Below are positions 1 through 64,000 of a stretch of 64,000 nucleotides of DNA, in pieces (within the stretch, counting starts at the first letter, position 1; each line of letters begins with the position of its first letter). This stretch comes from Chytriomyces cf. hyalinus JEL632 (taxonomy: Eukaryota; Chytridiomycota; Chytridiomycetes; Chytridiales; Chytriomycetaceae): NCBI GenBank assembly GCA_025435555.1, contig JAIWWG010000060.1, positions 170,479 through 234,478 on the forward strand, in the 5' to 3' direction. The translations under genes were made by a program, and so were the position numbers. The notes beneath the pieces are model-generated. The model did not search any database, was not told the DNA's origin, and saw nothing but the letters and a program-made list of their open reading frames with translations.

Positions 1-65
1 CGTTGGGGGTTGAGGAATGATTATAGTTTGTGACTGAAAGTGGACCGCGTATCCGGCGAATACAG

Positions 66-3000
66 GTCCAAAAACAGTCGAGAGTTTACACGCTGACTTG
101 ATGCAGGCAGCGCTGCTGGGACATCAACTGCTGGACGAAAAAAGAAACCTAGAGTCGCGTTTGCAGGCGGAAGCAATGGCAAATAAGCAGCTGAAAGAAC
201 AGGTTGATGGACTCAAGAGTTTGGTAAAGTCAGAACATGAACTACGCATGGAAGCGAGTCTGCGGCTTCTTCAGAAAGACGAAATGATTGCGTCTATGCG
301 TAGGAAGCTTGCTGCAACGGATGATGTGAAGCAGGAAGCAGGTTTTTTTTTCCCCAAATCTTTTTCTTATACCCCCGCTCAATATTGATTTCCCTGCTAT
401 ACCCTATTCTCGCGTTTCAGAATGTCTGAGAAACCGGGTCGAACATTTAGACGGTACCCGCGGGCATCTGGACAAGGTCCTCAATATCGCAAACAAGGAG
501 TTGAAGGCCGTTCTCGGGGAACGGCATTACCTCCAACTTACGGTCCAAGAACTGTATGATCAGCTTGGAAACTTTATGGAAATCAACGCGTCTTTAAAGA
601 GCAGCTGTACCAAACAAGTCGAGGAATACAAACTCATTATATCTGAGTTGCAGGTGGGTGATGGTGTGTTGGGTAAGCGTGTTGCCTAAACATTTGCGCA
701 CAGGAAGAGAAAGCGGTACTCTCCAAAAAGTTTGCGGAGCAAGTATCCAGAATCAACAGTGCCTCCTCCAAAGAATCACGTACACTTTTTTTTTCGCAAC
801 CCCCATTCACGGCCCCAAAAATAACCACTGCTTTCATCTTTGCTACCAGTCGACGCTCTCAACAAAACCATCAAAGAGATCTTTGAAGCAGACCAGGTAA
901 CAGCACTCAGCCATACCCAACAGCAAGCCACCGCAGATATGCTCGCCCTCCACGCCGCACTGGACAATGTCGAATCCGAGAAGCGGGAACTTCTCGACTT
1001 GATCTCACGCCAGCAAGACACAATCAAAAGCATGGAAGACGACGCCATGGCGATGGATGCAAAATTTGCGGACAAGGACCGGACTCCTACTCGTGATTTC
1101 ACTGCAATGAACGACTTCAAATCTCTGCGCTCGAGCCTGTCGAATGCCGACCTGGGAGCAGTAACGGCGGACAACCGGAAGATAAATCCCAGTTTGCTTT
1201 CGAACGAACTGAATTCATCGTCCGATATCCTCTCGTTTATCGAGCATGGACAGCGACACTCTGCGCAAATCGAGAGCGAGTTGGTGAAAGCTGAAAGTGA
1301 CATCGAGGAGCTTTCAAAGCGCATCAACTCGTTTTCGCATACAAACATGAGCTTATCTTCACACAGAGCCGGATACCCAATCGCAAGCAAAGAATGGAGC
1401 ACTACATCCTTCGCCCAACACGATGTCAGCAACTCAGCAGACTCTCGCTACGTATCAATCGAAACTGTAGAAGCACTAAACTCCACAGGTAGCCGAACCC
1501 ACACGTCAAACAAGCACGCGGCGAATTTTTCAGAAAAAAGAGGTGCCACCATCACCACCGCAGCAGCAGCAGCAGCAACAACAATTTCTGGCATGGACGC
1601 ATCTTTTTTGCTCAAAGTTGCCCAAGAAGAAAACAACAACCTCCAAAACGAGTTGAAGGAGAAGCGCGTCGTAATTGATCAAAACGCAATCGAGATTGAA
1701 AACCTGAAGCGACTTGTAGACCAAGCAGCCGAGGAATTCAAACAGATGAAGGATCTGTCGCTGTCGAATCTTGTCGACTCGCTCGAACAAGAAGTCAAAA
1801 AGAATCTGAGCGTGCAAAGCGAACTGACCGAGTCACTCGTCAAGACGAGAGAAGAGCTGCTCCAAGCGACAGCCAAGATCACAGCCAAAGAAGTTGAGCT
1901 GACGAAAGAGCGCGAGGAGCTAAACAGAATCAGCGCAAGGCTCGCCAACGCAAAGAGCCCAGCAAGCGATGAGCTGGGAAGAGCCATCAAAGAAAACTCG
2001 AAACTGATTCAAGGAAACTTGGATCTGGGATCACAACTGTCCAAACTAACAACGGAATTTGCCCAGAATCTGTGGGAACTGCGCGACATGACATCGTCCA
2101 GGGATCACTTGCAAGCTCAAGTCACAGACATGGAAATCAACATTCGGCGATTGAAAAAGGGAGAACTCTTGTCCGGAAAAACCTCTCTCACGCATCGCGA
2201 TTGGGCAACTCAGACGCTGGAAGACCCGTTCCCTTCAACCGGAGCCACAAACCAAGATGACAGAGTGCGAGCCATGGAACTCGAAATGAAGGCGCAAGGA
2301 AGACTAATTGAGCTGCTCAAAATGGATCTCGGAGATGCACGGCAGCAGCAGCACGAGTCCTCATTCGATTCACAAACGCTGCGGCTTCAACTCTCTGGCA
2401 TGAGAAAAGAGCGCGATGACTTCCGCAGCAGCGTAGACGGGTTCCTCAGCAACGAAACAGATCTTTTCATTGATAGCACCCCATCAATATACAAAGCAAC
2501 TCTATTTGAAGCTCGAAAAAAGAATAGCGAGCTTATCGAAAAGCTTCACGCGTCCGAAAAGAATGTGGAGGGACAGAAGGCCACCATTTTCACAATTGGA
2601 TCGCAGTTGGCGCAGCAGTCTTTAAAGCTGGGCGAGATTGAGTGGATGTTGAAGCAAAAGGAAGACGAGCGCCGCACTGCGAGCGTCAAAGTACAAGCGC
2701 TCGAATCCGAGAAAGAATCCATCCTTGCCCAACTCAACGATACCACGCGTCAACTGGAAGTCAGAAGCAAAAGATCAGACCACATGAGCGCAGAAGACGC
2801 TGCCGTAACCACAGAAAGAATTGATAGCTTGACTGCGCAAAAGTCGGAAACCATTCAAAAATTGGAAGCTGCGGAGAAAACAATGCACGGCGCGAGCCAA
2901 GAAATTGACAACCTCAACAAAATCTCTTCTCAAACTGGGTCCGATATATTAGAGTCTGTGCTGCAATTGTCAATCAAGTCGCGGGTGGATGAAACCAACG

Positions 3001-6000
3001 CCAAACAATTGAACGCGCTGTTGGACCAGCTTCATGACAAGAATATGGAATTGGACGCGTTTAAGGCGAATGCGGATTCATTTCTGGTATCTCTTGAATG
3101 CACTACCTTCTTTTTATTGTATCTCACTCTGCTGCTCACTTTTGCTTGCAGGAAAATCAAAAATGCACCCGCTGTGAAACCAACACCCAACAAATCACGC
3201 TTCTAATGAACAAGCTTGAAAAAGAAGTCAGCAAAACAAAAGCATCCATCGATTCGCGCGCCAAAACAGAGCAGCAAAATGCAGCCTTGACGTTCCAGCT
3301 CATTGACCTCCAAAAAAAGCTCGACGCAACAGTAAGCGAAGCCGAAGCTGCAAAACAACAAATCGAAACAAAGCTCAAGAGTTACGAGGAAATGAAGAAA
3401 CTCATCACGCTTAACCAAAGAAAGCCTGCAGCGGCAGTCGAGGAAGACCAAACGCCTCGGATTATACTCCCTGGTGAAGATTCGAATGAGGATCTACGAA
3501 TTGTTTTCCATTCGGGATCACCGACTCTGGCCGAGTCAAAGAAATCAAACGCCGAGGTGTTTAAATCTTCCGACTTGTTGGCAAGCCATCTTGCCCAAAC
3601 AAACAGCGTTCAAATGCAGCTGGACGCGGCCAACCGAGAAAACGAAGCTTTACAACAAAAGATCAACAGCTTGGAGCTTCATGTTGCAGAATCGGAAGAA
3701 CGAATTCGGTTCTTGAACGCCGACAGTTTCAAACACGACGCGTTCATGGCCACCCAACTCCAAGATCGCAACAATCTTGCCGCCAAAATTGGACAACTTC
3801 AAAGAGAAATTGCTGAACACATATCCGCAAAAGGAGAATTGGAAGCCGAACTGTTGAGCAAATCGCAAGAAAAGAAATCCATCTTCAAACGAGGATCCTT
3901 GAGCCCCACACGAGGATTCTCAAGGTCTCGAAATAGTTCAAGTACATCCAAAGACGGCAGCGGCATCGCTCTAAGCCCGACAGGAGAAAAAAGTTTGGAA
4001 GCGCGGATCGTGGGTGAACGAGACAAGCTGGCCAAAGAACTTTCCTACAAATCCGCGGAAGTGTCAAAACTGACAAAAGATGTGTCAGATCTATCGATTG
4101 AGCTTTCAAAAACAAGACTCGAAGCCAGAGCTGTCACGGAAAAAAACACAGCCGTTGCTCGAGAACATGCGGACGAGTTGAAATGCATAATGATGGCCCA
4201 TTCTGAAGTGGAAGAATGCTTGCAGAACCAGATCCAAGAGTTGACGGACCAGCTCATGGAGCCCAAAAGCCTTGCGACTGGCGCTGCTGGAGACATGAAA
4301 CTGGCAGACGCGTTTTTGAGCAATGCCCTCAAAATGGAGCAAGCCAAAGCCAAGCAACTGGAAATCAGCCTCAAAGAAGCTAGCATTCAATTGACCGACG
4401 CTCAATTAAAGCTGGAGACGCTGGAGAGTGAGCTGAATATCCTCCAAAACAAACATCAAATGGAGCAACACATCAACGCCCAAATTATTGATTTTGCCCA
4501 ACAAATGCTGGACTCGTCGGAGTCAATTCAAAGTAAAATGCGTGGTGTCCAGGAGAAATCGGCTTCTTCAGGCACAGTGGCCGAAATGAATGCCCTTCGC
4601 GAACAGATTCTCCACTTGCAAAAGCAACTTCAACAACAAATACCTCAGGAAAGCCCGTCCTCAGCCAAACAGCGGGTACATAAAAAAAGCCATTTATTTG
4701 TCTTGAAATTGTTCCTAACTTCCCACTGCTCAAAAAAAAAAAAAAAAACAAAACAAAACAAAACAAAACAGTCGTCAAAGTCTCGAAAAATGGTTCTCCG
4801 GAAAACTGCAGCATCTTCCGTAAGTTCCGTTGAATATTCCGACACAGAAGAACCAAGTGACTTGGAGGTTATCAAGCTGAGGCAGAAAGTGGTAAATCAA
4901 CAGAAAAGATGCACCCATGCTGCTGAAACGCTGACTCGCCCCTTGTAATAACACGCAGGAAATCATCGAAACTCTTCTAAACACATCCGCAACAACCGCC
5001 GACCAAAACGAACATGACAAACAAAGTCTGATCAAAGACAACGAAATCATCAAAGCCGAGCTCGAAAACGCGTTACAAAAATCCACTCAACTTGAAACCA
5101 AACTGAAATCGGTTTCTTTGCTGCTTCAAGACAAAAGCATCGAATGTGGGCAACTGATGGAAGAAAAAATGCAGCTTTCGAACCGCATGGACACAATTGT
5201 ATGGAAGCTGCAGTGCGCACAGGAAAAATGTGCTGAAGCCGAATCCAAATTCGCAATTCTGGAGGCAAAAGAAAAGCGGGCGGGGCCGAACAAAATCTCA
5301 CTGTCCGGAGCCAGCGTTTCCAGCTTGAGCAAGGACGCGTGCCAGGGCTGTGAACAGCTTGGGAATACAATGAAGCAGTTGAACGTGGAAGTTGCGGACT
5401 GGCAATCTCGCGGCGAGAAGGCGAGCATTGATATCACCAACATGGAGTGGCAAAAATGTGCATTGGAGGCGAAACTGACAACAGCTGAAACTGAGCTGAA
5501 GTTTGTTCGAAAGTCAAAGGAAGATTTGGATTCTGCATTAACAGAGTTGAAGGGCAAAATGGCCGACATCAAGTCTAAACACGCGCAAGAGTTGGAAACC
5601 CTAAAACTCACTGCCGAAGGAAAGTCAGCCGCACTAGGAACTGAAATCAAACAAGCGGAAGAAACTGTTCAAGCAGCTGTACAGCAGTATAATCATCTTC
5701 AGACTGAAAACGAGAAGGAAATAATTGAACTCCAGCAAGAGTTGTCACGCTGGGAGGCAAATGCCGCGGATAAAGACGCTGAATTCCAAAGTTTAGAACA
5801 AAAATGCGCCGAGCTCGAAGCCGCGCTGCTGTCTTCGCAATCGCAATCGCAAACCCAAACACGTCACATGGAATCAAGCTTGGAAGAATACAACTCGCAT
5901 TCAGAAGAAGAACTGAAATCTGTCCTTCAAAGTTACCATGGCAAACTGGAAGAGCTGGAAAACTCCAAGGCTGAGCTGGCGCAGCAATTCCAAAACCTGG

Positions 6001-8278
6001 AAGCTGAGAAATGCACTGCCCAGTCAGAACTTTCAGCTGCGCAATCCGAGATGCAAGCCTTGAAGGAAAAAATGATTGAAAACGTGAGGTCATCCGTCAT
6101 TCGTTGCGCCAACTTGAAAAGAAACGTCACCGATTTGGAAGCACTTGTTCAGGAACTCGAAGAAAAGAACGAGCAACTTGAAGCTGGAATGATCACGCTG
6201 CGCGACCGAGGCGACCCTGGCAGCCGATCGCTGGAGGATAACTACATGGACGCTCCTTTGGCAGATCAGGAACAAGAGCGGCGACAGTCAGGTTCCCAAA
6301 ACCCAGCGACCGGGGGATCGAATGAAATGGACTGGGAAGCTCTCGTAATGGAACTAAAATTAACCAATGAACAACTACAACTGGAGCTGAACGCTGCGTC
6401 CGTGCAAATGTCTGATGAAGGAAAGGTTGACGAGTTGCGGCATCGGAATATTGATTTACAAGAACGGAACGATGGACTCCGGTCCGAGCTCGACCAATTA
6501 ACTGCCCAGGCTTCCCAATTGAAGCAAGATGCGTTATCAAACGCTAACGCCCTTCAATCAGCCGTTGATGAAGCAAACACGAAATGTCAAGAGCAAGCCA
6601 TGCTGTACAACACGGCTCAATCCAACCTGGAAGCGAAAGACCTCCAGATCGAAAGTCTTATGGCTCGTTTAGAAGAAGATGTTGACTCTTGGAAAACCGT
6701 ACTCAATCTACTGGAAACTCGTATTGCTGAACTTGAACTCGAATTGGCAAATGAAAAGATGGCGCTGTCTGATTTTACCAAAGCGGAACAAGTGCGAATC
6801 TCAGATTTGGAATCGGCGAATTCTCGAATTGTCCAAGAGAAAGAATTGCGAATATTAGAGTTGGAGTGCTTGTCATCACGAATCATGCAGGAAAAGGAGG
6901 CGCAAATTTCAGATTTGGATATCTTGTCCCAGACAGTCAAGGAGAAAGAGTCGCGCATTTCCGAGCTGGAATCCTTGTCATCTCAAATGATGCATGAAAA
7001 AGATTCAAAAATCTCGCATTTGGAGTCCCTGTCATCTGAAATGGCTAAAACAAAGGATGCGCAGATTTCAGAGTTGGAAACTGCGTTGAAAACGACACGT
7101 GCCGAACGAGAACTTCAGAAAGCCGAAACAATGAATCAATCTCAGCTCCTCACCAAATCAAAATCCCGCGTTGAAGAACTCGTTAAACTATCAATTGTGC
7201 GCTCCACCAATTTACAAGCAAAAGAAGCTCGGATCTCAGAAATGGAGGTGGAACTGGCGCGGCTGCAGTCCGAGCTGGACAAGAGCATCCAGTCATGCGA
7301 TTCTCTGGCTGAAATTCAACATCAGACCCAGTTCTCTGCCGAAGTTAAATTGAAGCAGGAGCTGAAAGCGGCAAAGTCGCGAATTGATGAACTCATCAAG
7401 CTGTCGGTTGTTCGGACAACGAATCTCAAAGGAAAAGAAGACCGGATTCACGAGTTGGAGGAAGAAATTGCCGGGCTTCAATCTGAGTTGCATCAAGTAA
7501 AGTCGGGGATGGAGCTGCAGCTTCTCAACGCCGAAGTCAAGTTCGAGCAGAGTTCGGCTGCGGCAAAAGCGAGAATTGAAGAATCCGCCAAAGCGTTTCG
7601 CGCTCAATCACATATCGTAGCAGAAAAAGAACAGCAAGTGGCAGATCTCGAGATTCAAATGTCGAATTTATCTTCCCAAGTCCGAGAACTGAAATTAGGG
7701 GCTGAGCAGAATGCAGATACATCACTCCGGCGCCGACTCCACATTGATACAGGCCTTGATGATGATGCTCGGATGTCAACGATGGCGGCTCCTTCATCGA
7801 GTGTGGTGACAGAATCCCCTGTCACTGCTGTCAATGAACACCCAGTTGAAAAGGTACGGCTGCTTACTTGAAAAAGACAAACTTCAAACACTGACGCTGC
7901 AATAAACAGGTTTCGGAGCTTGAAGTAACGCCTTTAAAAGTACCAAAAGGCATGAAGCTTGTGGAGAATGGTGAGTTGTATGTCCTGAGAGTGTCGTTCA
8001 AATTTGTTCTAACCTGTGCATGGGGCAGCAATTCACGATTATCTGTTCCGTATCTATTGGCAATACCTTGCACTTGTATTCATCATGTGAGTAGTAGTAG
8101 TTGGGCGCGTGTTCTCCATCTAACAGGCGTCTTGTGGTCCAGATTACTACCGATCTCGCTGTTCAATGTCATTGGCATGGATATACCGAGGGCGTGGCGG
8201 CTCATGTCGCAGTTAATTGGTGGTGTGTCGGCGCTGGGGCTTCTTACGCGACCGAGGGAGTTGCTGCGAGGCCGATAA
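66..8278 (+). CDS. Giant coiled-coil protein with CC1-box-like motif and C-terminal membrane anchor (5' partial)
   Basis: Ten exons in agreeing phase: 66-341, 421-653, 704-779, 850-3086, 3152-4675, 4772-4891, 4959-7853, 7910-7970, 8029-8086 and 8143-8278, giving at least 2,537 residues. The first exon seems to follow an acceptor at 65, so the true start lies left of the window. Almost the whole protein is Glu/Lys/Gln/Leu heptad coiled coil with a few Ser-rich breaks. Bases 101-133 encode MQAALLGHQLL, which fits the AAxxGxxLL CC1 box used by dynein adaptors such as BICD and Spindly to bind dynein light intermediate chain. The last two exons encode a hydrophobic segment (YLALVFIILLPISLF), then a short basic tail ending LLRGR, which suggests a tail-anchored membrane protein. 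It could be a golgin/giantin-like tether or a membrane-bound motor adaptor. Function is inferred; no enzymatic domain is visible. Confidence 0.8.
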
Positions 8279-8349
8279 GGACTTGCTTCACATGCACATT
8301 TTCCATAAAGTAAAAATTGGCTTTTGACAACAAGTGCACAAGCGATAAA

Positions 8350-10085
8350 ATGACCCAGGAACGCCGCAAGATTGCCTTCTGCGCGTCGCTGGTGTGCATG
8401 GTGAGTCGTAGGCGAGAGAAACGGCTTGCGCACGAGTTTGACTGGCTCTGAAGCAGCGTTAAACAACCTGTGACCCAATATATATCTGACTCATTCAAAC
8501 CGACTCCCAAAACAGACGTGTGCGGGGACACTGTATCTCTTCGGAGCATATGCCCAAGCCCTGCAGCAGAAGCGTTCCTTGTCTCAAACGGCGTTGAACT
8601 TGATCGCGTCCAGTGGCGGCTTTGGCCAGTATTTGAGTGGTCCGGTGTGGGGGAAGCTCAGCGACACGTACGACCGACAGAAACTGTGCGCTGCTGCGGT
8701 AAGTGTCATGTGCTTTTGTTTGCTCCCTGTGTTTCGATGTGGCCTTCTTATTCTGTTCTAAAATGGGTGTCAGGGGGTCTTTCTGCTAGCCGGGTATCTC
8801 GGACTTGCGATGGGATACGCGTCTGACCTGGTTCCAGTGCCTGCACTTGCTCTGGCGTATGCTCTTATCGGCCTGGGCTCTTCCGGGCTTTTCAATGCCT
8901 CGTTGTCAACAAGTGTCAAAAACTATGACGGTAAACGCCCACTCTCCCATCGATTGCGCGCCATAAAACTCAAAGAATCTATCTGTCCATCTTCCAGAAA
9001 GAGAACACGGGTTTGCTGTCGGTGTCCCCGTCGCTTTTTTCGGACTCTCTGCGTTCATCTTTTCGCAACTTCAGCGTCTGTTTATTGTTGGATCCCAAGC
9101 GTCGGATAATGCGCCCGCTGGAAGTGTGGACATTTTCAGTTTTCTATGCTTTGTTGGTGCCGTGACGGGCGGTGGTGCAATGGCCGGTGCCACCTTTTTA
9201 TACGACTGCTCAGCGAGTCTCAGGCGACGTGGCTTGAGCCAGGACGGGATCGAGGCCGGGATCATCACAAGCCCAACAACGGATGCTTCCACCAGAATCG
9301 AATCAGTGTCTCTGGTTTCGACCCCAGTTCTGCCAACAGCAAGCGGCGAGCAGTCTCCGCTTATCGACAACCAGTCCAATCAAGCAGATCCATTGCTGGA
9401 ACAACCCTCCATCTTTGCGCAGCAGGATGCGTATCTTTTATTCGCCGCATTCATTCTCCTCACCGGAACTGGGCTCATGTACATCAACAATGTCGGCGCA
9501 ATCGTCATAGCACTGATTCCGAAATCAACACCAACTGCAACAATCCAAGCAACCCAGCGTTTACACGTCGGATTAATCTCAATCTGCAACTGCCTCGGCC
9601 GCGTCGTGACTGGGCTCGGATCTGACCGACTCATGCACCAGTTCAAGTTGACTCGACTCGTGGGGTTGGTTGCAGGAGGCGGTATGATCACTGCTGCCCT
9701 GCTATGGGGAATGCTTGGTCTCTATGACGGACACGCCGTGTCTCAACTTATTCCCGTGACATTACTGCTTGGATTTGGATACGGCTCCATCTTCTCCGCG
9801 GCCCCTGCCATTGTCGGTCGGTGGTTTGGCGTCCAGCGGTTTGGCGCGAATTGGGGTTGGTTCCAGTGGGCACCTGCGATCGGTGGGCAAGTGTGTAACC
9901 TTGTGTTTGGTTTGTATGTGGATGCGGCGAGGAGGGCTGGTGGGGAGTTGGAGTGTCATGGCACAGTGTGTTTTACGGGTGCGTTTTGGTTGGCGTTTTG
10001 TGGGTGTTGTGCGAGTGTTGGGGTTTTGCTTGCGTTGAATCAAATGCGGGGTGGGTGGATTGTGACAAGGAGTGCGGATGTGTAA
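8350..10085 (+). CDS. MFS transporter, MCH1/nodulin-like family
   Basis: Four exons (8350-8400, 8516-8698, 8774-8930, 8998-10085) give 492 residues. The protein has two blocks of hydrophobic helices split by a polar loop, the usual major facilitator layout. Family marks include YLSGPVWGKLSDTYDRQ after helix 2, GLMYINNVGAI at the start of the second half, GRVVTGLGSDR and a late FGANWGWFQW segment. These match fungal Mch1-type (monocarboxylate-transporter-like) and plant nodulin-like carriers. The substrate cannot be read from the sequence. The start ATG lies 71 bp after the stop of the upstream coiled-coil gene on the same strand. A second member of the family is at 54097-56032. Confidence 0.85.
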
Positions 10086-10256
10086 GGAAGGTGGGTTTTT
10101 GTATGAGTAGACTTTCTTTTTTGGAATAATGTCACAAAAAGGTTGATAATTATGCAGTTGCTAAGATGAGGTTTCGTTTGTTACTTTACTGGCGTCAGCA
10201 TTTATTATCTGTATGTGTTGCGTTTGATGGAACAAAACAAAAAGAGACCTGGCCGC

Positions 10257-11634
10257 TTAAACGCTCTCCGCATTGGATGCGTGCGAAGGAGCCGGAGGTG
10301 CCGGCCACCACGCCGGGGCAAACGCCCTGATCCTCAAGTCAGTTCCCACAAGCGCAAGCGGCTTCTCCAACACATGCTGCTGCTCTGGCGTCGTCCCCAC
10401 AGAAGCTCCAGGATGATGATGTACGTGCTCCAAGCGTAATAGCGCCACTCCAATATTGTGGACACCGCGACAGAATTTGCCAACTTCGCGTTTCGATAAA
10501 ATTAAGGGGGATTCGGACTCGACGGCGCGGATCTCGGTTGTGGATGGTGGGAGAGGAGATTCCCATGTTGTGTCGAGTGAGAGATGGGTTGGTGGTCTGA
10601 TACAATGCGAGAATCGTGAATAAAATGAAACTTATGGGTTGAAACTGGGCGACCATACGCAAGAATACTCAACTCTTGTCCTTCGCGATAAAATTGAACT
10701 GGAACAATTCTTTTTCGAGTCACCCCCGTATGGAACGTTCGGATAGTTAGTTCTTGGCCAAGGTAACAGCCCTTTCGAAAATCGACTGAGATGCGAAAAA
10801 TCAGCATTATTTCGTCACGAAAGTTTGGATTTTGGTCACCTCCATCCATCAAATCAAAGTTGGACTCCAACGGCAAGGATTGGTTCATGAAGATATCGTC
10901 CATTCCTTCCGGAATACCGTTGAGGAGTCGGTGAATAAGAAATTGAGATTCTGGCACTCGCACGGCCGAAGCAGGAAGTGGGCTGACTGATACATGACAG
11001 TGCAAGAAAAACAACATGAATTCGAATTCGCAATCGGCAAGGGAAGGCATGAAAACAAACCTGTCGAAGAGTTTGGCAAAACGAATCGCACGCCCATATC
11101 CGGATGCCTAGGATCCTTGCCCCCAATATCCGCAAATCGATGCTTCGCGAGAACAGCACCTTGCGGTAGATGCGTAGGGAGGGACCGTGCCCAGAGAGAG
11201 GCAGAATTGGATCCCCAGACCTGATGGACTGAGTAGGAATCGGATGCATTGTCGATGGACACTTTTGCTCGGAGCTTAAACTTGCGGAGATGAGCCATGA
11301 GAGGATCGACAGCGCGTGCATCGACATCAACAAGAAACTCTGGTCGGGGAAAGTCGGGGCCCTTGTTGACGGGGTGGATGAATGCATCAAAGAGGATGCG
11401 GCCCTGTGTTAAAGTTGTGAGCAATCATTGACTCATCGATTCGGCTAAGTTGCGATGAATCATCGAGTTGTTGAACAACGACAATACCGGTGCAGTCAGA
11501 AAGCCGGCGTAAACACCTTCGCCGCCCCGCTCCACGCGCGACATCTGGTTGGTCACAAGGCCTTGAAGGAAGCGCACGGCATCGGCGCCTGCGACCGCGA
11601 CAAGACCCCTGCTTGCGAGGTGTGCGTGCTGCAT
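10257..11634 (-). CDS. IBA57: Iron-sulfur cluster assembly factor Iba57, mitochondrial
   Basis: Five exons on the minus strand (11634-11488, 11403-11061, 10986-10840, 10785-10659, 10596-10257) give 367 residues. Iba57 is a folate-binding, aminomethyltransferase-like mitochondrial protein that works with Isa1/Isa2 to make [4Fe-4S] clusters. The N-terminal part reads [11 protein letters not shown], as in the GcvT-like fold. The family signature [10 protein letters not shown] follows [10 protein letters not shown], and the C-terminus carries [18 protein letters not shown]. The last intron uses donor GTATGG; this joins the only frame that restores that conserved end. The predicted start gives only a short N-terminus before the conserved fold, so the targeting peptide may be minimal or an upstream exon may be missing. 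It is head-to-head with MAD1. Confidence 0.9.
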
Positions 11635-11697
11635 ATTTGTAAATGATAAATAAAAACCAAATGCTCCTTTACTTTAAACAATATTTACAGTGACTCT
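11635..11697. promoter_or_regulatory. 63-bp bidirectional intergenic region, IBA57/MAD1
   Basis: Only 63 bp separate the two start codons. The stretch is AT-rich and no clear TATA box serves either gene. Both transcripts must start within or very near this gap, unless one has an upstream exon inside the other gene. Confidence 0.6.
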
Positions 11698-14600
11698 ATG
11701 GACAACATTCACCGACGCTCACTCTTCAAGCCATCATCCTCCACCTCTTCCTCTTCCGTTCTCTCATCCAGCCAATCGAACCCAAGTCAGACCACGCTCA
11801 ACACTCTCAAGAGGAGGCGGACACCTGCAAACACACTCGCCACCCCTTCCTCGTCGTCCACAGCACCGACCTCCATTCCCAGACCGGTCTCAGGTGCCTC
11901 AATCACAGGCACTCCATCATCATCGGTACCCATCTTCTCGCGTCTCCATCCCGCATCCCTCGACGATGTGTTGAACACGCTCGCAAACTATAAAAACGCA
12001 TCCCAAGATGCAAGCTCGAATCCTGTATGTATTTTCTGAATTGAATCTCAGTTTTCCAGCGTTTCTGCGTATTTTATTTAATTTTGTTTTGTTTTTTGAT
12101 GCATTATCAAACAAGGCAACACCACGTAATCCCAACAACCGAAAGAACAACGCTCCAAACTCGAACTCAACGCCAGGTATTAAGGCATCGATTTCTCTTC
12201 TTTGCTTTGTATTTGGCATTGATTGCCGCGATCATCACAGAACCGACGGAGCTACGACAACTTCAGCTGGAGCTGCTGGACGCGAACAAGCGCATCAAAG
12301 CATTCGAACGCGACCTGTCTAATGCGACTTCAGACGCGGAAAAGAAACTGATCGCTTTGGACTGTGACAAGAAAAATGTGCAACTGCAGTTGGCGCAGGC
12401 GTTATCCAAAATCCAAGTAACGCTTCATTCATCAAAAACTTTTATATTCAACAACGCGAAGCCATAACAGTTAACTTTTGTTTTTATAAGAAACTGGAGG
12501 AGGATCGTGTCTTTCTGCTCGAGAGGGACAAGTCTCAGTCTCAGAAATTGAAGCAGGCGGAGAAGGAATTGGCTTTGAAAGGGGTAACTTGATCAAAGCT
12601 GCGTTTTTGAATCTCGCGTTTCTCACAATTTTTTTTTTTTTTTTTTTTTTTTTTTGCTTCTTCAGGACGCGGAAAACTCCAACGCTTCGAAACTGCAATC
12701 TGAAAATCATGCGCTTGCAGAGAAATGCGCTTTGATAGAAGAAAAGCTCCTCGAAGTGGAACACCGTCGCGACTTTGATTTGGCCAATTTATCGAACGAT
12801 TTAAAACGCGCGCAAACTCGTGTGGAGATGGTTTCACGCCAGGTAATACATCGCTATTTCTTGTGTTGTATATTTAATTGTTTTTTTTTCATCACTCCAG
12901 CTGCAAGAAGAAAGCAAGAGTAAAGCGTTGGCGCTATCGCATGTTGCGGACTTGCAAATGAAAGTATCAGAGCTGGAAAGCGGCGGCGATGAATCTCATT
13001 TTAAGCGAAACTCGCACGGGACGGAAGAGATCATTCAGAAGCAATTGGACGGTCAGATTCTTGGCTTTAAACATCGCCACATTGTCTGCCTACTAACGAT
13101 GCTCCAAACAGACCAGCTCAAACACATACACCTTCTCGAAACAGCCAAAATAGCGCTAACAAAAGAGGTCACCCACCTCCGATCACTCCGCGAATCTACA
13201 GCCACACTTCAAGAAACAAACCGTAGCCTCCAACACCAACTCGCACAATGCGCAAATCTCCGGGAACGTTTTGCCGAAGCGCAAGTCGAAGCCATGGCGT
13301 TAAAAGCAGAAAAACAGCGATGGACTAGTTTATTGAAGGACTCTGATTTCAGAGACAGTGGTGGCGATGAAATTACACCGTTATCACTTGCACGATTGCT
13401 GTCTGCTGAACGGCTCGAACGTGCGCGAGACAAGGAGCGCGTGGTTGAAGACAAGTCGCGCATGAAAGTTTTGGAGGCGTCTGTTCTAGAGTTGGAAAAG
13501 GAGGTCGAAAGTTTGAAGCAAACTCAGCGCAATTTGGAAGCGAAAGCAGATACGCAAATTCGGGTTCTGAAAAGGGTTGAAATGGGACGAGATTTTGCTG
13601 TCAGAGAGGCACAGTTTTTGAGGGAGCAAATGGCGAGTCTTGTTGCAGTTGGTTTTTTCGAGAGGCTCGGCTCACTAACTGCATTTTTTGTTCTTGTTTT
13701 TACAGAAAAGCATGCAGTTTGATGAAGAGACTGGATTCGGGCAAGAAGCTGCCACTAATCGCACGGCTGAGCTGGAAGAGTTGCTCAAGGACTACAAATC
13801 ACACCTGCAAGCTCTTGAAACGGAGCTTGCAGCAATTAAGGCCTCAACGGAATCTTCAGGGTCTGGGAAAAACGCATCTACAACACGCGAGCCAGACAGC
13901 GCAGGACCTTTGCATCTGGAACTCCTAGCAAGAGTTCAGGAATTGGAGAACGGTGCGATGCAAATACCTGGCCTGCTTTTTCAATTTGATGTTCTAAACT
14001 TTTATCCATCCCCAGAGTTGAATTCGTTAACTGCAGACAAAGCCGTGTTGGAAAAAGAAGTTGAAAACTTTGACCAACAAATTGTTGTCCTGGAACGCGC
14101 AATCGGGCAGGGCGCATTTGATCGAGCGAACCTGAAGGTAGAAAAATCCACCCCCCTTCAAAACGTTTGGCTTTCGCGTTGAAAACTCTGGGATCTAATT
14201 TCAATCTACCCAGGTCCTTCAACTTGCAGATAACCCTGAAACCCAAGCATTTGCAATTCGGAAAGAAAAGCTGGACGCACTGGAGGCCGAAAACAAGGCA
14301 CTACAAGCGCGACTGTTGGGTTCAGAATGGGGAGCTCTTGTTCCTGTCGAGATTGTCAAGACTGCCGAGATGGAATGTCAAAGGCTTATGAAACTGATTG
14401 AGGAGCGGGATAAACGTATTTTGAGGCTACGGGAGGTTTGTGAATCGGAGTCTATTTTATTTCATTTTCATCATGTTAAATCCTCGCACAGGTATTTAGT
14501 GAAAAGTCTCAAGAATTCAAAGAGGCGGTATTTTCGCTGCTCGGTATGCTTCCTGTTCAAGTTTCTCCGCACAAGAGTCAACCTTACATTTCCAACAACC

Positions 14601-14868
14601 TGAAAAAACAGGCTATAAAGTAGAATTTCAAGAAAGCCGTGTGCGCCTCATGTCCACGTTTTCAGACGAGAACGGCACAGACCCGTCCTTCCTATTCACA
14701 AGTCAAGAAAATGATCACGGGACACTGCAAATTGTTGGCGGCCATCCGGATCGTATCCAGCAGCTTAACCAACTGCGGGAGTGTTATATTGTGCAACACG
14801 GCTCGGTTCCTGCGTTTCTCGCATCGGTTACTTTAAAAGGGTGGGAGGAGGGCCATATGGTTGGATGA
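11698..14868 (+). CDS. MAD1: Spindle assembly checkpoint protein Mad1
   Basis: Twelve exons: 11698-12024, 12116-12176, 12241-12416, 12491-12583, 12666-12842, 12901-13051, 13112-about 13641, 13706-13952, 14016-14137, 14214-14435, 14492-14543 and 14612-14868, giving about 804 residues. Mad1 recruits Mad2 to unattached kinetochores. The N-terminus is Ser/Thr/Pro-rich, then a long coiled coil follows. KVLQLADNPE resembles the Mad2-interacting motif of animal Mad1. RILRLREVFSEKSQEFKEAV then leads into the C-terminal RWD-like domain (LLGYKVEF, RVRLMSTF, SVPAFLASVTL). The exon 7 donor is weak (GTTGCA or GTTGGT, 6 nt apart), so two residues are uncertain there. The intron before exon 5 holds an unbroken run of more than 20 T. 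The match to the Mad1 C-terminus makes the call firm. Confidence 0.92.
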
Positions 14869-15027
14869 TTTTGGATACCCGCACTGTTTTGCATTTTTCT
14901 CTCGTTCAAACGTTGATTGGCATAGACTGCCAGCTTTCTATAAAATGTGATGATTCCTCTTTCGCTTGTTTCGTTGGATTTTTGAAAACAAACATTGGAA
15001 TATATTCATGCCGCTTCCAGGAAAAAG

Positions 15028-18000
15028 TCAAGAACGCCTTGATGATTCCTCTCCCGCATTTTCTCCAGCAATAGCAGCCTCCCCACCCCCAGCCTCAACA
15101 ACTGTCACAGACCCCCGCCCCAAATTAAAAGGATTCATAAACATGGATCCAGCAATAGACATGGGCTGCTGCAAACTATTCCAACCCAAAGTGCCAAGCA
15201 TCGACGGCCGTGCAGGTAAGCTCGAGTTCCTGGGGCTACCTGCGGCTACATCGTCTCCGTTTCCTGCATCGTCCACACTGTCCCGCTCCACATCCGCGTC
15301 AACACCGGCTCCTACATTGACAGCAACGGCCCGCCAAAACGCGCCACGCGTGGGCGACATCTCTGTTGTGGGTGTACGAAAGTTGTCAAGCGCGGACCCA
15401 GTCGAAGACAGGCTGCTTGAAATGGTGTTGCTGTTTTGGTGAGTATATGTCGTGTCGATGGCGGGACGAGTCGGCTTTTTGGCGCGTTTGGGCTGGCTGC
15501 TGTTGTTCATCAGATTCTCCCCGCTGGCAGTGGCAGAGGGGACTTCAATCACAAGCTGCTTTAGTCGGAGCCCGAGTGTGCTTGTGCTGGGTTTCACCGT
15601 TCCTGATTCACTTGCGGCTAGTTTTTTTTTTTTTTTTTTTTTTTTCGCAACGTTAAAAACGAATCCCAGAAGAGACGATACCAAAGGAACACTTTACCAT
15701 TAAGTCTCAATCCTTCCGAGCCAAACGACTCTGCTCCAGACGACTCACTGCTGCTACCATCGTCACTTCCCACCGATGAATCCGAGTCATCTTCTCTAAC
15801 AGTAGGACTCGGGGAACAGGGCGACGAGCACGGTAAGCTTCGAATTGCATCGACGGATTTCAGAAACTCTACATTGGACTCTGGACCAAAATGGCTGGGC
15901 AACGGCGCCGATTGGCTGTTTCCAGCAGTATTGGAGACACTACTGCTGTTATTGTTTCCACTTGCCACTGTAGTTGTTGAAACGGGCAAAGCTTTGGCTG
16001 AAGACAAGACAATTGCTTGCTGAGTTTCAGCAACGAGAGGTACATTCACGGAGCGAGGTACAGGGCTGGAATGCGGTGAGGATGTCAAAGACGCGGTTGC
16101 AGCATCAAGAAGGCTTTTGTTCAGGAATTGGATTGATTTTTGAAGCTGGCTTTTGGAAGGAGTTGGAGGCGCGGTCGTGTTGTTGGATGGAACCGCGACT
16201 CCTTCGACAATGAATTCGGGAGAATATTCTCCACTGGTGGGGAACGGTGAGGGTGTAAGGGAATGCGCATCTTTGTCTGGATTGCTTGGTGGACTTTGTT
16301 GCTCTTCAACTTGGTATGGTCCAAGAGCCAGAATCGGTTCAGAGTGCCGAGAGTATAAACTTGTGAAGGATTCGGTTGTATCAAGAGGCGGTGCTGCGAC
16401 GGGAGTATCGATAACCCGATAGGATACGGGAATCTTTAAGACGGCATCGTTTTCTGAAGGAAGCCTGCGTGCAAGCACGATATCGCTATTTACAAAAATG
16501 TATGAAATTATGCCACTGAATGTCCCACTCACATTGCAGGTTTTGACATCGCGTCTATCAAAGATTTCAAATTGGGTAAAGTGTTGCGAAGATTTTTCAC
16601 AACCACTCCAGCGACCGCCATCAACTGGGAAACAAAATGTCAGAAAAAGGCTTCGAAAGATAGAAAACTCCCAGGTCACCTGCTCAATATTTTTGTTCAA
16701 TAAAAACACGCCGTATTCAAATCTCAATTTATCTTGACCCTTCATAAATAACGGAAATCTGAACAGAGACAATGAGTTTTGAGGACTTCCACAGAAAACA
16801 AAATTTGTTTTTAGTTACTCCATATTTCCCGGACCATGGAGCGACAAGCGGTCAAGTATCATGGACCGAGAACTCATTGGATTGATTGGGTATCTGAGAG
16901 GTATCTCCATGTACAGAGCAAGTAATGTGACAAGATGTGCAGTCCAACCAAGTGCAGTCGCAATGCGCTCTTCGTCGACATTGATGAATTCCGAATGGGG
17001 CAGCCAAACACGGCGAATAAGGTACACGTTCGGATCATCCCTCAGCTGGAAACAAAAATGGTTCAACAAAAAACACAACAAAAATAATTTAAAAAAAAGG
17101 ATACCGCGTTTATGGGGTATATTTCTTTCAAAGTGGCAATGAACCCCTTTTCGAGAACGCCTTTAAATTTGCAAGTTTCGCGAGCAGTAACGTTGAGGAC
17201 GAACAGATCCTCCTGTACATCCAAGAGACCCTTTTGCGATTGTTCGCGATCCAGGGCCGAGTAATAAAGTCGATTTTTCCGCCTTCGCAATTTCTTTTTC
17301 GAATCTTCAAGACGCAATTTTTCTGTTGATCCCCGAGGGGGAAGGCAGAAAGATGACAAAAGTCAGCCGTCGGAATGGATGAAAAAGATTTGCGCACCTA
17401 TTTCTAAGAGTCGCAAGCCCATTCGAAGTTCGTTTCGGAGATATGATGATCGTCGAGATCGCGCAATCTGGAAACCGTCCGAAAACAGCGCGGGATTTAA
17501 TAAAAAGAGTTTTGAAAACGGCAGAAATTTGCACTAAAGCTGTGAATTGATATTTACGTTTTCGTCTGAAATTGCGTCGCATTTGGCAATCAGATGATCG
17601 GACTCTTTCAGCATAGTTCCTATCGATTCTCTGACTTTGGATAGCTCTTCTTGCATGCCCATAAACCTGTAATGTTTTGCGAAAGACAAAAAGATTCAAT
17701 TGAATGGGCTACATTGCAAAGACAAGGCCAGCAGGATTACGCACGCTTCGCAAAACTTCAAGTCAAAAGATTCCTTTGGCGTTTTTGATGCATCTGGTTG
17801 AGGTTGTTCGCGCGATTTCTAAATCCAGCAAGGAAACACAATAAAAAATAAAAAAAATGTCAGAACGGCAAAACCAAATCGCCGTTGAAAACAGCACATA
17901 CGTCTGCATCTGCAATTGAAGAAACTTCCAGCTGATATAATCCGTCTTCAAACTCGAGCAAAAGCGTGTTTTCCTGGAACGGGCGATACAGACTTCCCAA

Positions 18001-18538
18001 CTGTGCCAGTGCAAAAAAGAATGTTCAGAGCCTTCAACAGAAAAGAAACGGCAGAGTCCCACCTTTGAAGCGACAAAGACCAAACTTTTTGAATCCAAAG
18101 TGCGCGAGAACGCCATTGAAAACGATTGTTCTGATGAGGACGCGATGGGGTTCGAACGCCGCCACCACAGCTCGAGAGTGCAATTCCTGGCGCAGCGAAT
18201 CAGTTGCAGAGAATGGTTGAGATCGCGCCATGATGGATTCTGTGCTGTATTGATGAGCCCCGCACTCAAGTTTTGATGGGGAATGAACGTACCAGCGATG
18301 CTTCCATTATCGGACTCTTGAGCACAGCACGGCCCGTGTCCGAATTGATGACGAAATACGAATCGATCAGATCCCGCGTTGATGCGGCCGTGACGCCATG
18401 CATGGACTCGAGCAGTCTGAGGCTGTTCGCTCCCTTCTCCGCCGGCGCCTGGACTTGGTCACTACCGTTCGTTTGTTTGGATGCTCCGACACTCAGCCTG
18501 CGCACATGCACTCCGCACAGCTTGTCAAACTCCATCAT
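15028..18538 (-). CDS. VPS38: UVRAG/Vps38-type subunit of class III PI3-kinase complex II
   Basis: Twelve exons (18538-18293, 18239-18063, 18000-17902, 17818-17745, 17666-17558, 17467-17398, 17322-17105, 17045-16819, 16758-16680, 16624-16533, 16485-15698, 15617-15028) give 922 residues. UVRAG/Vps38 joins Vps34, Vps15 and Beclin/Vps30 in endosomal PI3P synthesis. Residues 1-174 form a C2-like domain (SLNPSWRDLNHSL, TLELWWRRSNP). A basic coiled coil follows to about residue 330. The conserved core then includes YPINA, TALGWTAHLVTLLALYMEIP, YGVFLLNKNIEQ and RNTLPNLKSLI. The last 450 residues are Ser/Thr/Pro-rich and probably disordered. The final intron has a poly(A) run just before its TAG acceptor, so its end is less sure. 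Fungal Vps38 is usually hard to recognise; this one is clearly UVRAG-like. Confidence 0.88.
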
Positions 18539-18591
18539 TACCTTCCCTTGTTTGAAATATATTTACTCTCTTGTTTTTATTTAAATAAAAA
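18539..18591. promoter_or_regulatory. 53-bp bidirectional intergenic region, VPS38/POLD4
   Basis: The start codons of the divergent genes are only 53 bp apart. The gap is very AT-rich, with AATATATTTAC and TTTAAATAAAA tracts that could serve as TATA-like elements in either direction. Confidence 0.6.
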
Positions 18592-19286
18592 ATGCCACCA
18601 AAATCAAAAAAGTCCGCCCCTCCAGCCTCAACTCCGGCAACACCACGCAAGGCCGATCGGCCACATCCTTACGCAACACCCACATCCGGTCTTTCCAAGA
18701 ACAAAAAATTTGACTCTACACGTGCTTCACAGCGGGATCAGTACCCTGAAGGACAGGAATGGACACCTCCTGAGGCTAATCTGGCGCAGCCCGGAACAAT
18801 AGCTGCAATACCGGCGTCTCCCTCAAAAAGAACTGCGGATCGGATGCTGGCAAACAAGAAAACAGGTATTTGGATGTTCATGTTTTCGGTAGCATGGGAA
18901 CATGGGTTACTCAGCAATGATCTTTTTTTCCATCTCCGGTCAAAACGGATCCAGTGCATGAAACTTCAGAAACTACGCTATCATTGCCTGTATCTGACAA
19001 GGAGATGGAGGTTCTACGACAATTCGATCTGGACATGAAGGTGCGTTTTGACTCCTGACAAACCTTGTTTTTTTGTTTTCAAAGGATCTTTATCCACGCA
19101 ATGAAAGGTACTAACGCCGTGGTCTTCACACAGTTCGGACCAAACGTTGGGTTAACTCGGTTGGCGCGGTGGGAACGGGCACAAAAGTTTCAGCTGGACC
19201 CGCCTTCGAAGGTTCTCGAAATCCTGAACGGGCATGGGAGACAGAGCGTGACAGAAATCCGCGAGAGCATCTGGCATGAGTTATAA
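18592..19286 (+). CDS. POLD4: DNA polymerase delta small subunit 4 (Cdm1/p12)
   Basis: Three exons (18592-18865, 18955-19040, 19134-19286) give 170 residues. POLD4/Cdm1 is the smallest accessory subunit of DNA polymerase delta; it binds PCNA and stabilises the complex. The N-terminal 90 residues are basic, Pro/Ser-rich and probably disordered. The conserved C-terminal block reads LRQFDLDMKFGPNVGLTRL, then RWERAQKFQLDPP and ends SIWHEL, as in the family. A tempting extra exon at about 19085-19107 was not used: direct joining of 19040 to 19134 keeps the conserved spacing between the FDLD and FGP motifs. Confidence 0.88.
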
Positions 19287-19446
19287 CTTTCTCGAACAAG
19301 AAGCGACAGTCGACGTGTGGAAGACACAGAGCGCCATAATAAAAACAGCGGGAAATTATAACGAAATGACCGTGCCACCGCTCTCGCTTTCGAAGCTGGC
19401 GGAATTTGTGGGAACTTTTTTTGAATTGAAAAAATAACTTGTAATA

Positions 19447-20435
19447 ATGTTTGGTTGCATTGTCGCGGGAAGACTGGTCCAGACAAACTTGCAGCAAGGT
19501 GTCGTTCAGCCCCAGCCTCATGCCTCCCACGCCCCTGCCGCGCTGTGCAGCTGACTTTATCCTCCCGCTCAAACAAATACAGTCGATCAGACGAAATACG
19601 TGTTCGAGCTACACGATGCGAAGGCCATTAACCACATTGTTGTCTTCCTGACCGGCGTTCCATTCCCGCAAGGCTACGGCGCAACCGTCCACTTCCTCTG
19701 GTGAGAATCATCGTGACTCATGCAGACTTCTTTTCAAAACTGAAGGAGACAAAACTTGCCCCAAACAGGCCAAATCCATCCTCCGCTCCCACATGGCAAC
19801 TACTCGGATACCTCTCGAACGAAAAACCGTCTGCAGTTTTCAAACTGGGCCAGAAACACACGTCCTCAAATTCCTTCAATCAGTCCGATTCCATGATGGA
19901 CGACTCGACCGGCAATTTATTGGGCGCAGGCGATTCACCCGTTACCGCGAGTTTGGGAATCTCGGTCGAACCGATTGAACTCTGTTTGAGTGCTGTGGAA
20001 GCTGCAAAGGGCGGCGGTGGGGGTGACACGTCCATGGTTACGGGCAGCGAAATGGCCTTGAACACGGTCTCGAAAGCGGGGCTGAGCGGAGCGGATCCGC
20101 AGGTGGTTGGGACCAAGTTGATGGAGAGCTTGTACAAGTATGCATACTCTTGTTGTTTTGGCGTTAAAAAACGCGAGCAGATTTCCTCATTTCCATCTTT
20201 TGTTGCTGTTGCTTCAGCTACTGCTCCAGCTTTGCTTCAAATCTACCGCCTGGTGGGAATGCTCTATTTGGAAGGGATTGGAATACCACATTCGTGCCTC
20301 TAAAGGTAACGAACTTCGTTATTGTGATGATGAGGAGCTCATGAATATGGGACACAGGCCATCCAAGACTGGTATCAGAACATGCAGCGAAAATTCAAAA
20401 TTGACCCTTCAGGAAGCTTTCTGAAAAACAACTGA
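19447..20435 (+). CDS. Hikeshi/OPI10 family, nuclear import factor for Hsp70
   Basis: Five exons (19447-19498, 19583-19700, 19769-20137, 20218-20305, 20358-20435) give 234 residues. Hikeshi carries heat-shock-activated Hsp70 through nuclear pores. The start MFGCIVAGRLVQT is the family N-terminus. VVFLTGVPFPQGYGATVHF, WQLLGYLSNEKPSAVFKL and GISVEPI follow in order. The C-terminal helix NMQRKFKIDP matches the family end. A Gly/Ser-rich loop lengthens the middle compared with animal proteins (about 197 residues). All five splice junctions agree in phase. Confidence 0.92.
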
Positions 20436-20533
20436 GACGAGGGGATATCCTTTTTTTTTTTTTCCAATATAATAAAAGCAGGTTTATTCGATTGTCTCCA
20501 ATGAAGAACACGATGTTCGAAGCCAGTCGCCGT

Positions 20534-20935
20534 TTACATTTGCACCTGTTTGTGCTTTGGATTATCTTTGCAGATGACTCTGAGTTTGCCCCCTCTCTTT
20601 GCAAAAAAGCAGTGCGGACAACGAAGTTTCAACGCCGATTTCGATTTGAAGCAGCGCACACCGAACGAGGCCGTTGCGACAGCGATGCCGACGGTCTGCG
20701 AGTGCAAAGATGCGTTTGCGAGAAGAGATGATGATCCCGAGGCAGCTGTGTCCATCTTGTTGGCGATAATGTTGGTGTTGGTGCGGATGATGTTTGTGCT
20801 TTTGTTGGCGAGGGATCCCCAGGGTTGGGCAGTGCTGAGTGCGCGCTGAGTGGCGGTGCAGGCTGTGGCAATGGTGGCTGTGGCTTTGGTGGTGTGCATG
20901 CCGCCTGGCATCCGAGGCAGAATCGCGAGGCTCAT
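20534..20935 (-). CDS. Mitochondrial ribosomal protein bL36m
   Basis: An unspliced frame of 133 residues. The C-terminal 40 residues are a bL36 domain: [28 protein letters not shown], with the C-x2-C-x12-C-x4-H zinc ligand spacing complete. The N-terminal 90 residues are Ala/Thr/Ser-rich with few acidic residues, as expected for a long mitochondrial targeting extension. A second Met ten codons in could also start the protein. It is convergent with the Hikeshi gene, the two stops being about 98 bp apart. Confidence 0.85.
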
Positions 20936-21565
20936 TCGTACGATAAATATTTATGGTCTTTTGCTGGTGGAAAAACGAAGTTCAAAGTTAAAGTTAAAGT
21001 CATAAATATATTTTGTGTGATTACCAGACACAATTTACCCGAAACTTTAACTTTCTTCACTATAACAAAGTATCGGAAAGCAGTCTTGCTTCTCGCGTCA
21101 GTTCTGCAAACAAAGAATCCGCCTAGGATTTCCATCTTCTTCCAGCATTTTCTATTGCTATGGCCAGTGGGCAACTTGTTCAACAACACCATGCACCCCA
21201 TCTGGGTCAATGCCCTCTTCCACATTACGTTCATTCCATTTCAACATTTCTGCTGCTTCGCATTTTGCAGTCTGCGGAACCCATACACAAGACGGGGTGT
21301 TTTCATTCAAGGTTGAAAACTGCGCGTTTTCCCCACACACCTCACCTTGCTTGGCTGCGAAAAAATTTGACACGGCACCTGTACTCTTTATATATCAAAT
21401 AACGGCACCCAAGGTTGCCTTCCCACATCCACTGCCATAAAAAAAACAGTATCTCGCCCCCACAGTTGCCGATTTGAAACAAGGTAGTTGACCAAGGACC
21501 GATTTGAAGGCACTCAGACATGCAATAAAACAAATCCCCCCTTCCAACAAAAGGGGAGGTCGGAG
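20936..21565. other. Intergenic, upstream of bL36m and downstream of ORFX copy 1
   Basis: No gene is recognised in this stretch. It holds a short AAAGTTAAAGTTAAAG repeat near 20983-20998 and AT-rich tracts. The small open frames on both strands show no recognisable protein and overlap each other. Confidence 0.4.
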
Positions 21566-22147
21566 TTAATCCCCATTCAAGCAACACCTCCGCTGATGCG
21601 GCGTAAACTCTACGTAGCGCTCCTTTGTCAAAAGATTCCTGTTCTCCCTCAACGACCTCGGCACAACCGCCGCACGGAACCAATCGATCCTCCCGGACTT
21701 TTTCATGCCTTTTAGTACAAGTTCGTCCACCTCATCTTTGGCCCCTGCTTCTTGCAAAGCCAGGACCTCGTTCGCAGAGGCCGTTAAAAAGTCCAATGCA
21801 TCCCGGTACACGTATTTGTGGTACACTTCGAGCGCCTCGGCAACAATGAATTCCAGCAACGATGCGGCTGTTGTTCCCTGGTACCGGACGAACCCGGGGC
21901 TCGTCCGTGTCCCGCCGAATGGTAGCGGGGACCAGGGATAGAACATTTTTCCAGCCAGAGAATACACGAGTCGGTCTGGGTTGATGCAGGTGGAGTGGGA
22001 GAAGGATGTGCGCACAGCGCTTATGCATAGGTTTCGGGTTTCTTGGTCAGAGAGGGACCCGGCTGGTCTCGTGGACAATGAGAGGAGTTTGGTCTCCTCG
22101 CTGAAGTTGATGACTGCCACGGGCGCCGTTTTCGATGTGCGAATCAT
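21566..22147 (-). CDS. Unknown conserved protein, ORFX copy 1 (next to methionine synthase copy 1)
   Basis: An unspliced frame of 193 residues from ATG at 22147. I do not recognise the family. It has a clear paralogue at 41283-41846, and the two are about 70% identical by eye across some 140 residues. Shared blocks include YSLAGKMFYPWSP, PFGGTRT, VLALQE, GAKDE and LKGMKKSG. The N-terminal 40 residues and the C-terminus differ. There is no signal peptide, membrane segment or obvious catalytic motif. In both copies it lies downstream of methionine synthase on the same strand, so the pair was duplicated together. Conservation despite divergence argues that both copies encode real proteins. Confidence 0.7.
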   Translation of the reverse strand: MIRTSKTAPVAVINFSEETKLLSLSTRPAGSLSDQETRNLCISAVRTSFSHSTCINPDRLVYSLAGKMFYPWSPLPFGGTRTSPGFVRYQGTTAASLLEFIVAEALEVYHKYVYRDALDFLTASANEVLALQEAGAKDEVDELVLKGMKKSGRIDWFRAAVVPRSLRENRNLLTKERYVEFTPHQRRCCLNGD

Positions 22148-23017
22148 GGTGAAAGAAGGATGGAGCGGAACAGAATTCCTTTTGTGAAGATAAATATGGA
22201 TAAGACCTTTTTGCGGAGTTAAAGCCACAAGCGGAGGAGACAGCGACGGAGAAGAAGGTTCCCGACAGAATGAGAGCGGGTCTTTAGGCATTCCCGGACA
22301 TTGCGTATCGGTGGCTGGTGCGTGCGCGGAGAAGTCCACGTTTCCACCACAACTGCGAACGAGTCCGCGACGCACGCCACCGGCCCCCGCCGCCTACCAT
22401 CCCACGCTGTGCAGGTCCTACTCCACGGGCTCTGCACCGGTGCCGAAGTAGGGGCCTGCGAGAGGACTGGGGCCTTGAAATCGGTGCTTACCTAAGCGCA
22501 ACAATTGCCGCAAAACAACTGCATCAAATTTGCTCACTTCGAAAGTTCTCACAACAAAACAATTTCACAAGTAAATAAAAACCCAACTTAACCAGCTTTG
22601 GCCCACACCCACACCTGCCCTCGAACGCCTCCCCACTTGCAGTAACTCACGCACTCGTGCTTGGAATCCCTTCAGAGGTACTCCTATGCTTACCCCGCCG
22701 TCCCACGGCGCGCACTGCCTCCTTCCCACCCTCAGGACCGTTGACTTTGGGAAAGAGGCATCAGACAGCTTGATCGCACTTTCAGGTCCACCCTCTCTCA
22801 TTTCAAAACACTGACTGACATTTGCTTTGCGCACTTTCGAAACACGCATCTACCCAGGCGATACTTTGTCAACGCCTCTTCTCTTGCGATTCATCTGCTG
22901 GAATCCATCAGCATATTGCAAATGAAGAACATCATAAACTAATTTCGGTAGCGCTTTATTCGCATCGTTTTCCATGGACAATTTCACTTCAAAAAAAACT
23001 AACAACTCCACCCAATC
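22148..23017. other. Intergenic between methionine synthase copy 1 and ORFX copy 1
   Basis: From 22651 up to the methionine synthase stop, this is the outer part of the identical inverted-repeat arm. Left of 22651 it stays recognisably similar to the other copy for some tens of bases, with substitutions and indels, then diverges. It holds the 3' end of the methionine synthase transcript and the promoter of ORFX copy 1. Confidence 0.5.
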
Positions 23018-25671
23018 TCACGCAGATGCAGCTGCTGCTCGGAACTCCTTCGCTGTCTGAACCATGTTCTTCAGCACCGCCTCAGTCTCTTCCCACCCAC
23101 GCGTTTTAAGACCACAGTCCGGGTTGATCCAAATGCGGTCCCAAGCCAGACACGACTTCATTTGGTCCACACGCGTCTTCATCTCCGCCTGCGGTGCAAC
23201 TCTCTGCGTGTGAATGTCAAACACTCCAGGTCCAAGCTCGTTGGGGTACGCTCGCTCCTGGAATGCTTGCAGCAGCTTCAAATCCGACTTGGCGCTCTCA
23301 ATCGACAACACATCGCAGTCAAGTTGAATTATTGCGTCCATAATGTCTTCAAAGTCACTGTAGCACATGTGGCTGTGGATTTGGGTGCCGTCTTGCACGC
23401 CGCAAGATGCCAGCAGGAACGAGTCAACGGCCCACTTGAGGTACGCGTTCCATTTTCCACGGCGGAGGGGGAGTCCTTCACGGATGGCTGGCTCGTCGAT
23501 TTGGATCACTTTGATTCCGGCAGCTTCAAGGTCCACTACTTCGTCACGGACAGCAAGCGCAATCTGCTTGGCAGTGTATTCACGGGGTTGGTCATCACGG
23601 ACAAATGACCAGCAAAGAATCGTCAGCGGTCCCGTGAGCATTCCCTTCATGGGTCTGCTGGTGAGACTTTGGGCGTACTTGGTCCAAGCAACAGTCATGG
23701 CGCTGGGTCGGCTGACATCTCCGTAAATCACAGGTGGCTTGACACATCGTGAGCCGTAACTCTGCACCCAGCCGTTCTTGGTGAACCCAACTCCGCTCAG
23801 CATCTCGCCAAAATATTCCACCATATCGTTGCGCTCGGCTTCACCGTGCACCAAAACATCAATATCGAGTTTCTCTTGAAACTTGACAACAGTGGCAATT
23901 TCCTCCTTCAAAAGTCGCTCGTACTCGTCTTGCTTGATGCTTCCCTTCTTAAACTGTGCGCGGATGCGGCGGAGAGACGCTGTCTGTGGGAAGGATCCAA
24001 TGGTGGTGGTGGGGTATTTTGGCAGGTTCAGCAGCTTTGTCTGGACAGAGCGACGCGTGAGGTACTCGGACTTTCTTGAAGTCATAGCTGGGGTAACTGC
24101 ACGGAGACGTTCTTGCACGGCTGGGTTGTGGATGCGGGTGGAAGTCAGGCGGGAAGTGACGCTCTTTTTGTTGGCGTCCAGAGCTTCCTTCACGGACTGC
24201 GAGCCAAAGTTGACGGCCTTGGTGACAACGGCCACTTCTGAAAGCTGTATCAATATCGTTAGTAACAAGGTGGCTGAAGTGGCAAATGCTTGAAAACGCG
24301 CACCTTCTCCACCGCAAATGACATCCAGTCAATCATCTCCAAGTCGGCATTGGTAGCAGCCTTCTCGGCATCCAACGAGTGTGGGGAATGCAGCAACGAA
24401 CAAGAACTTGCAACAATCACGCGCTTGGCACCAAGAACCTCCACAGCCTGCTGCACAAGACCCACAGCATGTCCCAAGTCCGCCTTCCAAACATTTCTAC
24501 CATCAACAACACCCAAAGAAACGCTCTTGTCTGTCTTTTGAGCAATGGCCAACACGCGCTCGAAGCTGTCCAACCCACGCACAAGGTCCACATGGACGGC
24601 ATGGACTCCTGGCAGCGCGAAAGCGAGCTCGGCGTTTTGTGATTCGAGCCCTTCAAAGTAGGTTGCAACAAGGACCTTGATGCGTTTGCCGGCAATCTTG
24701 CTGGCGAGGCGGGTGTAGGCTTCAGTGTAGGCAGCTTGTTCTTGTGCACTCAGGTCCATCACCAAGTGGGGTTCATCCAACTGGTGGGATTCGCAATCGA
24801 GGAATGGGAGTTAGTATCACTTGATGCAGTTTTATGACTGCTCAGCTAATGTCATGTTACCTGGATCCACTCTGCTCCGGCAGCGTCAAGCTCCGAGATC
24901 AAGGCAGCATACTGGTCCACAAGCGAGTACAACAGGCTCAACTTGCTGAAACCCGAGGTAGCATCCTTACTGGCACGAGCCAGAAGCAAGAAGCTCATTG
25001 GCCCAACAATATAAGGACGTGTCTGGATGCCGAGTGCTTTGGCTTCGAGGTACTCTTGCACGGGTTTGTTGTTGGCCGCGAGAGAGAAGTTCGTGGTTGG
25101 GGTGAGTGGCACCGGGACGTAGTGGTAGTTTGTGTCAAAGTACTTGGACATTGGAAGCGAGGCGACATCGACTGAGCCGGGACGTTGGAGTCCACGGGCC
25201 ATGGCAAAGTAGAGATCGAGGCCTTGGAGGGAGGAGTAGCGTGGTGGAATGGCGCCAAAAGTGACGGCGGCATCCTAGTTGAGGTTAGTTAGTATGCTGA
25301 GGATGGTTGATGGATGTGGCGACAATACTCACGAGAATATGGTCGTACAGGGAAAAGTCGTTGGATGGGATGTGGTCGATTCCCATGTCCTTCTGGATCT
25401 TCCAGTGCGCAGCACGGAGGCCCTACATGATGAGAAGAGGGGGTGAGAGATGAGGGGTTAGTGTGGGAGTTATTGGCAGTGCATATACAGCAGTGGGGAC
25501 CACAAACCTTGGCACCAGAGATGAGATCAGCCTCAGCAACAGTCCCCTTCCAGAATCCTTCGACAAGATGCTTGAGGTCGCGGTTGGCACCCATGCGGGG
25601 GAATCCGAGAATTGAAGAGGAGGGCATATTCAGGGAGGGTGTTTTCAGTTGGCTGATGGCAAGTTTTTGAG
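22651..25671. repeat. Left arm of a 3,021-bp inverted repeat (methionine synthase copy 1)
   Basis: Reverse complement of 37403-40423; paired positions sum to 63074. I found no mismatch in the stretches I compared, including four introns and about 370 bp of 3' flank. The first differences are at 22650 on the left and 25672 on the right. Beyond both ends the similarity continues but is clearly reduced. Confidence 0.9.
23018..25627 (-). CDS. MET6: Cobalamin-independent methionine synthase, copy 1
   Basis: Five exons on the minus strand (25627-25508, 25422-25333, 25274-24861, 24780-24304, 24244-23018) give 775 residues, close to yeast Met6. The enzyme moves a methyl group from methyltetrahydropteroyl-triglutamate to homocysteine. 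The N-terminal half begins ILGFPRMGANRDLK. The C-terminal catalytic half has TTIGSFPQT, VLVHGEAERNDMVEYFGE, IQIDEPAIREGLPLR, the zinc ligands in HSHMCYSDF and the last Cys in WINPDCGLKTRGWEE. All catalytic parts are present. The coding sequence and introns match copy 2 at 37447-40056. The TATA-containing promoter has diverged from that of copy 2, so the two could be regulated differently while making the same enzyme. Confidence 0.95.
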
Positions 25672-26142
25672 GGACGTTTTTTATTTCAGGGAGGCCTTAT
25701 TTATACGGGAGTCGGACGTTTATTTTGTTTCATGTGTGCGGGGATGTTGGGGGGTTGTTGGAGGTGAGTTTGGGGAGTGTGGGGATGGGGGGCCATTTTT
25801 TGTGTGTTGTGGGGCACCCACAAATTCGGCAAAATTTTTCGTCGAGTCTGCTCACCAAAGTGAGATCGCATTTTCTGTTTCAGGCGTGGATGCTTCTCAA
25901 GTTGGTAGGCCCTTGTAGCTGTCATTCGCAGGATGTTGTGAGTGTTCCTGCCTGACAGGATGCCGTTGTGACCTTGTGCCTGCGAGCGAGCTTTTTTTTG
26001 TATTTATTCCATGAAGATAGAAAAAGGTCAAAAAGAGGGTGGCGGGGGTGTGCAGCACAGGAACTGCAGTTGTTCAACAAACAAACAAACAAAAAAAACA
26101 TGACTAGAAATCAATCCCATTTCTCACACAAGACAAAATAAA
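25628..26142. other. Promoter region of methionine synthase copy 1 and 3' flank of the remodeller gene
   Basis: From 25672 to about 25870 the sequence is homologous to the promoter of copy 2 but carries many substitutions and indels. G-rich runs and the shared block around GGGCACCCACAAA are still recognisable. The remainder, up to the stop of the next gene, shows no gene. Confidence 0.55.
25698..25705 (-). promoter_or_regulatory. TATA box of methionine synthase copy 1
   Basis: TATAAATA on the minus strand, about 70 bp before the start codon. The same octamer sits in a matching place before copy 2, inside an otherwise diverged promoter, which supports its being functional. Confidence 0.65.
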
Positions 26143-29100
26143 TCAAGTCTTTTCCGGCGGCCTCTTCATCAACGGAGGCACTACTAAATATTTCCCGTGA
26201 TACATCATCAGCTTGCTTGGCTTTGCTGACCGGTTCGTCTTGTCCAGTCTTTGTATCAGCGCATTGACTTTAGATGCACCTTCTGTGCACAATACGCACG
26301 TGTATTTTGCTCCTAGCGCGTCCAATTTCTTGTACCGAGCTTCCGAGAGTTCTGGGTCACAGCCTACGTGGATCCATCTGTAGAACGTGACGGTTTTTGG
26401 TTTTTTAGTTAAAACAGTAAAGTTGAGGCACGCGTTCTCTCACCGATCGCAAACATCACAACACGCCATCGCAATATCCTCCAATTCTTCTTTATACACA
26501 TGAAAACATAACGGACAGAATTGATCCGCAAGAAACCGCTTGTGACATGGCGCACAGTACGTGCACGCGTAGATGTCCATTTTGCCCGTGACTGCTGTGT
26601 CTTCGTGAGATGGTGGGACCGATACATGACGCCAATCCATCGTCGTCGCAGAATTGTTGCATGAAATGCAGATTCTGCACCCAGGACAGTGCCAAGATCC
26701 TTGGAAAAAAAAAAAACACGCAAAATGCAAGTTAAAAATCAGGAAACGCCACAGCAAATTATTTCTCACCACTCGGTGCCTTATCCATCTTCGGATTCAG
26801 ACAATACGTATGGTATCCCTTATCGCACGCATCGCACAACACCATCAAAGTTTCATCCTCTCCCGCCTTATTACAAACTTCGCACATTTTGCAATTTCCA
26901 CATTTCCACTTTGCACCCGGCATCAAAACTTTGCTCACCATCACAGGTGTCATGATATCTGCACAAGTCAAATGATGCCCAAGACCACATTCGGCACATC
27001 GCAACAAAACGCTCGGCGGGTTCGGATCAAACTCATCGTCAGGAGGATCAGTTCCATGGCAAATTGCGCATTCCATATCTTGCAAATTGGATGCTTTGGA
27101 CTTTTTACCGCCAGGAGTTGCGTTGGGATTCGTGTTCAATTGTTTAATCACTGACACTTGCTTTGGCACAGGTACCATGCGGGCAGTGGGTGTAGGCGGT
27201 GCAGGAGTTTGCTGAACGACCGGCATTGTCTGCCCATTGAACATCATAGGAGAAGGCGACATTTGGTTCTGAGCCATCATTTGATACTGCATCGGATTCG
27301 GACTTCCTTGCATCATGCCTCCCATCATATTCGGCATCATCATTCCAGAGTTCATTGCCATGTTCATGCCTTGCATATTCATGTTGGCCATCATTGACAT
27401 TCCGGGCATAGTCATACCACTCGCAGCTGCGGCTGCCACCGCCGCCATTTGCTGTTGTTGCTGCTGTTGCTGTTGCTGCTGGCTCGCCATTTCTTGTGTC
27501 TATTTTTCGCTGTAAGTACTTGAATCATAAAATGCAAACAAGGTCGTTTGATGTCTTACTCGGAGTTTTTGGTGGAAAAGACAAATAAGGCCAGCCTCCA
27601 TCACCGGCTTTTGACAGTACGCCCCAGCACGAGTCAAATAACCGCAAGTGAAACGCACGCTGTATTTGCCCGAAGGTCCCTGTTGCAAGCATGCAGAAAT
27701 GAGTGAACCAAAAATGACGAAAATTTTTTTATGGTGAAAATTCGATTTACCATGCTTACAACGGGCGCCTGCTCTCGCAATTCTTTCAACTGCGAATACG
27801 ACAACTTCGGCTTCATTATTTGCCATTGCTCCGCCGTCATACCGTGAGGGATGAAGCCCGGTTGGTTGTAATGCTCCCCTGCCCCACCTGGAGTTCCCGA
27901 TCCACTGCCACTGCTGGACGACGCAGCAGCCCCAGGACCCGAAGGTGCAGGTGTGTTTGATACACGCGCTCCTGGAACCTGAACTGGGGTTTGCCGCTGC
28001 TGAGCCAGTTGGGGAGGACGGTTCACAGCCACGCCAGCGGATTGATTACCAACCGGCATGGCAGCAGGAGTTCCAACTGGTCGCACATGTTGTACATTTC
28101 CTGGTGCTCCAGGAGTATTCGCCGTCATTGGCTGTTGGACTTGCTGCTGGTATGGATTGGGTGCTTCCGCTGCAAGGAGAGGTTTTCCAGTGAAATCAAC
28201 AAAAAAAGATTCATTTGACTTGATTGGAGCCACGCTTTGTTCGAACCGAGTCCGATGCCTGTTTCATGCTTTTAGAGACAGGTTGCGAAACAGTTCGAAA
28301 GTTTTCCTTACACTGAGTATGCCGCCTGGTACTGGCCTGGCATGATGGATATGGGGTAATGCGCCGCGTCCTGAGAACGCTTGATAGCCATCCAATCCTC
28401 CAACTCACTACTTGCAGGCTTACTCTTGATATCCCCAAAACTTACTTCCAGCACCATCCCCTTTTCTTGCCCTCCAAGTTGCTTTTCAATCAACACGTGA
28501 GAAGGCTGTCCCAACTGAGGCACTTGTTCAACATTCGTGTGAATGTCCAGGAAACGTCCACGGCGTCTTTGCGCACGCAGTCGGCTGTTGAATTCGGCCG
28601 CGCTGGCGGCTGCTTTGAGCATCTGAGCTTCCGATCGAGGATTCGATACAACTTGTATGACAGCTGATGACGAGACGTCAGTTGCATTTTCGGAGGATAT
28701 CGGTTCAGTCGAAGATACTGCGGTTTCGCTTTCTTGGGAGTTGTTTCCGTTGCGCGAAGGGATTTGCGAAGCGGCGTAATTGTTCGAAGAGGCCACTTCT
28801 GGCGCCAGAGAAGTTGAACTCGCGGGAATCGTCGATGGCTCAATCATTACAACCACAGACGGAGCAGAAACGACCACACCCGCAGTCAATCCTGCAAGAC
28901 CCAGCCCGTTCAAAAGAGCAGGAGGTGCGCGGTATATAGGTTCATAATAGCTGATTGAGTCGATTGGTCGCTTAATGTTGGAACCACCTTTCTTGTATCT
29001 GCGCAAATAAGAGCACAGTTGAGGTTCGACACTATCTCGAAAAATAGCGGGCGAACCTGTCATCTCCAATCCCGCGATCTTCATCGTCCGATCCTGCCCC

Positions 29101-30114
29101 AGACATGCGATCGTTTTCGTCTTCGGGGTACACCCAGTTTTCCGGCTCGACTTTTCCTGTGCACATGTAGTCATCTCTCACAGGTTTTCCTCTGACCAGC
29201 ATTAAGTAGCCAAAATGCTTGAATACTGTTCGAGTCGACATGATTCCCAGCGGCCGAGACCTTTAAAAGATAATTGCCCAGAAAAGAAGAAGGTAGAGTT
29301 AGGAACCAAAGTCGATCTCGATCAGAATGATGGCAACAAATGCGAAACCTAAAGTTGGACGCAAGAAGATCCATTGCTTCCAGCCGCTGTTTATCCTCGT
29401 CTGTGGCAAACAAACGCCGAATCTGCGGGTTTTTGAGATGCAAAAGATATGAGTCTCTGAAGCCCAGAGCGCGAGCCACATCCAGCGTGAGCATGTACAG
29501 CTTTGTCGGATGCCGCGCCAGTTTAAAGGTGCGGACCTTGAAAACGCGGCCTGAAAAACACAAGAGTCAGCCGAGGTAATCCATGACATCGTCCCGCCAT
29601 GCTTTTACCGCCGAGAAGTTCGCCGTCTGCCGACATTTTCGCCTCTCCTTCTTTATCGACAGGCACAGAATAGTCTTCGTCCGACAAGGCTCCATCGTCA
29701 CCTTCGAGCTCTTCGACTAAGCGCTTAGCTTTTGTGGGTTTTGCCTAAAGTTGGCCCGGCCGTTTAGTATATAGAGACTTGTGATGGGTGGATACATGCG
29801 TTGAGGTTACCTTCCCAGGTTTGCGTCCGCGTCGGCCAGGGGTGTTTTTAACCTGGAGGCCATCAAAGACAGGGTAGTTTGGCGCATATTAACATGATGA
29901 GAGCGATGCGAGTACAAGAAATAAGGTCAGGGGCCCTGTCTCTCTATCGACCCACCTCGACACCCGCTTCCATTTCTGCATCCATCTCGTTGTCCGCGTC
30001 CTGTTTATCCTGCTCGTTATCGTTGTCGACCTCAACTTCTTCGCCGTCGCCGTCGCCGTCAACGTCCGCATCGCCGTCAAAGTCATCGCTGTCAATCGGT
30101 TGCTTGGGCCCCAT
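26143..30114 (-). CDS. SAYP/PHF10-like SWI/SNF-RSC subunit: Rsc7/Swp82 domain plus PHD fingers
   Basis: Eleven exons: 30114-29956, 29852-29811, 29744-29609, 29550-29349, 29260-29057, 28998-28312, 28258-27760, 27679-27560, 27499-26770, 26699-26444 and 26377-26143, giving 1,089 residues. The acidic N-terminus has an AT-hook-like TPGRRGRKPGK. Residues from about 113 form the Rsc7/Swp82 (CRC subunit) domain: KLYMLTLDVARALGFRDSYL, MSTRTVFKHFGYLM and GKPVRDDY. A long Ser/Pro/Gln-rich part follows, then a small Cys-containing block (FTCGYLTRAGAYCQKPV). After a poly-Gln/Met linker come tandem PHD fingers from about residue 826 (CAICHGTD; CEVCNKAGEDETLMVLCDAC; WHCPGCRICISC), then a third Cys-rich finger (CDVCDRWIHVGC). 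The joining intron, 27559-27500, is the main assumption. Otherwise two genes would lie 9 bp apart on one strand. Confidence 0.78.
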
Positions 30115-30247
30115 CTGCTTTTTAAATCCAGGGATGTGGTTTATTTTTTGTGGGTTGCTGTTTTTTTTTATTTATCTTTATTTACTTCCCAGATTTTAGT
30201 GCAACACATCAAAACAAGCGAGTGTTTATCAGGTCAACGCAGGCATT
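30115..30247. promoter_or_regulatory. 133-bp divergent promoter, remodeller subunit/Bzz1-like gene
   Basis: This gap lies between two divergent start codons. It is T-rich on the plus strand (runs at 30140-30185). No defined element is recognised. Confidence 0.5.
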
Positions 30248-33200
30248 ATGGCAAACAAATTCCGGGACTGCACCTTCTCATTTACGCCCGATCTTGTTTT
30301 GGATGCGCATCTGGTACAATCTAAATGGGCTCTCCAGCCATCTTCGTTGCTTACACAAACCACCCGCACATCTCCAGTCCGCATCGCTGGCCTTCTTACA
30401 GGATGTCAAAGACTTTTTCAGGGATCGCGCAGATGCGGAACGCGAACACGCCAAAAGGCTGGACTTGATTGCCAAAAAATACTCGGCAAAATTTGAAAAG
30501 CGATCGTTACTAGGACGATCAGGCGCTTCAGAAGACGCGTTCAAGTGAGCTTAGACTTAGTATCAATCTGTCAATAAGCTAAAAGCAAGCGTGAATTAAC
30601 CTGGCTGGGTACTCATCGTACTCAATGCGATTAGCCCGCAAAATTCTGTGGAGCTTGCCTGGAAGAAAATTGTGGACGCAACTGAGCACCGATCGAAAAC
30701 GCACTTGAACTATGCCGACTCGTTAAGCGCAGAGATTGGCGATAAAATCAAACTGGTTATTTCCAAAAAGGACGAATCGCGAAAAAAGGTGTTCTTATAA
30801 TTGCGTTCGCAAAAACTCTTTCATGCTACTCTTCACAACCTACTCTAACATATCAGCAAAATTTCTGCGTATAGCATATGGCGTTCTCTCAGCGGCTTGC
30901 CACAGAGCGAGAGGCTGGCTACTGCGATAAGGACAAGTGCAAGAAAAAGTACGACGACGCGTGCGAAAACTACGAGGCAGCCAAGGCGCGCCACGAACGA
31001 GCCGCTGACGACAAAGCGCGAGAAAAGTACGCGCTCTTGCTCCACAGCGAGATTCTCGAAATGAACAACAGAAAGAACATGTACATTCTGTCCATTGCCG
31101 CAGCAAACGCCGTCAAGAATGAGTACTTTACCGTTGAAGTACCGAATCTATTACAGGTGCGCTACTTTCAACTTTCTTGTTTCCCGGTCACCTGATTCGC
31201 TATGTCTTTACAACAAAATTCACAGGACCTCCACGCGCTCTCCGAGTCCGTCTTTGACTCCCTCCGCAAAGTATGGGAAAACTACGCTATCCTCGACTCC
31301 AACCACCTGCACGCCCTCCTCACTCACACAACCTCGGTCCTCATCCCAAGCATCACTTCCATCGACCCAAAGCAAGACACGCTCGCTTTCATGCAGTGCA
31401 ATCCTCAAACAAGTCCGTCAGCGTTCTCTCGTCTCACGCCCAAAGACTTTGTCTACATCCCGAGCCCCATGTGGCGCGACGCAAACGGTATGGCCAGTGA
31501 CGCACACAGCCGCTGTTACATGATCAACAAGCTTGTCAAGGTGAAGAGAAAGCTGGAGCAGGTTGAGCGGGATATGATGAAGCATGCGAAGGGCATTGAA
31601 GGGACAGAAAAATTGCATGAGGTCTACGTTAAAAATCCGGAGCAAGGCGATATGGACGACGTGTTTGATGTAAGCAACCGCTAGTTTAATGTTCAAGCTT
31701 CTGTCCATCTATCGTTGTCTAATTTCCGAAGAACAACCCAACAGAAAATCTTGGAAATTCGGCGCGAACACTCGATTCTCTCAATTCTAAAAGCAAAGCT
31801 GCAGGCCAACATTGAAGCAATTATATCTGGAGTAGGAGGTATGAATTGGATTACATCATGAACTTTGCCGTGACTGTTTGCGTTTTGCAACAGATGCCAA
31901 GCCAGACGATGTCTTTCACAACTTTCATAACTGCTCTTACGCAATTCCGACTTCTTGCAACTCGTGCAGGCAAGTCATTTGGGGCGTTGGAAAACCTGGA
32001 CTATCGTGTAAAGGTGAGATATTGTGATGTTCAACCCGGCTGATTCTTATTGGTAACCAAAAATGTGTTCATGAAAAAAAAAAAAAAAAAACCTCTGCAA
32101 CAGAATGGTATGAAAATCCTTCAAATTTGCGGCATGAAGCTATAGCACTCAACTCCCCAAAAAATCTTTACCGTAATCATCCCTGCAAAACCACTTTTCC
32201 CCAGCGGCGTTAATGTCCACGTGAAATGTGAACTCAAAGTGCCACCAACGTGCTCCCAATCCAAATGCATGTACCGATCCAATTCTTTAAAATCGTTCAA
32301 CTCCCCTGCAGCGCATTATCTGCAACAACAAAAACACTTACCTATGGGTGAAAAGTCTCCGACACGTTCAAATGCTGTGGCGCTGGTAGATGGAGAGAGT
32401 GGCGGACACCATTCACTGGGTGATATCCGTACTTCAACGCAGGGAACAGAAGCTCCTCAGACTGTTGGGGGCGATGCGGTTGTATTGTACGACTATGCTC
32501 CACCTATGAATGCAGACGTGGAAGAGCTGGCGGTGATGGAGGGGGAGATTTGTCAAGTGCTGGACGTTGGTGAGTGACAAGCCTCCTACTGCCTGGTTAA
32601 TCTTACTAAAATCATCTTCCATTCTGGTACTGTTGTACGATGCTTTCCAGACGATGGCGGAGGCTGGACAAAGGTTTGAGGAGGCGACTTTTATTTTGCA
32701 GTTTACCCTGGCTGAACATTTGCGAGATCAGGTGCGCTGCGGCGGAAAGACTGGCCTCATTCCCAGCGCTTACATCAAACATCGAGCATCAGTTTCATTA
32801 AATCCAATGGACAGCGCGTGCGAGTTCAAACAGCCGAGCCAGTATGCGCCATGCCGCCAGGAAGATGAAATTGAGACGAAAGAATTTAACGGAGTAGTTG
32901 GCATCAAAACAGTTGAGTTTTTATCCTGTGCATATGTGAATGCTAGGGATGCTTCTCGTTCTGACTTGTTTATTGCAGACGGTCCTATTTGATTTTCTTC
33001 AAAGTGCCGCCGACGAAATCTCAATCAAGGTATTTTCATGTTGCTGGTCAACAAGCGAGATACTTACTTGCTACTACCTACCCACCACTGCTACTGTCAC
33101 GCAGGCAGGCCAGGACGTCTGGGTGTTGGACGAAGGTAAGCTCACAAGGCAAGCATGAACCACTCCGCTCACGCCGCGTTCATCAACACAGACGAAGGCT

Positions 33201-33271
33201 CGGGCTGGATCACCGTGCATGACGGTGCGAGGGAAGGGCTGGTGCCGACAACGTACTTGAAGTGGGTGTGA
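30248..33271 (+). CDS. BZZ1: F-BAR/C1/two-SH3 actin-endocytosis adaptor, Bzz1-like
   Basis: Fourteen exons: 30248-30313, 30378-30544, 30635-30788, 30893-31156, 31226-31669, 31745-31838, 31894-32013, 32104-32107, 32205-32569, 32651-32673, 32732-32911, 32979-33029, 33105-33135 and 33192-33271, giving 680 residues. Bzz1-type proteins bend membrane through the F-BAR and activate WASP/actin at endocytic sites through the SH3s. The F-BAR spans about residues 1-396. A C1 zinc finger follows (HNFHNCSYAIPTSCNSC, GLSCKECGVNVHVKCELKV) with all ligands in place. SH3-1 is about 528-590 (VLYDYAPPM, GLIPSAYIK) and SH3-2 about 628-680 (TVLFDFLQS, GLVPTTYLKWV). Exon 8 is only 4 nt long; see the separate entry. 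Confidence 0.9.
32104..32107 (+). other. 4-nt micro-exon (AATG) in the Bzz1-like gene
   Basis: It is flanked by acceptor CTGCAACAG and donor GTATGA. The preceding exon ends TGT AAA G and the following one starts C GGC GTT. Only insertion of AATG gives Cys-Lys-Glu-Cys-Gly and keeps frame into VHVKC, exactly as the C1 Cys-x2-Cys spacing needs. Direct joining of the two large exons shifts the frame. Confidence 0.75.
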
Positions 33272-33830
33272 AAGGAAAAAAAAAACGAGTCCTTCCCAAC
33301 TTTGCCTTTTTTGTCAACCTGAAATTTCTTCGTGCCACAAAACCGGGCCACATTCTCGAAAGCAACCCACACATCCACATCCACTCGGTAAGCGAATCTG
33401 CATTCCCGATGGCGCTGATGCAGCGAGAGAAGCAGCGAAGGCCGCAGGGATAGAGGGATGGTGGAGAGGGATCCTGGGCAATGTCATGGACGGAGCTGAC
33501 CTTACCATGTTGCCGGCACTGGTTGGGGCTCGATGCGCTCGACATATGAAACAGGCCAAGACACGGCCCCGATGCGCAGTGTTGGCGTGGGCGCGGCCGT
33601 TGCCTGGGCCTCAGCTCTCCAAAGCACAAAAAAAGTGCAAAGTTTTTTCAGTGCGATACTTCGCCACCTGCAAACTCTGCCCTTCTCCAAATACTCACAC
33701 ATCAATCCCTCCTATCTTTAGGTTGCATCCCCACCTATCCTTCTCCGATCACCACACAGTCCCGTTGTCCTTTCCCCACCGCTTTGTCCTGGCGATTTCC
33801 TGTTTGACCGTGACCTTGCCTGCTGCAAAA
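33272..33830. other. 5' region of the C2H2 factor gene
   Basis: This stretch holds the 3' flank of the Bzz1-like gene and the probable promoter and leader of the zinc-finger gene. The frame of the zinc-finger gene stays open back to an ATG at 33486, but the added residues are compositionally unlike a protein and no domain is seen. Confidence 0.4.
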
Positions 33831-34988
33831 ATGCCAGCCACAATGATACCTCTGTCCATTGCAGCACCAAACGACCATCTGAGTGCAATGAAGCGTTCTG
33901 CTTCTGAGGCCTTACATAGCACTGATCCTTCTTCAACCGTTTCGGACTCGTTGTCACCTCTCTCTGCAAAAAATCTCGCATCATCCACAGCTTGCAATTC
34001 GTCTTCTGTCTCCGTGTCGAACGAGTCATGCCCACTCAACATTCTATTTTACGCTACACAACTGGCTGCGCCTGCTCCCAAATTTGAGGCTGATGCTCCA
34101 ACTCCGCCTTTAAATGAGCAAGACCGATCGACTAGCTCCCAGGCATGCCTCTCGGCATATCACTGCGACGTCGATGAAAAATTACACAGTGGGGACTACG
34201 CATGGATGGAGCCAAAGACAAAAAAAGTGATGACTGCCGCAGAAAACTTGCTGGCCCTAATGGATCATACCGATTCCCCCGATGAAGAAACTGCTGAGCA
34301 AGATGGTATTGAACCAATGTCATTGGATGATGAAGTCGTGTTGAGAATCGGTCATGGAAGTGCTGATGAAATCGTACCAGGCACCATCTTGCAACCCTTC
34401 TATGAACAAACCTCATGCTCGGGCACCCCTTCAGACGGTCCTTATTGTATACCCAAAATGTCGAGCCCAATCCGAAACCCATTGCGGCCGCCCACTGGTC
34501 CACTTAAACGAATTGGAAGCACAACGAGTAATAACAGCAGTTCGAGCACTGACACCACCGGACTTTCTGTTGCTGTAAAAGGCAAAGCTTCGCCTACTCC
34601 ATCGTCATCTTCGTCTTCAACTGCACCCCCTTCGTCACCACATACTATGTCTGGACAGGGAGAGGTGCCACCTCAACAACACCCGCTCATGAATGCTGAC
34701 AAGCGGTTCGAATGCAATACTTGTCAGCGAACATTCAGCCGACTCTTTAATCTCAAATCGCATCTTCAAACGCATGATCCCACCCGAACAAAGTCGTACA
34801 TGTGCACAGTCTGTGGAGTTGGATTCTGCCGGCAGCAAGACCTTATGAGGCACGGCACAGTGCATGACAAGAGCAAATTGATGGTTTGCCCTGTGTGCCC
34901 CAACAAAACTTTTAGTAGAAAGGATGCGTTGCGGAGACATATTCGGCTGAATGGCTGTTGCGACGTTAACTTGTTGGAAACCATGTAA
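33831..34988 (+). CDS. C2H2 zinc-finger transcription factor
   Basis: One exon, 385 residues, from the ATG at 33831 in a good context (GCAAAAATG). The first 290 residues are Ser/Thr/Pro-rich and acidic in places, as in activation regions. The C-terminal 90 residues hold two classic fingers (CNTCQRTFSRLFNLKSHLQTH and CTVCGVGFCRQQDLMRHGTVH). A third, CPVCPNKTFSRKDALRRHI, ends in an irregular Cys rather than His. The tandem resembles fungal stress or morphogenesis regulators, but the target genes cannot be inferred. An upstream in-frame ATG at 33486 would add 115 residues. Confidence 0.8.
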   Translation: MPATMIPLSIAAPNDHLSAMKRSASEALHSTDPSSTVSDSLSPLSAKNLASSTACNSSSVSVSNESCPLNILFYATQLAAPAPKFEADAPTPPLNEQDRSTSSQACLSAYHCDVDEKLHSGDYAWMEPKTKKVMTAAENLLALMDHTDSPDEETAEQDGIEPMSLDDEVVLRIGHGSADEIVPGTILQPFYEQTSCSGTPSDGPYCIPKMSSPIRNPLRPPTGPLKRIGSTTSNNSSSSTDTTGLSVAVKGKASPTPSSSSSSTAPPSSPHTMSGQGEVPPQQHPLMNADKRFECNTCQRTFSRLFNLKSHLQTHDPTRTKSYMCTVCGVGFCRQQDLMRHGTVHDKSKLMVCPVCPNKTFSRKDALRRHIRLNGCCDVNLLETM

Positions 34989-35519
34989 TTGTAGGCAAAG
35001 TGACCCTTTCTTTCTTCTCTCAGTTATGAAATCATTTGCCCGATATGGGCATGCTGAACGCTTTCTTTAATTTGGTGCGCCATCATATCTAAAAAAACCC
35101 CGACGCTACCAATCCGTTTTCCTTTTCTTATTTGATGGGGGGCCTTGCCAAACTTCCTTGTTTCTTTTGGTTCATGTATTCCCCTCCTCCGCCGACTTTT
35201 ATTTGTTGGGTTTGCCCATTTGATTTTGTTTATACACTCGTGCCACTGACGTTGGGCAATACTCGTGCGTTTTCTTTCGTCTTGTTTGGTTTTTCCGTTT
35301 GTTTTGTTTTCGTCAGCAGCTTGCTGTGGTTTTCTTTTTTTTTATTTCGGAAATGAAATAGATGGTGTCTTGAATGTTTTTATCCGACTCCTGCGTTAGA
35401 CACGAGAAGCCAGTGTCAACACACTCTGTGTTCGTCAAGCAACACAACATGCGCAATTTAACAAATAAATAAAACCAAGAAACGTTTGTTTTTTCTGGAT
35501 AAGTGAGACGCACAACCCA
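34989..35519. other. Convergent 3' intergenic region
   Basis: A T-rich stretch between two convergent genes. It would hold both 3' untranslated regions. I see no gene or repeat in it. Confidence 0.45.
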
Positions 35520-36972
35520 TCACACGAATGCAAATTGGACCATCAGCGGAACATGATCACTTGGGACCGAGTGAGACGGCATACGCGGCGCAATGTCGTC
35601 AGTTCGGCGCGGCAATTCAAGCACCTGCTTCACGGTCAAGCGGCTTTTGAAATCAGCAGCACTGGGTGGTTGTCCATTTTCAGACGAATGCATGTCGCTA
35701 TGAAAAATAAACTGGCCGACAAGAAAAGAAAGGCAGAAGTTAGTTTAACGAAACGAGCAGAAACCAGATGGCATAAAAAAGGATAACACATTACATCCAC
35801 AAGAGCTTGAGAAGCCGAATGCCAAGTTGAATAGTACCGATCAAGCTCCCCCGCACAATATCCAATCCCGTTATACCCCGAATCCCGGTCAAGCCCCAAT
35901 ACAGCGTCTCTGAAATGAAATCCATGATGCACGAGACCCGTCTCGCATCCAAGCAGTGAGTAAACGGGGTCCATGCCTCGCCCCGTGAAACAAACTGGTT
36001 TAGGCGCAAATTGATCCAAACCCGGTTCGCCAGGTGGAGATAATAATTCTGCTCTCAATCGCCTTCTATGCTCCAAGATTGAGTACGGAGTGTTGGGTTG
36101 TGACGACAACATGCGGATTTGACCGCTAATCAAGTTTTCATTCAGTAGAAAAGGTTCAGTTTCACCGGCTAGCATGTAATGGTACATGGCACTTTCTTCA
36201 GTCATGTTCATGTCGCCACATATGACTGTCGAGTAGAGAGTGTTGTAGCGAGAAGCGAGTTGTTGGCATCGCTGAGTGAGAGAATGAAGCTGGGCCAGTT
36301 TGAGATGGCCACGTTTTGTGTTGAAAAGGAGATGAGTTGTAGCAACGCACACAGAGCGTGAGGAAGAAGAAGGCTGAAGATTAGAAGCGGATGAATTAGT
36401 AGACGAGGTTGAAGAGGGGGCTGAGTTTGATGATGCCGAATTTGACAGCGGGCTTGACGAGTGTTCAATCAAGTCGAGCACGGCGATTATGGCCACATTG
36501 TCCTTCCCAGTGACGGTTTTAAAGTCCAGGTCTTCCGCATGTCTCAAGGCAAACACCTTGTGCTTGTAGAACAAGGCGCTGCCATCAACGGCATCCCCGA
36601 GCCGTTTACAGTAGCGACCCGTATATCCCAGTCTAGCAAGACGTAATTGAAAAACAGTTTCAAATGCGCGTGGTTCCACCTATTTGAGAAGCCCAAGCCT
36701 GCATGTCAAACACATCCCCGAACGGAAAACACAGAAAAACTTCACAGCACCTCTTGAAGACATAGCACATCCGGCGCAAGATACTCAATGTCCCTCAGAA
36801 TGACTTCAGCCCGGTTTTTCCATCGCATTTCAGAGTTGCTCGAGTGCGAATACAGTTGCGGGTGTCTCTGGGCCAGGGTGTCGGATAGCACATTGTATGT
36901 CATGAGAGTGAAGCAGTCGTGGAATCCCTTGCGTCTGTCCTTCAGCTTCCAGCGTCGATGTCTCACATGCAT
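35520..36972 (-). CDS. ANGEL-type endonuclease/exonuclease/phosphatase (CCR4 family)
   Basis: Three exons (36972-36751, 36679-35795, 35711-35520) give 432 residues. The family includes CCR4, nocturnin and ANGEL, which act on RNA 3' ends (deadenylase or 2',3'-cyclic phosphatase activity). Catalytic motifs are seen in order: LMTYNVLSD, VLCLQEVEP, VATTHLLFN followed by the RxxQ-type helix, VICGDMNM, and the final PSDHVPLMVQF. ANGEL-like traits are the FKVAAAQMHVRHRRW-type lead-in and the long insertion before the last exon. The frame is open upstream to an acceptor-like site near 37040 but contains no earlier ATG, so a short 5' exon may be missing. A Ser-rich loop sits before VCVATTH. Confidence 0.82.
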
Positions 36973-37446
36973 TTGTGCTGCGGCGACTTTAAATAAATAA
37001 TTACGGTAAATATATTTGCTTGGACTGATCAAGAGGCACGACTGCAATGAAAAGAAACAAGCTCAGTGGGCATGTCCGATGAATAGCCAAATTACTTGCC
37101 CTGCACTGCATTATTTACCATCTGGACCAAACGCGCTACCACAACTGTGACTGAGGAATCTGACCAAAGTTCGATGGTGCGGCAAACTTCGATGCCTGCA
37201 TTTAGCCCCACCAGCTGTAGCTTGATCCTTACTCACCACGCCCAACTTCGTTCGTCAACAAATTTTTTCCGACTTTGTGGGTGCCCCAAAAAATCCCCCC
37301 ACACACCCCAAACTCACCTCCAACAGCCACAACAGGAAAAAAAAAGTCCGACTCCCCTATAAATAAGGCCTCTCGCGTCTGATCTTTATGAATAAAAAGT
37401 CTCTCAAAAACTTGCCATCAGCCAACTGAAAACACCCTCCCTGAAT
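36973..37446. promoter_or_regulatory. Divergent promoter, ANGEL gene/methionine synthase copy 2, with TATA box
   Basis: TATAAATA lies at 37358-37365, about 82 bp before the methionine synthase start. From 37403 rightward the sequence belongs to the identical repeat arm. Leftward to about 37250 it is homologous to the copy 1 promoter but diverged. Confidence 0.6.
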
Positions 37447-40423
37447 ATGCCCTCCTCTTCAATTCTCGGATTCCCCCGCATGGGTGCCAACCGCGACCTC
37501 AAGCATCTTGTCGAAGGATTCTGGAAGGGGACTGTTGCTGAGGCTGATCTCATCTCTGGTGCCAAGGTTTGTGGTCCCCACTGCTGTATATGCACTGCCA
37601 ATAACTCCCACACTAACCCCTCATCTCTCACCCCCTCTTCTCATCATGTAGGGCCTCCGTGCTGCGCACTGGAAGATCCAGAAGGACATGGGAATCGACC
37701 ACATCCCATCCAACGACTTTTCCCTGTACGACCATATTCTCGTGAGTATTGTCGCCACATCCATCAACCATCCTCAGCATACTAACTAACCTCAACTAGG
37801 ATGCCGCCGTCACTTTTGGCGCCATTCCACCACGCTACTCCTCCCTCCAAGGCCTCGATCTCTACTTTGCCATGGCCCGTGGACTCCAACGTCCCGGCTC
37901 AGTCGATGTCGCCTCGCTTCCAATGTCCAAGTACTTTGACACAAACTACCACTACGTCCCGGTGCCACTCACCCCAACCACGAACTTCTCTCTCGCGGCC
38001 AACAACAAACCCGTGCAAGAGTACCTCGAAGCCAAAGCACTCGGCATCCAGACACGTCCTTATATTGTTGGGCCAATGAGCTTCTTGCTTCTGGCTCGTG
38101 CCAGTAAGGATGCTACCTCGGGTTTCAGCAAGTTGAGCCTGTTGTACTCGCTTGTGGACCAGTATGCTGCCTTGATCTCGGAGCTTGACGCTGCCGGAGC
38201 AGAGTGGATCCAGGTAACATGACATTAGCTGAGCAGTCATAAAACTGCATCAAGTGATACTAACTCCCATTCCTCGATTGCGAATCCCACCAGTTGGATG
38301 AACCCCACTTGGTGATGGACCTGAGTGCACAAGAACAAGCTGCCTACACTGAAGCCTACACCCGCCTCGCCAGCAAGATTGCCGGCAAACGCATCAAGGT
38401 CCTTGTTGCAACCTACTTTGAAGGGCTCGAATCACAAAACGCCGAGCTCGCTTTCGCGCTGCCAGGAGTCCATGCCGTCCATGTGGACCTTGTGCGTGGG
38501 TTGGACAGCTTCGAGCGCGTGTTGGCCATTGCTCAAAAGACAGACAAGAGCGTTTCTTTGGGTGTTGTTGATGGTAGAAATGTTTGGAAGGCGGACTTGG
38601 GACATGCTGTGGGTCTTGTGCAGCAGGCTGTGGAGGTTCTTGGTGCCAAGCGCGTGATTGTTGCAAGTTCTTGTTCGTTGCTGCATTCCCCACACTCGTT
38701 GGATGCCGAGAAGGCTGCTACCAATGCCGACTTGGAGATGATTGACTGGATGTCATTTGCGGTGGAGAAGGTGCGCGTTTTCAAGCATTTGCCACTTCAG
38801 CCACCTTGTTACTAACGATATTGATACAGCTTTCAGAAGTGGCCGTTGTCACCAAGGCCGTCAACTTTGGCTCGCAGTCCGTGAAGGAAGCTCTGGACGC
38901 CAACAAAAAGAGCGTCACTTCCCGCCTGACTTCCACCCGCATCCACAACCCAGCCGTGCAAGAACGTCTCCGTGCAGTTACCCCAGCTATGACTTCAAGA
39001 AAGTCCGAGTACCTCACGCGTCGCTCTGTCCAGACAAAGCTGCTGAACCTGCCAAAATACCCCACCACCACCATTGGATCCTTCCCACAGACAGCGTCTC
39101 TCCGCCGCATCCGCGCACAGTTTAAGAAGGGAAGCATCAAGCAAGACGAGTACGAGCGACTTTTGAAGGAGGAAATTGCCACTGTTGTCAAGTTTCAAGA
39201 GAAACTCGATATTGATGTTTTGGTGCACGGTGAAGCCGAGCGCAACGATATGGTGGAATATTTTGGCGAGATGCTGAGCGGAGTTGGGTTCACCAAGAAC
39301 GGCTGGGTGCAGAGTTACGGCTCACGATGTGTCAAGCCACCTGTGATTTACGGAGATGTCAGCCGACCCAGCGCCATGACTGTTGCTTGGACCAAGTACG
39401 CCCAAAGTCTCACCAGCAGACCCATGAAGGGAATGCTCACGGGACCGCTGACGATTCTTTGCTGGTCATTTGTCCGTGATGACCAACCCCGTGAATACAC
39501 TGCCAAGCAGATTGCGCTTGCTGTCCGTGACGAAGTAGTGGACCTTGAAGCTGCCGGAATCAAAGTGATCCAAATCGACGAGCCAGCCATCCGTGAAGGA
39601 CTCCCCCTCCGCCGTGGAAAATGGAACGCGTACCTCAAGTGGGCCGTTGACTCGTTCCTGCTGGCATCTTGCGGCGTGCAAGACGGCACCCAAATCCACA
39701 GCCACATGTGCTACAGTGACTTTGAAGACATTATGGACGCAATAATTCAACTTGACTGCGATGTGTTGTCGATTGAGAGCGCCAAGTCGGATTTGAAGCT
39801 GCTGCAAGCATTCCAGGAGCGAGCGTACCCCAACGAGCTTGGACCTGGAGTGTTTGACATTCACACGCAGAGAGTTGCACCGCAGGCGGAGATGAAGACG
39901 CGTGTGGACCAAATGAAGTCGTGTCTGGCTTGGGACCGCATTTGGATCAACCCGGACTGTGGTCTTAAAACGCGTGGGTGGGAAGAGACTGAGGCGGTGC
40001 TGAAGAACATGGTTCAGACAGCGAAGGAGTTCCGAGCAGCAGCTGCATCTGCGTGAGATTGGGTGGAGTTGTTAGTTTTTTTTGAAGTGAAATTGTCCAT
40101 GGAAAACGATGCGAATAAAGCGCTACCGAAATTAGTTTATGATGTTCTTCATTTGCAATATGCTGATGGATTCCAGCAGATGAATCGCAAGAGAAGAGGC
40201 GTTGACAAAGTATCGCCTGGGTAGATGCGTGTTTCGAAAGTGCGCAAAGCAAATGTCAGTCAGTGTTTTGAAATGAGAGAGGGTGGACCTGAAAGTGCGA
40301 TCAAGCTGTCTGATGCCTCTTTCCCAAAGTCAACGGTCCTGAGGGTGGGAAGGAGGCAGTGCGCGCCGTGGGACGGCGGGGTAAGCATAGGAGTACCTCT
40401 GAAGGGATTCCAAGCACGAGTGC
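37403..40423. repeat. Right arm of a 3,021-bp inverted repeat (methionine synthase copy 2)
   Basis: Reverse complement of 22651-25671. The arms are separated by about 11.7 kb that holds four complete genes. Recombination between the arms would invert that segment. Confidence 0.9.
37447..40056 (+). CDS. MET6: Cobalamin-independent methionine synthase, copy 2
   Basis: Five exons (37447-37566, 37652-37741, 37800-38213, 38294-38770, 38830-40056) give 775 residues. The product, domains and zinc ligands are as in copy 1, and I see no change in exons or introns. It diverges from the ANGEL gene and is followed 1.2 kb downstream by ORFX copy 2. The gap to ORFX is about 350 bp longer than in copy 1. 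Identical introns beside diverged flanks mean that the core was homogenised recently. Confidence 0.95.
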
Positions 40424-41282
40424 AGCGAGTTACTGCAAGGGGTGAGGCATTCGAGGGTAGGCTTGGGCGCCGGATGAAACTCCTAAGGTCACTCGACTTG
40501 TATTCGCTGATGGGTCAACCAGCTTCTGAAGTCAAGGTGGGGTATATGGGGAGATTTGCATGAAGTTCAAGTTCAAAGCTCTCGCCGTAGGGAGGTAGTA
40601 CTGATTTACAGTTGGTTTGAGGCAGGGGAGCTGGGAAGCGAGACAGGGCTATTGCATACTGAGTTTATAGTTGACATGCGCCTGACTTGCTGAGTCAGAA
40701 TAAAATTGTGCGAGTGTTCTGCGCCAGAGCGACTGTTTCCGAATCATGACATCGTGGGTTCCCGTGTGTGAGTGCCCCACTGGTCGAAAGCCGTTGAAAT
40801 CGATTGGAGCTGAGCAAGTTCAGAGAAGGTTCCGATGCAACAAAGCTGGCTCTGAAATGCAAAGGTTTCAGCGACGCTCAAGGCAGTGGCGGTATCAAGC
40901 GTGGCATGGCCGGCCCAGGTTGGTGCTGGTGCAGTTTGAAGCGAGGCATAATCAGGTTTTGATACTTGGTTGGCAAAAGGCAAATTTTGAAACCAGGTTT
41001 CTTATTGCTTAGGTAATCACCGGTTCTCGTAGTTTCTGTCCCAGGGGCCGCGAGCTTGGTATGTATTTCCCGCAAATCGAGGGACGGTGCGTTGGTCGGC
41101 GCTGAGCGGGTGTGGATGTCAGCGGCGGCGGAGTCGATCCTATCGGCTGGCGCGAACTCGTCGGCAAAAAAAGATGGGCAACAGCCTCACCACATCCAAC
41201 CATCTTGTTCCTCGGACCTCTCTTCATCCTCTTTGCTTCTCAAAGAGTGCTCTCCACTAATTAACGCTGCTTCTGAAGGAGC
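40057..41282. other. Intergenic between methionine synthase copy 2 and ORFX copy 2
   Basis: The first 367 bp belong to the identical arm. The rest shows reduced similarity to the copy 1 region near the boundary, then none obvious. Several short open frames are present on both strands; none resembles a known protein. Confidence 0.45.
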
Positions 41283-41846
41283 ATGAAGCGTTCGTCAGCC
41301 AATATGCCCGCTGTCGTCATAGCGCGAGACGACACGTCCAATACCCTCCTTTTAAGCTCGATGGGTGCAGGATCACTGGAACATTCTGAAGTACAACGAC
41401 TGTGCATCCTCGCGCTGCTGACGTCATTTTCCCAAGCATCCGTCGCAAACCCGGACCGCCTCATCTATTCACTGGCGGGGAAGATGTTTTATCCGTGGTC
41501 ACCAGTACCGTTTGGGGGCACCCGCACAAATCCCGGGTTTGCTCGGTATGAAGGAAGGACACCGGCTGCTTTGTTGAAATTTATCGTTTCTGAATCTCTG
41601 GAGGTCTATCAGAAATATGAGTATCGGGAGGCCCTGCAGTTCCTGATTTCAGCGGCAAACCAGGTTCTAGCTTTACAGGAAAGTGGAGCAAAAGATGAGA
41701 TGGATGAGCTGATGTTGAAAGGGATGAAGAAGTCTGGGAGCATTGAATGGTTCGGTGCGGCAGTGATCCCGAGGGCCTTGCGCGAAGGAAGGAATGCATT
41801 TGCTCAAGCCCGTGGAGTTGTTTTCACGCCGCGGCAGAAGGGATAG
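41283..41846 (+). CDS. Unknown conserved protein, ORFX copy 2
   Basis: One exon, 187 residues from the ATG at 41283. It is the paralogue of 21566-22147. Shared blocks are NPDRL, YSLAGKMFYPWSP, PFGGTRT, VLALQE, GAKDE, LKGMKKSG and the final TP-basic end. Differences are mostly conservative (for example Val/Ile, Asp/Glu), which points to purifying selection. I do not recognise the family. It has no signal peptide or membrane segment. It lies on the same strand as methionine syn-thase copy 2, downstream, as in copy 1. Confidence 0.7.
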   Translation: MKRSSANMPAVVIARDDTSNTLLLSSMGAGSLEHSEVQRLCILALLTSFSQASVANPDRLIYSLAGKMFYPWSPVPFGGTRTNPGFARYEGRTPAALLKFIVSESLEVYQKYEYREALQFLISAANQVLALQESGAKDEMDELMLKGMKKSGSIEWFGAAVIPRALREGRNAFAQARGVVFTPRQKG

Positions 41847-43389
41847 AGTTGTACATTGTTTCGCATTAAATGTGGAAGTGTACCCTTCGGCGTTTCAATT
41901 TCTTGTAACTCCTTGGGCCCTGTTCCGCGTATTCTGTCTGGCTCGTTTATTGAATTGTCTGTGAGTGTGGTATTTTCCAGTTGATGCATTAACGCGTGTT
42001 TTATTGTTGCTTCCAGCATTTTCATCTGGGGGAAGCGTTGCTTTATTCATCCATCGCGGACTGTGAACAACGCCATGAGTTCTGGATCGTGCAGGAAACT
42101 TTTGAAAACAGATCTCTACTCAAAAAAGCACCTCTTGCATGCCCACCTTTACTTTTGCATTCTAGTTTTGTCAGCTTCAAGGAAAGAGCCTTTTGTGGCC
42201 CAGTTGCGCAGTGAACTTCGTTGTGATATGCTCTGTATTAACTGGCGCTTCCAGTTGCGAAGCCAAGCTTCAGAAAGGCCTTGAAACGTGGCGGTGCTTA
42301 CACGAAGCTGTTGCTTGCGGATTCGGAATTCGTCCCAGCTCAGTTTTTTCGGACAAAACGCCGAACACAATCAAGTTGAGTGTACCATTCCATCCCTTTC
42401 AAAACTAGCCCGTGCTAATATTCAGTGCTTGGCCCAGACATGCTGCGGTGCAACCAACAAAAGCACTTTATTTTGTGCCATAAGAACTCAAAGACGGCCA
42501 AGTCGACGGAAAACATTTGTGTGAAACGGCACAAGCCAAATTCGACACAAAATGTCAAACTTATGCTCGCCGTTTGCGTTTGCAGACAGCTCGTTTGAAG
42601 AAGGGAATCCTGTCGATGGATTTTGTCGTGCCTGATTCGTGTTTTTTCCGAAGTCACGGAAAAATGATTGCGCAGTGATTGAAAATCCGGAAGATGTCAA
42701 GCAAGCATCCTTCAAGCATCCTTCTCGATGGTTCCATGGATATCACCCCCGACCCCAACTGCCGAAAGGGATTCTCTGACCCGGAAGCAAAAGATGTCAG
42801 TCGTGCCCCAAAAAGCGGATCCAGTTTCATTTTTCGAAATCTCCCGATCTGATTTTTTTTGCCGCAAATGACCGACCTCATTACAGGAAGCGGGGTACGA
42901 AAAGTACGAAATGTATGTGTTTCGCAGTTTCTCCGGAATTGTGACTCAGATCTGATAAAAGTGAGTCGGTTGAACGCATCAGTTGCGAAAGTCTTGTGGC
43001 AAAACCAAGTTTCGAAAGATGTATCGACCTAAAGGGCGCCCCGAACGAGTTGCCACAAAGAGCCAGCAAATAGTCAGAAGGAGAAGGAACGAGCACATAG
43101 TGTATTCTGACATATCGCTCGTAAATTATCTTGACCTAAACAGCATCACATCCATCGGAAATCAGCATGATACAACAGCAACAACAAACGACTCATGTGA
43201 AAACAAAGGTTTTGCAATTCGCGCTCCAGGAACCGCCGGACTGGTAAGACTCAAAAATCCGTGCCAGCAGGCGTTGCAGTGCTGCATGGAATGTACAGGC
43301 GCAGACTAAAACTTCTCGTTTTGCCCTCTTCCGGACATTTCCTCTGCTTCTTGACACGTAATTTCTAATTTCAAATTTTATTTTCTCAA
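41847..43389. other. Gene-poor stretch
   Basis: No intact gene is recognised. The small frames on both strands are shorter than about 110 codons and none shows a known domain. A short direct repeat (CAAGCATCCTT twice) lies near 42703-42724. Confidence 0.35.
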
Positions 43390-44265
43390 CCCAAAAACAA
43401 AGCATCTGCTCCCAACCAACCCAGCAGGGCTGCAGCACCGGTTGCCGTCACGGTTGCGATGTCGCATGCTTTGTTTGAGTTGCGTCGGCTCACCAGGACT
43501 GCGGAACTGGTTTCGGTTTCGGCTTCGGCCTCGACAATACACTCTGGGTGAGGAAGCCGTCTGTAGGGGAAAAGGTGAGCTTCCCTCTTGTTCATATGAG
43601 AACACTGCGAGGTTGTTTGTTAACCCCTCTAATTCTCCTATTTATTCTCCTATTTTATATATTCTCCTATTTTATATATTCTCCTATTTTATAGAGAGTG
43701 AATGCAACATTCTTTTGACGCGCGATCCAAATATCCCAAGGGCAAAGCATACGCTCGCAACCAACGCAGCAGGGCTGCAGTACCGGTTGCCGTCACGGTT
43801 GCGATGTCGCATGCTTTGTTTGAGTTGCGTCGGCTCACCAGGACTGCGGAACTGGTTTCGGTTTCGGCTTCGGCCTCGACAATACACTCTGGGTGAGGAA
43901 GCCGTCTGTAGGGGAAAAGGTGAGCTTCCCTCTTGTTCATATGAGAACACGGCGAGGTTGTTTGTTGACCCCTCTAATTCTCCTATTTATTCTCCTATTT
44001 TATATATTCTCCTATTTTATATATTCTCCTATTTTATAGAGAGTGAATGCAACATTCTTTTGACGCGCGATCCAAATATCCCAAGGGCAAAGCATACGCT
44101 CGCAACCAACGCAGCAGGGCTGCAGTACCGGTTGCCGTCACGGTTGCGATGTCGCATGCTTTGTTTGAGTTGCGTCGGCTCACCAGGACTGCGGAACTGG
44201 TTTCGGTTTCGGCTTCGGCCTCGACAATACACTCTGGGTGAGGAAGCCGTCTGTAGGGGAAAAGT
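43390..44265. repeat. 345-bp tandem repeat, about 2.5 copies
   Basis: Copies align from 43424, 43769 and 44114, a period of 345 bp. The third copy is cut at about 44265. The complete parts differ at only a few bases (for example CAGCACC versus CAGTACC near the unit start). Each full unit contains three short internal repeats of ATTCTCCTATTTTATAT. Because 345 is a multiple of three, frames stay open across the array, but I do not take this as coding. Confidence 0.9.
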
Positions 44266-44461
44266 TGAGCGCCCCCTGTGTTCATTATGCTTCGGCATGG
44301 ATTGACACTCTTGATGGCAATGGGTACTGAGGGATAGAGAAGGGATGACGGTTGGACTCACACTCTGGCTGCAACCTTCTGTTGGGTTCTGATTCACGTT
44401 TCGGAACCCTGTTTTTTTGGTGGGATATGATTCAGGGCCTCCTCGCGGCTCCCACTGGAAA

Positions 44462-44490
44462 CGAGAGCAAAGAACAAACCTTTGCTCTCG
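44462..44490. repeat. 11-bp perfect inverted repeat (hairpin)
   Basis: CGAGAGCAAAG, a 7-base spacer, then CTTTGCTCTCG. Confidence 0.75.
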
Positions 44491-44587
44491 GCTGACACTG
44501 AATCGATTTCATCTCGTTCCGTTCTTGTGGAGGTTTCCTGAAATAAACGGTCTGACTGTCGCTGTGTTTGAAACCCCAAGGATGTTT

Positions 44588-44712
44588 GGCAGCAAAAAAA
44601 AAAAAAACGCAGGTACCCAGCGCCACGGTCATAGCAGCACGAGCGAAGGCTGCCCCAACGAGTGAAGCAGTCCCGCATGAATCAGCACAACCTGATATTC
44701 GGAAACAGGCCA
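44588..44712. repeat. Dispersed decayed repeat, copy 1
   Basis: It shares two blocks with 48303-48508: the stretch around GCAGCAAAAAA-ACGCAGGTAC, and a near-exact 40-bp block holding CCCGCATGAATCAGCACAAC. Confidence 0.65.
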
Positions 44713-44884
44713 CCGAAGCTTTCTGTTAAATTGTTCGATCATTTCCTTTTGTTAACAAAATCAGAAAAACAGGAGATCACGCAAATTCAAACACCACTCC
44801 CTCTGCAACCAAGTGCACCTCAAGCGGGTGAACAATTCATGCTGCCAGAGCCACGACCTTGCAATCAAGACACTTCTACTGCAG

Positions 44885-45925
44885 ATGCTCAAGGAACTCA
44901 ACACTTACCAGAAACAGCTTCAAATATTAACAAGCGTCAACGACTTGTTTCCGTCGAAAACCACTCCTTGTCCGTCTGCCAACATTGTACCCGCAATGCC
45001 AGCAATGCCCTCTGGATATACACTTGAATCAATGCCGCCTGAAATCCTCGACCGAATTGCATCGTTTGTGAGCGCCAGCCATGACATCCTGCGATTGTGC
45101 CATACTGTTCGTTACTTCAAATACATCTCAAAGGCCATGTTTGACTTTGCAAGCGCCTTTAAACCCCCCCGAAAGCCTGTGGATCTCTGGCCCCGAATCA
45201 AAGTAGAAACTGTTCTCTACACAATACCACCGTTGAAGCGTCAATTGCTTGGAGCCTACTCACGTATTCTTTCCAAGCATGGTGGATCTGCAACTATCAA
45301 GAAATCATTTCGAGTGGAGGCTATATTGGGTGTTCTTCCTCAAACAGTTGAAGTCTTGCTGAACAACTCAAAGGACTTGCCTGTCCTGAACAGATTCCTT
45401 GCTGCTGTGGGTAATGCCAAAAAGAATGTTGGGGAGCTTACATTTGGGGAGAAGTATTTTAAAAGCAACGGCGAATGTGGCCCAGTGTTGCTCAATTTGA
45501 CGACCGACTGGTTGTCGATCCTTCCAATCCATGTGCTTCGATTCAATTCTGTTGTTCCAACCGAAATACTGGGCATGTTTCATCTGGCTCCAAAACTTGG
45601 GTCTCTCCACCTGCCAAGGGTGGAGAATTATGCCGGTGTTGCTTTATCCAAGTGCAAGCTGCTGAGGAAACTGTCAGTGGCAGACGTGTTTGACGGGAGG
45701 AAAAGCCCGGAGGAACTTGTGCAGCAAGTGGTCAACATTGTGGAAGGAACCAAGATTCAGCAAGTGGAGGTGGTTGTGCCAAAAGATTGCAAGATATTTC
45801 CACGCAGAGATTTGACGGATTTAGCAACCACCTTGTTTCTGCAACATGGATGGCACAAGCGAATGGAATACCTTGAGAGAATGGATCAGCATGCGTCGAT
45901 GTATTTTGTATGCCCGAAACTGTGA
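44885..45925 (+). CDS. F-box-like protein
   Basis: One exon, 346 residues from the first in-frame ATG at 44885; the frame is open further left without ATG. A short coiled coil (LKELNTYQKQLQILTSV) is followed by an F-box-like segment at about residues 45-85 (LESMPPEILDRIASFV, LRLCHTVRYFKYISK). The rest has Leu-rich, repeat-like strands but no repeat I can name. By analogy with F-box proteins it may be an SCF ubiquitin-ligase substrate receptor. The gene stands alone in a repeat-rich, gene-poor stretch, so it may belong to a lineage-specific expanded family. Confidence 0.6.
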   Translation: MLKELNTYQKQLQILTSVNDLFPSKTTPCPSANIVPAMPAMPSGYTLESMPPEILDRIASFVSASHDILRLCHTVRYFKYISKAMFDFASAFKPPRKPVDLWPRIKVETVLYTIPPLKRQLLGAYSRILSKHGGSATIKKSFRVEAILGVLPQTVEVLLNNSKDLPVLNRFLAAVGNAKKNVGELTFGEKYFKSNGECGPVLLNLTTDWLSILPIHVLRFNSVVPTEILGMFHLAPKLGSLHLPRVENYAGVALSKCKLLRKLSVADVFDGRKSPEELVQQVVNIVEGTKIQQVEVVVPKDCKIFPRRDLTDLATTLFLQHGWHKRMEYLERMDQHASMYFVCPKL

Positions 45926-48900
45926 GAGCAGAACGAATTTCATGTTTGGAATCAAGATATGAACAAGTGAGAAATAAAAAATGTGCAACCATTCAGTTGA
46001 TGTCATGACCATGCAACTCATCCACCGCTTGTGCAGCTGCAGCAACAAGTCACCCACTACTTTCCTCCACCGCAGGCAGCGCTTCTGTTCCGCACCGCGA
46101 CTTTCTCCAAGAAGCGAACCTTTGATGGGCACACGCACGCGCAGCATCAGGACTCCATCCAGAGGTGACGGTGACACGGTCGTGTGGTCGCGTCAGGATC
46201 GGTCGAATTGCAGGCGCAGGAAAAGGGGGTGCGCACGCGTCCCATAACTACTGCTGCTTGAAATTGGAGTTTGTCGCAAGATGCTTTGACTTCCTGATCA
46301 TCGGCGTCGAAATGCAGACCCGAGCGCCGTAAAATCCTGCAAAGATGGAAACACACGCAAGTGCGTGAGAAAGAGCCACGTTTGGCACCACAGTTGGTGA
46401 GAATGTGGGATCGTTGAAGGGATTTCAATCAGCACTGCTATTTGAATGGATCCGACGTCAAACCCTGATGGACTACAATGATCTGCATTCTATGATCACA
46501 ACCATGTATCAGAATCAGAAACGGAGCGGTTACTGGAAAAAATGACCACGCGACGAAACTCACGGCAAACAACATGGAGGATCCTATTCAAGTGACACCG
46601 AACGCTGGAGATATGGGAAGTACATACAAAAACGAAAGCCGTCACCTCGGGTTGCATCAACTATCTGAAAAGAATGTGAAACGTGTCCCAGACACCGCTG
46701 CTGTGTGGTTCGAAACCAAGCTTTTGTCACTTACGACGCACTGAATCAGCAAGGAAAATTGGGCGGAAAGTACAAGAGCATGCAGTTTTACGCACTTGAG
46801 CGAGGACTCAAGACGGGCACAATGGCCCGGCTTCAGATCGCTGTGAGAAACAAAAGCAGCGCGTTTTTTCGATCGCCCTGATCAAGTGGATTCAGCGACA
46901 GTATCGAGAGAGATGCGTGACCTGCTATGGCCTTGTTCACAGTCGGAGCAAGGACCGCCGCCGTCCTCCTCCGGTCATCGCGAGACACAATGTTCGACTT
47001 GCTTGAATCCTGCGGAAGGGATTCTTTTATGTGCGGACCACTGGCCATGCTTTCATAAGTGATTTAGTTGAATAGTTGGACTACCGCCGTCTTCAATTGA
47101 AGGCACCATCACTCTGCCACCAAAAGATGGCACATCACTGTGAACGCATGACAAACTCCCAAAGCAACAGCGCCATGAGATAACCCACAATACCATCAGC
47201 AACTTGATTCATGCAAATGCGGCCATTGCAGATGCATATGCTGACTTTCAGTTCGAGCCATTTCTGCTCAAGCCATTCGTAGACTCACCACCACTCCACC
47301 TCCTACAACAGCCACAGCCACAGCCACAGCAGTAGCAGCAGCAAGAATCGCTTCAGTTCAGGACTCAATACCTATAGCCATGCTGTTGGTTTCAAATGCG
47401 GCAATATCTTTATTACAAATCAATGCGCATTCATGCGCACCTCGTCCAGGTATTGTCGCCGCTTCCTCTTCCAATCTCAATTCGCCGACGGTTATTTGAT
47501 TTTCAAAGCATTCAGTGTTAGACTCTGTTCCCAAGGCACCTGTCAACCCTGTGTTTGCTTTCGATCACCTACGAGGATGCGACTCAACTCACTCAGTCAT
47601 TTATGGAGCTGCGCCAGAGTCCTCTAGCAAAGATTTGTGGTTGGTTTCAATTCAACTATCCTCGCACACGGACAGTTAGATTGCAGAAGCATATTGCGAG
47701 AGACGCTGAACAGCTGATTTGCCTGGTTTTCGTTTGTCAGGGAAAAGACGCGGACGATGGCATGGGTCTCGAAGCCTCTATAAACTCTGTTATGCCTGAT
47801 TCTGTCGGCATCGCTCCGCAAGCAGGTTGCTCTGCTCGCCGAAAGGAAAATCCGTTTTTGGCTCTTTGTTTTGCTTCTGGGCCTGTACAACGAAGATCAT
47901 GTCAGACAACCCACTTCAGCGGCTTCTTCAGCTTCATCGATAAACGCTCCAATTTCAAGAGAGAAGATGTCGTCCCCAGCTGATATGCTCCCTGTCCGGA
48001 GAGGGCTTGTTCTGTCATGCTGCGGGGTCAACATTCCCGCTCTCATGCAACTCCGAAAATGTTTGATCATTCCGTTAGAGGATAGTGCTATCCTCGAATC
48101 ATCATTGACTGTTGGAAAACTTGCAAAAAAAAAACAAAAACTGCAGTGATGAATGCAACCATTCGCTGTGCCGCTTTTCAAACCGCGATGGATTATCGAA
48201 TGGAGCTTGAAGCAAGTCAAGTTTGGCAAAAGGAAGGATGTCTGCAGCAATAGCGGAGGCAGCAGAGGTAAAACCCCACACCTTAAATAGGAATGAGCAG
48301 GTTTCGCAGCAAAAAACGCAGGTACTTAGTGCCGCAGTCACAGCAGCACCTGCGAATACTGCCTCAACAAGTGCAAAACGGACAACAGCAAATGGAACTT
48401 CAAAAAATACTTTAGCCATCCAAACCGTCCAACCCAGTCTCAGCTCCTTCGTTCGAAGCAGTCCCGCATGAATCAGCACAACCTGATATTCGAAAACAAT
48501 CCACCGTTCCTCGATGCGCGCAAAAGAGCCAGAATTATTTTCACAGCCACATAAATCCTTGACATGTATGTCCATCCCCGCTAAGGCTTCACAAAGGCGC
48601 CACAGACTGCTGAATACGCGTATCTGGGATTAATTCCGCCAAACAACCTCATTTTGTTCAACAAAGCACAGGCATGCGTCTTCAACGCCATCCACGAAAC
48701 GATTGTGATTGGACATGCGCTGAAGATAGATTTTTCGGTTGCGTTCCTCGGCGGTTGTTGTCGGATACGAGCTAGTGTAAAGGGTTCGGCAAATGGTGCT
48801 TCATCATTCAAGGTTGCTTCAGAATGATCTTTGAACGCCAAACCCCCACAATTCTGGCCAGAAAATACATAAACTACCCACAATATCAGTGGCACCAGCA

Positions 48901-49025
48901 AAACTCATACACTCTTCCTTTGCTTTTCAGTTTGTATTCAGTTACTCGTGAAGCATATTTAACAGCACCTATGCAAACCTCCTCCCCACAAACAAATCAA
49001 CTGCCCATCACCCAGAAATAGAAAA
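45926..49025. other. 3.1-kb gene-poor stretch with sequence relics
   Basis: No intact gene is recognised. A CCACAGCCACAGCCACAG low-complexity run lies near 47310-47330. One open frame of 142 codons (47555-47983) starts with TTG and resembles nothing I know. A second copy of the dispersed repeat is at 48303-48508. The region looks like eroded sequence. Confidence 0.4.
48303..48508. repeat. Dispersed decayed repeat, copy 2
   Basis: Matches 44588-44712, but carries about 75 bp more in the middle. The shared CCCGCATGAATCAGCACAAC block is near 48463-48482. Confidence 0.65.
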
Positions 49026-50945
49026 TCAAAACAGATTGATGCGCGCAACTTCTTCAGGTGACAGCCCCTGGGTTGTGGGATGATATTGATTATCAGCATG
49101 ACGATGTGGTCAAGCACATATCCTACCTTGGTCTCTGGTACATAGTGCACAGTGAACACCGCAAATCCAGCCAAAAATACGCTAAACAGCAGAAAGATGT
49201 CATATCCAACTGCCATCATGATAAAGTTAATAACAATTACAGCATAAAGGACACTGAACTTACGAATCCCAATGAAAACAGGCAGCAGCAGTGCTACAAT
49301 CCAGCTGGATCCCCAGTTCAAACCAGAACATACAGACGCTGCTGCATTTACTGCGTATCCGGGAACAAGCTCTGGAAGAATCAGCCAGGGGATTGCGCCA
49401 AGTCCAATTCCAAAGAAACCAACAAATCCCATCAAAGAGACTACCACCACAGCGGGAGCAAGTGTCGCTTTCACGGCAATAAAGATGGAGATACCGCACG
49501 ACATCATTCCCAATTCACTGGTTAAAAGAAGAGTGCGGCGACCAAGACGTTCAATCAATACCATTGATACAAGGGTCGTGATCAGATTGACAACAGAAAC
49601 AAGCAGGGATAGTTTGATGGAAACACTTGGTGGGTAGCTTTGATTGAAAATTGTTGTGGAATAAAAAACAGCCGCGTTCACTCCACTCAGTTGTTGAGCC
49701 AATTGCAACCCAAATGCTGCAACCAATGGTTTTCTCAAGGCCGGCACAGAGAACAGGTTATGAATTCCCACTGTGCGCACCACGTGACTTGTGAGCGGGG
49801 CCGATTCGTCGGCATTTCCAGACACGGAGTGACGGCCAGTGTCTTGTGGAGCGGTATCCGTATCATTCGCGGCGTTTTGATCATTTCCACTGTCGTGAGG
49901 GTTATTCGCGATACTTTCGAGTTCATCTTCAATGTCCGCATCCGAGAACCCAGCCCCAGATCTGAGTTTGACGAGGGCCTTGCGCGCATCAATAAGTAGT
50001 CCATTTGCTGACATCCACCTATTTACAGTGTTAATAAACAGCTGCATTCCGCGCCTGATAAACGGGACACGTACTTCGGGCTTTCGACGCAAAATGGCAA
50101 CAGAAAACATTGCAAGAGAGGCGGCAATGCTCCAGTATAGAAAAGGTATCTCCATCCTGTACGAGTACTCAGGGGAATGCCCAAACTGATTTTCGTTTTT
50201 TTTTTTTTGATTTTGATTCAATCCCCACAATCCCCACAAGGCGTGGTACAAAAAAGACACAAACCTTTGAGAACAAAGTATTCCAACAACGATGGACAAC
50301 TGATGAATCGCACCCAACGAACCGCGTATTTTGACTGGCGCCACCTCCGCAATGTAGAGGGGGACACCGACACTGCCAAGTCCCGCAGAAAGGCCCGCAA
50401 TGAATCTTAATACGGCAAATATAGCATGAGGAATGCGGATCACAACGCATTCATTATTTTCATGTAGAAGCGGAGAAGATGCTCACCGCCCAGCATACAA
50501 GCCCCAAACAGAAGTGCTTGACCCCAGCAGGAGCGCCGCGAGAATGTAAGGCGCGTTGTTGAGAAAGAGCAGACGCCTGCGACCAAGCATCTCAGCGAGC
50601 GGACCGCCACAGAAGGCTCCAACCGTACCTCCAAGCACAAAGATTGAAACAAAGGTTCCCTGTAAAGCAAGTCAGCCACCTGTCAAGCATATAGTTGATT
50701 CCCATCCATCACACGTACCCATGCCCAGTCGTCCATTGGAATGCAGTCCGTCCCGGCCGAGAGTATCAAATCGTCGACGGCCGTGCAGTTGCTCTGAGGG
50801 TGGGGTAGGGAGATGTTGAGAGCACACAGATCCGGCCTGCCCTGATTCTTCTCACCATTGCCTCCCGGGGCTGGTTCACTTCTCCAAGATGGAAGCCAAA
50901 GGAAAACGCGGTCAAAGCCGCAGACGCGACACAAAGTCGAAGCAT
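49026..50945 (-). CDS. Sugar transporter, MFS sugar porter (GLUT-like) family
   Basis: Seven exons (50945-50856, 50793-50719, 50659-50487, 50405-50265, 50185-50075, 50018-49127, 49067-49026) give 507 residues. Sugar-porter signatures appear in order: GEVNQPREAM, WGTFVSIFVLGG, EMLGRRRLL, GLGSVGVPLYIAEVAP with KIRG, PFCVESPKW at the end of helix 6, QQLSGVNAAVFYSTTIF, ERLGRRTLL, a helix-10 GAIPWLILPE segment and the final PETKGLSPEEV. The loop between helices 6 and 7 is long and Asp/Ser-rich. This is probably a plasma-membrane hexose carrier; the exact substrate is unknown. It is divergent from NOC2. Confidence 0.9.
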
Positions 50946-51301
50946 TTTTTGAACTTATTTTATTGTTAACTGCATGGGTGACTATTGATTGCTTGGGTCC
51001 TCCTTTTCCTTTGGTGTCTCTGTTCATCGTTAATATGTCATTTCGCAATGATGCCGTGCATGCTGAGAGAGCGCACCGATCTTGGTTCAGAGCTGGGTTG
51101 TTTGAATTGTACCAAAGAGGCTGTCTCTGTCGATGCAGGGGTCCGAATTGACCGCGTCACTTCGGCATGTTCAGCATCTCGCGTCCTGTCGTTGCCTGTA
51201 CCTATGTTGGCTGAGTGGTAAAACAGTTTTCGCAGCAAAGCGGTTCGGGTTTTCTTTCTTTTTTTTCTTCGACAAAAAATAATCATAATTAACCACACAT
51301 C
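50946..51301. promoter_or_regulatory. Divergent promoter region, sugar transporter/NOC2
   Basis: 356 bp between two divergent starts. T-rich and A-rich runs lie just before the NOC2 start. No defined element is recognised. Confidence 0.4.
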
Positions 51302-54002
51302 ATGGGCACCAAGAAGGCGACCAAGAAGTTCATGAAGAACCACCTGAAGGACAAGGTGGCCCAGAGACGCAAGTTCAAGAAGGACAACCGGGGGCGGATT
51401 ATGAAGGACGCCATCAAGGCCAAGAAAGGTGCCCTTTTTCTTTTCTTTTTTCTTTCGTTTTCTTTCGTCAGTCTCGGACGTCGGATACAGCATTCTCAAT
51501 GATATCTACTCATCACAACAGACAAGAGTAAGCCGTCCACCGAAACAGACGCAGACGGAGTGGAAGTCGAAGAAACTGAATCTGACACGGAGATGGGTTT
51601 CGCAAACATTGCGGACGATCGCGATCTCAGCTTCGACAATGGAGAAATTGAAGACAACAGTGACGATGATGAGGATGATCTTGAACTCGAACATGAAGAA
51701 GAAGATGAGGACGGCGAAGGCGATGAAGAAGAAATGATGGCACATGACAACTCAGAATTAGACGAGGACTCTGACAACGATCAAGACCCGCCCGCGAAGA
51801 AAGCTACCAAGAAGCACCTGCGAGGAGAGATTGCGGAACATAAAAAGCAGTTGGAGGAAGTGATGCGCAAAGATCCCGTTTTCTACAAGTTTTTGATGCA
51901 GAATGACAAGGATCTGCTGAACTTTGGAGACGGCGATGAAGAAGAAGAGGAGGAAGATGAGGACGAGGACGAAGAAATGGAAGAGGAGGAAGTCGAAGAC
52001 TTGCAGAAAATAATGAAGGGGGAGCAGTCCATCCCTGATGTGGACAATGAACAAGACGAGGAAGAAGGCGTTTCAAACGGAGGCCCCATTCCAGTCACAA
52101 ATGCAATGTTGGCTACTTGGAAAAAAGCACTCATCGAGCAACATTCGCTCCGCTCTGCCAAAAAAGTGTTTCTGGCTTTCCGTGCTGTCGCGCATGAAGG
52201 TGAAACGGAATCTGACGATCAAGAAGTTCAGCAGTACGTTGCCGGAAGCGAAAAAATTGCCAACGCCATTACAATTTTGGCCATGAAACATATGGTCGGA
52301 GTTTTCGACCATCACCTGCCTGTAAAGGTCAACAAGGGGTGAGTTTTCTTCTAATTAGCCTGCTTCAAACCGGACTTAATTCTTTTTTCGGAACATAGAA
52401 AAACTCCATTACCATCCACGTCTGCAAAGTGGAAGAAGGTTTCTCCATTAGTCAAGTCGTTTATCAAAACCGTGTTGGTAGTTCTGCATCAAGTTTCTGA
52501 CGAAGGCATGTTGCGATTCGTCATGCGCGAGTCTGAAAAACTTGCCGTATATTTCGGTTGTTTCCCAAAGCAAGCAAAAGAGCTTCTTAAGGTGATTATC
52601 GCACTCATCTCTTTTACGTTCGAAAAAGTTCAGCGGAATTGACGAAAAAGAAATTTACAGCATCTCCTCAAACTTTGGACATCTACCACCCCAGAGACGA
52701 GGATCACATCATTCCTGACAATGCGACGTCTCGCGATCGCATGTCCCAATCCTTACCTCGATTACGCAATTAAAGGGGCTTACCAAACGTTTGCCTCATC
52801 ATCTCGCACAACCAACTTGCACACTTGGAGCAGTATCAGCTTCATGCTCAACTGCTTTGTCGAGCTCGTCGGTATCGACGTTGCCTCTGGATACCGATTC
52901 GGTTTTGTATATCTGCGAAGTCTCGCCAGCGGACTGAGAAATGCAATTACCATGAAATCAAAGGTTCGTTTGAGATTGCGCATGTGCCATAATATCCAGT
53001 GCTGAAAATTAGCCCCTTGTTCACCACCAGGAATCTTTCAAGCAAGTCTATAACTGGCAATTCATCAACTCCCTGCGCCTATGGACACGTGTTCTGTGCA
53101 ACTTTTGCGAATCCGGCTCCTCCGCCGAAAGTGCTGGCGGCAAAACCCTTCGCCCCCTCATTTACCCACTCGTTCAAATCATTATCGGAACAATGCGATT
53201 GAAACCCAGCAGCAAATACTTTCCCCTCCGGTTTCAATGCGCCCGTATGCTCATTGATTTGTGCAAAAAGACCAACGTGTTTATCCCACTCGCAAGTCAT
53301 CTGTTTGAACTATTTGATACGGCCGAATTGCGCGGTCATGCCAAGCCAAGTACACTCAAGCCGCTCAATTTTGTCCTTACGCTGAAAGCGCCGGCACAGT
53401 ATTTAGGCACCCGCCCATACCAGAACGGGGTCGTGGAAGAAGTTGTCGCATTGCTCATGGAGTATTACGACTGTTTTGCATTGAGCATTGGGTTCCCGGA
53501 GCTTGTAGTTCCCGCTGTTGTCCAATTCCGCCGATGGATGAAAAAATCGAAAAACGTGAGCGCAAACAAGCAGATTCAAGGATTACTCGAGTCTTTGGAG
53601 CAGAATGCAAAGTTTGTTGAAGGGAAACGAGCGCAAGTTGACTTTGCGCCAAAGGATGAAGCCAAAGTTACAGCGTTTTTGATGGAAGTGAATGAAACGT
53701 TGGCGCCGTTGCGGCGTCATGCGATAGCGCGAAGAAAAATGAGGGAGGCGCAAATGGCCGATTTACAGAAACAGTCCGATGCCGCTGCCCCTGATGTGAT
53801 CGTAGACGACGGAAGAAAGTCGAGCAAAGTGAAGAAGGGGGGCAAAGCTGTGGTACAGTCAGATTCTGAAGATGAAGAAGGAACTGGTTTTGACATGAGC
53901 GATGACGATGAGGATGATGAAGAGGAGGATGAGAGCGAGGAAGAATTGGAGTTTGAAGACGAAGACGAAGAGGAAGAGGAGGGCGAGGAGGAAGAAGAGT
54001 AA
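51302..54002 (+). CDS. NOC2: Nucleolar complex protein 2 (Noc2)
   Basis: Five exons (51302-51428, 51522-52338, 52399-52591, 52661-52963, 53031-54002) give 803 residues. Noc2 pairs with Noc1 or Noc3 to move pre-60S ribosomal particles through the nucleolus and nucleoplasm. The basic start (MGTKKATKKFMKNH) is followed by strongly acidic tracts. The Noc2 core follows with KKVFLAFRAVAHEG, LYWQ-type helices seen as YNWQFINSLRLW, LRPLIYPLVQIIIG, YFPLRFQCARMLIDL and FVLTLKAPAQYLGTR. The C-terminus is a long Glu/Asp run typical of nucleolar proteins. All junctions agree in phase. Confidence 0.95.
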
Positions 54003-54096
54003 TTTCTTTATGTTTTGATAGGTTCAATTTGGCCCATACGTAATATTGAACGCCAGAAATTGTCATACCGCTGAAAAAAAAAACATTTGTTGTGGC

Positions 54097-56032
54097 ATGG
54101 CAGTTTCCTCAATCAAGCGCTACTCCACCCTCGTGTCCTCCTGCGTCTCTATGGCAACAGGTAGGCAGTGATGCAATGACCTCCGCGATGCCTCAGACTC
54201 ACGATCCTTTATCGTAGCGGGGTCGCTGTTCTCCTTCAGCGTCATGTCTGGTGCGCTGAAGGAGAGAATGTCGTTCACATCAGCTGATATCAACACAGTT
54301 TCAGGAGTTGGGAATTCATCGCTTTACCTCGTAAGTCTGTCAGTGTTGACTCCACGCGCATATTATCAACAAGAAAGCACCAGTCGTTTCTGTTTGTCGG
54401 CCCGCTCTTTGACTACGCCGGCGCACAGTTTACAATGCTTTTCGCTCTTATCACGTTCTCAATCGGCTACTTGCTCATGTACTTGGCTTACATTGGCTCA
54501 GTGGCCGGCTCGACTGGTCTCATGTCCTTCTACTACTTTATTGTAGGCATCGGCAGTACTTGTGCATACATGGGGGCCATTGGTGGGAACATTGTCAACT
54601 TCTCTCCTCAAATATCGGGACGCGTTGTTGGGTTGCTGCTACTGTGGTACGGGCTGAGCGGCACGATTTACTCTCAAATTTACTATGGACTTTACTTGGG
54701 CAAAACTGAGGGTTACCTTCTGTTTCTGACGCTTTCTGTTGGAATCGTGAACGGCATCTGTTGCTTCATCACATTCAAAGTGCCATACGAGAATGACGGC
54801 AAAGTTGAAGATGAGGGCGGCCCATCAGAGAAGGGCGATCAAGGAGGTGGAGCAATCGCGGATTCGGCGGGACAAACTGAGGTTGAGCGACGGCGTTCCA
54901 GCGCGTTTAGAAGAAAGTCGCTTGCGAAACTGCAGTCTCAGACATCCATTGGGAGTATTCCCGAGCTGCTTATGCAGTCAAGTGCCGTGCAACGCCAACT
55001 GTCAGAAATGTCGTTGACCGCGGCAAGTCGGCGGCAGAGTAAAGTTTCGCAAAAGGAACCTGGACAGGGTCACCATCGAGAGCGCGCGCCCACCAAGTCG
55101 AAATTAATGTCGTCGATTACTGCAGACAATATCGAGATTGAAGCGTCACTTGAAACTGTTGTGCTTCCACCAATCCCGAATCGAACATCAGAATCAGCGA
55201 GTACGGGAAACAAGGAAGAAACACCTGACATAGAATCTGTTGATGTCTTTCTGTCACCGCTGGATATCTTAAAGTCTCCCATCTTCTGGCTATACGCGTC
55301 CACGTTTATAACGATGCAGGTAAGGCTGACGAGCAAGGGGTACACAGTCACTAACCGGCTCTTGCTTCGAACTGGCCAAGGGTCTCACATACATGACCAA
55401 CTTTTTGTCAATCTTGGAGGCTGCTGAAGGGGCCGCGTCGGTTGCCGAAAATCCAACTTCAATATCTCTCAAAAACACGACCCATGTGACAGTCATGTCA
55501 GTTTTCCAAGCCTTGGGACGTGTTGTTTTCTCACTGGCATTGGATGCAATGGCAACGATGAACTGGAGGGGTTTGGATCGGTCGTGGCTGTTGCTCTTGT
55601 CAAACATGTTTGTTTTGTTGCCCACGCTACTGTTGGCAAGTGGTTCTTCAACGGAGGCGACACTGTATATCTGCTCGGTGTTTACAGGTTTTGGATTTGG
55701 CGGAGGAGGCGCCTGCTTCCCAGCCCTCACAAGGGACTTTTTTGGGATGCAATTTTATGTAAGTTTTATGCAGTTATATATACAGCTATATCATGTTCCT
55801 AAGCTAAGTACTAAAGGGCACGGCATGCGGGTTTGTGATGGCCGGTGTACCGATCGGGATCATCAGTTCCAACCTCATTTTTGGCGTGTTTTACGACAAG
55901 CAGACCGAGGCAGGGGCGTCTACTTGCTACGGAAGCAGTTGCTACTCGACGTCATTCCAAATACTATTGTTTATCCAGTGCATTGCCCTTGTGTGTTCTG
56001 CAGCGTTGTGCTATGTTCGATCAAAAAAATAA
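54097..56032 (+). CDS. MFS transporter, second MCH1/nodulin-like member
   Basis: Five exons (54097-54160, 54218-54330, 54384-55319, 55381-55758, 55817-56032) give 568 residues. It has the same overall plan as the transporter at 8350-10085: an N-terminal helix bundle (SLFSFSVMSGALK, GPLFDYAGAQF), a long cytoplasmic loop of about 150 residues rich in Ser, Glu and Arg, and a C-terminal bundle (GLTYMTNFLSILEAAEG, FQALGRVVFSLALD, GFGFGGGGACFPAL). The substrate is unknown. Its ATG lies 94 bp after the NOC2 stop on the same strand. Confidence 0.85.
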
Positions 56033-56099
56033 GTTTCCTTTTTGCTGTCAGTTTTTACGGTAAATTTTTATCGACTGGGTTTATTTGTAAAAAAAAAAA

Positions 56100-57854
56100 A
56101 TGAGAGGTCTTTCAGCGTTGCGAGCTGTTCGATCAGCGTCAGCAAGAGCAGCTCCTTTTCGAACGCATCCACAGCTTGCCGGCTTTGCTCCTCTGAATCG
56201 ATCGCTGTTGCTTCCAAATACCGTGCGAGACTCACGATCTTTCGCTACCTCGCCTCCCACCCTATCAACCGCAACCGACAACGCCGCTTCCCTCAAAGAT
56301 ATCATTGCCGAAAGCTCACATCTCGTGTTGAGTATAAACCGAGCGATGCAGATTGTAATTGATCAGGAAAACTGGGACGAGATGAAAGCTGAGCTGAAAT
56401 CATTGGAATCCGAAATCAAGGTGCATTGATACATCCGTCAAGTTTTACATTCGTTAAAACTCGCACTAGTCGGACACAATCTGGGAGGACGATGCGCAGC
56501 GTGCAATCACGGTCCAGAAAAGGATTTCGGTCCTCGAATCGCGCCTGAAAGAGTTCACCAGTTTTCAAGAGCGAGTGCAAGAGTCGGTTGTTATGCTTGG
56601 TAATCTTAATTTGCTTCATGTTTTCTGTTTATTCATTGGGTTGACTCTGGGCGCTGTTTCCAGATATGGCGAAGGAGGAAGAGGATGCGGCGTTATGCTC
56701 GGAATTACAAGGCGACTTGGAAGAACTGAATCGGGAGTTGGACAAATATTCGATGCAGATACTGATGTGTGACTCTATTCTTTTTTTTTTTTTTTTCTTT
56801 TTCATCTCGAGTTGACTTTCGCGAAACACAAGGTCTGGTCCCTCCGATAAAAGCAGTTGTTTTATGGAAATTCGCGCAGGTGCGGGTGGGACAGAAGCAT
56901 GCGACTTTGCATCGATATTATCTCGCATGTATGAAAAATGGGGACTGTCTGAAGGCTACAAAGGTGATCGCAAAAATATATGCGTCAGTTTTAATATCCC
57001 TAACAGCTTTTTCGTCGAACTGCAGTCACTGTCCTCGATCAAGTGAAAGGGGATACAGCCGGATTTAAATCTGTCACTCTTCAATTCGCCGGTGCTTTTG
57101 CGTACGGTTGGTGTAAATACGAGACTGGGGTGCATCGATTTGTTCGAATCAGCAAATTCGGAGAAGTGGTGCGCTTGAAAAAAAATTTCCTTCGGACATC
57201 TGTTCTTTCATGCATATGCTTACCCAGCCACCTTTAGAAACGGCAAACATCTTTCGCAGCGGTTCAAGTTTTTCCATTAGACACTGACAGCGCTGAAGCA
57301 AACGCCCAGTCATTTGAGGATTTGGACATCCCAGCAGGAGACATCAAATTCGAAACCATGAGAGCGCAAGGTGCTGGTGGACAGCATGTAAACAAGACTG
57401 AAAGTGCAGTTCGAATCACGCATCTTCCCACCGGCATTGTTGTGCAATGTCAAAACGAACGATCACAGCATCAAAACAAGGCGACGGCGATGCAAATGCT
57501 GAGAGCCAGACTTCAACAGCGGCACAAAATCGCGCAGTTGAGTTTATTCTCCATTTTCGTTGATTTGCGATCGCGGCTGATGGACATTTCTACGGCATAA
57601 AAGAGACCAGCTCAAAGCAGATACGCACTCGAGTCTCCCTGAGAACGCGTGGGGCAGTCAGATCAAGAGTTATGTCTTGCAACCGTATCAAATGATTAAA
57701 GATCTGCGAACTGGATACGAACGCTCAGACGTGGACAATGTTCTAGAAGGCGACTTGCAAAGGTGGGTTTCAGTTAAAATAGTTCCTGATTTTAACAGCC
57801 TCTTCTAACAGCATGTTGGAAGCGGCAGTCTTGCATTTTAACAAGCGGAAGTAA
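56100..57854 (+). CDS. Organellar (probably mitochondrial) class I release factor of RF2 type
   Basis: Eight exons (56100-56420, 56470-56599, 56664-56766, 56833-56963, 57026-57168, 57238-57536, 57604-57762, 57812-57854) give 442 residues. The first 55 residues are Arg/Ser/Ala-rich with few acidic residues, as in a mitochondrial targeting peptide. The catalytic GGQ lies in [19 protein letters not shown] (about residue 322), so peptidyl-tRNA hydrolysis should be intact. RF2-type traits are [23 protein letters not shown]-like [27 protein letters not shown] and the C-terminal [10 protein letters not shown] with IKDLRTG. The codon-reading tripeptide, SPF in bacterial RF2, is SKF here. Most fungal genomes are expected to carry an RF1-type mitochondrial factor; this one may be additional. 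Confidence 0.88.
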
Positions 57855-58231
57855 GAAATAAAAGATTTCCTTGCAACTTTCCAATTTTTCTCGTGTTCTT
57901 CAGCAAGTATTGCATGTGGATCCGAAAGACATCTGCCTTGCTTTGTGTGAATTCAGGATAGGGACAAGAAGGAGGATTCGCTCTTGTTTTCAGTGTCTAC
58001 AAAATGCAGAATTCCGTCTACCCAGCCCCCCAGCCACTGAAAGAAATGTGCTCATTCATTGGCCTGTTTGTTTACGGACCCCGCTTCACGACGTCATGAC
58101 ACAACTTCCCTTGCTCCGAACAAAAAGCATGAGGTCAGCAACAGCATCTTTAAACTCACTCATTGAAACCTTTTTGATGCTCAAACTCAAGCACTTCAGA
58201 CAGATTCCAGACTCCATACTTGATGACATTG

Positions 58232-58555
58232 GCAGGTGTTGAATATCAGTCTCAAGTGATGAAGTACTGTTTACTTCAATAAAGGTTAATTCTCCCCGAT
58301 TCATCTCTTATTCTCTACTGCAGATAAAGAAGAGTCCCACGCCTAATCATTCCACCAACCTCAATACATATGGGCATGAATTATGACATTGAGTAGGGTA
58401 AATGTCTAGCAGATACTATAACAAGGAATGAATACACAAATACTTGTGTTCTATAAAGGGTGCAGACTTGTAGACATCAAGAGCTTATTCCACTACATGA
58501 CTTCAACTATTCTTGCTCTGATCAAGCATAAACATGATTGGAAAGCAAATATATG
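58232..58555. repeat. Inverted-repeat arm A, about 320 bp
   Basis: It matches the reverse complement of 61739-62057 with scattered substitutions and small indels (roughly 90% by eye). Arm B runs into the 5' part of the hAT transposase gene, so arm A is a second, inverted remnant of the same element's 5' region. Confidence 0.8.
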
Positions 58556-59189
58556 GAATTTGTTAGAGAATAGGTCAAGTGCTGGAACTGGCTTCTTGAC
58601 TATTCAGAGGCTGGACTTGGACTGCTTTTAGATAGAGAGTAGTAAATGAGTTATGGAGAGACTGATCTTTATTGGAGAAAAAGGGCAGGCTTAAATAGGA
58701 GTTTCTGGTAACTAATCACAAAGAGAAACAGTTGGAAAATAAGATTTTGGTGTATTGGAATTGGTTCAAAATAACAAGCGGTTTTCTGAAGTGTGGGAAA
58801 TTTTGTTGAGAACTTTTTGCTGCGCATTCTTTGAAGTACGTCAACATAATCCAGTAGATTACATAACAGAATTTATATGATTCTGACATAGCTGTTACAG
58901 GGGTATGGGCACTCATCATTGCATTTATTTGTTGGATCCTGATCCCTTTCTGCTTGTACAGTACATGTACTGCATGTCCATACGTCATGTATGGAACAGA
59001 ACTCCATGTGGCCAAAAACAAGTTAGTCTATGTTGACAACAGACTGGCTATTATGGCAGAAATCCACCTTCCCATTGAAGGTGCTAGTGCTGCCCACCTA
59101 GCCACAATGGTTTCTTTCCAATATCCAGTGAACAGACTGTATGACAACATGGTGTACTAAGAGGCCATGCTGAGTATTGGGTGCGAATG

Positions 59190-59240
59190 GTATGGTATAT
59201 GGTATAGTTTGTATACCAAAAGTTAGTATACCAGTGTACC
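59190..59240. repeat. GTATAC-rich element, left
   Basis: Contains GTATAC, TATACC and a GTATACCAGTGTACC palindrome-like block. The same words occur at 63860-63945, after the transposase. Confidence 0.5.
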
Positions 59241-60182
59241 GTCTTTCGAACACATTGAATCTATTAAAATTCAGTAATATTTATTGATGAAACATGCCAT
59301 GACATTGGTAGTGAAGTGGGAAGGCAGGGGTTCAGCATTGTTGTAATACACGGAGGATTACCACTGGAAATCCTGTTAGAATATGCATACTTTTGGGAAT
59401 TTGGGAGTTGTCAGGAGACAAGAGCTTTCAACTACCGGAGCTGAATGCTGATTCTTGTTTTATTTGTCCTGCTACAGTGTCCACTTTTATACGTGTTACT
59501 GTCACTTTGCAATTTCTAAGATGTCACGTCATTACGAATGACGACGCGACGTTTGTGATGTGATGGGGGCTGAAAATGGAGATGAAGAGATGAAAAATGG
59601 AGATGGAATTCCAAAAACTCAATCAACACGTCACATCAAGAAACCATCCATCCAACTCAAATGAGTGTAAGTGGGAAGGACAGTCTGACCATGAGATGGT
59701 GGACAGTATTACAATAAAGATCATGTAACAGGTTGTCTAGAGATGTCGTGGCCAACAACCTTCAACAGGGAAAAGATCAGTATGTTCTTGTCATCTCCGA
59801 GAGACAGTGAACAAGATTCGTACGCAGATTCTATGCGGTATCAACAGTGAACATCTTAACATCTAAGTGAATCATGGATCCAATCAGGGTCTTAATGCTT
59901 CATCCAAACGACTAGAAACGTTGATTCCCAATGTCTCGGGTTTCCTCACGCCAGTCATTTGAACTATTCATTGTACGATACTGAACAGATACCAGTTTTC
60001 TTTCAACGATCAGTTCTACCACTTGTCTGTATTTTGATTATTACAACAGTTGAGCTTGGCTGGTTTTGATTATTATCCAACCGGGCAAAACACAAACATC
60101 TCAGAGAACTGATAGTTAATCTTGTCTGTTTAAAGAGTACAGTGCTAGAATGTCTGTTGTAGTAGAAAAAGAAACAATGGAT

Positions 60183-60256
60183 AGGCCGTAGCGGCTATCG
60201 ATCATAAGCTTCGTTTGTTACAACAAGCATGGCAGGGTTCCTGGTTCGAAACCATC
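60183..60256 (+). other. tRNA-promoter-like sequence (possible SINE)
   Basis: GGTTCGAAACC at 60243-60253 fits a pol III B box. An A-box-like GTAGCGGCTATCGATC lies about 55 bp before it. No cloverleaf was folded. Confidence 0.3.
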
Positions 60257-60380
60257 AAATAGCAAAAACTCAATTTTGCAATAAGACTGAGAATACCACA
60301 CAGAGTTGCCCTTTCTGATCGAAAATTCATAGAAATTTTTTTGTTGAAATCTGAAATGAACACCACAGAACAACACCCTG

Positions 60381-60875
60381 ATCACCCCCAGGTAAAGTTG
60401 GGCAGGCTCTGCCAACTGGCCACATACCATAGCACATTTCTGTGGCTTTTGACGTCATGCCCAACTTGACTGCGGCCACAGCAATCTGAGACATGCACTG
60501 ACGTTTTTTCAAATGCGCCGCGCCAGTGTGCAACAGGTCCCGATGCAATGCCAAATGTCCAAAGAGGCTGTGACTGCAACAGTGCCTGATTTGGTGCACT
60601 GGGGCGGCCAGCGCAAGCCGTTTTGTCTGCATCACCATGCAGAAACACCCACATCACCCCCAGGTCAAGTCGGGCATGATCTGCCATCTGGCCATTTGTC
60701 TCCGCCATGTCGAGACACGTCTTTCTGTGGCTTTTGATGCCATGCCCAACTTTACTCCAGGCACAGCAATCTGAGATGGGTACCAGTTAGTTTTTTTTCA
60801 AACACGTTGCAGCGGTGCCAAACTGGTCACGCTGCAATGCCACATGTCCAGAGAGGATGTATATGTAGTTGCAAG
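60381..60875. repeat. Diverged tandem duplication, period about 272 bp
   Basis: Blocks beginning ATCACCCCCAGGT at 60381 and ATCACCCCCAGGT at 60653 each continue through TTTCTGTGGCTTTTGA, CACAGCAATCTGAGA, TGCAATGCCA and ATGTCCA-AGAGG in the same order. Similarity is roughly 75-80% by eye. Confidence 0.75.
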
Positions 60876-61667
60876 CAATTCCCTTCAGCGGTTTGCCTGT
60901 TGCAGCCTTTTTTATTCAAGTGTGTGTTATGAACTCACAACTGGAAACAATTTTGGACAAAAATGTCACACATGGGAGTGAATGCCAAGACAAAATGTCA
61001 CTCATGGGTCCATCCACCCTCCTTTTACAAAGGAAATGTGGAGATGTCCCCAAAACCTGCTGCAGCACTGAACAGTATAAAGATAGCACCTCAGAGAAGG
61101 CAATAAGACAGAATGCTCAAGTTTATAACCATCCTACTGCATCCAAGACCCCTGGTTAAACCAGCAAGCATGCTGTTTGGTTTTGAACTTGGGCTGATAA
61201 GTATATATTATCTTAAGGGTGAATCACAACACATCAAAACAGCTCTCCTTATATACATTTTTGTCTCCCATAAAATCTAATTAGGCTTTCTTCAATTTCA
61301 CTTCTCAGCCACCTCTTTTTCCATTTCATTTGTCATAATTGAGATTTTCAGTCAGAAAAGTCATTATGGATGTGAAATCACTCATTTGTCATTTTCCAGT
61401 TTGAAATTGCTGAAAAAGTGAGTCATTGCTCACAAATCAGTTTTCAGGCTGATTCATTAATCAGAACTGGGCTGACAGTAAAGGCTTGTCAATTATAATC
61501 AATATCCCCACAGTGGGTAAGGTTATTGATTAATTGCTTGACTGGCTTGACAGATTAGTCATACAAAAGTGGTAATAGAATACTTGTCTAAGTTGATTTA
61601 TATTTCCTCTTCTTCTGCTTATTTCCCTATAAAGATCAGAAGATAGCTGCATGGAGTTGGCAGCAGT

Positions 61668-61727
61668 GTGGGTTGAACCAGTGACCTGTGGGTCTGTGGT
61701 CGCGAACCTTAACAGCTATGCCAGAAT
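61668..61727 (-). other. tRNA-promoter-like sequence (possible SINE)
   Basis: On the minus strand, TGGCATAGCTGTTAAGG (61723-61707) fits a pol III A box. GGTTCAACCC (61679-61670) fits a B box, with spacing typical of tRNA genes. No complete acceptor stem is apparent. Confidence 0.4.
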
Positions 61728-61738
61728 CATATAAATTC

Positions 61739-62057
61739 CATACATTCGCTTTCTAACCATGTTTATGCTTGATCAGAGCAAGAATAGTTGAAATTATGTA
61801 GTGGAATAAGCTCTTGATGTCTACAAGTCTGCACCCTTTATAGAACACAAGGATTTGTATATTCATTCCTTGTTATCTACTAGACGTTTACCCTACTCAA
61901 TGTCATAATTCATGCCCATATGTATTGAGGTTGGTGGAATGGTGAGGTGCGTGACTCTTCTTTATCTGCAGTAGAGAATAAGAGATGAATTGGGGAGAAT
62001 TAACCTTTATTGAAGTAAACAGTGCTCCATCACTTGAGACTGATATTCAACACATGC
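61739..62057. repeat. Inverted-repeat arm B, about 320 bp
   Basis: Partner of 58232-58555. Its right part contains the first codons of the transposase frame (MNWGELTFIEVNS), which also occur in arm A on the minus strand as MNRGELTFIEVNS. Confidence 0.8.
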
Positions 62058-63813
62058 CACCACTGATTGAAGACCACATGACTATGACTGGAAAAGGATC
62101 AAGCTGTGTTGCCAGCTGCAAGTATTGCTACAGTGAAATGATGTCAAAAAACAAATCAAGATGGATGCAGCACATTTGAGCTTGCGAAGTGACCATACCT
62201 GCAACAAAAGCACTTTTCCCATCTCTGCAAATAATGCAACGCGTCGTAACTGTGGCTGTTGATAGAGTCAAGGAAAGAGGTAGCAGCATTGTGCCAGGTG
62301 ATTCTGTGTCAGCTGCAGGTCCTGCATCTATTGTCTCAGCCACTTCAACTGTTCGTTCAAAAAGGCCAATCAACGATGACAGTGCCTCATATGTTGCCAC
62401 AAACAAAATCACACGCTACATGGATTGTATCAATGAGCTTGAAAAGGAGGCTCTCAATACAGACTATGCTCAAATTTGGTATGACACAGGGATTCTGTTT
62501 CAGATTGCAGATGCATCATCAGTCAAGCGCTTCTTTGCAAGGTTTGATATACTCTCTTTCAATGTGGTTTATTTTCATTGTTGAACTTACTGGTATTATC
62601 AACTGTAGATGCTGTCCTGTTTGGAAGCCTTGAAGGATATTATCAAATTATCAAGTTGGATAGTTTTGCACCTACACTGGAGAAAGCCAAGACAATCACT
62701 GCATACATGAACTCAAGGAAAGCTGTTGTCCACAGATTTCGATTCATCCAGAAGGAGCATATTGCTGACCAGAATGAGCTAATGGTCAAAGCTGTTGCAT
62801 TATCATATATAGGCAACACACGTTGGTATACTCACCATGGATGTGTGAGTGCAACTATCTACAACAAAGGAGTCCTGCAGGAGCTTGCAGTTTCTCGAGT
62901 TGTTTTACACCAATTTGCTGAAACTTCCCGTGTGTCTGCAGGATCAAAAGCAAAAGCAAAAGAGTTTGTTGCAATAGTCACTGATCAAGACTACTGGGAA
63001 GATGCACAAGATTTTGTCAACATCATTGGTCCAACATCTGAGATCATCGGACAACTGGAGTCCAACGACTGTCTACTCTCCGAAGTATATGCAGGGTTTA
63101 TATATCTCCTGAATTTATGGAAAGATGATGCACAGTTAAGCACTCTTGTAATGGATTGCTGGAAATTTTTGCATACACCATCAATAGGATTTGCTTATTT
63201 TCTTGACCCACAGAATAAGGTATGTGTTCCACTTATTTGTGTTTGAAGAGTATTAGTAATTTTTACAAAGGAAGGATGCAACATGTACTCTGGACCACCC
63301 CCACAGCGTAGAAGTGATTTGGTTGAAACAATGAGTCTTCTGCCAGTGTATATTGTTGATCAACGCAAGATATCCAAGGACATTGAAACTGTTCGGGCTG
63401 AAATGAAGGAATACCAACGCTTTGCTGCTAGGTGTTCAGGAACTGATTCTGAAGCTGTAGAAATCATGGATCTGGAAAGTTGGTGGGCTGTCATTGGTCT
63501 TGAAAAGTTTCCTGCAATGGCAGAAGCAGCACGAGTGTTGTTCAGCATCCCAACTTCACAAGCAGCAAGTGAGCAAGTATGGAGTTTGTATGACTTTATT
63601 CATACAAAACAAAGAAATTCTTTGTCTGCGGAAAAGGCAGCCAGCTTGGTAATTATGTATGCCAATGCTAAACTTCGTCAAAAGGAAGTGAGTTTGGTGG
63701 ATGTCATGAGAGGATATATTGAAGACAATGATCCAGATGTGTCTGGAAAGGAGGAAGAGGGGGAAGGGGATGATGCAATTGGTTCTGCCAGTGAGGATAA
63801 TAGTGATAACTGA
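61985..63813 (+). pseudogene. hAT-family transposase, decayed
   Basis: Probable exons are about 61985-62541, 62609-63219 and 63271-63813. A BED-type zinc finger begins CKYCYSEMMSKNKSRWMQHI. The C-terminal dimerisation region reads MAEAARVLFSIPTSQAASEQVW, split by the family W and followed by FIHTKQRNSLSAEKA and a second helix, as in hAT transposases. A TGA at 62177-62179 interrupts the frame just after the zinc finger His, before Cys. The first intron joins out of phase under the only good splice sites. The second intron (63220-63270) is in phase. These two defects suggest an inactive copy. Acidic residues end the protein. Confidence 0.75.
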
Positions 63814-63859
63814 ATGTAGTCAGAACATGAATAAATTTGATATGTCAAGGGAATATATA

Positions 63860-63945
63860 AATGGTATACTGTATACTATACCGTAAGTATACCAGTATAC
63901 TGTATACTTTGTATACTAAAATTTGGTACACTGGTATACTTCTTG
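63860..63945. repeat. GTATAC-rich element, right
   Basis: Repeats of GTATACT and TATACC directly after the transposase stop. It includes GGTACACTGGTATAC, whose reverse complement (GTATACCAGTGTACC) occurs at 59190-59240. It may be the element's subterminal or terminal repeat. Confidence 0.5.
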
Positions 63946-64000
63946 TGGAATTTAGTTGTCATTACGCTTAATTCTTTATTTACACATTGCCAATCTTAAT

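Follow-up and report, generated by a model that had tools for sequence, protein, structure and literature searches.

Identical inverted MetE genes within diverged flanks in Chytriomyces cf. hyalinus: probable gene conversion after an old duplication

The window analysed here is a stretch of 64,000 nucleotides from Chytriomyces cf. hyalinus JEL632 (positions 170479-234478 of its contig) and contains two copies of a methionine synthase gene, MetE, in mirror orientation, each with a copy of a second gene, designated ORFX, beside it. The MetE copies lie in arms that are identical to the last base, while the DNA flanking the arms is homologous and old. From the sequence we consider it very probable that MetE and ORFX were duplicated long ago in inverted orientation, and that at least one recent gene conversion has since written one MetE copy over the other.

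Identical arms and their MetE genes

The two arms are exact reverse complements, with no mismatch in 3021 positions compared base by base, and four predicted introns (282 bp in total) lie inside the match, as the sequence-only reading had reported. The exact match is maximal; extension fails at both ends. An exact match of 3 kb is far beyond chance. When the arm DNA was searched against the whole assembly (37,782,357 bases, 37.8 Mb, in 242 contigs), matches were obtained at these two places only. The edges of identity are sharp: the longest exact run is 3021, and 58 of 74 and 66 of 93 aligned bases are identical in the adjoining 100-column windows, which still contain 13 and 8 arm bases, respectively. 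The layout is that of inverted, linked paralogues, with both arms in mirror orientation on the same contig. Table 1 summarizes the features of the locus.

Table 1 Features of the MetE-ORFX locus, in window coordinates.
Feature	Coordinates	Strand	Remarks
ORFX copy 1	21566..22375	-	269 codons from GTG; ATG aligning with the start of copy 2 at 22147
Diverged 3' homology outside arm, copy 1	22608..22648	-	41 bp, 85%
Left identical arm, MetE copy 1	22651..25671	-	with introns, 44 bp 5' of ATG and 367 bp 3' of stop
MetE copy 1 (predicted)	23018..25627	-	exons 25508-25627, 25333-25422, 24861-25274, 24304-24780, 23018-24244; mirror of copy 2, from arm identity
Diverged promoter homology, copy 1	25691..25838	-	15-base box 25810-25824; TATAAATAAGG with 5' end at 25705
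Spacer	25672..37402	.	11,731 bp; ORFs with PHD finger, TOCA-family HR1 domain and C2H2 zinc fingers
Diverged promoter homology, copy 2	37260..37372	+	same 15-base box 37274-37288; TATAAATAAGG at 37358
Right identical arm, MetE copy 2	37403..40423	+	exact match to left arm; DNA search of assembly
MetE copy 2 (predicted)	37447..40056	+	exons 37447-37566, 37652-37741, 37800-38213, 38294-38770, 38830-40056; 775 aa
Diverged 3' homology outside arm, copy 2	40427..40467	+	41 bp, 85%
ORFX copy 2	41283..41846	+	187 aa

The gene model in each arm has five predicted exons and 775 codons, and its four GT-AG introns contain CTAAC. Both MetE domains are present: Meth_synt_1 (PF08267) was matched on exon pieces and Meth_synt_2 (PF01717) at 1.1e-147. 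Among solved structures, cobalamin-independent methionine synthases come closest to the last exon. Each arm is predicted to carry a full-length gene for this enzyme, with its N-terminal and catalytic domains. When the long catalytic ORF and PF01717 were used as queries, two MetE genes were located in the assembly, both in the window, and no third was found in the 37.8 Mb. In the same genome, a domain of the B12-dependent methionine synthase (PF02965) was matched on contig C79, and the radial-spoke protein family PF04712 was matched on three contigs. Combined with the small size of the introns, these matches suggest a flagellated fungus of an early-diverging lineage. A survey of early-branching fungi and their cobalamin use lists 45 analysed genomes in which MetE and MetH occur together (PMC8085122), and on that evidence the presence of MetE with a B12-dependent synthase in one genome is ordinary.

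No difference between the arms occurs at 401 fourfold sites, in the predicted introns (282 bp) or in the 367 bp that follow the stop codon. These 1,050 presumably near-neutral sites place the 95% upper bound on divergence at approximately 0.3% (3/n rule).

Diverged flanks and the ORFX pair

The promoters had been described as homologous yet clearly diverged, and alignment of the flanks beyond the arms agreed with this, with homology found on both sides. On the upstream side, identity reaches 104 of 148 alignment columns (70%), which span 148 bp of the left copy and 113 bp of the right one (E 8e-17; 74.3 bits compared with at most 27.4 in 40 shuffles). Downstream, 41 bp align at 85% identity (E 1.4e-8; 48.2 bits compared with at most 29.2 in 40 shuffles); beyond them homology is nearly gone up to ORFX, where it returns at 70.6% over 333 bp. 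The motif TATAAATAAGG is located outside the arm at a distance of 45 bp on the right and 34 bp on the left. The 15-mer TTTGTGGGTGCCCCA (25810-25824 on the minus strand and 37274-37288 on the plus strand) is common to both otherwise diverged MetE promoters, has an exact match nowhere else in the assembly, and is a candidate control element. A tie between this box and sulfur-gene control was considered and set aside.

No further inverted homology was detected between the outer flanks (5001-21500 against 41901-60000) by blastn and tblastx at E <= 0.01, and the same searches found none between the spacer halves (25901-31500 against 31501-37100), so that the promoters were the only inner inverted homology found in the spacer. 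One spacer ORF matches Exo_endo_phos below the family cut-off. Two other repeats were observed in the window, namely a direct repeat at 43390-44285 (period 345 bp, 97% identical over 551 bp) and an inverted repeat at 58230-58561 / 61733-62059 (approximately 330 bp, 93% identity, 3.2 kb apart).

The sequence-only reading put the ORFX copies at about 70% identity in protein. The value is 62% (116 of 187 residues). Its broader description of them as homologous and clearly diverged genes holds: dN is 0.30, and dS is saturated and not computable, with 19 of the 59 shared fourfold sites identical and 40 differing. The comparison of synonymous divergence is therefore one of saturation in ORFX against no difference at the fourfold and intron sites of MetE next door. 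In a tree of 23 ORFX-like rows, taken from the 34 tblastn matches in the genome, the window copies are sisters with support 99/97, although the left copy is a long branch and a long-branch warning applies near this group. Several of the 34 family members lie close together on one contig. No Pfam family scored above the cut-off in the 11 members scanned (the two window copies and nine paralogues), and no ORFX relatives were found in viral contigs. The AlphaFold model of ORFX has a mean pLDDT of 58.3, which was too poor for a fold search, and this was set aside.

Near-identical copies elsewhere in the genome

On contig C211, three ORFX copies (5300-8090, 8700-11330 and 12241-14990) are sharply divided into tracts that are either identical or strongly diverged, a mosaic that is a clear footprint of recombination or conversion. 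Between about 5.5 and 6.1 kb, copies 1 and 2 agree at every aligned column, and the identity of copy 3 to copy 1 there is 54-96%. From about 7.1 kb onward, copies 1 and 3 agree at nearly all aligned columns, and copy 2 has 43-91% identity to copy 1. Among 538 informative sites, 200 favour the pairing of copies 1 and 2, 316 that of 1 and 3, and 22 that of 2 and 3. The longest run of like informative sites is 152, a length reached in none of 2000 shuffles (largest shuffled run, 24). The mosaic proves recombination between the copies, not specifically nonreciprocal conversion.

Four units near 166.4, 192.0, 211.6 and 226.0 kb of contig C188, two in each orientation, are histone H3 units, one translated copy having been recognised as H3. 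Identity between them is 99.3-99.7% over about 1 kb for five of the six pairings, and the remaining pair reaches 99.0% over 1540 bp. In 378 coding bases, 0-4 silent differences occur. Within 4 kb around each unit, no similarity was found past the blocks (blastn, E <= 1e-10). H3 genes are under strong protein constraint, which weakens C188 as a sign of conversion. Taken together, the C211 mosaic and the near-identical H3 units suggest similar homogenisation elsewhere in the genome. A pair on C184 about 80 kb apart has a core of 93-99% identity and adjoining DNA of 61-86%; the core is partly coding and may owe something to constraint.

An inverted repeat on C156 (249949-252273 / 262477-264801) has two mismatches in 2325 bp, with its arms 10.2 kb apart, and carries an open ORFX-like frame of 313 codons. 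Its outer flanks are not homologous, and for this reason it may be a plain recent inverted duplication; such duplications may thus also arise in this genome. Spacer stretches matching at 67-81% had raised the idea of an older duplication around this pair, which was rejected: the stretches lie in or beside pieces resembling a LINE-type retrotransposon and were accordingly not counted as co-duplicated flanks. The ORF at C156:254587-256263 is presumably reverse-transcriptase-like, from reading its translation. Dispersed segments of about 6 kb that are 98.5-99.4% alike were also observed at C134:380001-390152, C205:775-9518 and C199:736735-742873; each carries an ORFX paralogue and kinase-like pieces, and the first two share an extra block of 2.3 kb.

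Local inverted pairs of equal score were sought by eye in gene-family searches of the assembly. None was seen among the matches listed for kinases (168 matches; 120 of 668 candidates scored), HSP70 (28 matches) or MFS transporters (11 matches; 9 of 163 candidates scored, too few to count), and the pattern is therefore not general. Among 33 histone matches the H3 group on C188 stood out, and four copies of it were compared at the DNA level; other histone copies of equal score lie, for example, on C166 and C199. A broader proposal is that, in this zoosporic fungus, frequent conversion of gene-sized tracts holds several genes (MetE, histone H3 units and ORFX clusters) near-identical in local copies that are often inverted. 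With the edge at MetE close to the presumed transcription start, promoters would then be free to diverge while the transcribed units stay the same. That this is a genome-wide habit and not a single locus seems doubtful to us.

Origin of the pair and comparable systems

The sequence-only reading had argued that a single recent duplication does not fit the locus, and the flank alignment, the synonymous saturation of ORFX and the sister relationship of its copies all speak against such an event: no single event can yield both the absence of differences at 1,050 near-neutral sites of MetE and saturation next door. Since the ORFX copies are sisters and the old flanks are homologous, the most likely origin is an old duplication that took in ORFX and MetE as a single block. 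The block, consisting of MetE, its promoter and the neighbouring ORFX, would have been duplicated in inverted orientation, as suggested by the mirror-image gene order and orientation, the sister ORFX genes and the residual promoter homology. The two blocks would then have diverged to silent-site saturation, which is observed for ORFX, after which nonreciprocal DNA transfer from arm to arm, i.e., ectopic (intrachromosomal) gene conversion, would have restored identity in the MetE unit alone. One or several such events would have covered 3.0 kb or more. Conversion would halt where the flanks are too diverged for pairing, a step suggested by the sharp drops in identity from 100% to 70-85%; the position of one edge near the TATA box may mean no more than this limit of pairing homology. 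The four predicted introns are all identical, which shows that any such transfer used genomic DNA, rather than a spliced mRNA, as its template.

Gene conversion thus stands, as was proposed earlier, as the economical reading of an identical core in old flanks, in a genome where a recombination mosaic is seen on C211. The identity of the arms alone cannot separate "ongoing" conversion from one recent event. Dosage selection for two MetE genes is not needed to explain the identity, and inversion of the 11.7 kb spacer through the arms is only a possibility. A crossover between inverted arms on one chromatid inverts the spacer rather than deleting it, and for this reason the mirror orientation would help the pair to persist.

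The alternative that survives best, though very unlikely, is an assembly artefact in which a single consensus was assigned to two MetE copies that really differ, or one copy was entered at two places. Judged from the assembly alone, a collapsed repeat would likewise give exact identity over 3 kb. However, the DNA on each side of the arms, flanks and spacer alike, differs, and the letter N is absent from the window and from the other assembly stretches examined (L001-L040). The same assembly also keeps apart copies with 2 differences in 2325 bp (C156), with 3-5 mismatches in about 1 kb (C188) and with differences of 0.6-1.5% over about 6 kb (C134, C205 and C199). If the assembly is correct, DNA-templated copying of one arm onto the other is what remains.

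Recent copying of MetE alone to a site without an earlier MetE, beside a pre-existing ORFX paralogue, has precedents in the size and clustering of the ORFX family and in the near-identical C156 pair, with its non-homologous outer flanks. We regard it as very unlikely, in that a fresh insertion would carry either no homology or identical homology, whereas the promoter just outside the arm is homologous at only 70% and the 41 bp past the 3' end at 85%; the two blocks also share the order and orientation of MetE and ORFX. The conserved nature of the MetE enzyme would favour purifying selection alone as the keeper of identity since the old duplication, but the identical silent, intron and 3' sites are beyond the reach of protein selection and the silent sites of the adjacent ORFX are saturated, so that this explanation is refuted unless the arms are an artefact. 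Conversion from a spliced cDNA could be read from the position at which the identity block begins, 34-45 bp past the TATA boxes and close to where transcription plausibly starts, but is excluded because all predicted introns are present and identical, and the block also runs about 310 bp beyond the only AATAAA/ATTAAA signal in 40041-40700 (at 40114).

Conversion of inverted arms has counterparts in several animals. A review describes Amy and Hsp70 of Drosophila as linked gene pairs in mirror orientation that ectopic conversion has homogenised, the flanks of Amy evolving independently, and argues that the palindromic layout may limit changes in copy number (PMC3924832). MetE is likewise a mirror-image linked pair, Amy being a metabolic gene and Hsp70 a stress gene. 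In that review, however, the concerted evolution of Amy-p/Amy-d is described as coding-only, whereas the MetE arms also share introns and 3' DNA; the Drosophila evidence comes from species and population comparison, and that for MetE from one genome. Caenorhabditis F44E5.4/F44E5.5 and hsp-16 are reported to form near-perfect long inverted repeats that are closer within than between species, and gene conversion is named there as one mechanism (PMC1803023). The MetE paralogues also form a long inverted repeat, but the Caenorhabditis spacers are short (126 and 414 bp) compared with 11.7 kb containing several genes, and the likeness of the worm pairs is maintained across species, whereas the MetE pair is known from one genome alone.

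Human Y palindromes are larger than the MetE arms. Their inverted arms are likewise kept alike through conversion, at more than 99.9%; they lie on a sex chromosome where GC bias and rate were measured, whereas MetE is known from sequence alone. In palindrome P6, conversion tracts are reported to have a mean of 2068 bp and a maximum above 9 kb, with inversions rare (PMC3723533), and on these figures a 3 kb tract at MetE is ordinary and needs nothing special. By analogy, the MetE locus would work like the Amy/Hsp70, Caenorhabditis and human Y cases, whose features assessable in one genome it shows.

Inverted pairs homogenised by conversion are already known in flies, worms and human sex chromosomes, and the MetE pair is a further case. 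Among the titles and abstract openings of the part of the literature covered, no comparable nuclear fungal case was found. As a natural test of gene conversion in an apparently early-diverging fungus the locus is clean: its core is 100% identical, the flanks on either side are old, and promoter elements have left conserved footprints amid promoter drift. It is also a warning that the identity of one gene is unsafe for dating duplications.
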